This document shows, piece by piece, positions 1 to 47,918 of a stretch of DNA of 47,918 bases. The notes beneath the pieces were generated by a model, which did no database searches, had not been told where the DNA came from, and saw nothing but the letters and a program-made list of their open reading frames with translations. A program made the position numbers and the translations under genes. Origin of the DNA: a virus. The stretch lies in IMG/VR virus record IMGVR_UViG_3300046820_002247, positions 1 to 47,918 of that record; one strand, 5' to 3'. Each line of letters opens with the position of its first letter. Position 1 is the first letter of the stretch.

Positions 1-1943
1 CTGTACCTGAAGTACCACTAGTTCCGTCTGAACCGCTAGTTCCTGATGAACCATCTGTACCTGAAGTACCACTAGTTCCATCTGAACCGCTTGTTCCATC
101 TGAACCTGAAGTTCCGCTAGTTCCTGAAGAACCATCTGTACCTGAAGTTCCACTAGTTCCATCTGAACCGCTAGTTCCTGATGAACCATCTGTACCTGAA
201 GTACCACTAGTTCCGTCTGAACCGCTAGTTCCTGATGAACCATCTGTACCTGAAGTACCACTAGTTCCATCCGAACCTGAAGTTCCGCTAGTTCCGTCTG
301 AACCGCTAGTTCCTGAAGAACCATCCGTACCTGAAGTACCACTTGAACCGTCCGTACCACTAGTTCCGTCTGAACCTGATGTTCCATCACTTCCTGAAGT
401 TCCGCTAGTTCCGTCTGAACCGCTTGTACCATCACTACCTGAAGTGCCGCTAGTTCCATCTGAACCTGAAGTTCCGCTAGTACCATCTGAGCCTGAAGTT
501 CCGTCTGAACCGCTAGTTCCTGATGTTCCATCACTACCTGATGTTCCGCTAGTTCCATCTGAACCTGATGTTCCATCACTACCGGAAGTTCCGCTAGTTC
601 CTGAAGAACCGTTTGTACCATCAAATCCACTTATTCCCGAAGTACCTGAAGTACCACTTGAACCATCTATTCCACTTGTTCCCGAAGAACCATCCGTACC
701 TGAAGTTCCACTAGTTCCTGATGAGCCATCTGAACCTGAAGTTCCGCTAGTACCGTCTGAACCACTAGTACCTGATGTCCCATCCGAACCTGAAGTTCCG
801 CTAGTTCCGTCAGAACCACTTGTACCATCCGAACCTGAAGTTCCGCTAGTACCATCCGAACCGCTTGTTCCACTAGTTCCGTCTGAACCTGAAGTTCCAC
901 TTGAACCGTCCGTACCACTAGTTCCATCACTTCCTGAAGTTCCGCTAGTTCCGTCTGACCCTGATGAACCGCTTGTACCATCACTACCTGATGTTCCATC
1001 CGAACCTGAAGTTCCGCTAGTTCCGTCTGAACCTGAGGTTCCGGAAGAACCTGATGTTCCATCACTACCTGAAGTTCCGCTAGTACCGTCTGAACCTGAA
1101 GTTCCGCTAGTACCATTAGTACCGTTAACACCACTTATTCCTGAAGTACCTGAAGTACCTGAAGTACCATCTATACCTGAAGTTCCACTAGTTCCGTCTG
1201 AACCTGAAGTTCCATCACTACCTGAAGTTCCACTTGAACCATCCGTACCTGAAGTTCCGCTAGTTCCGTCTGTCCCACTAGTTCCTGAAGAACCATCGGT
1301 TCCACTAGTTCCGTCCGAACCGCTTGTTCCATCTGAACCTGAAGTTCCACTAGTTCCACTAGTTCCACTAGTTCCATCTGAACCTGAAGTTCCACTAGTT
1401 CCATCTGAACCTGATGTACCACTTGAACCGTCAGTTCCACTTGTTCCTGAACTACCATCTGTTCCACTTGTTCCTGATGAACCGTCTGTTCCCGAAGTTC
1501 CATCTGTTCCACTTGTTCCTGATGAACCGTCTGTTCCCGAAGTTCCATCTGTTCCACTAGTACCTGAAGTTCCATCTGTTCCACTAGTACCTGAAGAACC
1601 ATCCGTACCTGAAGTACCACTTGAACCGTCTGAACCGCTAGTGCCATCCGTACCTGAAGTTCCGCTAGTTCCAGAAGAACCATTTGTACCATCAAATCCA
1701 CTTATTCCTGAAGTACCTGAAGTTCCTGAAGAACCATCTATTCCACTAGTTCCTGATGAACCATCTGTTCCACTAGTTCCGTCTGAACCGCTTGTTCCAT
1801 CTGAACCTGAAGTTCCGCTAGTCCCATCTGAACCGCTAGTCCCATCTGAACCGCTTGTTCCATCTGAACCTGAAGTTCCGCTAGTTCCATCTGAACCACT
1901 TGTTCCTGAAGAACCACTTGTTCCTGATGTCCCGGTTCCTCCC
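1..1943 (-). repeat. Collagen-coding triplet repeat tract
   Basis: A 9-bp-periodic tract encoding Gly-X-Y triplets fills nearly 2 kb. Most units read GTS, GSD or GSS. A longer module (GID, one or two GTS-type triplets, [10 protein letters not shown] or [10 protein letters not shown]) recurs near 607-680, 1105-1180 and 1670-1745, so the tract has a higher-order period of roughly 0.5 kb. Synonymous changes between copies show it is not a very recent expansion. Confidence 0.85.
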
Positions 1944-2800
1944 GTAAAATTAATAGTTACATTACCCCCACCATCATTGATGACAGAAGCCCCTGAAAAT
2001 GTCATACCTGTAACATTAGTTACTGTTACACCTGACGTGGCATCATACACAGTAAGAGGATTTCCTCCTCCACCTGATGTAAATCCTGTAATTTGAACAC
2101 TTGACCCATCGGCACTGTTAAGTGTTAATGTTTCACCACCACTATTATAAGTTCCACCTGTAATAGGTGCAGTAAACCCTGTAATTACTATTGTACCTCC
2201 AGTACTATTATACAAATTTAAATCAGATGTTCCTGAATAATAAGTTCCACCTGTGATTTGAACGTCAGTTGTGCTAACTATTCTCCATTTGGCGTCGTCT
2301 CTTGTAATCCCATTTATCCCCTCGATTGTTGAACCGGTCCAAGCATTAATAAAATCCCTACCCGCTTGAGACCTAGCGTTTACTGTTGTAAATGTTGATT
2401 GTTGTGTTATTGCAGAACTACCTGTTAAACCTGTAAGATTACCCCATAAGACATCGTAATCAGGTATGTAGTATTGATAAACAGTATCCGTTTCATAAAC
2501 ATAAACTTGCATTCCAAGTTTTCTTCTTCCTGACGAAATATTATCAGAATTAAGTGTTAAGATAGTCCATTGTAATCCCGAATTTGGCTGTACCGAAATC
2601 TGTATTGGAACAGTATTAGCTGAAAGTGTTTGAGAGCCAGTACCACTAAAAGTCAATTTTAAATTATCTGTGTAATACACCTCTTGATAACCCCCAACTT
2701 GTGACACTGAAAAATTAGTCCCTTGTGGATTAGTTAAAGTAATACCTTCAGGTGAATTTAAAAGACTTAATGATGTAGGATTTTTATATGGAAATGTCAT
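1..2800 (-). CDS. Collagen-like repeat tail/fibre protein (partial, runs off left edge)
   Basis: The reading frame opens at ATG 2800 (starts [14 protein letters not shown]) and has no stop down to base 1, so at least 933 residues are visible and the C-terminus is missing. Residues 1 to about 285 form a Gly/Thr/Ser/Asn-rich, probably beta-rich head. From about residue 286 the protein is almost purely Gly-X-Y triplets ([15 protein letters not shown]), the hallmark of collagen-like triple helices. Phage proteins of this kind are usually tail-fibre or other virion-surface rods; a trimeric fibre shaft here is inference. The leader (2801-2833) is short, AT-rich and has no Shine-Dalgarno sequence. 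The gene is last in the distal-tail cassette, after the PT-repeat protein. The opposite strand is open only because the repeat lacks stops there. The fold and gene class are fairly sure, the exact role is not. Confidence 0.85.
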
Positions 2801-2833
2801 TTTATATTTGTTTAATTTTATTATTATTATTTA

Positions 2834-3982
2834 TTAACTTTTAGTGTCACCTCTAAAATATAGTGAACCTGATAATGGTGTTATTATTGGTAATATAAAT
2901 TGTGGACTTACCCATAATACTCGGTAAGTTCCAACAGGTATTGCAGCTCCGGATGTAATAGTCACATTAAGTGCCGTAGTACCAACAATAGTTCCAATAT
3001 TACTATAAATTTCATCACCACCAAGATTAGTTCCAACATCAATTGTCATGTCAGTTAGAGAACCATTAACACCGTTTAACGGTATCCAAATAGTGTAAAA
3101 ATACTCTTCAGATGGTGTAACTATCGATGCATTAACCTCTATTGAACCAAATGTATAAATACTTTGACTAAGACCATTTATGATTTGTCCATTAACTTGA
3201 GCGATTGGAGCCTTTAAGTCGTCAGGTTTAACAAAATTACCTGTACCATTTATAAATGATGGTTGATGAGCATAAACATCTAAATCATTACTGTAACTTC
3301 CTGAGTTATTATTAGGAACTGTCGCAGAATAATACGAATACCAATCAATCGCACCTCCTGTTGTCGCAAAATTTAATAAGTTAGTATCATCTGTTGTATT
3401 TTGAGGCTCTGCAAAGATATAAGCATAGAATGCCGCCATACTAGGTGTTGGCGTAGTAGTTGGAGTTTGGGTTGGAGTTTCTGTATTTGTAGGAGTCGGA
3501 GTGTTTGTTGGCGTCTCAGTATTTGTAGGTGTATTTGTTGGTGTTGTAGTATTAGTTGGCGTATTAGTTGGAGTTGTAGTATTAGTTGGTGTATTAGTTG
3601 GAGTTGGTGTATTAGTTGGAGTATTAGTTGGCGTGTTTGTTGGAGTCGTAGTATTAGTTGGTGTTGGAGTTGGAGTAGGAGATAACGGTTTAGTAGGTGT
3701 GTTTGTTGGAGTTACAGTATTAGTCGGAGTTGTAGTATTAGTTGGAGTTGGTGTTGGAGTACCACATTGAATTGTTAAAATAACACCATCTAATAAATCA
3801 TTACGGGTAACCGCAGAATAATATATTATATCGTCTAAGTAGACGTTAAATGGTCCTATTGAATTTGAATTTGGAGTTAAACGAACAATGTACTGTGAAC
3901 ATCCGGAAACCGATAATTGTTGTTCGATTTCAGAGGTACATCCAGGGGCATTATTGGTAACAAGAATAGAATATATTGACAT
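2834..3982 (-). CDS. PT-repeat linker tail protein
   Basis: This 382-residue protein has three parts. An N-terminal domain (about 1-74) carries three cysteines. A low-complexity linker (about 75-181) is built from TPTNT, TPTPT and TNTTTPTNT units. A C-terminal domain (about 182-382) contains aromatic and Gly/Asn-rich segments suggestive of beta structure. Pro/Thr-rich stalks of this kind usually hold two domains apart in secreted or surface proteins. In this position between SprB-like and collagen-like proteins the product is probably a tail-tip or fibre component; no enzyme motif is visible. It starts at ATG 3982, with a variant late-promoter-like octamer 15 nt upstream. The following gene begins 33 nt beyond its stop. 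The linker assignment is firm, the function is not. Confidence 0.7.
3440..3762 (-). repeat. Pro/Thr-coding minisatellite
   Basis: Short repeats encode the TPTNT-type linker of the 382-aa protein. Near-identical units of 12-30 bp alternate irregularly, so copy number could vary by slippage. Confidence 0.8.
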
Positions 3983-3997
3983 CCGATGTTTTTATTA

Positions 3998-4005
3998 AAT
4001 AAATA
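3998..4005 (-). promoter_or_regulatory. Variant late-promoter-like octamer before the PT-repeat gene
   Basis: The coding strand reads TATTTATT, one mismatch from TATTTATA, 15 nt before ATG 3982. This spacing matches the exact copies at 10420, 19383, 31333 and 44440. It is supported only by this comparison. Confidence 0.4.
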
Positions 4006-4070
4006 CCGCAACAATTCTATTTCAGTTATAATTAAAGTAAAAATGAAAATTTTATTATTAAGGATTATAA

Positions 4071-4376
4071 TTATTGTTCTGTAATCGTAATATTAACAAT
4101 ACATGATACCAAGTTAATAGTGATTTCAAACGCACATCCAAAAGTACAATCAAGTATTTTAAAAACTTCACAATTGTTATCATCCACTAACAATAACATA
4201 ATCTCCGGAGCGGTATTAAATATTGTAGGTATTACAGTGTTATAGTCAACTGTTGGTGGTACCGGTCCTGTACCAATAACCCCTAATAAACTACGATTAT
4301 TACCATACACATCAGCAATGTATACACTAATTGGGTAAGTACCCCCCGATATTTCATCAATTCTAACTTGTGTCAT
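4071..4376 (-). CDS. Small tail-associated protein of unknown function
   Basis: The protein has 101 residues and starts MTQVRIDEISGGTYPIS. I chose ATG 4376 because it overlaps the upstream stop as TAATG, the coupling seen at several junctions here; a GTG four codons upstream is less likely. Its opening, with the pattern SGGTYPISVYIAD, resembles a single SprB-like strand pair, and it has three cysteines in the C-terminal half. It directly follows the SprB-repeat protein and is probably translated together with it. It may be a fibre cap, chaperone or companion subunit, but nothing in the sequence decides this. Confidence 0.6.
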   Translation of the reverse strand: MTQVRIDEISGGTYPISVYIADVYGNNRSLLGVIGTGPVPPTVDYNTVIPTIFNTAPEIMLLLVDDNNCEVFKILDCTFGCAFEITINLVSCIVNITITEQ

Positions 4377-6508
4377 TATGTTAAGCACATTATATCATAC
4401 ACGATTATCAAGTCAATAACAATTTCTTGACCTTGTAATGTAGTATTACCTCTTGTCGTCTCAATTGTTATTAAATTATCTGTTGGATTTACAACAACAC
4501 TACCAATACCCGGAACACTCAATAGTAACTGAGTAATAGTATCATAATATAAATTATCTGCAGGAACATTAACTAATGAAGTTGTAGTATAAAATGTATC
4601 ACTTGTAGTTAAACCTAATGGGTTTACAGAAACCTTTGCAGTAAAAGTGGCACTTATAAAATCACAACCCGTATTACCTAAAGTTAAGTCATAAAACCCT
4701 TCATTTAACATCTGTAATATTCCAAACTTAGTCGGTGAAGAAATATTGAATACCTCTGACCCCATAACATATGTTTGATATGAAGTTAAACTAGCATTAC
4801 AACTAATAGTTGTTGTACGAGCTAAAGAACAACCGTCACTACCAACAATAGTTAAACTATAAGTTCCTCCCGTTAATCCTGATACTTGAATTTGTTGTGG
4901 ATTATTTGGCACATTATCAGACCAATTGAAACTAAACGGTGTCTCACCTTGATTAATAAATGCGGTGATTTTACCCGAATTACCGGTACCACAAGATGTG
5001 CTATACAATGAAAAATCTAATGGCACACTTCCAAGTATTAAAATGTTGGCAGTTTGAATACAATCATTTGCGTCCGATACGGTAACAACATGATTACCCG
5101 CAGTTAAATTATTAAAAGTCACTGAAGTCAATGTTGTATCAATAATGTCATATACTCCGTTGTCAATTGAATAATCTAACGGTAATGTAGAACCAGTAGT
5201 CGTGAATATAGTTACAGAACCATTTGATTGTCCACAAGTTGTACCTGTAACTTGAGTTGAAATAGTATACTTGTTTTCAGCAATAATTGTTACGTCTTGC
5301 ATAAAGTAACAACCCGAATTATCACTAACCGCAACTGAATAATCACCCGTAGATAGACCTGAAAAAATTTGAGCTGAAAATGAACTACTAATACTTGAGG
5401 TACCAGCCGAAGATACTAAAGTATACGTATAGGGAGTTACTCCTCCAATAACTGATAACCCAATGGTACCATTAACACTTGAACAAGTTGAATTATTACT
5501 TGTTACTGAAACAGAAGAAATCCCATTTGGTGATGTGATTTGAGTTCCCGCAGTCATTTGACATAATCCGGCATCTGTAACTAAAAATGTATATGACCCT
5601 GAAGACAATCCTGTAATTGTAAATGTTTTGGAATAAGATACTTCAACAGCTCCCGTAGTTGCCGAATAATAATATGGTGCCGTTCCACCCGTTATTGTAA
5701 GGTTAATAACCCCATCCGAAGCAAAACAACTTGGTGGAGTTGCGGTTATTACTCCAAGTCCAACCGGTTGAACATCGACAATAGTTGCACCTTTACTTAT
5801 AAGACAACCATTATTATCTGTAACAGTTACTGAATACCCTCCTGATGTTAATCCTGTTATTGTTGTTCCCGTTGCCCCATTACTCCATAAATAAGTAAAT
5901 GGTGACTGTCCTGTAATACCTGTAATAGTAATTTTACCAATAGGTGTACCACCACAAGCAGAATTAGGAACCACATACAGACCATAATCTAATGGTGTTG
6001 ATTCCTCAACTATAAAATTTTGAGTATTGGCAGTACATCCACCTAAGTCCATCACTGTCATGTAATAAGTCCCGGCAGTTAAATTACCAAATTGTACTGT
6101 TGGTTGATTTGTTGTCGCGGATTGACTAAATACTCCATTCCCATGATATAAATAATAATCAGCACTTGAATATATTGTTGACGATGTTCCTGTAACAGAA
6201 CCATTATTTAAAGAACAAGTAGTATTTTGAACACCACTAATACTGGCACACACACCTGTAGAAATAGGTATACTTATCGTTGATGTTTGAGGTGAAGGTA
6301 TATCACTATCAGTTACAGTAATAAGATAATCACCACCACTAAGTCCGGCTTTAACAACCGGTAATGTATATTGTATATTTTGTGGTAGTAAAGGATTAAC
6401 CCAATCAATAATATAAGGTGCAGTACCTCCTGTAACTAGTAAACTAATTACTCCACTGAAATTATTGGCACAATCACCTGTTGTTGTTACTGTATAACTA
6501 AGAGCCAT
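4376..6508 (-). CDS. SprB-type repeat tail adhesin
   Basis: This 710-residue protein contains seven or eight repeats of roughly 75-85 residues. Each ends in a pattern such as GLTSGGYSVTVTDNNGC (also LTAGTYYMTVMDLGGC, LSTGDYSVAVSDNSGC) preceded by GGTAPYxYxW-like strands. This is the signature of the SprB repeat (PF13573), known from the SprB gliding adhesin and other Bacteroidota surface proteins. The region after about residue 600 departs from the repeat and may be a separate domain. The start ATG 6508 overlaps the stop of the 995-aa gene as TAATG, so translation is probably coupled. The likely role is a tail-tip or fibre adhesin contacting the host surface; that is inference. The repeat family call is fairly strong. 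Confidence 0.75.
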   Translation of the reverse strand: MALSYTVTTTGDCANNFSGVISLLVTGGTAPYIIDWVNPLLPQNIQYTLPVVKAGLSGGDYLITVTDSDIPSPQTSTISIPISTGVCASISGVQNTTCSLNNGSVTGTSSTIYSSADYYLYHGNGVFSQSATTNQPTVQFGNLTAGTYYMTVMDLGGCTANTQNFIVEESTPLDYGLYVVPNSACGGTPIGKITITGITGQSPFTYLWSNGATGTTITGLTSGGYSVTVTDNNGCLISKGATIVDVQPVGLGVITATPPSCFASDGVINLTITGGTAPYYYSATTGAVEVSYSKTFTITGLSSGSYTFLVTDAGLCQMTAGTQITSPNGISSVSVTSNNSTCSSVNGTIGLSVIGGVTPYTYTLVSSAGTSSISSSFSAQIFSGLSTGDYSVAVSDNSGCYFMQDVTIIAENKYTISTQVTGTTCGQSNGSVTIFTTTGSTLPLDYSIDNGVYDIIDTTLTSVTFNNLTAGNHVVTVSDANDCIQTANILILGSVPLDFSLYSTSCGTGNSGKITAFINQGETPFSFNWSDNVPNNPQQIQVSGLTGGTYSLTIVGSDGCSLARTTTISCNASLTSYQTYVMGSEVFNISSPTKFGILQMLNEGFYDLTLGNTGCDFISATFTAKVSVNPLGLTTSDTFYTTTSLVNVPADNLYYDTITQLLLSVPGIGSVVVNPTDNLITIETTRGNTTLQGQEIVIDLIIVYDIMCLT

Positions 6509-9495
6509 TATCTACTATTACAATTTATATTTATTTGTATTCCCACATTTAATGTAAGAATTTCATTTATATTTCTTTGAGTGCACGTTAAATTCGTAAC
6601 TGTTAAAATATTCCCATTTAAGAAGTATGTAAACCCATAATCATATAATAAAGGTAGATATCCAATTAACGCGTTTCTCCACATAAAATTTGTCGGTACG
6701 TCAGTATATCCATAACCAACATAGAATGGTTCTTTAATTAATATTGTATTATCTATTCTCAAGTCAACATACCATTCAGTTTGAACTGAGTTTTGTATAC
6801 AATCGTTTAAAGTATAACCACTCGCCCCAATCATATTATTAACTCTATTGGCTAAAATACTATTAAAGTTCCCAACATTAACGTCTCCGTTTAACCAAGG
6901 ATATATGTTATAATCAGTATACTCAGTAGTACAAGTGTAATCAAATATGTTCGAGATAATAAAACATGGATTAACAGGTACAGGTATGAATTGACATCCT
7001 CTTTGTCTTCTATAAACAAATTTTTGTTTATGTAAGATTGAGTTTTCCATCTTAACACCTGAATTCCAAATTGTAGTTGCCGGAACCATTTGTTCCACTA
7101 ATTTCATCCAATAAGGACCAATACCAGTCACATAGTCAATTAATTTTTGATATGTGTATTTGTTATTAGGTAATCCAACAGTTTGTTCAGATTCAATATA
7201 TTTCCACCAAATAGATTGTAATACCGGGTATCCTCCTGTTTTACCATCCGTAATATATTGTCTGTTTCTAACATTAATCATATTCTCCCAAAATGTTTGT
7301 GAGAACTCAAAGAATGTTTTCTTTTTAGGTTCAGGATTAATATACGTCCAATCTACACCACCCGGAACCGGATAACCAACAGTTAAACCTGATTCAGGAA
7401 ATGGGTAATCGTATTCCACCGATTCTTTCCAAACATCGTATAATAACCCTTGAGCAGGATTTAAGAACAAGTCAACATTCTTAACATTTAAAACTAACCT
7501 TTCATCATCAACAAAATAATAAGCATTATAATCAGCACTTGTTGAAACTCTTATTTTTGTATCCTCTTCTAACCATGACTTATTATTATCAACTACTTTT
7601 TGTAATTTAAATCCTTCAGTCATATAGGGGAAATCCCTAAAACGGTCCAAATATGGTTGACCATACGTAAACGGTTGTAATTGAGTTTGTATGTTATAAT
7701 TTTGTCCGGTGTAAACTGCACCTGTAATGACAACCTCATCAGGACTTCGATGTATTGGTGTTGATTCATACCATCCTGCTCCAACTTGAAAGAAATAATT
7801 TTCAGTATTTACCGGAGCTTTTGGATATCCAAAAACATCAATAGGGTATTCGGCCAAACGAATTGAAACATCTTCATAAGTCGCACTCGAAGTATAACCT
7901 GAATAAACATTACCTCGAATTTTATACGTATTACCAGGTAAATAAGAAGGAACTCTATCAACATAAGTACCCCCTGATATTGAAGCCCATTGAACATAGA
8001 ATTGGTCTAAATTAATTTTTTGGTCGGCTAAATAAATATGTTCATTAAACTCAATTAAAGAATCAGGAGCTCCAATTAATCTTAACATAAATTCAATTGA
8101 CCTTCTCGTACCTTTTGATTTGAAAAGATAAGCGGCATTAAGAATTAAATTACGGTAAAACGCATAATTGATTTCAGTTGGTGTAAGTGCTCGAGCATAA
8201 CCAGGATATGTTGGAGTTGCAGTATTACCAAAAACTGAACTTAAAAAATCTTCATCAGTGATTGGTGAGAAATTAGATGTCCAACCTAAGGTTTGTGCTA
8301 AGTTTACCAATAATTGAGATGGTATGTCATTCGATGGATTGTAATTAACCGAATTCATATAAGCTAACGCATCAATGAATTGTTTTATTTGGTCAAAACT
8401 TCTTCCATAAATTTGAAATATTTTTTCAACCTTTTGGCCTAAGGTATCAAACTCTTTTAATGAATCTGTTACTAAAAATCTTGATATTAAATTTGTTTTA
8501 AATGAATCTAAATTAACTGCAATTTCATCAAGTTGTGTTAAATAATCATCAAACAAAAATGAACGAATATCAAGGTTCCACACCCCATCTTTAGGCCAAG
8601 TCACTTGTTGGTAATTTGTATAGAACTCTCCATTCTCAGTTTGAGCAGGAACTTGGAAAACCGCAGTGTATTCAGGTCTTATTAATCGATTCAATAAGAA
8701 TTTTTCAACCTCATCGAAATTTTCAGCAAAAATCTTATCAGCAACTAAATCATTTGGTCTAATTTGGAAATCCTCATTTATTGTACTTGCAGTAGTACCA
8801 AATGGTGCCCCTGAAACATAGAATGAAATGTAACCAGTACTTAATGTTGGTGATGGTTGGAACGAAACAATTTTAAAAATGTCATCATTAATACTAACAC
8901 AATAATCTAAATAAGTGTTATACAAATTTCGATAAGGTGATGTAGTTATTTCCCTTAAGTTTAAGTTAGTTGCAGCACTAACTGAGTAATCAATATCAAA
9001 AGGGTTATTAATCCTATCAACATTTATCTCAAAATATGTTTCATCATTAACAGAATCGTAAGAAATATTTACAGCAGTAGAACCTGTTACAAATTCTAAA
9101 TTGTTAAATATAATATCTAATGAGGCAGGAAAATAATGAATTATCTTAGTTGCAGATACTTGGAATCTTTTACGTAAAGAACCATACATCGAGAAATTAA
9201 GAACCTGAGAAACATCATAATTAGGATATACCCTAAATTGGGTTGCCATAATTCTTCTACTCTCATTTACATCCTCAATGTTTAATGATTGTAAACTTAA
9301 AGGTTCCGAAAAAGCACCTACATTAAAGGTTCTATTAACTTTCTCAGTAACCGATGTTGTAAACTCAAAATTACCTTGCGTTAAACCTCCTCCCTCAACA
9401 GTTTGTAAACCTACAATGTTGTCGGAGAAAGTTGCAGCCCCACTTCCGGGTCTTGGCGGATAAAAATATTTTGTCGTATTTACAGTTACTGCCAT
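6508..9495 (-). CDS. Large baseplate/tail protein with P2 gpI-like region
   Basis: This 995-residue protein is most recognisable around residues 340-490. There a helical stretch runs from FKTNLISRFLVTDSLKEF to KSKGTRRSIEFMLRLIGAP, similar to P2 gpI-type tail proteins (Tail_P2_I), which link baseplate wedge and tail fibres. The flanking regions are aromatic-rich and probably beta-structured. The C-terminal 150 residues carry cysteines (PCFIISNIFDYTCTTEY). Start ATG 9495 overlaps the upstream stop as TAATG, and the stop overlaps the SprB-repeat gene in the same way. Its position between the baseplate genes and the adhesin cassette fits a connector. It could also be a gp7- or gp10-like wedge protein. 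Confidence 0.6.
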   Translation of the reverse strand: MAVTVNTTKYFYPPRPGSGAATFSDNIVGLQTVEGGGLTQGNFEFTTSVTEKVNRTFNVGAFSEPLSLQSLNIEDVNESRRIMATQFRVYPNYDVSQVLNFSMYGSLRKRFQVSATKIIHYFPASLDIIFNNLEFVTGSTAVNISYDSVNDETYFEINVDRINNPFDIDYSVSAATNLNLREITTSPYRNLYNTYLDYCVSINDDIFKIVSFQPSPTLSTGYISFYVSGAPFGTTASTINEDFQIRPNDLVADKIFAENFDEVEKFLLNRLIRPEYTAVFQVPAQTENGEFYTNYQQVTWPKDGVWNLDIRSFLFDDYLTQLDEIAVNLDSFKTNLISRFLVTDSLKEFDTLGQKVEKIFQIYGRSFDQIKQFIDALAYMNSVNYNPSNDIPSQLLVNLAQTLGWTSNFSPITDEDFLSSVFGNTATPTYPGYARALTPTEINYAFYRNLILNAAYLFKSKGTRRSIEFMLRLIGAPDSLIEFNEHIYLADQKINLDQFYVQWASISGGTYVDRVPSYLPGNTYKIRGNVYSGYTSSATYEDVSIRLAEYPIDVFGYPKAPVNTENYFFQVGAGWYESTPIHRSPDEVVITGAVYTGQNYNIQTQLQPFTYGQPYLDRFRDFPYMTEGFKLQKVVDNNKSWLEEDTKIRVSTSADYNAYYFVDDERLVLNVKNVDLFLNPAQGLLYDVWKESVEYDYPFPESGLTVGYPVPGGVDWTYINPEPKKKTFFEFSQTFWENMINVRNRQYITDGKTGGYPVLQSIWWKYIESEQTVGLPNNKYTYQKLIDYVTGIGPYWMKLVEQMVPATTIWNSGVKMENSILHKQKFVYRRQRGCQFIPVPVNPCFIISNIFDYTCTTEYTDYNIYPWLNGDVNVGNFNSILANRVNNMIGASGYTLNDCIQNSVQTEWYVDLRIDNTILIKEPFYVGYGYTDVPTNFMWRNALIGYLPLLYDYGFTYFLNGNILTVTNLTCTQRNINEILTLNVGIQININCNSR

Positions 9496-10403
9496 TAAGT
9501 TGTTATATTTGTGAAGTTTTTACTAAAATCAATATTGTTATTTCTATTCTGTCTAACTTCATATAACAACGCATTAAATTGGTCTCTAACCTCGTATAAG
9601 TTGTATTGTCTGTAAATGTTATTAGCAGAGTCGTAGATTGTATAGATACCATCATCAATTGATTTGGTTTGATTACCATAAAGAGCAATCGCAAGAGATG
9701 ATATGTCGTATTCAACCATTTCTATTTCCAACGTTATAGGATTAAAAAATGTATTTGAAATAATAATATCTTGACTTGGCTGACCAATAAATGGTGTTGC
9801 GTTTGGTTTGTTTGTTGGTGATGATGATGGAGATAATGTTAAGAATAATAAATTTGATGTCCCATCAACATATCTATATCTAATTGATTTTTGTTGTGTA
9901 TTAACCTCATTTGTCACAACAGGTTCACAATAGAAACTTGAAGTAATAACTCTAAAGAAATTTGGTATCTTTGACCCATCCGGATTTAAATACTCAATTC
10001 TAAATCCAACCAATCCTTGAGGAACAAATTTATTTTGATATTGTGTTGGCACATTTGCTAAATCAATTACCAATCCTTTAACATTTGGAAGAGCACTTAA
10101 AACACCACAATCCGTAATTACAGTTCTAATCTGAGCAGGTCTTAAATAAAGAGTATAAAACCCTAATGCGTTAAACTGACTTGCAGGTAATGTTAAATTA
10201 TACAATCCACCTAAAACTTCAACACCGGTATTTCCACCTGTTTCTGAATTCTCAAAATAAGGTCGTAAAATAGTTTGAGCGTCTAATTTTGTTAGGACGA
10301 AGGCATCCGTTACATCCCTACTTGGGGTGTAATTCATTATGATTTCAACATCCGCTGGTGAAACATCTGAAGGTCTTATAGTACCATAGCTTCCAATTGC
10401 CAT
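9495..10403 (-). CDS. Tail/baseplate-associated protein, unknown function
   Basis: The protein has 302 residues and starts MAIGSYGTIRPSDVSPADVE. It has no signal peptide, membrane segment or enzyme motif that I recognise. The middle is strand-rich (FRIEYLNPDGSKIPNFFRV) and the end looks helical (YNLYEVRDQFNALLYEVRQ). An exact TATTTATA box ends 16 nt before ATG 10403, so this gene probably begins its own late transcription unit: 10403 to 4071 by tight overlaps. Its stop overlaps the gpI-like gene as TAATG. A structural role is likely from context only. Confidence 0.6.
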   Translation of the reverse strand: MAIGSYGTIRPSDVSPADVEIIMNYTPSRDVTDAFVLTKLDAQTILRPYFENSETGGNTGVEVLGGLYNLTLPASQFNALGFYTLYLRPAQIRTVITDCGVLSALPNVKGLVIDLANVPTQYQNKFVPQGLVGFRIEYLNPDGSKIPNFFRVITSSFYCEPVVTNEVNTQQKSIRYRYVDGTSNLLFLTLSPSSSPTNKPNATPFIGQPSQDIIISNTFFNPITLEIEMVEYDISSLAIALYGNQTKSIDDGIYTIYDSANNIYRQYNLYEVRDQFNALLYEVRQNRNNNIDFSKNFTNITT

Positions 10404-10419
10404 ATCTTGTTATTTAATT

Positions 10420-10427
10420 TATAAATA
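10420..10427 (-). promoter_or_regulatory. Candidate late promoter box
   Basis: The coding strand reads TATTTATA, ending 16 nt before ATG 10403. The 20 bp around it (10413-10432) are identical to those at 19376-19395, although the flanking genes are unrelated. Confidence 0.6.
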
Positions 10428-10447
10428 GTTTAGTTCTTTTTTTCATT

Positions 10448-11539
10448 TTAGTTTTCTTTGTTTATCACATTAAAAAAACCATATCCGTAATTAATCATAT
10501 CCCCCAAGTTATCTACCTCTCCAAGTCTTTGTATTCTTTCGTAAGCACTATTCTTACCTCTTTCAACAAAAACATTAGTTTGAACCTGTGCCTGGTCAAT
10601 AACTTTCAATAATACCTCATCTTTTGTTATTGGAACCGCAGTCAAATTATTTGAGGTTAATCCTGATGATTGTTCAAAATAAATGGTGGTACCATCACTA
10701 TAATCATAGTAATTAACTGTATTAACTGTATAGGCAGTGTAAATTGGAGTAACATCGGTAATCGCTCCCCATATTTGTCCATTACTAATTACGGGAACTC
10801 CAATCCTTTGATTAATCGTTAATGTACCATATGTTTTTAACTCATTAATTCTAGATTTTGTTATTCCTGAAATGGTAAATGGTATTGATACGTAATTATT
10901 AGATGTCTGAGCACTAACCTCATTTACTGCATCACCTGAAAATATGTAATTATACGACACAGAAGTACCAACCCAGTTACCTGATGATGGAGCAAAGAAC
11001 GCCTCTCCCTCAGGATTATAGATTACAACATCACTAAAAGGAACAGTAATCGTTTTTGAAACTGTTGTAATCCCCCATGGATTTGTTTGTTCTAATTTAA
11101 TCGTATATTGTTTATCCAACTGAGGATATGTGTGATTAATCGAATTGGGTGCGTAATTAGTTATTGTTTGTTTTGGTGAACCATCACCCCAGTCAATTCT
11201 ATACGCAGATAACTCTAAAAACTTTTGAAATTCATCGGAAGTATTGTAAACATTAAACACGTAAGGACTTGATGTTGTTGATGAAAATATAAAATTAGCA
11301 ACCACATTTTTTTGTAATACCGCACCATCAAATGGACTATAATAACCAGCATCAACCGCACTTTGTCTTATTAAGATAGGAATTGTTAATCCGGTTAATA
11401 ATGAACTTCCATTAGTACCTGAACTAACAACCTGAGTCATCGCAGAATAAACACCAACCGGAGTACCTTTATAATCCACAACTGATAGGTCTCCAAGAAT
11501 TGTTTCAGGTGATATTTTAATATTATAAAAATCTTCCAT
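10448..11539 (-). CDS. Tail protein with PKD-like domain
   Basis: This 363-residue protein contains a PKD-like module at about residues 113-172: YRIDWGDGSP, then HTYPQLDKQYTIKLE and TTVSKTITVPF. These are the WGDGS turn, the HxY strand and the final strand of PKD/Ig-like folds, which commonly mediate protein or carbohydrate contacts. The rest is strand-rich without recognised motifs, ending in a short helical tail. ATG 11539 overlaps the upstream stop as TAATG. It ends the 19367-10448 transcription unit before the promoter-like box at 10420. It is probably a structural tail or fibre-attachment protein. The PKD call is fairly confident, the role is inferred. Confidence 0.65.
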   Translation of the reverse strand: MEDFYNIKISPETILGDLSVVDYKGTPVGVYSAMTQVVSSGTNGSSLLTGLTIPILIRQSAVDAGYYSPFDGAVLQKNVVANFIFSSTTSSPYVFNVYNTSDEFQKFLELSAYRIDWGDGSPKQTITNYAPNSINHTYPQLDKQYTIKLEQTNPWGITTVSKTITVPFSDVVIYNPEGEAFFAPSSGNWVGTSVSYNYIFSGDAVNEVSAQTSNNYVSIPFTISGITKSRINELKTYGTLTINQRIGVPVISNGQIWGAITDVTPIYTAYTVNTVNYYDYSDGTTIYFEQSSGLTSNNLTAVPITKDEVLLKVIDQAQVQTNVFVERGKNSAYERIQRLGEVDNLGDMINYGYGFFNVINKEN

Positions 11540-12363
11540 TATACAGGTGGATTAAGGTATTCATACCATTTTATGGGAATTGTAGTCCCGAGTCTCTGTC
11601 CATTACTATTAACTACCTGATATGTTTGGTTTTTATAATCCAAATTTACGGTATAATAAAATAGTACGTTATTATCAAAATCATATTGATTAGAACCATT
11701 TGCGAAATTTGCTTGAGGTCCTTTTGGTTGATTATCAGACTCATTATCTGTCATCAATTTAGTGAATTGTCCTGTCTTAGCATTATAAAACTTAGCCGAC
11801 ATGTAAAAGGTATTAATATCCAAAAAGGTTCTTTTTTTTAACCAATAAAGAAAAAAACCTTCTTTATCACCAACATAATCTAAAACAAATTTTGGTTTTC
11901 TAACGTCCACAAGAATTCTTTGCATTTGAGTGGTCATTTTCAAACCCTGTTGTGTCGGAATAATAACCGTTAAATAATTTGTTTGTTTTTTTTCATCCGT
12001 GTTGTCATAAAAATCTAATTTGAAGAATGAATTAGAAAAATTATTTGTATAATAATATAAGTCTTGAGGTGTAAATCCCTCACTAATATAATTTATCCTC
12101 CAATTATTAATATCATACGTTGAACCTCCTGAATAAAAATAAAACTCATAATTAATTTCAGTGTTATTTGTTGTTGTATCAGGAGCATGAGCAAATCGAT
12201 TAATTTCAAAATCACGACCAACACCAATAACTTCAGTAATGACATCTTTTTCATATTCTTCGATTGCCATATCCAACCCTAAATAATCCCAAGTCAGTTG
12301 TATAGGTATATTGATTTGCTTATTAGCACCATCAGGTACTATTGTTACTTTATTCGCACTCAT
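11539..12363 (-). CDS. Tail-associated protein, unknown function
   Basis: The protein has 274 residues from ATG 12363 (starts MSANKVTIVPDGANKQ). A TTG one codon upstream would also be open but is a poor start. It overlaps the end of the 564-aa gene by 14 nt and its own stop overlaps the PKD gene as TAATG, so it is part of a tightly coupled unit. Residues about 10-60 (INIPIQLTWDYLGLDMAIEE) and the many Tyr/Asn/Asp residues are typical of phage structural proteins. No family is recognised. Confidence 0.6.
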   Translation of the reverse strand: MSANKVTIVPDGANKQINIPIQLTWDYLGLDMAIEEYEKDVITEVIGVGRDFEINRFAHAPDTTTNNTEINYEFYFYSGGSTYDINNWRINYISEGFTPQDLYYYTNNFSNSFFKLDFYDNTDEKKQTNYLTVIIPTQQGLKMTTQMQRILVDVRKPKFVLDYVGDKEGFFLYWLKKRTFLDINTFYMSAKFYNAKTGQFTKLMTDNESDNQPKGPQANFANGSNQYDFDNNVLFYYTVNLDYKNQTYQVVNSNGQRLGTTIPIKWYEYLNPPV

Positions 12364-14044
12364 CAATCAATGGTTTTATTGCAACGTCAACACCATATAG
12401 GCTTTCGTTATAGTTTATTCCTTCCGGTATTAATCTAAAAGTAATATTGGAAAATGGATAATGAGAACTATTCAAAAAAGGATAATCAACTCCCCTTTCT
12501 AAATTATCAGTAAACCCATAAGTGTATATGTCTCTCCATCTAAACTGTTGGTCAGCACTTGAATAAAATGCATAACTTGGAATTTGCTCAATAAATCCAA
12601 CATCTCCGGTTTCAATATAATCAGAAAAAACCTTCAAAGTCATTGCGTTATGAGGTTGATAATAAAACCCTAATGTGTTAGTACTATAAAAATCAGATGT
12701 CTGAAAAACTTTTTGATTATAATTTATTTTATGGTAATAAGGTGAAATAACTCTTTCAATTTGTTCATAATCATTCCATTCACAAAAATCTCCATCCAAT
12801 ATATCTCCCTTTTGTAAGTCACCGTTATAATAAAATGTTTTAGTTGAACCACTAGTTTGTGTATATGAAGACAATGGAATTGTCGAATTTGATTCATTAT
12901 TATTTAAATCCCAATATGCATTAACTGTCTGTGTCAAATTGAATTCCCACCCTTGTTTTAACCCAACTCCGAATGACGGTTCATTAAAATACCCCGAATA
13001 ACCTTTATTAATTATTGTTAAAAAAATTTCACTTAATGGTCGTTTTTGATTATCAATATAACCGGCAAAATCTAAATCATATGCCGATGTCATATTATAT
13101 GAATTACTACTTGTTTTTTGTGATATCCTTGATAACTGATTAGGCGTTATGGAACTATACTCAAATTTTCTAGCCTCATTAAATACATTTTTTTCAAACC
13201 CAATCTTAGTAACAATAATATCGTCTAAATTAGTTATCACCTTATGTTCTCTAACATAATATTTTGATTTGGTCTCAGTTAAATTATCAGGATTGATTAC
13301 TCTCTTAAATGTCCCCGTAACATTATTTCCAAACGTTGTTCCGGTATACCCAATATCTAAAACATTAAATACATATGGGTCACTATCAAATAACCCATTA
13401 CCTAATGAGTAAACTTGAAATATATTTGAGTTCCTATAAGTTAAGGATAATTCAACATATTCATTTGGTGTTAATCCATGAGCACCAATACATTTAAAAG
13501 AAATTAAACCATTACCGTTAATCTCAATATTTTCGATAGAAAATGGAATACCATCTTCCGCAATCCAATTATCCGCCCAAGTACTAGCATAATACGCCAA
13601 TTTCTTTTTATAATTATTAGCATACGGATACGTTAAATAATACATCCAATTGTACGTATAAGCACTTTTAGATTTATACGGAAAATGTTGATTATCTACA
13701 ATAGGTCTAAAAAAATCAAACTCATAGAATTGAGGAAACCCTTTCCAAGTACCACTAACAAATGATTGTTCAGGATTTACATAATATAAATTATACTGAA
13801 ATGGTAAGAATGTTGTTGTACCGGTATAGGTATTGTCATACAAATAATTTACTTTGAATGTTGGTCTAAAAACCGTACAAGCTTGCCTTTCGTCATCATA
13901 AACTTGAGCAAGACTTATGGTTGCACTTCTATCATATTCAGTTATCTGTTGATTTGTCTGGTCTAAAGATATGGTTAACTTTTCATTAACAGAAGGAGCT
14001 CCTTTATACTTAAGATTACTTGGTATTATAGTATAATTATTCAT
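12350..14044 (-). CDS. Tail-associated structural protein, unknown function
   Basis: This 564-residue protein is rich in Tyr, Asn, Phe and Ser and has no membrane segment or catalytic motif that I can see. Its composition and probable beta-rich fold resemble baseplate-peripheral or fibre-attachment proteins. ATG 14044 lies 8 nt inside the end of the 1776-aa gene and its own end overlaps the next gene, so it is co-expressed with both. The C-terminus (IKPLIDECE) ends in an acidic Cys-containing tip. Function cannot be assigned from sequence. Confidence 0.6.
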   Translation of the reverse strand: MNNYTIIPSNLKYKGAPSVNEKLTISLDQTNQQITEYDRSATISLAQVYDDERQACTVFRPTFKVNYLYDNTYTGTTTFLPFQYNLYYVNPEQSFVSGTWKGFPQFYEFDFFRPIVDNQHFPYKSKSAYTYNWMYYLTYPYANNYKKKLAYYASTWADNWIAEDGIPFSIENIEINGNGLISFKCIGAHGLTPNEYVELSLTYRNSNIFQVYSLGNGLFDSDPYVFNVLDIGYTGTTFGNNVTGTFKRVINPDNLTETKSKYYVREHKVITNLDDIIVTKIGFEKNVFNEARKFEYSSITPNQLSRISQKTSSNSYNMTSAYDLDFAGYIDNQKRPLSEIFLTIINKGYSGYFNEPSFGVGLKQGWEFNLTQTVNAYWDLNNNESNSTIPLSSYTQTSGSTKTFYYNGDLQKGDILDGDFCEWNDYEQIERVISPYYHKINYNQKVFQTSDFYSTNTLGFYYQPHNAMTLKVFSDYIETGDVGFIEQIPSYAFYSSADQQFRWRDIYTYGFTDNLERGVDYPFLNSSHYPFSNITFRLIPEGINYNESLYGVDVAIKPLIDECE

Positions 14045-17000
14045 CTATTGAGTATTTTTCTTTGAATTTATCTAAAGCAGTTTCCCCTTTAATTATCCCA
14101 AAATAAAAATGATTAGGAGCACCAACTAAAAATCGTGTAGGGTACCCTGAATTAGGTTGAGGTACCGCGACATAAGTATAATTTAAAGGATTTGATGTAT
14201 CACCACTAACATTAAACAAATACCCTCTTTGATAGATATCACTAATGTTTGCATTTGGTCCGTAGAAATAACTATCATTAGTTAATCTTCTTCTATCTAA
14301 CCCTTGGTAATTATTCGAGAAGATATCCGCAGTGTTTGTCACCCAACTATTTTTTTCAGTACCAAAGATACCGGTTGCACTAGTTGGATTTATACTCCAT
14401 TGATAAAATGGTACCTCTTGAGATTTAATTCCATATGGGTATGTGATTGCATTCGCACCTGGAGATGGTCTAAAATCAATAACACCTGGACTTAAAAAAT
14501 CCTTATTTTGTAAATCAATTGTCGTTGATGAGAAATAAATTGCCATCGTTGGGTTACCATAACTACCTAATATTTGTACCGGGTCACTTGGGACTCCATT
14601 ACTTGCATAAAATTCAGGAGAAAATGGTATTACACCATACTCAGAATTAATTGACATTGTTTGAGCTAAATCTCCATCAATTCTTTTATAAGGTCTTGTA
14701 AATAATTGGTCTAAGTTATTATTAGGATTTAACGATATAATTTGTTGTAAAAAAGTTTCATCTGTAATTCTACTAATAACAAATAAATTAACCAAATCAG
14801 AAGTATCGGAATAACTTGTTGGATTTAAACTTTTCATAATATATCCTCTTGCTGATGGGTCAAAAATAATTTCTTGATAAAAATCATCTTTAATTCCTAA
14901 ATTTACAATTGTGGTTGGAAATAATAATTGTCGATTATTTGTTGGTGAAATTTGACCATTTACTGGTCTACCAATAAATTTACCGGTATTTTGATTCCAA
15001 GGACTACTTCTATAATAAAAAGTGTTTGTCTTAGTATCAAAATGGATTAATTGTTTTGGATAATCCGGAGCTTCCGGTTGATTATTTTTATCATAATAAG
15101 TGTCAACTTGAATCGGGAACGCATATAAAGTACCATTTACCCAATTATTAACAAATGATTGAGATAAAACTCCTCGACATAGACCATAAAAAAATCTAAA
15201 TCTAAAAGCCCACTCTGCAAAAGTACCTAAATCTTGACCTAAATCAGTCAATGGTCTATTGACCATAATGTAACAACCATTTTCTACAACATCATTTGCT
15301 TGACATCCATCTTTAATACCAAAATTAATACTATTACCACTATAACAATCAAGACCAACCATATTTTGACAGGTATTTAAACTACGAATAACATTTGTTG
15401 CACCTACCTGACCTTCAATATCCGGTGTCACAATACTAGCTCCTGTGCTAAATTGGGATGAACTAACTGAATAGCCATCACCTGAATCCACTAAATAAAC
15501 TGCAAATCCTAAATTTTGTTGTAATAAACTTGCATTATTTTGAGGACCAAAACCATTTTTATTATCACAAAAATCTGATGATGGTAAACGGTCAGTTCTC
15601 ATTACAATTTTATTAGAATCAACTAAACGTAATTTACCACTATTTGTGGTTGATACCCCTGTAAAACTACTGTATAAATTTGGACTATAATATAAAGATA
15701 ATGGTATTCCAATCCATCTTGTATAACCTTGGCGTACATTATTCAACTTCCATCCAAAGTCATAATATCTATCTTGAAAAGTTTTACTTTCTTTATCACC
15801 CCACATTATAGCTGCTCCCGATAAATCCTCAGCACTACTATAATAGTTATTTGAATTATAAGGTGAAACAACAGTATCAGAATAGTATCTATTTGTTGAA
15901 TAATACCCATTACTTACAGCCCTAACACCTGTAACCCCTCCATTTGAAAAGGGAGCTGAGTAATTGAATGTAGTACTTGCATCTAAACTACCATAATACC
16001 CAACATTACTTGTTGAGAATCCACTCCAAACAGTTGTTGGCGTTCCCGGTGTATATGAATACGTTGGAAAGAAAATTTGTGATTCAACTCTATGATTTTG
16101 AACCGAAATTGTAGAGCCCGGAGGTAACGCTTGAATTGGAATATTTAAACGAGTATTTCCTGTTATTATAACGTCATCTTCATTCGGATAACCTAAAATT
16201 TTACCAATACCATATTGATTAGTATATTTTGGAGAATATGGGTCAACACCTCTTTGTAAGATTAATATTTTTTGTTCTTTAAAATCCCCCAAAAGAGTTG
16301 TTGGTAAATTTTCAATAGGTCTGAATTTACCCCATCCACTACCGTCAATTAAATTCCAAACTTGGATTGGATTTGGAGCATTTAACGCTCCCCATATACC
16401 TGTCGACCCATTAAAGTTTGGATTAGTATAAGTTGTAACCCCATTAACCACTGTTGTTGTTATTGTAATTGCGGTTAAAACTTGATAATATTCAATATCT
16501 GATGGATAAATATATCTTTGACAATCAACACCTGTTGTCAATCCTGAATATTCATATTCCGCAGTACCCCCAATGGTACTAACGTTAATACAATATTCAT
16601 TACTAAATGAAGTAAAACCAGTTGTTGTAATTACTGTTGTCACCGTATAACCGGGACAAGTTTGATAAGTAATTGTACCAGGTTCTGTAATTTTAATAGT
16701 AAAACTAGCCACACAAGTATTACCTGTTATTTTAGGTAAATCATATACTTGAGTACTGTTAGATGTTTGTGTATTTGCAAAATTAACCGGAACGTTTAAT
16801 CTACTATTTAGATTAACAACCCCATTAATACCATTTAATAAATTACCTCCAACACTAGTTTGTCCTGACCATAAATAATTTGAATCTGTTGTTCTTGTTG
16901 GATTAATAAAAGTAATCATATCTCCAGCACTTAAGTCTTGGGTAGACAAAATAGTTAAAGTATTATCAAAATGATATTTACTACCATTTTGAGGTTTAGC

Positions 17001-19367
17001 AAATGTAACTTTAATCTTATTTTCTCCTGTAAAATATTTACCTCGAGTATTAAAAACATTTATCCTTTCACCAACAGGTAATGACATACCAACAACAAAT
17101 TCTCTTTCACCAGCATTAGGGTATATTGAAACACTTTCACTAGTGTTAATTTTAAAAATTTGGGGTTTATTACTTTTTGAAGCGTACCCTGCAATCCCAA
17201 CTACTTTCATATTTGTCGCAATTGAATTCCAATCATCAAAATCATCAATTGGAACATTCGCTCCATCAGCACCATTACCAGGATAAAACGCAAGTCCATT
17301 AGCTCCCACCATATCGCTACCATATTGATATTTAAAACCCGGTGATAAATTTAAATTAGTTTGATATGTAAGTGTATTATCATAATAACTGCTCGGACCT
17401 GATAATTGAGTAACTAATCCAGCTGCAGGTGGAGATTCATTAGTACCATCACCACCTCCAGGTTCAGTAGTTTCAGCGTCACATTCACACGCTTGACAGT
17501 CAGGATACTGTATCATTGGTAACTTAATACGCCCAAACTTATACGAAACAATTTCTCTAAATTTTAATGCTAAAAATAATGCAATTGCAGTCCATAATAA
17601 TCCTTTTAAAATAAATGGACCAACCTGCAATAATAATCCAAATGAAAATCCGGTAGCACCTGCAATTGCGGCATATGCTAGTTGAAATTCAAAATACGCA
17701 TTAAACCCAAATTGAACAATAAAATAAGCCAATATTGGAACCGCAAAATTATTCCATAAATAAGCAAGAAAATGATAAATAATAATTAATGGTATACCAA
17801 TTAATTGGAGTATTTGCATTAAAATCGCAAATATAAAATATAATAAGTCAAAATTTCTAAACCCATCATTTACAGGGAATTTATTAATTGTTGACGCACA
17901 ATCATTATTATCAATTTCTTTAATCCCAATAAATCTTCCTTTAGCACCACTCTTATATTCATCAATAAAACTAGCAACAGTATAAACTTTATTGAACTCA
18001 AATTGATAAAAAGTATCCTCACAATTTATTTTTGAATTTAATAATTGATTTTTTAATGTGGCTTGAGCAGGTTGGTTAAATCCTTGTGTATATCCCGACC
18101 AATCAAGACCAAAATAATATGATGATGATAGTCGTTGGTTTTCTATTGAACCAGTACTTAAATAATTTGGGTCAACTCCGGTACCTCCCCATCCATATTC
18201 TTTAACATTTGGAATTAAATAATAAGCTCTTTTCGTTTGTTCCGAAACACTTGGAGGTTGAGACCATTTAACTTTAAAACGATATTTTCCTTTTGTTGGG
18301 ATACCAATTGCAGGGTCATTTGAAAGTACTTTCTCTCCAAACTGGTTTGTTGTGAAATAATCCAAATTCATTGGTAACTCAGTTAACCACGTTCCATTAC
18401 CATCAATAATGTTACCCGATTGTTCCATTTGATATTGTTCTAATATCGGATTACCATCAGCATCATAATTAATTGTTTGTCTAATAGCTAAAATTTGTCC
18501 AGGTCCTGCAACTAATTCACATAAATTACCCATGTCATCTCTTGGTTTTGCGTTACTTCTAACACGAAAACCATCAGGTGAAGAAAATAGAGAACCCATA
18601 AAAACTGCGGTTGGTTGTATATCAACATTAGCATCTCCTCTCAAGTCAAAATCAACACGATTTACAGAAATTTGACAAATGTCTGGGTCTCCCCATAGAG
18701 GAGCAACTGATAAAGTTTTAGTTAAGGTGATAATTTGTGGTAATGATGATAAATCTGATGAAGTTTTAAAACGGTTACCCGCAACTTGACCTTCTGTCGC
18801 TAATCCAACTCTAATTAAATCTTGAGGTGTTAAAGAGAATTCACCGATGTCTGATAAATCAACATCCATTACTAAAGTTTGTGACCCTAATGGAACTCCC
18901 ATTATCATATAGTCACCACTCTCGTTTGTTTTGGTCGTATATGTATAATATTTGTCGTAAATTTCAAGAGCAGTGCCACCTGTTAAGACATCATCTCTTG
19001 TAGGTAAAGTTCCTGTTGCCGCGTGAGCAGAATAGGATTTTTCATAAGGTAAAAGATTGTATCTATATCCATCCTCATTTTTATCAGTTGGAGACTTATA
19101 AGGATAGATACTTGTTATTAGTGGATTAGATTCATCAACTGATGATATTGGAATAAAAACGGATACTCGAGCATTTGGAATACCAAATCCATTATTTGCA
19201 GTAACTCTCCCAACAACAACACCGTATTCAGAACAACTTCTACTATAAACGTCAGTTTGTTGTATTTTTAACGATAAGATTTCTAAGAACTCAAAATCTT
19301 GGTCTAACTGAACATTAATTGTTTTGTTAATCCCTAATTCGGTTCTAATTCTATATGACTGACCCAT
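14037..19367 (-). CDS. Giant tail protein with carboxypeptidase-regulatory-like N-terminus and membrane-type helices
   Basis: This 1776-residue protein begins MGQSYRIRTELGINKTINVQ. Residues about 45-185 look like a carboxypeptidase-regulatory/CNA-B-like Ig fold: EYGVVVGRVTANNGFGIPNA early, then NESGDYMIMGVPLGSQTL. Residues about 505-605 hold several long hydrophobic stretches (LLYFIFAILMQILQLIGIPL; FSFGLLLQVGPFILKGLLWT), enough for three or four membrane helices. A cysteine cluster (CQACEC) follows at about 623-628. The rest is Asn/Ser/Thr/Gly-rich and probably beta-structured. It lies just downstream of gp6 and heads the 19367-10448 unit, with an exact late-promoter-like box 15 nt before ATG 19367. 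It could be a giant baseplate or fibre protein that also inserts into the host membrane; that is inference. No T4 counterpart is recognised. Confidence 0.65.
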   Translation of the reverse strand: MGQSYRIRTELGINKTINVQLDQDFEFLEILSLKIQQTDVYSRSCSEYGVVVGRVTANNGFGIPNARVSVFIPISSVDESNPLITSIYPYKSPTDKNEDGYRYNLLPYEKSYSAHAATGTLPTRDDVLTGGTALEIYDKYYTYTTKTNESGDYMIMGVPLGSQTLVMDVDLSDIGEFSLTPQDLIRVGLATEGQVAGNRFKTSSDLSSLPQIITLTKTLSVAPLWGDPDICQISVNRVDFDLRGDANVDIQPTAVFMGSLFSSPDGFRVRSNAKPRDDMGNLCELVAGPGQILAIRQTINYDADGNPILEQYQMEQSGNIIDGNGTWLTELPMNLDYFTTNQFGEKVLSNDPAIGIPTKGKYRFKVKWSQPPSVSEQTKRAYYLIPNVKEYGWGGTGVDPNYLSTGSIENQRLSSSYYFGLDWSGYTQGFNQPAQATLKNQLLNSKINCEDTFYQFEFNKVYTVASFIDEYKSGAKGRFIGIKEIDNNDCASTINKFPVNDGFRNFDLLYFIFAILMQILQLIGIPLIIIYHFLAYLWNNFAVPILAYFIVQFGFNAYFEFQLAYAAIAGATGFSFGLLLQVGPFILKGLLWTAIALFLALKFREIVSYKFGRIKLPMIQYPDCQACECDAETTEPGGGDGTNESPPAAGLVTQLSGPSSYYDNTLTYQTNLNLSPGFKYQYGSDMVGANGLAFYPGNGADGANVPIDDFDDWNSIATNMKVVGIAGYASKSNKPQIFKINTSESVSIYPNAGEREFVVGMSLPVGERINVFNTRGKYFTGENKIKVTFAKPQNGSKYHFDNTLTILSTQDLSAGDMITFINPTRTTDSNYLWSGQTSVGGNLLNGINGVVNLNSRLNVPVNFANTQTSNSTQVYDLPKITGNTCVASFTIKITEPGTITYQTCPGYTVTTVITTTGFTSFSNEYCINVSTIGGTAEYEYSGLTTGVDCQRYIYPSDIEYYQVLTAITITTTVVNGVTTYTNPNFNGSTGIWGALNAPNPIQVWNLIDGSGWGKFRPIENLPTTLLGDFKEQKILILQRGVDPYSPKYTNQYGIGKILGYPNEDDVIITGNTRLNIPIQALPPGSTISVQNHRVESQIFFPTYSYTPGTPTTVWSGFSTSNVGYYGSLDASTTFNYSAPFSNGGVTGVRAVSNGYYSTNRYYSDTVVSPYNSNNYYSSAEDLSGAAIMWGDKESKTFQDRYYDFGWKLNNVRQGYTRWIGIPLSLYYSPNLYSSFTGVSTTNSGKLRLVDSNKIVMRTDRLPSSDFCDNKNGFGPQNNASLLQQNLGFAVYLVDSGDGYSVSSSQFSTGASIVTPDIEGQVGATNVIRSLNTCQNMVGLDCYSGNSINFGIKDGCQANDVVENGCYIMVNRPLTDLGQDLGTFAEWAFRFRFFYGLCRGVLSQSFVNNWVNGTLYAFPIQVDTYYDKNNQPEAPDYPKQLIHFDTKTNTFYYRSSPWNQNTGKFIGRPVNGQISPTNNRQLLFPTTIVNLGIKDDFYQEIIFDPSARGYIMKSLNPTSYSDTSDLVNLFVISRITDETFLQQIISLNPNNNLDQLFTRPYKRIDGDLAQTMSINSEYGVIPFSPEFYASNGVPSDPVQILGSYGNPTMAIYFSSTTIDLQNKDFLSPGVIDFRPSPGANAITYPYGIKSQEVPFYQWSINPTSATGIFGTEKNSWVTNTADIFSNNYQGLDRRRLTNDSYFYGPNANISDIYQRGYLFNVSGDTSNPLNYTYVAVPQPNSGYPTRFLVGAPNHFYFGIIKGETALDKFKEKYSIDE

Positions 19368-19382
19368 CCAATTCTTTTAATT

Positions 19383-19390
19383 TATAAATA
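19383..19390 (-). promoter_or_regulatory. Candidate late promoter box
   Basis: The coding strand reads TATTTATA, ending 15 nt before ATG 19367. It sits in a 20-bp block identical to that before the 302-aa gene at 10403. Confidence 0.6.
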
Positions 19391-19462
19391 GTTTATGTGT
19401 GATTTTTAAAATTAACACACACCATATTTAATTATAAACTAGTTAGACCAGAAATAAACCTG

Positions 19463-21301
19463 TTAAGAGAATGTTACTGATTGGAAATTTTTAACAGATA
19501 CTCTAATATCTTTGTTAGGGTATCTAACTTGATATACTTGAGATGGTTGAGCAAAGATAGTATCATCTACTGTTGCAATTTGTTTAGTTTCAGGGTCTGA
19601 ATATTCCATAGACGTTTCCGCAGATGAATATTGACCACCAACATTATTGTAAACATTCAGTCCAGCAACTGTTAACACACCGTTTTGATTTTGAACAATA
19701 CTTTTTAATTCTGATAAATAAACATTTTGACCTAACTCTCGTGTTTGAGGATTAAAGTAAGTTGATATTCTATCAACAACATCTGAAATAACCTGTCCTG
19801 AATTTTGTGCAGAATCTAAAACAATTTGAACATCAATACTTAAGTCAATAACCTCAGCAGTTAAAATTGAGATGTAATCATTCATCATTCTATAATTTGA
19901 TAGATAATTTGCAACATTCTGTCTTAAAGTATCTGATACAATACTTGTTAATTTTCCTGAAGTGTCATAAGATAATAATTGGATTAATATCTTATTATTA
20001 TTTTCCGTGATTGAAACTTTAGCGGGTGCACCAAACTCCGCAGGCATATTTCTAATAATCGATTCGTAATCTTGAACCGTAACCGCTCTTTTTTGTGCAG
20101 AGAAGTTAAATGATACATAGTTTCTAATTTCTTCCAATGATGGGACACCAGAACCTCCAATAGCCGCAGTCACGTTGTTACATCTTAATGAATTAACCAC
20201 TGATGAGTTTGTTGTTTCAGATGGTCCGTTTACAAAGAAATTCACAGTACCAATTTGATTGATAACATTTGTCCCTAAATTTGTTGCCAATCCACCACCA
20301 ACTCGATATTGAATGAATAGTGTTGAGTTAGGAGTTAACGCAGACCCTAATGAGAAATTGTTTGAATATCTTTGTAAATCAATTGTAGCACCAACTGTTG
20401 TAAATTGGTCTAAAGCATCTTGAGCAGTATTAGTACCACCACCAAATGTCATTTTCTTAAATCCTTCCGGAGTATATTCTGTAATAAATCTATTAGAAGT
20501 TTGAATATATTTTCCAACTTTAATACCCGGTTGGTCTGAAACTTTTGTTGGGTCTTCGATGAATACTCTGTCTTCCGCTAACGCATCAACCTCATACCAT
20601 TTGTTTGATACCCCTAAAAATTCCGCAGTTGACGGTACATTCGTATACTCTGTACCACTTTTTAGTAATACACTTGTAATTCCTAACACATTTTTTTCAG
20701 GTAAGAATAGTTCGAAGAATGGTTTAACATCATTAGGAGTAATAACTCTTTTGAACACTTTAGTAATACCATTAACAACCAATTCTCTTTTTGTAATTGT
20801 ATAGTTAATAAGGACATTATTTGCATTAAAATTTGGTATTTTCAAACGGTTTGGAAACCCTTGAGCATTGTATGGTGACGTAAAATCAACATCATAAATG
20901 TTTTCAAACACAATACCAGCCCCAACAACTTGAGAACCTCTTGTCAATGTCCCTAAGTATCTCTCATCCTCTTTATCCCCGAAAGCCGGAACTGTGATAG
21001 AAAAATCAACTAACGCAACTGATGGTCTTTGTCCCGGTAGTTTTAAACCATAAGTTCTAGCAATATTGTAGATAGATGACCTTTGTTGAGCATACTGTAA
21101 AACAGTTTCTTGGATACTTCTATCTATATGGTAATGTAAGTTATCCGCAACCGCAGCATTCAAGTCTATGAATACAGAGAACACAGAAGCATCGTTGAAG
21201 TCCTGTATTAATTCAGGGTAGTAAGTTCTTACATAGTTTAATAACTCAGTTCTTATTCCCTGATAATCTCTTGTAGTATATGATATATTACGATTTGCCA
21301 T
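19463..21301 (-). CDS. 6: Baseplate wedge protein, gp6/baseplate-J-like
   Basis: This 612-residue protein is close to the length of T4 gp6 (660 aa). The N-terminus (TTRDYQGIRTELLNYVRTYY, then NDASVFSVFIDLNAAVADNL) is the typical helical start of gp6 and baseplate-J proteins. Next come the strand-rich core (LGTLTRGSQVVGAGIVFENI) and a C-terminal part with RAVTVQDYESIIRNMPAEFG, a conserved baseplate-J segment. gp6 forms the inner wedge ring that links gp25, gp53 and gp7 and changes shape on tail contraction. The gene directly follows gp25 with a 6-nt gap, the same neighbour pair as in many contractile tails. Start ATG 21301 is unambiguous. Confidence 0.9.
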   Translation of the reverse strand: MANRNISYTTRDYQGIRTELLNYVRTYYPELIQDFNDASVFSVFIDLNAAVADNLHYHIDRSIQETVLQYAQQRSSIYNIARTYGLKLPGQRPSVALVDFSITVPAFGDKEDERYLGTLTRGSQVVGAGIVFENIYDVDFTSPYNAQGFPNRLKIPNFNANNVLINYTITKRELVVNGITKVFKRVITPNDVKPFFELFLPEKNVLGITSVLLKSGTEYTNVPSTAEFLGVSNKWYEVDALAEDRVFIEDPTKVSDQPGIKVGKYIQTSNRFITEYTPEGFKKMTFGGGTNTAQDALDQFTTVGATIDLQRYSNNFSLGSALTPNSTLFIQYRVGGGLATNLGTNVINQIGTVNFFVNGPSETTNSSVVNSLRCNNVTAAIGGSGVPSLEEIRNYVSFNFSAQKRAVTVQDYESIIRNMPAEFGAPAKVSITENNNKILIQLLSYDTSGKLTSIVSDTLRQNVANYLSNYRMMNDYISILTAEVIDLSIDVQIVLDSAQNSGQVISDVVDRISTYFNPQTRELGQNVYLSELKSIVQNQNGVLTVAGLNVYNNVGGQYSSAETSMEYSDPETKQIATVDDTIFAQPSQVYQVRYPNKDIRVSVKNFQSVTFS

Positions 21302-21307
21302 ACAATA

Positions 21308-21778
21308 TTAAATATTAATGATAATGAAATCACTCGGACCAAAAGTTGATTTATCGGTTGAGTAATCTATTTTTATTTTTGCGGTATATTCTGAAGTTCC
21401 TTTACCCGGAAATCTATAAACTGACGATTCACTACTCCCCACCGTTGCAGTACCTGTTGCTAAGTCGACTTCTTCTTGAGGGTCAGCGGGACTTATTGTG
21501 ATTTGGTTCAATAACAAATTTGGCATAAAAGCCGCCACAGCATCTCGAATATCAGATTCAATAGCATCAAATGTTAACCCATCAAATGGTTCAAACAAAA
21601 ACTCATAAAGTCTTGTCCCAAATGTTGGTAAATAATATCTTGAACCTTTTCGAGTCAAAAGTAAGTGAATTAAATCTGCTTTAATTTCTTGTGCTTCAAA
21701 TTCAGTTAGTTGTAAATAGTCACCCTTTACCGAATCCCTAAAAGGGAAATTAAGACCATATGTTGTTCCGTCTGCCAT
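21308..21778 (-). CDS. 25: Baseplate wedge protein gp25 (GPW/gp25 family)
   Basis: This 156-residue protein matches the gp25/GPW family in length and pattern. It has a short N-terminal segment ending in a Phe-Pro-Phe turn, the helix IKADLIHLLLTRKGSRYYLP, then FGTRLYEFLFEPFDGLT, and finally PADPQEE and the closing strands. gp25 sits at the sheath-wedge interface and helps start sheath assembly. An exact TATTTATA box lies 30 nt before ATG 21778, and a strong terminator hairpin just upstream of that separates it from nrdA. It begins the 21778-19463 unit with gp6. Confidence 0.9.
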   Translation of the reverse strand: MADGTTYGLNFPFRDSVKGDYLQLTEFEAQEIKADLIHLLLTRKGSRYYLPTFGTRLYEFLFEPFDGLTFDAIESDIRDAVAAFMPNLLLNQITISPADPQEEVDLATGTATVGSSESSVYRFPGKGTSEYTAKIKIDYSTDKSTFGPSDFIIINI

Positions 21779-21808
21779 ATCTATAATTATAGTGTTATGA
21801 TTATTTCT

Positions 21809-21816
21809 TATAAATA
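21809..21816 (-). promoter_or_regulatory. Candidate late promoter box before gene 25
   Basis: The coding strand reads TATTTATA, ending 30 nt before ATG 21778 and starting directly after the T-tract of the nrdA terminator. The flanks differ from the other copies, so the octamer core is what is conserved. Confidence 0.55.
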
Positions 21817-21850
21817 CCTAAAAATAAAAAATCCCGACATTGTCGGGATT
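21817..21850 (-). terminator. Rho-independent terminator after nrdA
   Basis: A 9-bp perfect stem (AATCCCGAC / GTCGGGATT, loop of 3 nt) lies at 21830-21850. On the coding strand it is followed by TTTTTATTTTTA. It starts 21 nt after the nrdA stop, so it ends the replication/nucleotide unit before gene 25. Confidence 0.9.
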
Positions 21851-21871
21851 AATATAATTATTAGTATTTTA

Positions 21872-24298
21872 TTATGAACCGCATCCAAAACATTCGAATT
21901 CTGAATCTGTTGGTTTTGTTGTTGTTTCAACAATATTAACTTTTGGTTTCTCTTGTTTAATCGTTGATTGATTCACTTTCGAAATATCCACCGCCAAGTG
22001 TTTTGCTCCGGTTGATATCGCTTTAGTTCTAACATAATAACAAAGAGTTTTCAATCCTTTACCCCATGAATGGAAGTGTGATGATGAAATTTTTGATAAT
22101 GTTGGTTCTGACATATAGATATTCATCGATTGTGATTGGTCAATAAATGGTGCTCTGTCTGCCGCCATATCAATAAGTTCTCTTTGAGATATCTCCCAAA
22201 CTGTTTTGTATTTTGGAATTAAATGTTCAATTCTTTTTACTTTCTTATTGTAATTTTTGTCTTCTTGGTCAAGATAATTATTAAAATTGATGTTTTGAAT
22301 CGAACCTTCATTCATAATGATTTCATTCTTCAAATCTTCAGACCAAATACCAATTTTTTCAAAATCATTAATTAAGTATTTGTTTACAATTAAGATTTCT
22401 CCACCAACTACACGACGATTGAATAATGCCGAGTGAGCTGGTTCAGTCATTTCAAATGAACCTGTAATTTTAGCTGAAGATGCAACTGGCATCTGAGCCG
22501 TGAATAACGAGTTACAAACCCCGTAGTTAGATACATCTGATTTAAGTGAATCCCAATCCCACATTCTACTTAACCCTTCGTAATCTAATCCCCACATATC
22601 AAATTGGAATATACCTTTTGACATTGGTGAACCTTTGAAGAACTCATATGGTTTATATTCACCTGATTTACATAACTCCATACTCTCGGTGATTGCCGCG
22701 AAGTAGATAGTTTCAAAGATTTGTTTATTAAGTTTTTTTGCCTCTTCAGTTGTGAAGATATAATCCATCAAAAAGAATACGTCAGCAAGACCTTGTGTTC
22801 CAATAGCAATTGCTCTTTGTTCTAAACCACCTTTTCTACCTTGTTCAGTTGAGTAACTATTAATATCAACAACTTTGTTAAGTGCTCTAACAACTTTTCT
22901 AACTTCACTATAAAGTAATTTGAAATCAAACTCACCTTTAATAATAAAGTTTTTTAATACCATTGATGATAATGTACAGATTGCTGTAGTGTTCTCATCA
23001 GTATATTGGTAAATCTCATTACATAGGTTAGATTGTTTAATCACACCAATGTTTTGATGATTTGTTTTTTTATTAGCACTATCTTTAGAACATAAGTAAG
23101 GAACCCCTGTTTCAACTTGAGATTCAATAATTTTGTTCCAAATTGTTTGCGCTTTTACTTTTTTACCTAAACCAAGTTCAACCGCTTTGTTGTAGTTCGA
23201 TTCGTACTCATCACCATAAGTTTCCTGTAATGGTTTGATACCCGCTTTTTTAATGTCGTTAGGACAGAACAAATACCAATCATCGTTGTTTTTAACCGCA
23301 TTCATAAAGTTGTCCGGTAACCAAATTGAGGTAAATAAATCTTTAGCTCTTAACTCCTCAGCACCTGTATTCTTTTTGATTTCAAGTAAATCAATGATGT
23401 CTTTATGCCAAGGTTCAATATAGATAGCGGCACTACCCGGTCTTCTCCCTTGTTGGTTAAAGAAACGTAACGACTCATTTACAATTTTAAGGTATTTCAA
23501 CAATCCACCAGCAAATCCACCTGATGAGTTAATTCTACTTTCTTTACTACGTATATTAGACATACATAACCCAATTCCTGCAGCATCTGATGAATAAGTT
23601 GAAATGTCATTTAATGTTTGTAATAACCCTTCTCTTGAATCTCCGTGATTGTATTTCAATACACAAGATGCTAGTTGAGGTGTTTTAGTACCTGCATTAA
23701 TCATAATTGGTGTTGCAGGAGAAATAAGTTGATTTGATAATGATTGATAATACTCAACCGCTTGTTCAAATGATTTAGTAACCCATAAGGCAACTCTCAT
23801 ATACATATGTTGAGGTCTTTCAATTACTCTACCTTCAGGGTTTTTTAACAAATACATTTCCTGTAATGATTTCCACGCAAAATAATCAAAATTATAATCA
23901 TTTTCATGATTTATTATAGAATCAATATTTTCAGGACCATATAGTTCAATAGTTTCCATTAACTTATCATTAATGATTCCATCAACATGTAAGGTATGCA
24001 TTGTATTACAGAAACTTCCGTCAGTCTCTTTATGATACGCAGAAATAGCAACAGATGATGCTAGTCTTGAATAGTCGTGATGACTGCCGGTATAAGACGC
24101 GGCAATTTCATACACTAATTTATCTAACTCTTTAGTTGTAATAAACCCTTCAGTTGGTACTGAAGTAATCACTTTAATAAAAATTTCGTCTGAGTTAACG
24201 TTTAACCCTTTTGCTGCTCGTTTAACTCTATTGTAAATTTTTTGAGGGTTAAATGAAACTTCATCTCCCCCTCTTTTTTTTATCTTTAATGACATCAT
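21872..24298 (-). CDS. nrdA: Class I ribonucleoside-diphosphate reductase alpha subunit
   Basis: NrdA reduces ribonucleoside diphosphates to deoxy forms, supplying dNTPs for phage DNA synthesis with NrdB. The 808 residues begin with an ATP-cone (about 4-92), which usually gives dATP control. Active-site residues are in place: Cys212 (LASCVL), Asn424-Cys426-Glu428 (SNLCNEI), Cys441 (AICTLSS) and the Tyr dyad in LCYYVRT near the C-terminal third. The tail ends ECFGCGS, so the mobile reducing pair is Cys803/Cys806 in CxxC spacing, not the CX4C of E. coli. Two ATG codons lie at the start (24298, 24295). nrdB ends 1 nt upstream, so both are cotranscribed, and a terminator follows. Confidence 0.97.
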   Translation of the reverse strand: MMSLKIKKRGGDEVSFNPQKIYNRVKRAAKGLNVNSDEIFIKVITSVPTEGFITTKELDKLVYEIAASYTGSHHDYSRLASSVAISAYHKETDGSFCNTMHTLHVDGIINDKLMETIELYGPENIDSIINHENDYNFDYFAWKSLQEMYLLKNPEGRVIERPQHMYMRVALWVTKSFEQAVEYYQSLSNQLISPATPIMINAGTKTPQLASCVLKYNHGDSREGLLQTLNDISTYSSDAAGIGLCMSNIRSKESRINSSGGFAGGLLKYLKIVNESLRFFNQQGRRPGSAAIYIEPWHKDIIDLLEIKKNTGAEELRAKDLFTSIWLPDNFMNAVKNNDDWYLFCPNDIKKAGIKPLQETYGDEYESNYNKAVELGLGKKVKAQTIWNKIIESQVETGVPYLCSKDSANKKTNHQNIGVIKQSNLCNEIYQYTDENTTAICTLSSMVLKNFIIKGEFDFKLLYSEVRKVVRALNKVVDINSYSTEQGRKGGLEQRAIAIGTQGLADVFFLMDYIFTTEEAKKLNKQIFETIYFAAITESMELCKSGEYKPYEFFKGSPMSKGIFQFDMWGLDYEGLSRMWDWDSLKSDVSNYGVCNSLFTAQMPVASSAKITGSFEMTEPAHSALFNRRVVGGEILIVNKYLINDFEKIGIWSEDLKNEIIMNEGSIQNINFNNYLDQEDKNYNKKVKRIEHLIPKYKTVWEISQRELIDMAADRAPFIDQSQSMNIYMSEPTLSKISSSHFHSWGKGLKTLCYYVRTKAISTGAKHLAVDISKVNQSTIKQEKPKVNIVETTTKPTDSEFECFGCGS

Positions 24299-24299
24299 A

Positions 24300-25250
24300 T
24301 TAAAATTCGTCTGTAAATGTTAATGATTCACCTAATTTAGCTTTTTGGTATTCCATTGTTCTTGATTCAAAAAAGTTTCCTTTAGTCTCAACAGCAATTT
24401 GTTCCATAAATTTGAATGGTTGTTCAACATTGAATTGTTTTTTACATCCAAATTTAACTAATAAACCATCCGTAACAAATTCTAAATATTGTTTCATCAA
24501 ATTAGAATTCATACCAATTAAAGATACAGGTAATGATTCAGTAATAAATTCTTTCTCAATCTCTAATGCAGATAATAAAATTTCTTTAATTCTTTTTTCA
24601 CTTGGTTTGTTCTCAACGTGATTATTAATCAAATGAATAGCAAAATCACAATGTAAATTCTCATCTTTAAAGATAAGTGAATTAGCATTACATAAACCTT
24701 GCATTATTCCTCTTGATTTCAACCAAAAAATTGAACAGAATGAACCTGAGAAGAAGATACCTTCAACCGCTGCGAAAGCAACTAATCTTTCTTGGAAGGA
24801 AGCATTCTCAATCCAATCAAGAGCCCATTTTGCTTTCTTTTGAACTGCAGGTAATCTATCAATTGCGTGGAAACATTCGTCTTTCTCTTTATCATCAGAC
24901 ACATAAGTATCAATCAATAATGAATACATTAACGAGTGAATATTCTCCATCATAATTTGGAATCCGTAAAAGAATTTTGCTTCAGCATACTGAACTTCTT
25001 TTAAGAAATTCTCAGCTAAGTTCTCATTTACAATACCATCAGAAGCTGCGAAAAACGCCAATATATTTTTAAGAAAATATCTCTCATTATCAGATAGATT
25101 TTCCCAATCTCTAATATCGTTAGATAAATCCACTTCTTCCGCAGTCCAAAACGCCGCTTGGTGTTGTTTATAAAATTCCCATATATCATTGTGTTCGATA
25201 GGGAAAATGACAAATCTGTCATTATTTGGTTCTAATATTTTTTCTTTCAT
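24300..25250 (-). CDS. nrdB: Class I ribonucleoside-diphosphate reductase beta subunit
   Basis: NrdB holds the dinuclear metal centre and tyrosyl radical that starts catalysis in NrdA. The 316 residues keep the full ligand set: Asp71, Glu102, His105, Glu163, Glu197 and His200. The radical-type Tyr109 sits four residues after His105, as in E. coli Y122. Offsets to E. coli numbering are constant within each half (13, then 41), so it is a slightly shortened but intact class Ia-like subunit. The C-terminal tail (ESLTFTDEF) is the expected NrdA-docking peptide. It lies 8 nt after the helicase gene and 1 nt before nrdA. Confidence 0.97.
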
Positions 25251-25258
25251 GTTTTAAA

Positions 25259-26653
25259 TTAAATTTGTGTTTGTTGACCTTGTTGTTCTCTTTCTCTTTG
25301 TTTTCTTTTTTCCAAAAGTTCTTTAACTCTATCTTTTTTTCTATCTTCTTGTTGTTCTTCAAACCCTAAGAATGTCACTGAACTTTCTGTGTCTATTTCA
25401 AGTAATTCGTTATTGAATTTACAATTTTCAAAAACAACTCCATCTTGTCCTAAACGACTTTTAGTAATTGCGATGGTTGCAAGACCCATCTCTTTTTGTT
25501 GTAATGTTTTAGCCACCGAAATAATTACGTGACCAACTTGAGCCTTTTTAATTGACCCACCCATTTGGTCTGTAGTTACAACTTCCGATGAAATTGAAGC
25601 TCTGTTACCTTGTGTTGCGGTCCAACCAACTAAATCAAGTTCATGACACATCGCCTCGAATCCTCTCATTACAGACCCTTCAGCTTTCCATTCGTCTTTA
25701 CTACTTGATTCCGGTAGAACACAATCAATATAGTCTAGTAAAACCATATCAAGTTTAACACCATCGGCAATCATCTTTCTAACTTGATTTTTAATTTGAC
25801 TCATAGTCATCGTATCTGACGCTAATTTTTTCAAAACCAATCTGTTTTGCATTGTCTCTTTAATCTCAGTTATTTTACTCATCACTTCGTCTTTGTGTTG
25901 AACCAAGTTGTCCGGTTCGATACCTGTCCACATTGTGAAGTGTTTTCTTTGTATAATTTTTGGGTTGTCTTCAAAAAATATTTGAAGTACGTTATAACCA
26001 AGATTAAATGCCGTATTTGAAATTTTAGATAGGATAGTTGTTTTACCAACACCTGTTGGTGCCAATATAACTCCAATCTCACCTTTAGCCAATCCACCTT
26101 TAAGTAGTTTGTCAATACCTTTAATTCCCATTGGAATTGGGTGACGATAATCCTCATCAAGTACGGTATCTAAATTAGCGAAGATATCAGTTTGACCTTT
26201 ATCAATCTCCCCAACCTGTAATGCGTCTCTCACAAGTCCTTCTACCTTATCATAAGACTCAAAATCCCCTTGAGTAATAATCTTTTGAGCTTTGTCCATC
26301 GCCTTTTGAAGTTCTTGTTGTTTACAGAACTTTAAAGCTTTCTCTTGAACAAAAGTAGTTCCTTCAAATGGAGCGTCTTTTACTTGTGTTAATGTGTCCA
26401 AAACAATCTTGGCAACCATCTCTTGTGGGATTTCAGACTTAACTATCTGCTCAAGAGTATCGAAATTAGGTGTAGATTCATATTTCTTGTGATACTCTTT
26501 TATCATCTGTAAAATGATTTTGAAGTACTTGTTGTCGAAATAGATTGGCTCAATAACATCCATAATTGAAGATGAAAAGTCCTTATCTAATATAATCTGA
26601 TTCAGTAATTGTAATTGAAATGTGTTCCCTAAATAATCGAAATTTTTATTCAT
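25259..26653 (-). CDS. 41: Replicative DNA helicase, DnaB/gp41-like
   Basis: This hexameric helicase unwinds DNA ahead of the replisome and recruits primase. The 464 residues have a helical N-terminal domain (about 1-110), a linker and a RecA-like motor domain with Walker A APTGVGKT (198-205), likely catalytic Glu228 (FFEDN) and Walker B LDMVLLDYID (301-310). Length and layout match T4 gp41 (475 aa). Only the helicase is here; no primase gene is in the window. The C-terminus is Arg/Lys/Gln-rich. It sits between the 141-aa gene (29-nt gap) and nrdB (8-nt gap). Confidence 0.93.
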   Translation of the reverse strand: MNKNFDYLGNTFQLQLLNQIILDKDFSSSIMDVIEPIYFDNKYFKIILQMIKEYHKKYESTPNFDTLEQIVKSEIPQEMVAKIVLDTLTQVKDAPFEGTTFVQEKALKFCKQQELQKAMDKAQKIITQGDFESYDKVEGLVRDALQVGEIDKGQTDIFANLDTVLDEDYRHPIPMGIKGIDKLLKGGLAKGEIGVILAPTGVGKTTILSKISNTAFNLGYNVLQIFFEDNPKIIQRKHFTMWTGIEPDNLVQHKDEVMSKITEIKETMQNRLVLKKLASDTMTMSQIKNQVRKMIADGVKLDMVLLDYIDCVLPESSSKDEWKAEGSVMRGFEAMCHELDLVGWTATQGNRASISSEVVTTDQMGGSIKKAQVGHVIISVAKTLQQKEMGLATIAITKSRLGQDGVVFENCKFNNELLEIDTESSVTFLGFEEQQEDRKKDRVKELLEKRKQREREQQGQQTQI

Positions 26654-26682
26654 AAATTGTTTTAAAAGTTATCCTTGTATTA

Positions 26683-27108
26683 TTAAATACTTAATTTTTT
26701 ATCTGAAAAAATGTCAGTCAATCCTCGAAGACTTTCCTTTAGGAAAGGTCTTACATCGACAGTATAACGAACTTTTGGTGGATAAAATTTTCCATCAAAA
26801 ATTCTATGACAAATTGTCTGTTCACCTAATTTGATGATAATGTTGAACACTTCAGGTCCATCAGTGAATGATGTGTCCATAATACTTGGGTCATGCATAA
26901 TTGAATCTTGGTTATCCATCATATACGCCAATGTCTTCATTTTCAAGTATTCTTGAAGTTCTTCTTTGAATTCAGCAACGAATTCATATAGTTCAATTGA
27001 ACTTTTTGCTTTTGGGTTGAACCCTCTTACGTTAAAGAATCTTTGGACTACGATGTTATCGTTTAATGTCAATAAAAATTCCATCTTAGTGCTTTCTTGC
27101 TCTCTCAT
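26683..27108 (-). CDS. Conserved-looking small protein in the replication block, unknown
   Basis: The protein has 141 residues from ATG 27108; an in-frame ATG at 27084 (starts MEFLLTLNDNIVVQRFFNVR) is an equally plausible start. It mixes strands and helices (LYEFVAEFKEELQEYLKMKT), is mildly acidic in the middle and has one cysteine. It lies 4 nt after the RNase H gene and before the helicase, so it is probably expressed with the replication proteins. I recognise no family. A helicase-loading or replisome accessory role is possible but unsupported. Confidence 0.65.
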   Translation of the reverse strand: MREQESTKMEFLLTLNDNIVVQRFFNVRGFNPKAKSSIELYEFVAEFKEELQEYLKMKTLAYMMDNQDSIMHDPSIMDTSFTDGPEVFNIIIKLGEQTICHRIFDGKFYPPKVRYTVDVRPFLKESLRGLTDIFSDKKLSI

Positions 27109-27112
27109 AAAT

Positions 27113-28114
27113 TTAATTTTTGTTTGTGTTTCTTTTTTCTTTTCTTGTTAATTTCATGAATGGTCTTAGGAAGTTTACCCAAGCTTCATCGTTTTTTGGA
27201 AGATATTTGAAGAGACCGTCCTCCATCATCATTCTCATTAAATTTTTATATCCCCTATCGGTAGGGTCAATCGTGTCGGTGATTATTTGGTCAACTAATT
27301 CTTTTCCATCGTCAGTTATTAAGGGGTTAGATAAATCAACTATTTTTTTGTTTGTAGTATAATACTCTTCACCAAGTATACCATTTTTTGTTTTACCAGT
27401 CAAAATATTTTCCAATACTTTTGATTTCTTTCCCTGCATGATAATTCCGGCATTAACCCTTATTTCGTTGATAGTGCATGGTTTAACCAACATTTCAGGG
27501 AATAATTTAACTAAAGTTTTTTCCCCTAAACCTTCAATTCCACTAATGTTATCTGAATTATCTCCGGTAAGAATCTTACAAAGTAATACATTATAGTGAG
27601 GTATCTGAATTTTATTAATTGTAATCATATCACCCTGTTTAAAGTATTGTTTTGCGTTTGGCGAGTAAATGGTAACCTTATCTGAAATAAGCTGTGTAAG
27701 GTCTTTATCTGATGAAAAAATGGTAATCTCTTCATTAGTTGCTCTCTGACAATAATAAGCAATCAAATCATCCGCCTCATTGTAAACCATCTCAACTTGT
27801 CTAACAAAGACTTCCTCAAGATATTCTTTAATACGAGCGTTTTGTTGTAGATATGATTCGTATTTAAACTCATTCATATCTTGTTTTCTATTTCCTTTAT
27901 ACTGTGGATAAAGTTCTTTCCGAGTGGATGAACTATGTTCGGCATCCCAGAACACAACTACCTTGTCGTAGTTATGTTCCTCAAGGAATTTCCGAATTGT
28001 GTTTATAAAGTGGTAAATAGCCCCTAAGTGACTTCCGTCACTATAAAGGTCTTTTACTCCGTGGAATCCAATCTTCATTAAGTTGGAACCGTCTATTAAT
28101 AATGTTTTAATCAC
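27113..28114 (-). CDS. rnh: RNase H / 5'-3' exonuclease (FEN family, T4 Rnh-like)
   Basis: This family removes RNA primers and flaps from lagging strands. The 333 residues show the acidic metal site in order: Asp8 (LLIDGSN), Asp57 (FWDAEHSSSTRKELYPQYKG, with the basic helical-arch region), Glu113/Asp115/Asp116 (NEADDL), Asp136/Asp138 (SSDKDL) and Asp185/Asp188 (GDNSDNI). A helix-3-turn-helix (GIEGLGEKTLVKLF, about 192-205) follows. T4 RNase H has 305 residues. The start is GTG 28114: the overlapping ATG at 28116 is in another frame and is followed at once by TGA. It follows uvsX after 24 nt. Confidence 0.92.
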   Translation of the reverse strand: MIKTLLIDGSNLMKIGFHGVKDLYSDGSHLGAIYHFINTIRKFLEEHNYDKVVVFWDAEHSSSTRKELYPQYKGNRKQDMNEFKYESYLQQNARIKEYLEEVFVRQVEMVYNEADDLIAYYCQRATNEEITIFSSDKDLTQLISDKVTIYSPNAKQYFKQGDMITINKIQIPHYNVLLCKILTGDNSDNISGIEGLGEKTLVKLFPEMLVKPCTINEIRVNAGIIMQGKKSKVLENILTGKTKNGILGEEYYTTNKKIVDLSNPLITDDGKELVDQIITDTIDPTDRGYKNLMRMMMEDGLFKYLPKNDEAWVNFLRPFMKLTRKEKRNTNKN

Positions 28115-28138
28115 ATTGGTGATTTAGTGGTGAATAAA

Positions 28139-29140
28139 CTAAGCTTCTTTTTCTTCTTTTAGGTCAAAATCACCATCTGTTCCGATGATATTCTTCCAAT
28201 ATTCTGCGTATTCTTTTTTATATTTTTCAATATTAATTTTTTCTTCCGCAGTGTCTTTACCCGCAATGAATCCGTGTGGTGTCACAATAATTTTTCCATC
28301 ATCATAACCTAACCCATTGATGTGATTTTTCATTACCGAAACCTTTGTTCTTGATGCGAACTTAATAGTTCGTTTATCTTTGGTTGCGGTAATCTTAGTA
28401 GTTCCCGCACCTTTTTGATTTCCAAATAAATAAACTAATGATGAGTTTAACCAAATTGCCTCACCACCCTTAGCTTTAATTTTAGGTTGACCAAATGGAT
28501 TATCAGGTAATTCAACCCACGGTTGATTAACAATGATTAAAGTATTTTCATATTTTGAATCAGACTTACGAGAACCTGAGATTCTTTGATTGATACCCAT
28601 ACCAATTTTATCTGCTAAAGTTGAAGCGTTATGTTGTTTACCACCCTTACCTTCATAAGTCATTTTACAAGGTACAGACCCTACTGAATCCCACATAAAA
28701 CATAAACTATAATCTAAGTTACCTTTTTCTTGTTCGTCTAATAAATTATTAATGTAGTCAGTAATTTGTTCGATGTAGTCAAAGTTATTATTGAAGATGT
28801 AAAATCCGTCCCAATCTAATTCACCTGTTTCTTCATCAACAACTTCTTCACAATCAAATCCCATTAACTTAGCATGTTCGAACGACCATTTCTGTTCAGT
28901 AATAATAAACACAGGAAGAATACCTTTCTTTTGTGCATCAACTGCTGTTTTCACAAGAGCCGTTGTTTTACCTGTATCCGAGTGACCTAAGAACATATTA
29001 ATATGTCCAATAGCCGGTCCTGGTAATCCAACAGCATCTAAGAAATCAGGACCTAAGTCAAAAAATCTTTGTGGTTTGTATTTTGCCGATACTGAGAATT
29101 TATCTTTAATTGATTTGAAATCGTTTTTCTTAATCGCCAT
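28139..29140 (-). CDS. uvsX: UvsX-like RecA-family recombinase
   Basis: UvsX forms filaments on ssDNA and performs strand exchange for recombination-dependent replication. The 333 residues contain Walker A GHSDTGKT (52-59), probable catalytic Glu82 (ITEQKW), Walker B LCFMWD (146-151) and the DNA-binding loop region with GKGGKQHNASTLADK. The C-terminal part has NQPWVELPDNPFGQPKIKAK, typical of phage UvsX. Length is below T4 UvsX (391 aa) because the C-terminal domain is shorter. It overlaps the 98-aa gene by 11 nt and precedes RNase H. Confidence 0.93.
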   Translation of the reverse strand: MAIKKNDFKSIKDKFSVSAKYKPQRFFDLGPDFLDAVGLPGPAIGHINMFLGHSDTGKTTALVKTAVDAQKKGILPVFIITEQKWSFEHAKLMGFDCEEVVDEETGELDWDGFYIFNNNFDYIEQITDYINNLLDEQEKGNLDYSLCFMWDSVGSVPCKMTYEGKGGKQHNASTLADKIGMGINQRISGSRKSDSKYENTLIIVNQPWVELPDNPFGQPKIKAKGGEAIWLNSSLVYLFGNQKGAGTTKITATKDKRTIKFASRTKVSVMKNHINGLGYDDGKIIVTPHGFIAGKDTAEEKINIEKYKKEYAEYWKNIIGTDGDFDLKEEKEA

Positions 29141-29426
29141 TTTCTATTCTTTTAATGTGTGGTAATTTGTTCGTTTTATTTCTATTGTATTTTGAAGTAT
29201 CTTCCCCATATAGTACATTAATTTCTTCTTCATGAAAAGTAATCAATCGACTACTAATTACACCTTCTTCATTAGTACCTTCATCCAACATTCCAAATAA
29301 AACGCTATCACCAATTTGTTTACTTCTACCTGAGAAGTAAGTTTTATCTTTTAGTTGACTTAGAATTTCATAAGATAACATTTTATTATCTCTTAATTGT
29401 AAATCAATTTCTTCTTTAAATGTCAT
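29130..29426 (-). CDS. Small protein between SSB and UvsX, unknown
   Basis: The protein has 98 residues and starts MTFKEEIDLQLRDNKMLSYE. It has an N-terminal helix and then a strand-rich part (GDSVLFGMLDEGTNEEGVIS), and ends in a basic stretch. It lies 2 nt after the SSB gene and overlaps uvsX by 11 nt, so it is translated with both. Position suggests a recombination or replication accessory role, for example SSB or UvsX loading, but no motif supports a specific function. Confidence 0.6.
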   Translation of the reverse strand: MTFKEEIDLQLRDNKMLSYEILSQLKDKTYFSGRSKQIGDSVLFGMLDEGTNEEGVISSRLITFHEEEINVLYGEDTSKYNRNKTNKLPHIKRIENGD

Positions 29427-29428
29427 TT

Positions 29429-30283
29429 CTAAAATGGTAAATCTTCCTCCGGAAAGTCATTTGCTTGAGGGTCAACCGGTGCAGAACTTTGAGATTTTCC
29501 ACCACCAAATGATTCCGTATTAACTGAATCACTTTCGTAAGAATAACCACCTTTTTCTGAATCCCATTTTGGTGTTTCTCCACGAGCGATTGCTTCAAGA
29601 TATTCAACAGGTTTTTTAGAATAAACATCTAACCATGTTAATTCGTCAGTAATCCAAGCGTTTGCTTGAGCCGGGTCAGTATGTACCGGTCCTTGGTCTT
29701 CGTACATAATTGTAGATACTGCAGTATATTCTTTACCATTTGGAGCCTTTGTTTTATTTAATTCAATGATTAAATCTCTACCGATGTTAGCATCAGTAAT
29801 GTCTCCTTTGTTTCTCCAAATTGGAATGATTTTATCTAAGATACCATCATTTTTGTAGTTGTGTTTAAATCTCCAAAATTTTGGTCCGTCTTCTTCTTTA
29901 TCTCTATCAATAACTTTTACAATATAGAATTTACGAGAACGATACTGAGCCGCTAATTGTTTGTCCGATTCTTTTCCGGTTGAAATTAACTCTTCATAAA
30001 CCTCATTTAAAGGTGAACGTTCGTTATCATTTTTTCCCGGGTCGTAGAATTTTTGCCATTGTCCACCTACTTGTATCTCATGATACCAAGCTTCTTTAAA
30101 TGGTGATGAACCATCACTTGTAGGTAAGATTCTAACTCTTCTTTGCCCTGATTGCTCCTTATCACTCAAGATAAGTGCAAAATATTTTTTCATTCTTTCG
30201 TCTTGCGACATTTTCCCTTGGGCTCCGCCCCCTGATTGTTTTGAACTTTCGTACTGTGCCAATACGGCGTCTAATGAACTCAT
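29429..30283 (-). CDS. 32: Single-stranded DNA-binding protein, gp32-like
   Basis: gp32 coats ssDNA and organises T4 replication and recombination. The 284 residues include a polar N-terminal tail, an OB-fold-like core (QRRVRILPTSDGSSPFKEAW, then FYIVKVIDRDKEEDGPKFWR) and an acidic low-complexity C-terminus ending DFPEEDLPF. There is no cysteine in the whole protein, so the zinc site of T4 gp32 is absent. The last residues resemble the DDDIPF-type tip of bacterial SSB. It precedes the 98-aa gene and uvsX. A terminator and a Bacteroidota-type promoter candidate lie upstream. T4 gp32 has 301 residues. Confidence 0.88.
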   Translation of the reverse strand: MSSLDAVLAQYESSKQSGGGAQGKMSQDERMKKYFALILSDKEQSGQRRVRILPTSDGSSPFKEAWYHEIQVGGQWQKFYDPGKNDNERSPLNEVYEELISTGKESDKQLAAQYRSRKFYIVKVIDRDKEEDGPKFWRFKHNYKNDGILDKIIPIWRNKGDITDANIGRDLIIELNKTKAPNGKEYTAVSTIMYEDQGPVHTDPAQANAWITDELTWLDVYSKKPVEYLEAIARGETPKWDSEKGGYSYESDSVNTESFGGGKSQSSAPVDPQANDFPEEDLPF

Positions 30284-30315
30284 GTGTTATAAAATTAAAT
30301 TGTTAAATTGTTAGA

Positions 30316-30347
30316 TAAAGATAGGTGATAAATAGTAAAAAGTCAAA
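30316..30347 (-). promoter_or_regulatory. Bacteroidota-type promoter before the SSB gene
   Basis: The coding strand has TTTG (30347-30344), a 20-nt spacer and TATCTTTA (30323-30316). This fits the Bacteroidota consensus TTTG-N19-21-TAnnTTTG with one mismatch. A TATTTATC octamer (30334-30327) lies inside the spacer and may be a weak late-type box. The predicted start is roughly 7 nt downstream, leaving a leader of about 25 nt without a Shine-Dalgarno sequence. Confidence 0.5.
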
Positions 30348-30376
30348 TTAAAAAAGGTGTCCGTTAAGACACCTTT
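30344..30376 (-). terminator. Terminator after the 233-aa gene
   Basis: A perfect 9-bp stem (AAAGGTGTC / GACACCTTT, 6-nt loop) at 30353-30376 begins 10 nt after the stop at 30387. On the coding strand it runs into TTTAATTTG. Its tail overlaps the TTTG of the next promoter. Confidence 0.85.
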
Positions 30377-30386
30377 AAATTTTTTG

Positions 30387-31088
30387 TTATCGTTTGAATG
30401 ATGTTTTGTATTCATCTTCTTGAGGATTTGCTCGAAATGAATTTTTGATATCAGTTGTATTAATATCTTCAACTTCGTCTGAAGTTAAAACATATTCATT
30501 TTTTCCTGTTTTTTCCATTTCATCTTGTTTGTCATCAAAGAATTGTGAAAGTTTTTGATTGAATGGATATGAATCATAAGCTCTTAACTCTAATTTTTCT
30601 TGAGGAGTTTTTTCACGATACTTCTCAATTTTACTTTCAAGTGAATTTAATTTGTTCATTACATTATCCATCTCACTTAATTTAGCTTCTAAGTTAGACA
30701 ATTGGTTAAACAAGTTTTCGAAATATTCTTCTTGTTTTGTTTCAATATTTTTTTGAGAATTAACCAAATCTGTTATTTCAAGTTCTTCAGATTCTTCACC
30801 TTTAGTTCCTGTTTCTTCAGATGCTCCTTCATCATCAATTTTTTCAACGTCAGGGTCATTAGCAACATCAATTGGTTGCGGTGCCCCTTCTCCCGGTGCC
30901 GGTGGTGGTACCGCTTCAGATGGTGCAGGTGCTGGTGGTACCTCTCCTCCTGCTGCCGGTGGTGGTGGAGCTAACGCCTCCAACCCAGCTGCTGGGTCTT
31001 CAGGTACTTCAGCGTCTTGTTCCATAATATACTTATTAATATTATGATATCTTGTAATTTCTTGTATTAATTTCTTATCTAAAGCCAT
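30387..31088 (-). CDS. Pro-rich, acidic, coiled-coil protein, unknown
   Basis: The 233 residues fall into four parts. A short helical start (LIQEITRYHNINKYIMEQ) is followed by a Pro/Ala/Gly tract (about 36-72), an acidic segment (DDEGASEETGTKGEESEELE), and a long heptad-type helix (about 105-160, with SNLEAKLSEMDNVMNKLNSL). A polar C-terminus follows. It could be a virion scaffold, linker or assembly protein. It lies 5 nt after the 74-aa gene, and a strong terminator follows it. No family is recognised; the coiled coil and linker are clear. Confidence 0.65.
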   Translation of the reverse strand: MALDKKLIQEITRYHNINKYIMEQDAEVPEDPAAGLEALAPPPPAAGGEVPPAPAPSEAVPPPAPGEGAPQPIDVANDPDVEKIDDEGASEETGTKGEESEELEITDLVNSQKNIETKQEEYFENLFNQLSNLEAKLSEMDNVMNKLNSLESKIEKYREKTPQEKLELRAYDSYPFNQKLSQFFDDKQDEMEKTGKNEYVLTSDEVEDINTTDIKNSFRANPQEDEYKTSFKR

Positions 31089-31093
31089 TTTGA

Positions 31094-31318
31094 TTATCCG
31101 TTTAATAATTGTTTAATTCCTCCTGCTGTCTCAACTCTAACTTTTCTATTAATAGTTGTTTGGTGTCCGGCTCTTTCAATAAGACCATCTCTTTCTCTGA
31201 TTGTATAACAATCCCCTGTGTCTAAATCACAAACTTGTTGTGTTCCGTCACCGTTATCTGTTTGTGAAACTCTTGTTGATTTCCCAAGATAGTTGTCTAA
31301 TGCTGATTTTATGTTCAT
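31094..31318 (-). CDS. Small protein of unknown function
   Basis: The 74 residues have a helical start (MNIKSALDNYLGKS), a strand-rich centre with two cysteines six apart (VCDLDTGDC) and RERDGLIERAGH, and a basic end. An exact TATTTATA box ends 14 nt before ATG 31318, so it is probably a late gene that leads a short unit with the 233-aa gene. No function can be assigned. Confidence 0.6.
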   Translation of the reverse strand: MNIKSALDNYLGKSTRVSQTDNGDGTQQVCDLDTGDCYTIRERDGLIERAGHQTTINRKVRVETAGGIKQLLNG

Positions 31319-31332
31319 AAAATTGTTTTTAT

Positions 31333-31340
31333 TATAAATA
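31333..31340 (-). promoter_or_regulatory. Candidate late promoter box
   Basis: The coding strand reads TATTTATA, ending 14 nt before ATG 31318. It occupies the 32-nt gap after the 2569-aa gene. Confidence 0.55.
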
Positions 31341-31350
31341 TATCGTTATG

Positions 31351-34300
31351 TTATAAAGTGAATGGAGGGCTAACCGCACCTGCCGATATTGGTTTACCAA
31401 ATTGTGATGAAGTTGTATCAGTAACCACAAAATCTTCTGAGGTGTATTGCACCTCCGCTTGGAAAACACCTAAACCATCAACTGTAATAACATTAGTATA
31501 TTTAGTATCACTATTATTAACTATTGTTATTTTTTGTTTGTCGATACTTGGAATTGAGTACACTTCAAACCCTCCTTTATTAATTAATTTAGTACAAGTA
31601 AATTGTAATGTAATATATCCACCCGCAGGTTTTTTGATGTTATAATAATCAGGTCCACTAAAATTAGGTAATACCCCACTTTGTGTTTCAGAAACTTTTA
31701 TTAAAGAACCCGGACGAGACTCATCCACCACAGATGTTGTAACATATCTTGATTGTGTAAAATAAAAATTAGCAGAACGAGATATAGGTTGAGGATATTT
31801 AATTTTATCCCCCGCATCTGATTTAACCGTAAATTGAATAATAACAACTTGTTTATCTTTAATTGGAATTTCTTTAAACTCACTAATAGGTTGATTAATT
31901 AACATATCCGCAATTTGATTGTATGTTATTTTGAAAACATTATTATTTACATAATTTGTAATAATTTTCTTAACCTCTCTATTTAAAGTTCTCTTAACTT
32001 GATTATTTTCTTTTACCTCATCAAATACAGAAACAACCATTTCAACATTGGTTTGAATAACCCATACACCCGCAGTTGGACTAACAGAAATTGTTAGTTC
32101 ATTAGTAAGCTCTCCTTTTATACTATCATCAATTACCGTAACTAAAGGGTCAGGACCTGTTTCTTGAGGATTAGTATTTATAGTTTCGCTTTGAGGTGCA
32201 TTTGCAGTTTGATTCTGAGGATTATTATATCCACCCGGTGATGACGCTGCCGATGCTGTTATTGCTGGGTCAAATGTATAATTATCAGTACTTGTTGCGG
32301 TACCATTAGGAGTTGTAATAACAATCTTACCTTTATTAACAACAGTACCTGTTCCAATTATTGGAGTATTAAATCTTAATGTAGTATCATTAAATACCGT
32401 AAATCCTGTTGCTGGAACACTAACTCCATTGACAGTAATTGCAGTAGTACCATCAAAACTAATACCATTAACTTGAACCACAGTTCCTGTATTCCCTGAT
32501 AAAGGTGAGAATGATGTAATTGATGATGGAGGACAAGATAATTTTGAGGTAACCGCAGTTGTAGTTGGAACTCCGTTACTACTACCTTGACTTTCAACTT
32601 TATTAATTTGATTTTTTAAATCTTCAACAATGGCTTTAGTTGCAACACCAACGCTAAGAGCCGAAGTTAATGCTTTATCAAATGTCTCTTTAGTTTCCGC
32701 ATAATCTTTAATGTGGGTATCGTAATAAGATTCGGGAACTTTATCATTTTTGATTGGCCAATAACAAGCATAATATTTTACAAGACCCAAGTCTAATATT
32801 TGTTGTACCCTTTCTCGTAATCTTGCGCTCATAAATGAAACAAAGTTATTGATTGATGCAAAATTTGCAACAGGTGTTGTGCCTTTAGTTGAAGGATTTG
32901 GATTAAGGTTAACACAAGAATATGTATTAAGGAACGTACCATCAATCTGACCGTAATCAACATTTAGTGGAGCAGTTGCAAAGTTATTATTCCATCCATA
33001 AAACTTACCTAAATTACTATTACTGTCTTTTTGGAAAGTCCTAAGATAAGAAATACAATAAATAATTGTCGCCAATTCAGGATTATTTGGCATAATTCTT
33101 TTAAGAACACTTGCAAATTCTGTTTCAGTTATTCCTGTAAGAACCGCATTAGTCGCTTGAAACTGTTTATTAAGATAAATTGGAAGTACTTGACTTCCAC
33201 ATTCATTTGTGGTTCCTTTTGTATTATTTGCAGATTGAACAGTATTACTTGCTTTATTAGAATTGGTTGACGCACTTAATACATTAATAGTATCTTTCTT
33301 AATTTTAAGAAGTCCCTCAAGTTTTGTTAATAAATTTTGATTCATACTTTGAATAAAACTATCAATTGCAGGTAAATCATAAATTCCTTGTCTAATCCCC
33401 TGGAATGATGTTTGGAATTGACCCGGTTGAATACTATGTTCAACTTGTTGTATCATATACGGACCATTAAACATTGGAACGTGTCTTAAATTAAAATACA
33501 TTGTTGGTTGTAACATGGCATTCCCTAAACAAACAACAGAACATGTATAACTTCTTTGTTTATAAAGGTTATACAAACTCGCGTTTTGTGTTGCAACATT
33601 TTTACCTGATGCTTGGTCAACCATATTTATCTGTGTCGCAATTGATTCAGAAGTTGCACTACCATTATCCTGAGACACATTGAACGAGTAAAAAACATTT
33701 TGATTTCTTATTCCAATATCAACGGTAAACCCAACACATTTATTTGAAACACCCCAATCTTTTTTACCAACTTGATTTTCAATTAATGGATTTTCAGATG
33801 CTCTACTCATATCAAATGCATCATCTCTGAACCTAAAATTACCTTTTGGTAATTCCAAATATTGAGATGGTTTTCCAACATAAAAACAAACCATTTTAGA
33901 ACTTGATTTTCTATAATCAACATTTAAAAATGTCCCCCATAAATTATTAGCAAATTCTAACGACCCTTCGGCTCTATTTGGTATTGTTGTACCATCAACA
34001 TCCTGAACATTATAAAAATTAATATATGCCGGTAGATTCATCACAGTAAAATTATTCTTTCTCAATAATCCACTAATAAATGTAAAAACACTCATACCTT
34101 CGTTCAAAGATTTTTGACTAAATGTATTTCTCATTTCAAAAATATCCAATAAGATAGTATCACCAATATTTCTTGATGCCCTATCTAAGAATAGAATATC
34201 CTCAAACAATGTCTTAGTTTTATAATCAGAACCCGCAATCCATTTATCATTTAACGATTTAAACACTTCGTAGTTTTCAACTTTACTTTGTTGACCATCA

Positions 34301-37300
34301 ATAACGGTTTGAACTGTTTTTTCTGGTAATTGCTGTTGGTCAGGTAACTCTTTTCTAACCCCATCTAAAACAAGATTTAAAAAATTATCCTGTAATACAC
34401 TTTCATTGGTTAGGTATTGATTAATCTGAGCTTGGAACTGAGCAACTGTTGTACTCGGATTTTTTAACTTCTGAGTAGCATACATTTTAATGATTGGTGT
34501 CAATAACACAACGTTCTCAACTGAAAACAGAATATTATTATCAATAAAAAAATCAGTGATGTATGAACCAGTACTACTATATCTAACATTATTTATTGTT
34601 GAAAATCCAACTTCTGTTTCAAGTGCTTTCCACGCGTTTGGATTTAACAATTGAGACTGACTAAGACTTAATGAACTAGTTTTAGTTGGTAATGTATTTT
34701 GTACATACGGTTGAAACTCAATTGGGTCAACAACTTTTTGAGTATTGTTATGTGAAAGATATGAATCAAAAATTCTTCTTCTATAATTTGATGGATTACC
34801 ATATCTAAATAAGATATCATAATTCATGAAGTCTTTAATACCCGCCTGAAAAACATTATACTGATTACCAATAGTGTTTGAAAAATATGTAAGGTCAGAA
34901 ACACCTTTACTTTGAACAGGAACTGTCATTAAATTTCTAAATAATGATTGGAAATTTCTAAACGTTGCATTAACTTGAACTACCGATGTTTCGAACTGAG
35001 CAACTTCGGCACCTGTTGAACTATTTGTAATTGGTTTACTAAAATTCAAAAACTCTTGTTCAAAAGAATCTAATATTTTTTTCTCAAAAACTGAAAATAT
35101 CTCTTCAATTTTAGTATAGTTATCACCATTTAAAAAGTACAATGGAGATTGTGTTTCCCCACTATTAATTAAATTGATGTAAGAATCCGGTTTCGGATAG
35201 GCAATTTGATTACTATCAAAATAACCATAGTTAGGTGCGGACCATAAAGTCCTAACCGAACCATTATAAACATTAGGGTTTGATGTTAAATTAACTACAG
35301 TAGTTGCGGTAGTTGTTAAATTAGTAAGACAAGAAATCTCGGTTTGATTTATAGGATTTCCAAATGATGGAACTACAAAATAATCAGTACCTTTAGTATT
35401 ACTAACAGGATTACAATTAACGTCAGGGTAATAATTACTACTACTAAGTAAAACCGAATATGTTGTAAGACTTAATGATTTACCATTTTGGTTGGCAGAT
35501 ATGTTAGAATCAGTAAAATTATACAACTTCATCCCACTATCCACACTTTTTTGAATTTCGTCATTAGTGTAATTATCATACAATTCAAAACCATTATAAA
35601 AAACGTTAAAGTCATTAATTACTTTAGGGTAGAACCCAATATTCATATTAGCGGTAATTGATGTCTCCTCTTGTAATGTTATTGAAATAGGTAAACTATT
35701 ATAATTAAACTTATAGTTTTGAGTATTAGAACTCAAAATAGGACTATAATTTGTTGTATAGTCAAAATTAGTCCAAGCAGTTGATAAAATATCAACATTT
35801 GATTCTTTGTATTTTTTATAACGATGCCAAATTGAACCATATTTCAATACCCAAGCATACGGTAATTTATGTATCGCACCAAATTTTTTCAAACAAGATG
35901 AAATATAGTCTAACTCATCAACAATGGTGTCCGTTTTTGTTTTGTATCTTTCTCTTAATGTCGCCAATGGTAGTGAATTTAAGAATAGATATGCAGATTG
36001 AACATAAGGATATGGGTCACTTGTTCTATTATTTTGAACACCATTCATAATTGAATTAACAAAATATGGGGTGTTTAACATAGATGTTGTTGTCTTAAAA
36101 GGTAAAATATTTGTTGGTGTTGTAGAATCACAATACCCTTCAGTCGCAACAAAATCTTTAGGAACTCTAGTAACATAGAATTCGTTTAAACCATATGGGT
36201 TTAATGCGGTTGATAAAGTGGCAACTACCGATGGACTTAGATTTTGATAAAATGAAAAATTTGTAACCGGTCTATTGGTCGTAAAATCATAAACATCATT
36301 AAAATTTGAAATAATTTTTCTTGGTTCAAATATCTTTAATGTTTTCTTTGTATCATAAACTTCGTTACCCACAGATTTATTACTTGAACTTAAATTAGTT
36401 AAACACCACGTAGGGTCTGTATATGGTAATGTATCCACAACCAGTGGTTCATTTGAAGCATTTTTTAATAAAGTTTCGAGAGCCAACGATTTAGTACTTA
36501 CTTGTGGTATTTTTCCAATATCTGATGTTGATAAAATACTATACGAGTTATCCACCAAATTTTTAATATATGGTGTAACAAAGAAATCACGAATATAATC
36601 TTGATACGCCCTTCCTGTACCATTATTCGAAATAGTGCGTAAGAACTCAGGATATGAATTTGCCTTTAAATTATAATTTTTAAGTTTTAATGTTAAATAA
36701 GGAGAACTTATTCCAAGACCTCTAACAATATTGTTAACTTCCGCCTCAATATTCAACTTAATTAATTCATCAATCTGATTGGAATTTGCCCTAATTAATC
36801 CTGAATAGTGAGAAGTTAAAAATTGTCTCTCCCAAATTTCATAGAAGAATTTTACCTCTTCTTTATTAACATATGGTAATCCTGCTGACGGAAATTCGAT
36901 TGCATTAATGTTAATTCTATTAGTATCTCTTTCATTATCTAATGGTGGTGGAGCGAGTGGCACACTGAATTTTTGTGTTATACCTTTCATATACTCCTCA
37001 ACAAATTCAACTTCAGGCCATTTATCAAACAAATACCCTTGAGTTCTATCAACAATTGTTGGGTCCGCAATATATTTCAATTGGAATCTACCTTTTTTAT
37101 CTTCAGGTGTTTCAACAAAAAATAACGGCCATGGGTAAACCGGTTCTTGAGAATTTAACAAATTAGCATCATTCATTATAGCAAATGGGTCCCTAACTAC
37201 AACTCCTCTTGTTTCAGTACTTGGCGCTGATGATGGATTATCTAATATTGCATTTTTTCTGACAGGGTCGTATTTAACATTCCAAGCATTTGTATGTACA

Positions 37301-39060
37301 TCATCTAATAATCTAACAAATGCCTCTGCCGATGCCATTACAACTGCAATCAGATTCCTAACGGTTGGTTTAAATCCAAGACCTGTATCAGTATCTTCAA
37401 TTTTTCTCAATAATTCCGCAGAAATTGATGATTCATATTCTGATAGTTTCTTATTCGCATTTGTTTCAAGTAATGAAATTTGATTATCAAATCTATTATC
37501 ACCTTCAAAAATAAAAAAACTAGCGTTCACAGTTTCAGTTACTTGTCTTCCATTAACCTCATTTACTACAACAATAGGAATTTTTGTTTGATATAACTGT
37601 TCTTTAAGAGCATTAATATCCTGTTCCGTTGGTAAAAGTTTTCCTGTTTGTATTCTAACCGTTTCTTTCCAGTTAATAGCCCCATCCGCAGGTGGGTCAA
37701 CTGTAAAATTAACAAACTTAATTGGATTTGGTATTGGAGAAACACCATTTTTACCTAATGTTGCGTTTTCAGATAAAGCTTTATTAAACTTATTAACATA
37801 ACTTTCTAATAATTTAGCCGCAGTTTCTTTCTCCGTTTGTTCTAATTTTTTAAAAATATAAATTCTTTCATTTGTATTATTCAATACAATTGGTTTTGGG
37901 TCAAGATAAGTATTAAACCAAGAAGTATTTGCTCCTCTTACTGCAGAAAAATATTGTTTTAAAACCTCTTTATAACTTCGAATATTAGTTAGAGGTTCAA
38001 CTTTAGCCTTTGGAAATGAATCCATAATATTATTCTCAAAGGTACTTAACTTAGTCATTAATTGAAATACTGTTAACTCGGGTAAATCAGGAGAAATTAA
38101 TCCTTTTGCTTTATATTCACTATAAAGTTCAGCAATTTTTTGATACCCTCTTTCAGAAACTATTTCAGTAGTAAACGCATCACCGCTTTGTGAGTTGTTT
38201 TTTGAAACAGCTCCCTGTACACTTGATTGAGATTCAGCAGCTTTGTTTGATTCTTGAGTACCTCCCGGAGTTGTTGAAACATTGAAAGTTTGTCCATACA
38301 TATGAGGAACTGCCAATAAATGTCCCATTGAGATTTCATTAAGGACATTAAACTTATATCCTTTAAATTGTAAGTCCACTTGATAGTTACCACTAAATGT
38401 GTTAAATGTCGCATGAAATTTTTCTAAATTTAATTGATATCTGATTGCCTGCCCATAATACCCTTTCAATGTTAAATAAAATGGTGGATAAGGAAGATTA
38501 AAGAAAGCAGAATATGGTGAATTATTACCTAATGAAAACAATGCCTTTCCTTGCACATCTTCTAACTTCATACTGACTGAAGGTACAAAAGATGAGTTAG
38601 TTGTTACATTAATTGATGTGATTCCTAATAAACCATTATCAAATACATTTTTTAAGTCAGCGGGTGAACTAATAGTGTAAGCTTGATTACCATCACTTGC
38701 AGGAACTCTTTTTTCCATCATTTGATTATCACCCTTAAACTTAGTTGAATTATTACCAGTCAACTCATCATAATAACCCACACCTAAAAAATTATCTTTA
38801 GTTGGTTTTAAAAAATTCATCTTGGCAACTGATATAGTTCTAATTCTATCTTCAGGACTTGCCCCTACCGCAAGTTTAGTTCTTGGAAGAACTTCCGCTT
38901 CCAAATTTGCATACATCACTAAACTCTCATGGTCAATTAATCTTTCTTGTATTTTACCCGCTGAGTTAATTGTTTTGTTAGGGTCAACAACAATAATATT
39001 ATTGTAATCAAACTCTACTAATATATCTCCACTGTTGTCTGCTTTTAAGTTACCTGCCAT
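31351..39060 (-). CDS. Giant baseplate/hub-like protein with TIG domain
   Basis: This 2569-residue protein is the largest in the window. An N-terminal domain (about 150-260) has the pattern FFNLPYPPFYLTLKGYYGQA, then SGNYQVDLQFKGYKFNVL. Near residues 1840-1890, GNAMLQPTMYFNLRHVPMF and GPYMIQQVEHSIQPGQFQTS resemble the closing segment of phage tail hub (gp27/gpD-like) proteins. Residues about 2018-2085 (YGWNNNF to FASINNFVSFMSARL) loosely resemble a peptidoglycan-hydrolase fold, with low certainty. A clear IPT/TIG Ig domain follows at about 2176-2265 (SITSFSPLSGNTGTVVQVNG). The C-terminal 300 residues look strand-rich. The gene overlaps the gp53-like gene by 11 nt. It probably spans hub and puncturing functions split between several proteins in T4. 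Confidence 0.6.
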   Translation of the reverse strand: MAGNLKADNSGDILVEFDYNNIIVVDPNKTINSAGKIQERLIDHESLVMYANLEAEVLPRTKLAVGASPEDRIRTISVAKMNFLKPTKDNFLGVGYYDELTGNNSTKFKGDNQMMEKRVPASDGNQAYTISSPADLKNVFDNGLLGITSINVTTNSSFVPSVSMKLEDVQGKALFSLGNNSPYSAFFNLPYPPFYLTLKGYYGQAIRYQLNLEKFHATFNTFSGNYQVDLQFKGYKFNVLNEISMGHLLAVPHMYGQTFNVSTTPGGTQESNKAAESQSSVQGAVSKNNSQSGDAFTTEIVSERGYQKIAELYSEYKAKGLISPDLPELTVFQLMTKLSTFENNIMDSFPKAKVEPLTNIRSYKEVLKQYFSAVRGANTSWFNTYLDPKPIVLNNTNERIYIFKKLEQTEKETAAKLLESYVNKFNKALSENATLGKNGVSPIPNPIKFVNFTVDPPADGAINWKETVRIQTGKLLPTEQDINALKEQLYQTKIPIVVVNEVNGRQVTETVNASFFIFEGDNRFDNQISLLETNANKKLSEYESSISAELLRKIEDTDTGLGFKPTVRNLIAVVMASAEAFVRLLDDVHTNAWNVKYDPVRKNAILDNPSSAPSTETRGVVVRDPFAIMNDANLLNSQEPVYPWPLFFVETPEDKKGRFQLKYIADPTIVDRTQGYLFDKWPEVEFVEEYMKGITQKFSVPLAPPPLDNERDTNRININAIEFPSAGLPYVNKEEVKFFYEIWERQFLTSHYSGLIRANSNQIDELIKLNIEAEVNNIVRGLGISSPYLTLKLKNYNLKANSYPEFLRTISNNGTGRAYQDYIRDFFVTPYIKNLVDNSYSILSTSDIGKIPQVSTKSLALETLLKNASNEPLVVDTLPYTDPTWCLTNLSSSNKSVGNEVYDTKKTLKIFEPRKIISNFNDVYDFTTNRPVTNFSFYQNLSPSVVATLSTALNPYGLNEFYVTRVPKDFVATEGYCDSTTPTNILPFKTTTSMLNTPYFVNSIMNGVQNNRTSDPYPYVQSAYLFLNSLPLATLRERYKTKTDTIVDELDYISSCLKKFGAIHKLPYAWVLKYGSIWHRYKKYKESNVDILSTAWTNFDYTTNYSPILSSNTQNYKFNYNSLPISITLQEETSITANMNIGFYPKVINDFNVFYNGFELYDNYTNDEIQKSVDSGMKLYNFTDSNISANQNGKSLSLTTYSVLLSSSNYYPDVNCNPVSNTKGTDYFVVPSFGNPINQTEISCLTNLTTTATTVVNLTSNPNVYNGSVRTLWSAPNYGYFDSNQIAYPKPDSYINLINSGETQSPLYFLNGDNYTKIEEIFSVFEKKILDSFEQEFLNFSKPITNSSTGAEVAQFETSVVQVNATFRNFQSLFRNLMTVPVQSKGVSDLTYFSNTIGNQYNVFQAGIKDFMNYDILFRYGNPSNYRRRIFDSYLSHNNTQKVVDPIEFQPYVQNTLPTKTSSLSLSQSQLLNPNAWKALETEVGFSTINNVRYSSTGSYITDFFIDNNILFSVENVVLLTPIIKMYATQKLKNPSTTVAQFQAQINQYLTNESVLQDNFLNLVLDGVRKELPDQQQLPEKTVQTVIDGQQSKVENYEVFKSLNDKWIAGSDYKTKTLFEDILFLDRASRNIGDTILLDIFEMRNTFSQKSLNEGMSVFTFISGLLRKNNFTVMNLPAYINFYNVQDVDGTTIPNRAEGSLEFANNLWGTFLNVDYRKSSSKMVCFYVGKPSQYLELPKGNFRFRDDAFDMSRASENPLIENQVGKKDWGVSNKCVGFTVDIGIRNQNVFYSFNVSQDNGSATSESIATQINMVDQASGKNVATQNASLYNLYKQRSYTCSVVCLGNAMLQPTMYFNLRHVPMFNGPYMIQQVEHSIQPGQFQTSFQGIRQGIYDLPAIDSFIQSMNQNLLTKLEGLLKIKKDTINVLSASTNSNKASNTVQSANNTKGTTNECGSQVLPIYLNKQFQATNAVLTGITETEFASVLKRIMPNNPELATIIYCISYLRTFQKDSNSNLGKFYGWNNNFATAPLNVDYGQIDGTFLNTYSCVNLNPNPSTKGTTPVANFASINNFVSFMSARLRERVQQILDLGLVKYYACYWPIKNDKVPESYYDTHIKDYAETKETFDKALTSALSVGVATKAIVEDLKNQINKVESQGSSNGVPTTTAVTSKLSCPPSSITSFSPLSGNTGTVVQVNGISFDGTTAITVNGVSVPATGFTVFNDTTLRFNTPIIGTGTVVNKGKIVITTPNGTATSTDNYTFDPAITASAASSPGGYNNPQNQTANAPQSETINTNPQETGPDPLVTVIDDSIKGELTNELTISVSPTAGVWVIQTNVEMVVSVFDEVKENNQVKRTLNREVKKIITNYVNNNVFKITYNQIADMLINQPISEFKEIPIKDKQVVIIQFTVKSDAGDKIKYPQPISRSANFYFTQSRYVTTSVVDESRPGSLIKVSETQSGVLPNFSGPDYYNIKKPAGGYITLQFTCTKLINKGGFEVYSIPSIDKQKITIVNNSDTKYTNVITVDGLGVFQAEVQYTSEDFVVTDTTSSQFGKPISAGAVSPPFTL

Positions 39061-39373
39061 AATAATAAAAATGATTTTCTAATGCTCCCTTATAGTCCTG
39101 TAATGAAGGTAGTAATGGAAATGGTATAATCAATACCGCACCATCATATATGGTATTTTCTAATCCACCAAATTGAGGATTAGCTTGGAGTATTAACCAA
39201 CTAAAATATGGAGAATCATAATAATCTTGAGATACTTTATCTAATCGACTTCTACCCACTTTATAAATAAATGCCTTATCTGTAGGTTTTTGAGGTAACT
39301 GCACGTAAGGTACAACGGTTTGTTCACCGTTAATTAGAAATTCACTATACCTATTCCAATATTGAAATGCCAT
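39050..39373 (-). CDS. Baseplate wedge protein, gp53/LysM-like
   Basis: This 107-residue protein has a LysM-like core: VSQDYYDSPYFSWLILQANP then GGLENTIYDGAVLIIPFP. This is the helix-turn-helix plus strand pattern of phage gp53/LysM-like baseplate proteins. T4 gp53 (196 aa) joins wedges to the hub, and in phages this fold often acts as a structural adaptor, not a cell-wall binder. ATG 39373 overlaps the 1683-aa stop as TAATG and its end overlaps the 2569-aa gene by 11 nt. It is shorter than T4 gp53, so the symbol is left open. Confidence 0.65.
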   Translation of the reverse strand: MAFQYWNRYSEFLINGEQTVVPYVQLPQKPTDKAFIYKVGRSRLDKVSQDYYDSPYFSWLILQANPQFGGLENTIYDGAVLIIPFPLLPSLQDYKGALENHFYYYGR

Positions 39374-42300
39374 TAATTAAGTTTTACTTTTGATATGTAT
39401 GCTCCCGCTGAAACTCCATCTTCAGAATTCCATTTGTTATTATCTGTGTTTCTATTTGTCGTATCTGCTAATGAAGATATCATAGTTTTTTGTGATTTTT
39501 TCTTATCATCGGTACCATCTGTTTCTGTTGTATAAGTAAACTCCCTTTTTTTCTTATCAAATGGTGTATATTTTAAATAATTTTTTAATTTATTTTTTTC
39601 AACATCATCAATAAATGCCTTTGTTATATTATTTTCACTAACAAATACAGGTCTTGTTTGAGTAATCCAATAGTTATCAAACTTAGCTTCAACATCATCA
39701 AATCCCCCACTTAATAACCCAGCGTTATTAATAATATTACCAATCATAGCGGTTTTAAATGTTTCATATTTTTTATCATCAACAACATCATCAGAAACTA
39801 CCATATAAACTCTTCTAAAAATATTATCATCAAATAGTGTATTTTTACTAAATGGTTTAAATACATTATCAACAGTTACTGTAGTATCAAGAGATTTACC
39901 TTTCGGGTCTGTTTCAAAAACTAAAACTCCTTTATATGTTAAACTATCCGAAGGATTAACAAACTCAGTTTCACTCCAAGTAAGTAAATTAAATTCTTTA
40001 ATACCTTCACATATTTTTCTAATGTCGTCAGTAAGTTCTACTAATGTATTAGAAGCACCTGTTGATGATGTATGAACATCAGACGTTCCACTAGTCACAT
40101 ACACCTTAACCGGACCTGATTTTGCCTGATATCCGTCAGTACCTTTAGTATAATTTGTACTTCCATTAAAAATTAGTATATTAGCTCTTCCTATAGTTTG
40201 AATATATGTTTGTTCGGTATTACTAATATCTTGAGTTATTTTTGTAATAGCATTTTGAAATGATGCTCTTTTGTTTTTAACTAAATTCTTATAATTTTCT
40301 TTTAATTGACGGATTACTTTTGGTGAAAAATTACAAATAGCGGACGACATAAAGGTAATAAATCCTTCATTCCCACTTTGAATGTTTGATTCAAGTTCAC
40401 CAAAAATAGTATCAAACCTTTTTTCAACATTACTTGGTTTTCCAAATAAAACACATTCGGGTGGAGTCACATTAAAATTACCTTGAGTATAAGAACGTTC
40501 CAACATCCATTGTTGTCTAACAGCATTGTTATATTGATTAACACTTTCTTTTGTTTTATTAACAACTGTTTGGAAATATGTTTGAGTCTCATTAACAAAC
40601 TTAACCATAAAATCAGAATAACTAATAGTTCCCGTCTCACTAGTTCCTGTTAATACATTTGTTAACGTAACACCAATGGTACTATTATTATTTTGACCAT
40701 TCTCAACCGCCGCTTGATTAACCGCAGGTGCTTGAGGTGGTACCGTCATTGCCAAAAATTCTTTATCTAAAACTTTCAAGAAATCTTCCTGTGCGGTAAC
40801 ATCCGCTCTGTCATCCCAAATTTCAGTGTTAGCATAATAATTGAATGTTAAAGCATTTTGTAATTTATCTATCGACTCTTTTAATCCACTTCCACCAACA
40901 AAGTTAAATCCAAGAGTAATATTTGCAATCATTGGTTGGATACCAATACCCTCTGGATTAATATCTAATGATTCATATTGTATCCCCAATGACGTTGGAA
41001 TAATTTTTGTATTGTAAAAATCTCCAATACGTAATACCAATACCGGAGGTGCACCAAATGATGTATTTGTTGCATTATTATATTGTAATTGTTGTTTACC
41101 TGCAATGTCTTTAATTGTTGGAATAGTATCTCCCGGTCTCATACATTGTTGTAAGAATGTAAGACGAGAGTTTAATCCTTCAGGTGTTGTTGAGTGAAAT
41201 GCCGGTTGGAAGAATTTTAACTTGTCTCGCAAGTTATCATAAACCATAGGTGTTTCTGCCTTGATTGTCTCAAAGTAATCACACTCTGATAATAAAGCCC
41301 TTAGAACTCTTTTAGTAATATTATCTCTAGGCTTATATTCTTGGGTTACAACTTCTTCTTTAACTGTTTTTAATACTTTATTTTCCTCAACAACTGTTGT
41401 GTATTGTGCCGGTGGAGTTGTTGTAGGTTGTTTAAGAGTTGGTAATATTGCTTTAACATATCCTCGTCTACAAGCCATCGCGTTTGTTGTTGTAACCTCA
41501 TTAGGACCAACTTGAGTATCCCCATTAACTGCGTTAGGGTCACTATCAGTACAATTTACGTTTTTACCAATTTTAAACTCCTTTTTCACAGTATCAAATT
41601 GTAATACTTGAGCGTTTTCACCGAGAACAGTTCCCTTGAATAATAATTTTTGATTTTTTATAAATGGTTGTAAAACCGCACTTTCGTTAAAAAATTTAAG
41701 AATGGAATCAACCCTTCTTTGAGCCAATTCTTTATTATATGATACAGTAGCAGGTGCGGAACAACTAGCGTCAATAGTCACAGTAATAGTTCCATCACTT
41801 TGCGCATATTGTGTTAATTGTTTTGCCAAATCATTAACAAATTCTTTTGCTAAATTATAGTTAGGGATAACTACTGAATCAAAAAATACATTAGTTTCTT
41901 GAGCGTTTGGTTTACTATTATAGTACTGTCTATTACCCGAACTAGTGTATCTTGTAAATTCTTCAGTGTAATTAGGAATTGGTTTATCTTTCTTAGGATA
42001 ATCATTTCCAAAATAAAACCCTAATTGGTTGTATTTGGTGAAATCAACGTTAGTGTTTCCACCACCACCTGATTGAGATACATTTGTACCCGCACCTGTT
42101 GGTGAATTAACACCAGTCTGAACTGTTTTCTTAATAAATTCAGTTTGTTCTTTAGTTGTTTCTTTTGACGAAATTGCTTCTTGTAATAGATACAAATCAT
42201 TTGGATTAACCGTATAATATTTTTTAGCTAATTCATATAAATCATATTTTCTACATCCAGCGAAGAATGATTCTAAAATACTATCAACTCTAACTTTATT

Positions 42301-44424
42301 AGTTTCATTATTTAATATTTTATTAACTATAACATTCAACACAGATGGATGGTCGACAACTATTTTCCAATTTATAGTACCTGTACGGGTAGTACTCTTA
42401 TATGTGTAAATGGGTTCCGGTCTACCAAGGAATTCACTTTGATTCCAATTTGGGGTTGTTTGTTCACTAAACGTTAATCCATAAGGTGGAAACCACATAA
42501 CTCTACCTCCATTAGGTCCTCTTTCACATACCGGCAAATCAGCAACTGAATATCCCGGAGTACTTGAAGTTCTCCAAGCCAAGTTCTCCAATGAAAACAT
42601 ATATTTTTTGGCATACCCATTATTCATACCACCAATAAGGTTAGTTGAATCTTGTCCTCCTTCTTGTTTGTTTGGTGCGATGTTTAAGTTATAGGTGTTA
42701 TCAAATACCGAATCAGCAAATCTTCTACCTGATGTTGTTATACCATCTACTTTTTGTAAATCATTGTATTGTAGGTATGGTAAATCTTTAGCAAAAATAC
42801 GACAATATTCTGTTCCAACTTCTTGTCCTACGGCTCCAACATATCGATATACTCTTGAACCTTTAGTAATTTCTTTGTATCCATCATGGAAAACTTTACT
42901 AACTTGGTCAATCGCATTCCCTACGTGTTGTAATCTTCGACCTCCTTGGGGTTGGCTATTAATAATTCTCTGAGTATCATCTAAGATAGAACCTCCTTTA
43001 AAAGTCCTGTTTGTCGATTCAGTTGTGTTATACGATGAGGGTTTGAAGTCTTCATCCTCATTTGTAACAACACCACCTAAACCAACTTTCTTACCGGCAT
43101 TATCTTTATATTTCGGAGATGTCCATGTAAATCCTCCTTCAATACCACCACCATTAGAATATGTAGGACCATTAGCGCCTAATCTAATATCCTTACTTGG
43201 CCCTTCATAAAGTTGTGCCAACTCTTGAGGTCCATATACCGGTGATTGTTGTTCTTTACCAAATTGGTCAACAGGTAAATCACCACCAGGTGAAAATACT
43301 CTTGACGGGTCAGAATTTCTTGAACCAACATAAAAATTACTATTATCAGATAATGTTCCGGTTAAAGCACCGGCAACTCTATCAAATACACCTCTATCAT
43401 AATTTGGTTTATATTTGTTATAATCAATGTTCTTAAACAAACGTGATTTTTGACCAGCACCTGTGTTGTTATAAAAAATTTGTGACCCGGTTTGACCCGC
43501 ACCTAATAATTGATTAAAAAAGTTTCCAACCGTTGTTCCCGCAATTGCGTTTGTAACTTGTTGAATTGTAGTAGGTTGACCTGGATTAATCATCGGGTCA
43601 AAATACGACCCCGGAATTAAACTTATAGGTAAAATACTACCTCCTAATCGAAGGGCAAAATCAGCTGCGGCTGTGATTGGGTTTGACGGTACGGTTATTT
43701 GCCAGTTTGGTTCTAATATTGGAACCTGTCCTGATAAAATATTAACTAAGTCAGTACCACTTGTAACATTTAAGATGTTGGCTTGTCCTATTGTTTCTAA
43801 TCTTATTCGAGCCGCAATTCTTTCTTGAAATTCATTTCTAAGTGTTTGTGCACCTAAACGAGCAATATATGAATCTTGACTTAAATTACCATTTGTACCT
43901 GTTGGATTTGTTGATAATAAAATTGATAACGCAGAATATGACGATGCAACAATTGGTCCCGGATATGGTTGTCCGTTACCTTGTCTATCTTGGTCAGGTC
44001 TAACTGTCTCTAAACTTGAAAATGATTCTGCTGAGTCAAAAACATTTAACCCATCCGCATAAGCATTTAATGGCCTCCATAACCTTACAGCATCATAACC
44101 TTCATCAACAATATGAGCATCTTGTTGGCCCGGTCCATATTCACCTTGATTTGAAATTGTGTTAGTTAATCCATTTGGGTCAGGGACTTGTTGATATCCA
44201 CCCTCATTACCATATCTATTTAAAGGATATAATTGATTTGCTAATGACGGGTTATCAATAAGTTGGTCAGGACTATCAATTACAGATAAATCCGATGAAA
44301 TATATTCATACGGAACTTGAACAGAAGGTCTGCTTGGAGATTTAGCATAAGGTACTAAATTTCTCGTTATTAATTTCTTTCTGAAACCATCCGAATTTAT
44401 GAAATCTAATGGACTATTTGACAT
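39373..44424 (-). CDS. Giant baseplate protein with OmpA-like segment
   Basis: The 1683 residues start MSNSPLDFINSDGFRKKLIT. Residues about 610-695 include GRVMWFPPYGLTFSEQ and LGRPEPIYTYKSTTRTGTIN, resembling tube-initiator or baseplate tube-cap domains (gp48/gp54-like), which is tentative. Residues about 845-935 look OmpA-C-like: LAKQLTQYAQSDGTITVTID, then SYNKELAQRRVDSILKFF, with the Asn and Arg-Arg of the family but without the usual Asp in its place. Further parts are helical and strand mixtures. An exact late-promoter-like box ends 15 nt before ATG 44424. Its stop overlaps the gp53-like gene as TAATG. It follows the tape measure, so a baseplate hub role is likely. Confidence 0.6.
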   Translation of the reverse strand: MSNSPLDFINSDGFRKKLITRNLVPYAKSPSRPSVQVPYEYISSDLSVIDSPDQLIDNPSLANQLYPLNRYGNEGGYQQVPDPNGLTNTISNQGEYGPGQQDAHIVDEGYDAVRLWRPLNAYADGLNVFDSAESFSSLETVRPDQDRQGNGQPYPGPIVASSYSALSILLSTNPTGTNGNLSQDSYIARLGAQTLRNEFQERIAARIRLETIGQANILNVTSGTDLVNILSGQVPILEPNWQITVPSNPITAAADFALRLGGSILPISLIPGSYFDPMINPGQPTTIQQVTNAIAGTTVGNFFNQLLGAGQTGSQIFYNNTGAGQKSRLFKNIDYNKYKPNYDRGVFDRVAGALTGTLSDNSNFYVGSRNSDPSRVFSPGGDLPVDQFGKEQQSPVYGPQELAQLYEGPSKDIRLGANGPTYSNGGGIEGGFTWTSPKYKDNAGKKVGLGGVVTNEDEDFKPSSYNTTESTNRTFKGGSILDDTQRIINSQPQGGRRLQHVGNAIDQVSKVFHDGYKEITKGSRVYRYVGAVGQEVGTEYCRIFAKDLPYLQYNDLQKVDGITTSGRRFADSVFDNTYNLNIAPNKQEGGQDSTNLIGGMNNGYAKKYMFSLENLAWRTSSTPGYSVADLPVCERGPNGGRVMWFPPYGLTFSEQTTPNWNQSEFLGRPEPIYTYKSTTRTGTINWKIVVDHPSVLNVIVNKILNNETNKVRVDSILESFFAGCRKYDLYELAKKYYTVNPNDLYLLQEAISSKETTKEQTEFIKKTVQTGVNSPTGAGTNVSQSGGGGNTNVDFTKYNQLGFYFGNDYPKKDKPIPNYTEEFTRYTSSGNRQYYNSKPNAQETNVFFDSVVIPNYNLAKEFVNDLAKQLTQYAQSDGTITVTIDASCSAPATVSYNKELAQRRVDSILKFFNESAVLQPFIKNQKLLFKGTVLGENAQVLQFDTVKKEFKIGKNVNCTDSDPNAVNGDTQVGPNEVTTTNAMACRRGYVKAILPTLKQPTTTPPAQYTTVVEENKVLKTVKEEVVTQEYKPRDNITKRVLRALLSECDYFETIKAETPMVYDNLRDKLKFFQPAFHSTTPEGLNSRLTFLQQCMRPGDTIPTIKDIAGKQQLQYNNATNTSFGAPPVLVLRIGDFYNTKIIPTSLGIQYESLDINPEGIGIQPMIANITLGFNFVGGSGLKESIDKLQNALTFNYYANTEIWDDRADVTAQEDFLKVLDKEFLAMTVPPQAPAVNQAAVENGQNNNSTIGVTLTNVLTGTSETGTISYSDFMVKFVNETQTYFQTVVNKTKESVNQYNNAVRQQWMLERSYTQGNFNVTPPECVLFGKPSNVEKRFDTIFGELESNIQSGNEGFITFMSSAICNFSPKVIRQLKENYKNLVKNKRASFQNAITKITQDISNTEQTYIQTIGRANILIFNGSTNYTKGTDGYQAKSGPVKVYVTSGTSDVHTSSTGASNTLVELTDDIRKICEGIKEFNLLTWSETEFVNPSDSLTYKGVLVFETDPKGKSLDTTVTVDNVFKPFSKNTLFDDNIFRRVYMVVSDDVVDDKKYETFKTAMIGNIINNAGLLSGGFDDVEAKFDNYWITQTRPVFVSENNITKAFIDDVEKNKLKNYLKYTPFDKKKREFTYTTETDGTDDKKKSQKTMISSLADTTNRNTDNNKWNSEDGVSAGAYISKVKLN

Positions 44425-44439
44425 CTATGATTTTTATTT

Positions 44440-44447
44440 TATAAATA
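44440..44447 (-). promoter_or_regulatory. Candidate late promoter box
   Basis: The coding strand reads TATTTATA, ending 15 nt before ATG 44424, inside the 28-nt gap after the tape-measure gene. Flanks are near-identical to the copies at 10420 and 19383. Confidence 0.6.
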
Positions 44448-44452
44448 GATTA

Positions 44453-46276
44453 TTAATAGGAATTTGAAACAGGTTCTTTTGATTCACCATCAGGTACTAA
44501 CCTAACAATATAATCCTTAAATCTTGATTCATTAAAGGTAGTGGTTAAAATTTGTTTTAGTTGTTCTGTTGAAACACCATTGGGAGCTTTAACATCAACT
44601 TCGATTTTACCTCCAACATCAACAGTTCCTTTAGTTGTTTGAGTTGTTACAGTACTTTGTCCATTCTGTAATGTTGCAGCCCTATTTCCTCCTGATGGAG
44701 TTAATGGTGACGACGACGTTGATACTTTACCTCCATAAGATTGAACAGCTTTATTAACATTACCTTTTATCATTCTTTCTCCCGCAGTGTTGTTTGTTAA
44801 TCCCGCCGCAATTTTTTCACCCACTTCTTTTAATACTTCAGTAAATCTTTTTTGAGAAGCTTCTAAAACACCACCAAGACCACTTATTCCATTTGTAAAC
44901 GCACTACTAAGAGGTTTGTTACCTTCTTTTAAATTTATGGCAACATTACCTAACTCTTTTAGTACTCCTTCACTTAAATCCCTAAAATCTTTGGCTTTGA
45001 ATGCATCCGATGTCTCACCAAGAGTTGTTTTAATAACTCTTTGTGATGCCGCAATCCCTTTTGTTATTTGTTTTGGACTTATTAATCCTTGAGATATGGC
45101 TGAGTTCATCGCTTTTATATTTGCCAAAATATCTTCATCAACACCTAATTGTAATTTAGCAATTTGTTCAAGAGTTTTAGGTCCGGTCTTTTGTTCCTCA
45201 ATAAGTTTATTCATTTCTTGTTGAGTAATTTCCCCTAAGTCTTTATAAACTTTTTCACCTTTTTCATCCGTAACCTCAACTTGATACTTACCATCCTTCA
45301 TTGTAGCAATATTATTAAGATATTGTTTGTCTTCTTCATTTTCAAAAACTATTGATGGGTTAATAGATGAAATTCTTTTATCTAATTCAGCGGCGGCTAA
45401 TGCAGATTTTGATAAATTTTCAAAACTGGTATTAGTTGCTTTAGCAAGTTCTCTTAAGGTTAATACACCTTGAGGGTTAATTTTAAACGATTTTGTTTTT
45501 TCGTCGTACTCCGTAAATTGTTTTGTTGCTTTAATTAAACTATCTTGTAATCCTGCTGGGTCAGTAAGTGACTGATTCATCAATTGGAATGGGTCAGCCA
45601 AATTACCCATTGAAACACCTAATCTTTGAAGTGCCGCAGCTGTTTCAACCGCACCTTCAGGGTCTAAAACTTTTTCAGCAAACTGAAAAGTTTCTCTCAT
45701 ATCGAATCTTAACATTGACGCTTGAGCCGCCATTTTTGTTAACCCTTTAACACCACCTTCAAATTGAAACCTATTCATTTGTGCCATATTATCGGTCACA
45801 TCTTTCATTACTGTTTTAGTATTACCACCAATACTTTGAATATAATTAATCGAATCTTCTAATTGTGGTCCAATTTGTCCGATACCAACACCAACATCTA
45901 AAAAAGAATTACTTAAACTTTCAGCACTACCCCCAATCAATTCAGTTGCAGCAAAAAGTTTTTCCACATCTTCGGTATTTGCAATAACATTACGTCTTGA
46001 CGCCTCTGCAATACCAATCATTGTTTTTTGGACATCTTTTATATCTCCACCTAAACGAGCAACTCTTGGAGCTGCATCGGAAACCGCCCTATACGTTTCA
46101 GTGAGTCTTTCTTGTCCTTGTCCAAAAGCTTTATTGAGCTCGACTTGGGCTTTATAAGTGTCCTCAATTGTTTTTGCTAACGTTTCAAAATTTATTTTAA
46201 AAGCTTCAGCTAATTGTTTACTATAACTTAATGAGCTTTTACCTGCGTCTTCTAATTTTTTTTCTTCGTCTCCCAT
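44453..46276 (-). CDS. Tail tape measure protein
   Basis: The tape measure sets tail length and is ejected with DNA. The 607 residues, close to T4 gp29 (590 aa), are overwhelmingly helical. Residues 1-170 hold heptad-like helices, followed by Ala/Gln/Met-rich helices (FEGGVKGLTKMAAQASMLRF) and a Ser/Thr/Gly-rich linker (about 500-550). The compact C-terminal domain (GKIEVDVKAPNGVSTEQLKQ) resembles the end of many tape measures. No clear transmembrane stretch is visible. It comes after the tail tube and gp26-like genes and before the baseplate giants, as expected. A terminator and promoter-like box lie just upstream. Confidence 0.82.
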   Translation of the reverse strand: MGDEEKKLEDAGKSSLSYSKQLAEAFKINFETLAKTIEDTYKAQVELNKAFGQGQERLTETYRAVSDAAPRVARLGGDIKDVQKTMIGIAEASRRNVIANTEDVEKLFAATELIGGSAESLSNSFLDVGVGIGQIGPQLEDSINYIQSIGGNTKTVMKDVTDNMAQMNRFQFEGGVKGLTKMAAQASMLRFDMRETFQFAEKVLDPEGAVETAAALQRLGVSMGNLADPFQLMNQSLTDPAGLQDSLIKATKQFTEYDEKTKSFKINPQGVLTLRELAKATNTSFENLSKSALAAAELDKRISSINPSIVFENEEDKQYLNNIATMKDGKYQVEVTDEKGEKVYKDLGEITQQEMNKLIEEQKTGPKTLEQIAKLQLGVDEDILANIKAMNSAISQGLISPKQITKGIAASQRVIKTTLGETSDAFKAKDFRDLSEGVLKELGNVAINLKEGNKPLSSAFTNGISGLGGVLEASQKRFTEVLKEVGEKIAAGLTNNTAGERMIKGNVNKAVQSYGGKVSTSSSPLTPSGGNRAATLQNGQSTVTTQTTKGTVDVGGKIEVDVKAPNGVSTEQLKQILTTTFNESRFKDYIVRLVPDGESKEPVSNSY

Positions 46277-46295
46277 AATTTAGATGGTATTTTAA

Positions 46296-46303
46296 TATAA
46301 ATA
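46296..46303 (-). promoter_or_regulatory. Candidate late promoter box before the tape measure
   Basis: The coding strand reads TATTTATA, ending 19 nt before ATG 46276 and starting 2 nt after the terminator stem, so terminator tail and promoter are fused. Confidence 0.55.
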
Positions 46304-46329
46304 CAAAAGGACTGAGTTTTCAGTCCTTT
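46304..46329 (-). terminator. Terminator-like hairpin before the tape measure
   Basis: A perfect 10-bp stem (AAAGGACTGA / TCAGTCCTTT, loop of 4 nt) at 46306-46329 runs into TTGTATTTATATT on the coding strand. It includes the stop codon of the small ORF (46320-46322). The T-tract is weak, so termination may be partial. Confidence 0.7.
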
Positions 46330-46499
46330 GTGTTATCTTCAATCCACTTATCTAACAAATATTTTCTAACAAATAGTGGCATTGTTTGAAAATCTTGATA
46401 AGTTATGTTCATTAATTTGTTCAAATAGTAGAATTCATCTATCTGTCCTTTTCTATAATCAGAAGAAAGGACGAAAAAACTCAACCCCAAATCCGACAT
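46320..46499 (-). CDS. Small overlapping ORF, probable second tail-assembly chaperone (T-like)
   Basis: This ORF has 59 codons from ATG 46499 and overlaps the 3' end of the gp26-like gene by 41 nt in the +1 frame. The product is mostly helical: DEFYYLNKLMNITYQDFQTM, then PLFVRKYLLDKWIED. The Met-Pro before a basic helix and the small size recall the second chaperone domain (gpT type) encoded just before tape measures in many phages. Either it uses its own ATG, or it is made as a fusion by +1 slippage at TTTTTTC (46479-46473), which would give about 293 residues. No Shine-Dalgarno sequence is seen, as for other genes here. The frame is short, so coding status is probable and not certain. Confidence 0.6.
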   Translation of the reverse strand: MSDLGLSFFVLSSDYRKGQIDEFYYLNKLMNITYQDFQTMPLFVRKYLLDKWIEDNTKD

Positions 46500-47202
46500 T
46501 AACTGTCATCTTTTCTCCTGATGGGGTGATTACAACTCGACTCATGTCTAATCTTGGTTCATTATCATTCATAAATTTTCTTATGAATTTTGAATCTAAA
46601 ATTGGCATTTGTTCGATAAACTTAGCTATTTCTGATTTATCAGTACTTCCATTTACCTCTATAATTTCTTTTTGTAACCTCCAAGTTACTTTTGGAACAA
46701 CTCTTCCTTGAGGATATGAATCTTCTAACTTGCTTATTTCTAAAATCTCACCATAAGTTATAGGCTTTAATTTTATTGTAGCCTGTGATTTAGGTAATTG
46801 AGTAATAAAAGCACCATCTTCATTAGGTGTTTGTCCATTAATAACATTTAACGAATCTAAAGAAACTGTTGTTTGAAATGGCTTTTTGGTTGATTGGTCA
46901 ATTAAATTTAAATTAATCTCAGGTCCAAAACCAGTATTTCTTAAAAAAATTAAAATTGCTTCAACATCTCCCTCTAACATATCTTCAATCCTAAGGTCTG
47001 GTTCGTAGATTTTACCTCTTAATAGTGTTGAGGTCATATCATTCCCACCCGCCATTAAAATATTTTCGTCATTAGCTGTTAGATAACCTACCTTAATAGA
47101 TTTCTTTTTATTTTTGTAAAACACTCCTCCCGATGGTAGTGGTACTACATCATGTGGTAACGTAAAGTTTTGTTGTCCGTATTCTATTGTTTGATTTTCC
47201 AT
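46459..47202 (-). CDS. gp26/PF12322-like baseplate-hub or tail-assembly protein
   Basis: This 247-residue protein has the pattern LPSGGVFYKNKKKSIKVGYL, then TANDENILMAGGNDM and DVEAILIFLRNTGFGPE. This matches the T4 baseplate family (PF12322, gp26-type), whose members usually start with a Pro-Ser-x-Gly-x-x-Tyr motif and contain a GDxxAILxxxRxxxYGxE-like helix. T4 gp26 takes part in hub assembly. Here the position between tail tube and tape measure also fits a tail-assembly chaperone. A terminator T-tract ends directly at ATG 47202. A small ORF overlaps its end in another frame, as in G/GT systems. Confidence 0.72.
   Translation of the reverse strand: MENQTIEYGQQNFTLPHDVVPLPSGGVFYKNKKKSIKVGYLTANDENILMAGGNDMTSTLLRGKIYEPDLRIEDMLEGDVEAILIFLRNTGFGPEINLNLIDQSTKKPFQTTVSLDSLNVINGQTPNEDGAFITQLPKSQATIKLKPITYGEILEISKLEDSYPQGRVVPKVTWRLQKEIIEVNGSTDKSEIAKFIEQMPILDSKFIRKFMNDNEPRLDMSRVVITPSGEKMTVNVGFGVEFFRPFF
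46473..46479 (-). other. Possible +1 frameshift site
   Basis: On the coding strand GAG TTT TTT CGT contains TTTTTTC, 12 nt before the gp26-like stop codon. A tRNA-Phe on TTT can re-pair with TTC after slipping one base forward, which moves into the frame of the 59-codon ORF. A shift is not shown, only allowed. Confidence 0.35.
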
Positions 47203-47239
47203 ATAAAAAAATAACCGTAAAGTTTATGTCTTTACGGTT
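47203..47239 (-). terminator. Terminator-like hairpin between tail tube and gp26-like gene
   Basis: A perfect 10-bp stem (AACCGTAAAG / CTTTACGGTT, 7-nt loop) at 47213-47239 is followed on the coding strand by ATTTTTTTAT, which ends at the next start codon (47202). It lies 57 nt after the tail-tube stop. It may attenuate transcription instead of ending it, giving more tube protein than the downstream products. Confidence 0.85.
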
Positions 47240-47296
47240 AAATATAATTAGTATTGATTTTTTATCAACACATATGTTTTTATTATTATTAAAAAA

Positions 47297-47785
47297 TTAA
47301 TAAACTAATACACAACGGTCCATTCTTAATGATACACTAATGTCAGCAAGACCATCAGTACTATACCCTAACGAACCAAAATCAACACTAGTTAAGAATG
47401 TACCATAGAGAATCCATTTTTCAACCACAACTCCTGTTGGGTCTAACATCTCAAGGTCAATATCTTTTTTATAACCCGCTGCATAACCCATACGACCTGT
47501 AACAGATTCAGCGTGTAAACGAACCCATTCCATAAGAGCTTGTGCAGCAGATGGTCCAATAGGGTCTCTGAATTTAACAGGAATTTCATCCCAATTAAAT
47601 CTACCCGCAACATAGGTAGATGTATTTAAAAATTGTATTTCAGTAGAAGCAATTTTAATTTTAGGTCTTGCAGTACTTTCTACAAACCATTCGTTAATCC
47701 CTAAGCTTGATGGAAACCTTAGTATGAATCGATTCTGTCTTTTCGGTTCGTAAGGAATCGGCATTTTCATCAATAAATCAGCCAT
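47297..47785 (-). CDS. 19: Tail tube protein, gp19-like
   Basis: The tail tube protein polymerises into the inner tube through which DNA passes. The 162 residues match T4 gp19 (163 aa) in length and pattern: N-terminal IPYEPKRQNRFILRFPSSLG, the middle ARPKIKIASTEIQFLNTSTY and RFNWDEIPVKFRDPIGPSAA, and the closing LADISVSLRMDRCVLVY strand. These are the beta-sandwich strands and the conserved FRDP-type loop of PF06841. The start ATG 47785 follows an AT-rich leader with a variant late box 32 nt upstream. The hairpin after it separates it from the gp26-like gene. Confidence 0.92.
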   Translation of the reverse strand: MADLLMKMPIPYEPKRQNRFILRFPSSLGINEWFVESTARPKIKIASTEIQFLNTSTYVAGRFNWDEIPVKFRDPIGPSAAQALMEWVRLHAESVTGRMGYAAGYKKDIDLEMLDPTGVVVEKWILYGTFLTSVDFGSLGYSTDGLADISVSLRMDRCVLVY

Positions 47786-47817
47786 ATTATTTTAAATTAG
47801 TTTTCTTTGTTTATTAT

Positions 47818-47825
47818 CATAAATA
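47818..47825 (-). promoter_or_regulatory. Variant late-promoter-like box before the tail tube gene
   Basis: The coding strand reads TATTTATG, one mismatch from TATTTATA, ending 32 nt before ATG 47785. The rest of 47786-47918 is AT-rich and holds no coding frame or other feature that I can support. Confidence 0.4.
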
Positions 47826-47918
47826 TATCCAAATGGAAAATATTTTTATTGACTTTCTGAATTTAATTTATTATCATTATAATCCAGTCTAGTTTATTTA
47901 ATTATAGTTTATTTTACT

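Follow-up and report, generated by a model that had tools for sequence, protein, structure and literature searches.

In a widespread lineage of uncultured contractile-tailed phages with probable Bacteroidota hosts, the membrane-penetrating part of the tail may have moved from the tape measure protein (TMP) to a protein of the baseplate module. We offer this reading, including the span of the lineage over freshwater phages and gut or rumen giants, as a tentative one. The more local claim, that a long hydrophobic block in this baseplate-module protein is a membrane-active helical element which took over the job of the TMP hydrophobic domain, has in our judgement close to an even chance. The new, testable point is the complementary distribution of hydrophobic segments between the baseplate protein and the TMP, which at the level of sequence is a strong lead and not proof, since it corresponds to about two evolutionary changes. 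If the relocation is true, the part with which these tails cross the membrane differs from the one used by any characterised phage.

The window, i.e., the whole stretch of 47,918 nucleotides that was analysed, is an IMG/VR virus record with a T4-like tail module and a replication module (PHROGs/Pfam), the latter including ribonucleotide reductase and a DnaB-like helicase. It belongs to an uncultured, contractile-tailed phage, probably with a host in the Bacteroidota; freshwater phages with predicted Bacteroidetes hosts, the largest of 331 kb, are on record (PMC9723584). Unless stated otherwise, all features given below lie on the minus strand. The tail genes include those for a tail tube protein (47297..47785, PHROG 4542), a baseplate hub-family protein (46459..47202, PHROG 150), gp25-like (21308..21778) and gp6/J-like (19463..21301) baseplate wedge proteins, both assigned by PHROGs/Pfam, and, by a weak match, a gp53-like baseplate wedge subunit (39050..39373, PHROG 7145). 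The ORF encoding the 1776-aa protein with the hydrophobic block (14037..19367) lies immediately downstream of the gp6-like wedge gene, with gp25 also nearby.

Other genes of the window deserve mention. Collagen-like repeats make up most of an ORF of at least 933 aa (2-2800), which continues past the window edge, and this repeat probably accounts for the ORF at 3-2096 on the opposite strand, as an antisense artefact. The adjoining gene encodes a 382-aa protein (2834-3982) with a long TPTPTNTPT low-complexity repeat; both products are probably tail fibre or decoration proteins. In a 1683-aa protein of the baseplate region (39373-44424), residues 854-918 weakly match an OmpA/Pal-like peptidoglycan-binding family (E 0.02). 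The 995-aa protein encoded at 6508-9495 had no family hit; by eye it has a gpI/gp7-type wedge look, appearing more gp7/gpI-like than the 1776-aa protein, and it weakly matches a protein of phage Mel-JY01.

Searches with the 1776-aa protein stayed below the Pfam cut-off, gave no informative PHROG and matched nothing in NCBIfam or, at E ≤ 1, in the PDB; profiles A1 and A2 had no PDB match at E ≤ 10. No gp7 match was found in PHROGs or the PDB, and neither the protein nor its relatives matched INPHARED. The Ig-like N-terminus claimed in the preliminary description corresponds to low-scoring matches that recur in position: residues ~48-170 (18858..19226), an Ig/transthyretin-like region, match CarboxypepD_reg (PF13620) at 17.2 bits, below the Pfam gathering score of 32.3. 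Such matches recur at the same position in 5/5 family members scanned, all of them sub-threshold, and the region forms beta strands in the AlphaFold2 model. Towards the other end, the conserved C-terminal part starts with an NWVNG motif (residues 1407-1411, 15135..15149).

The membrane-length hydrophobic stretches first noticed at about residues 505-605, followed by CQACEC, are confirmed. Hydropathy and alignment place three to four membrane-type segments at residues 506-603 (17559..17852), where KD19 reaches 2.56 against at most 1.08 in the rest of the protein, and only 4 of 98 residues are D, E, K or R, against 16.6% elsewhere in the protein (binomial 1e-4). Neither the protein nor the rest of the window has another long hydrophobic run, and no other ORF comes close. 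The single best 19-residue window is unremarkable compared with whole-protein shuffles, in which the KD19 maximum averages 1.81 and goes up to 2.88; the run of ~98 residues and its conservation exceed chance. A chance hydropathy peak was rejected, the first segment being kept in 68/68 sequences. It had also been stated that a core of this kind is rare among tail proteins. The block's KD60 of 1.49 tops all of 20 T4 tail proteins (maximum 0.82, in gp29; gp7 has 0.32), but the statement is too broad, one membrane-type segment being present in gp7 and another in gp29.

We found 450 stretches related to the 1776-aa protein in viral contigs and built an alignment of 68 non-redundant full-length sequences, one of them from the window and the other 67 from homologues. 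The most conserved part of the block is its first segment, residues 508-540, which holds Q521 and G524-x-P526. The segment aligned to it has a mean KD of at least 1.43 in every sequence, is uncharged in 56 and never has more than two charges. Beyond it the sequence is variable and the aligned block length ranges from 40 to 99 aa; measured motif to motif in the 54 of 68 rows with a motif match, block sizes cluster near 45, 60-70, 97 and 104-106. Conservation is ~75-90% over the first 400 residues and 27-32% in the block's second half (68 sequences). The flanks are fixed, with NKFPVNxGFRNFD ahead of the block and KLPMxTYPxCxxCxC behind it. C490 (17898..17900), shortly N-terminal of the block, and the three cysteines of CQACEC (residues 624-629, 17481..17498; C624, C627 and C629) are invariant in 68/68 sequences and may together form a clip, held by a metal or by disulfides, at the base of the block. 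The family-mean flank charge is acidic on the N side (-2.9) and basic on the C side (+3.0), which would agree equally with a hairpin or with an odd number of spans.

Structure prediction had been named as a check on the membrane reading. AlphaFold2 with 68 sequences gave a poor model of residues 1-905 (pLDDT 53.7 overall). The block is one of its best-predicted parts (pLDDT ~72-89) and consists of helices at 504-570 and 576-601. A homologue fragment that includes the whole C-terminal part (L071) was modelled at pLDDT 69.1 and repeats the pattern, with helices at 51-116 (~66 residues) and 121-143 (23 residues) followed by a well-predicted beta-rich region. A fold search with this model, of limited quality, gave no match with E ≤ 0.001 among PDB and viral structures; a hit to a Marseillevirus protein involved a single helix and was discarded as trivial. 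The prediction thus upholds a helical block, and the models fit membrane helices and a buried bundle alike.

It is necessary to consider that the helices might pack between subunits as a hydrophobic bundle within the baseplate and never meet lipid. A predicted helix of ~66 residues is longer than one membrane span, and the T4 wedge protein gp7, annotated with a ‘predicted integral membrane domain’, has a membrane-type segment of its own (KD19 2.07). However, the KD60 of gp7 falls far from that of the block (0.32 vs 1.49), the large length changes and strong drift in the second half of the block are unusual for a packed core, and a buried core leaves the loss of TMP hydrophobic domains, described below, unexplained. 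We consider it unlikely.

A genome scan identified four distant relatives (L218-L221), one of which (L221) is cut off. A hydrophobic block occupies the matching position in L219 (2220 aa), and a search led by L219 found 161 relatives in viral contigs, many of these contigs measuring 100-412 kb; dataset numbers point to rumen or gut phages. Among distinct relatives of this type, 69/69 have a hydrophobic segment, nearly all near residues 450-490. L218 (747 aa) and L220 (728 aa) have no block. These short relatives lack the whole stretch of residues ~506-1395 (15183..17852), i.e., the block, the cysteine motif and a large beta-rich region, its ends being judged by eye against L218. Among the matches listed in a search led by L220, at least about 20 loci are of this short-core type (~680-760 aa) without a block, and many others are long forms with one. 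The first segment of the block is thus kept in all 68 close sequences, and the short-core relatives lack the block. In the cultured outgroup phages immuto and Mel-JY01, the wedge order is the same and no 1776-aa gene follows gp6.

The phage's own TMP is the 607-aa product of 44453..46276, placed by gene position: in Flavobacterium phage immuto, too, the annotated TMP gene comes after those for tube and hub. Homologues of the 607-aa protein are of variable length (L303-L317, L335-L346), measuring 598-656 aa in the window group and mostly ~860-1450 aa in gut or rumen phages, which suggests longer tails in the latter. The possibility that the 1776-aa protein is itself the TMP was rejected; it has membrane-type helices as TMPs may, but the TMP's place in the gene order is held by 44453..46276. 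The helices are thus present in the 1776-aa protein and absent from the phage's own TMP.

This contrast extends across the family. We counted as a segment each 19-residue window with KD ≥ 1.6 and no more than one charge, without overlaps. On this measure there were none in the TMPs of 15/15 window-type phages (the window and 14 orthologues) and none in 3/3 TMPs of other block-bearing long forms. Short-core phages have four to six TMP segments in 9/11 cases and one in the other two, one of these TMPs being truncated; the TMP of the L218 phage was too fragmentary and was left out of judgement. The outgroups have hydrophobic TMPs, with eight segments in immuto and six in Mel-JY01, where the TMP was placed by position only. 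The two types of TMP align over ~121-510 of the L220-phage TMP; beyond ~510, short-core TMPs have a hydrophobic domain and window-type TMPs a shorter, non-hydrophobic tail (Wimley-White octanol values served only as a cross-check on hydropathy in this alignment). Because both outgroups have hydrophobic TMPs, the data suggest that this state is ancestral and was lost in block-bearing phages, and the block looks like a replacement of the TMP hydrophobic domain. Against relocation, ten gut or rumen phages carry the block plus zero to two TMP segments.

Another hydrophobic tail-region protein exists in the L220 phage (438 aa, L220:1374-2690), with a hydrophobic C-terminus and weak matches (homologues of ~670-720 aa) in 4/6 gut or rumen records and in the L219 genome. 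No match to it was found in 10 window-type records, and a second viral hydrophobic protein was therefore rejected as an explanation.

How much weight the TMP contrast bears depends on the number of independent changes. The block state changes twice on a tree built from the first 300 residues; an uncorrected Mann-Whitney test (p 1.7e-5) overstates the contrast, and an independent-pairs test has only one or two pairs and cannot reach significance. With so few changes, block gain and loss of the TMP domain might have occurred in one lineage for unrelated causes. The outgroups immuto and Mel-JY01 fit the trade-off too, and a second contrast has the same direction: L381 has no block and its TMP-like genes have one segment each, while in L377 the block is weak and the TMP has no segment. 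This agreement is weakly supported, involving weak branches and single segments. Mere coincidence seems to us quite improbable. The L381 contig, of 380 kb, has two separate TMP-like genes, each with one membrane-type segment (G039: 2544-4004 and 228861-230129).

We take the complementary distribution as independent support for a membrane role of the block. TMP hydrophobic segments were proposed as a membrane channel in T5 (PMC10038345) and R4C (PMC10276861), while in TP901-1 chaperone recruitment was considered a likelier role of the TMP hydrophobic regions than insertion into the membrane (PMC5099701). Either function, channel or chaperone recruitment, could have moved. An assembly role would have the block anchor baseplate assembly at the inner membrane face of the producing cell, or recruit a tail chaperone, and stay idle at ejection. 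It accounts for the complementarity equally well, the TP901-1 results tie TMP hydrophobic regions to chaperone recruitment and assembly (PMC5099701), and Streptomyces contractile injection systems depend on the membrane protein CisA to contract and to function (PMC12237407). On the other hand, a membrane-anchored tail part must be extracted from the membrane and then shielded in the released virion. We see this as a fairly unlikely explanation.

We favour a role at ejection over one in assembly, with about even odds and by analogy, because the RcGTA/R4C megatron is a proposed precedent for membrane-inserting baseplate helices. We hypothesize that, at infection, the helices would leave a shielded position in the baseplate, enter the host membrane, where they would anchor the tail tip, and might help to form a DNA conduit. 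Reaching the inner membrane is not obvious, since contraction would leave a neighbour of the wedge outside the cell; the helices might instead act at the outer membrane, or the protein might lie near the tube tip. The preliminary description had proposed a membrane-inserting ejection element. The block is real, conserved and predicted helical, with TMP segments lost in complement, and insertion at infection remains the conjectural part; the interpretation is plausible, better supported than before and unproven. A 2023 study of phage E217 described it as unclear whether passage across the inner membrane is made by the tube or by ejected proteins (PMC10329688). A natural exchange of a hydrophobic element between two tail proteins offers a comparative handle on DNA passage in myophages, and for each phage type it predicts the protein to target by deletion, labelling or imaging.

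Several known systems resemble parts of this arrangement. T4 gp7 is likewise encoded right after gp6 and has a membrane-type segment; however, it is a single short one (KD60 0.32), and no sequence match was found. CisA of Streptomyces is a membrane protein required by a phage-tail-like machine, but it is a separate bitopic membrane protein outside the particle (PMC12237407). Closer in kind is the megatron of RcGTA and R4C, a multidomain baseplate protein whose hydrophobic helices are proposed to enter the membrane (PMC7296036, PMC10276861). The RcGTA hub has a four-cysteine Fe-S site and the window protein has C490 and the CQACEC cysteines. Megatron and hub structures in the PDB gave no sequence match to the 1776-aa protein (protein and profile searches), and the iris-penetration helix of the megatron is short and N-terminal, in a trimeric hub of non-contractile tails, whereas the block is internal and spans ~100 residues. 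Finally, the TMPs of T5 (pb2), R4C and TP901-1 share with the window protein several membrane-type helices in a tail protein, as do those of immuto, Mel-JY01 and the short-core relatives. They differ in where the helices lie: in this phage, the TMP is free of them and a baseplate-module protein encoded beside gp6 carries them.
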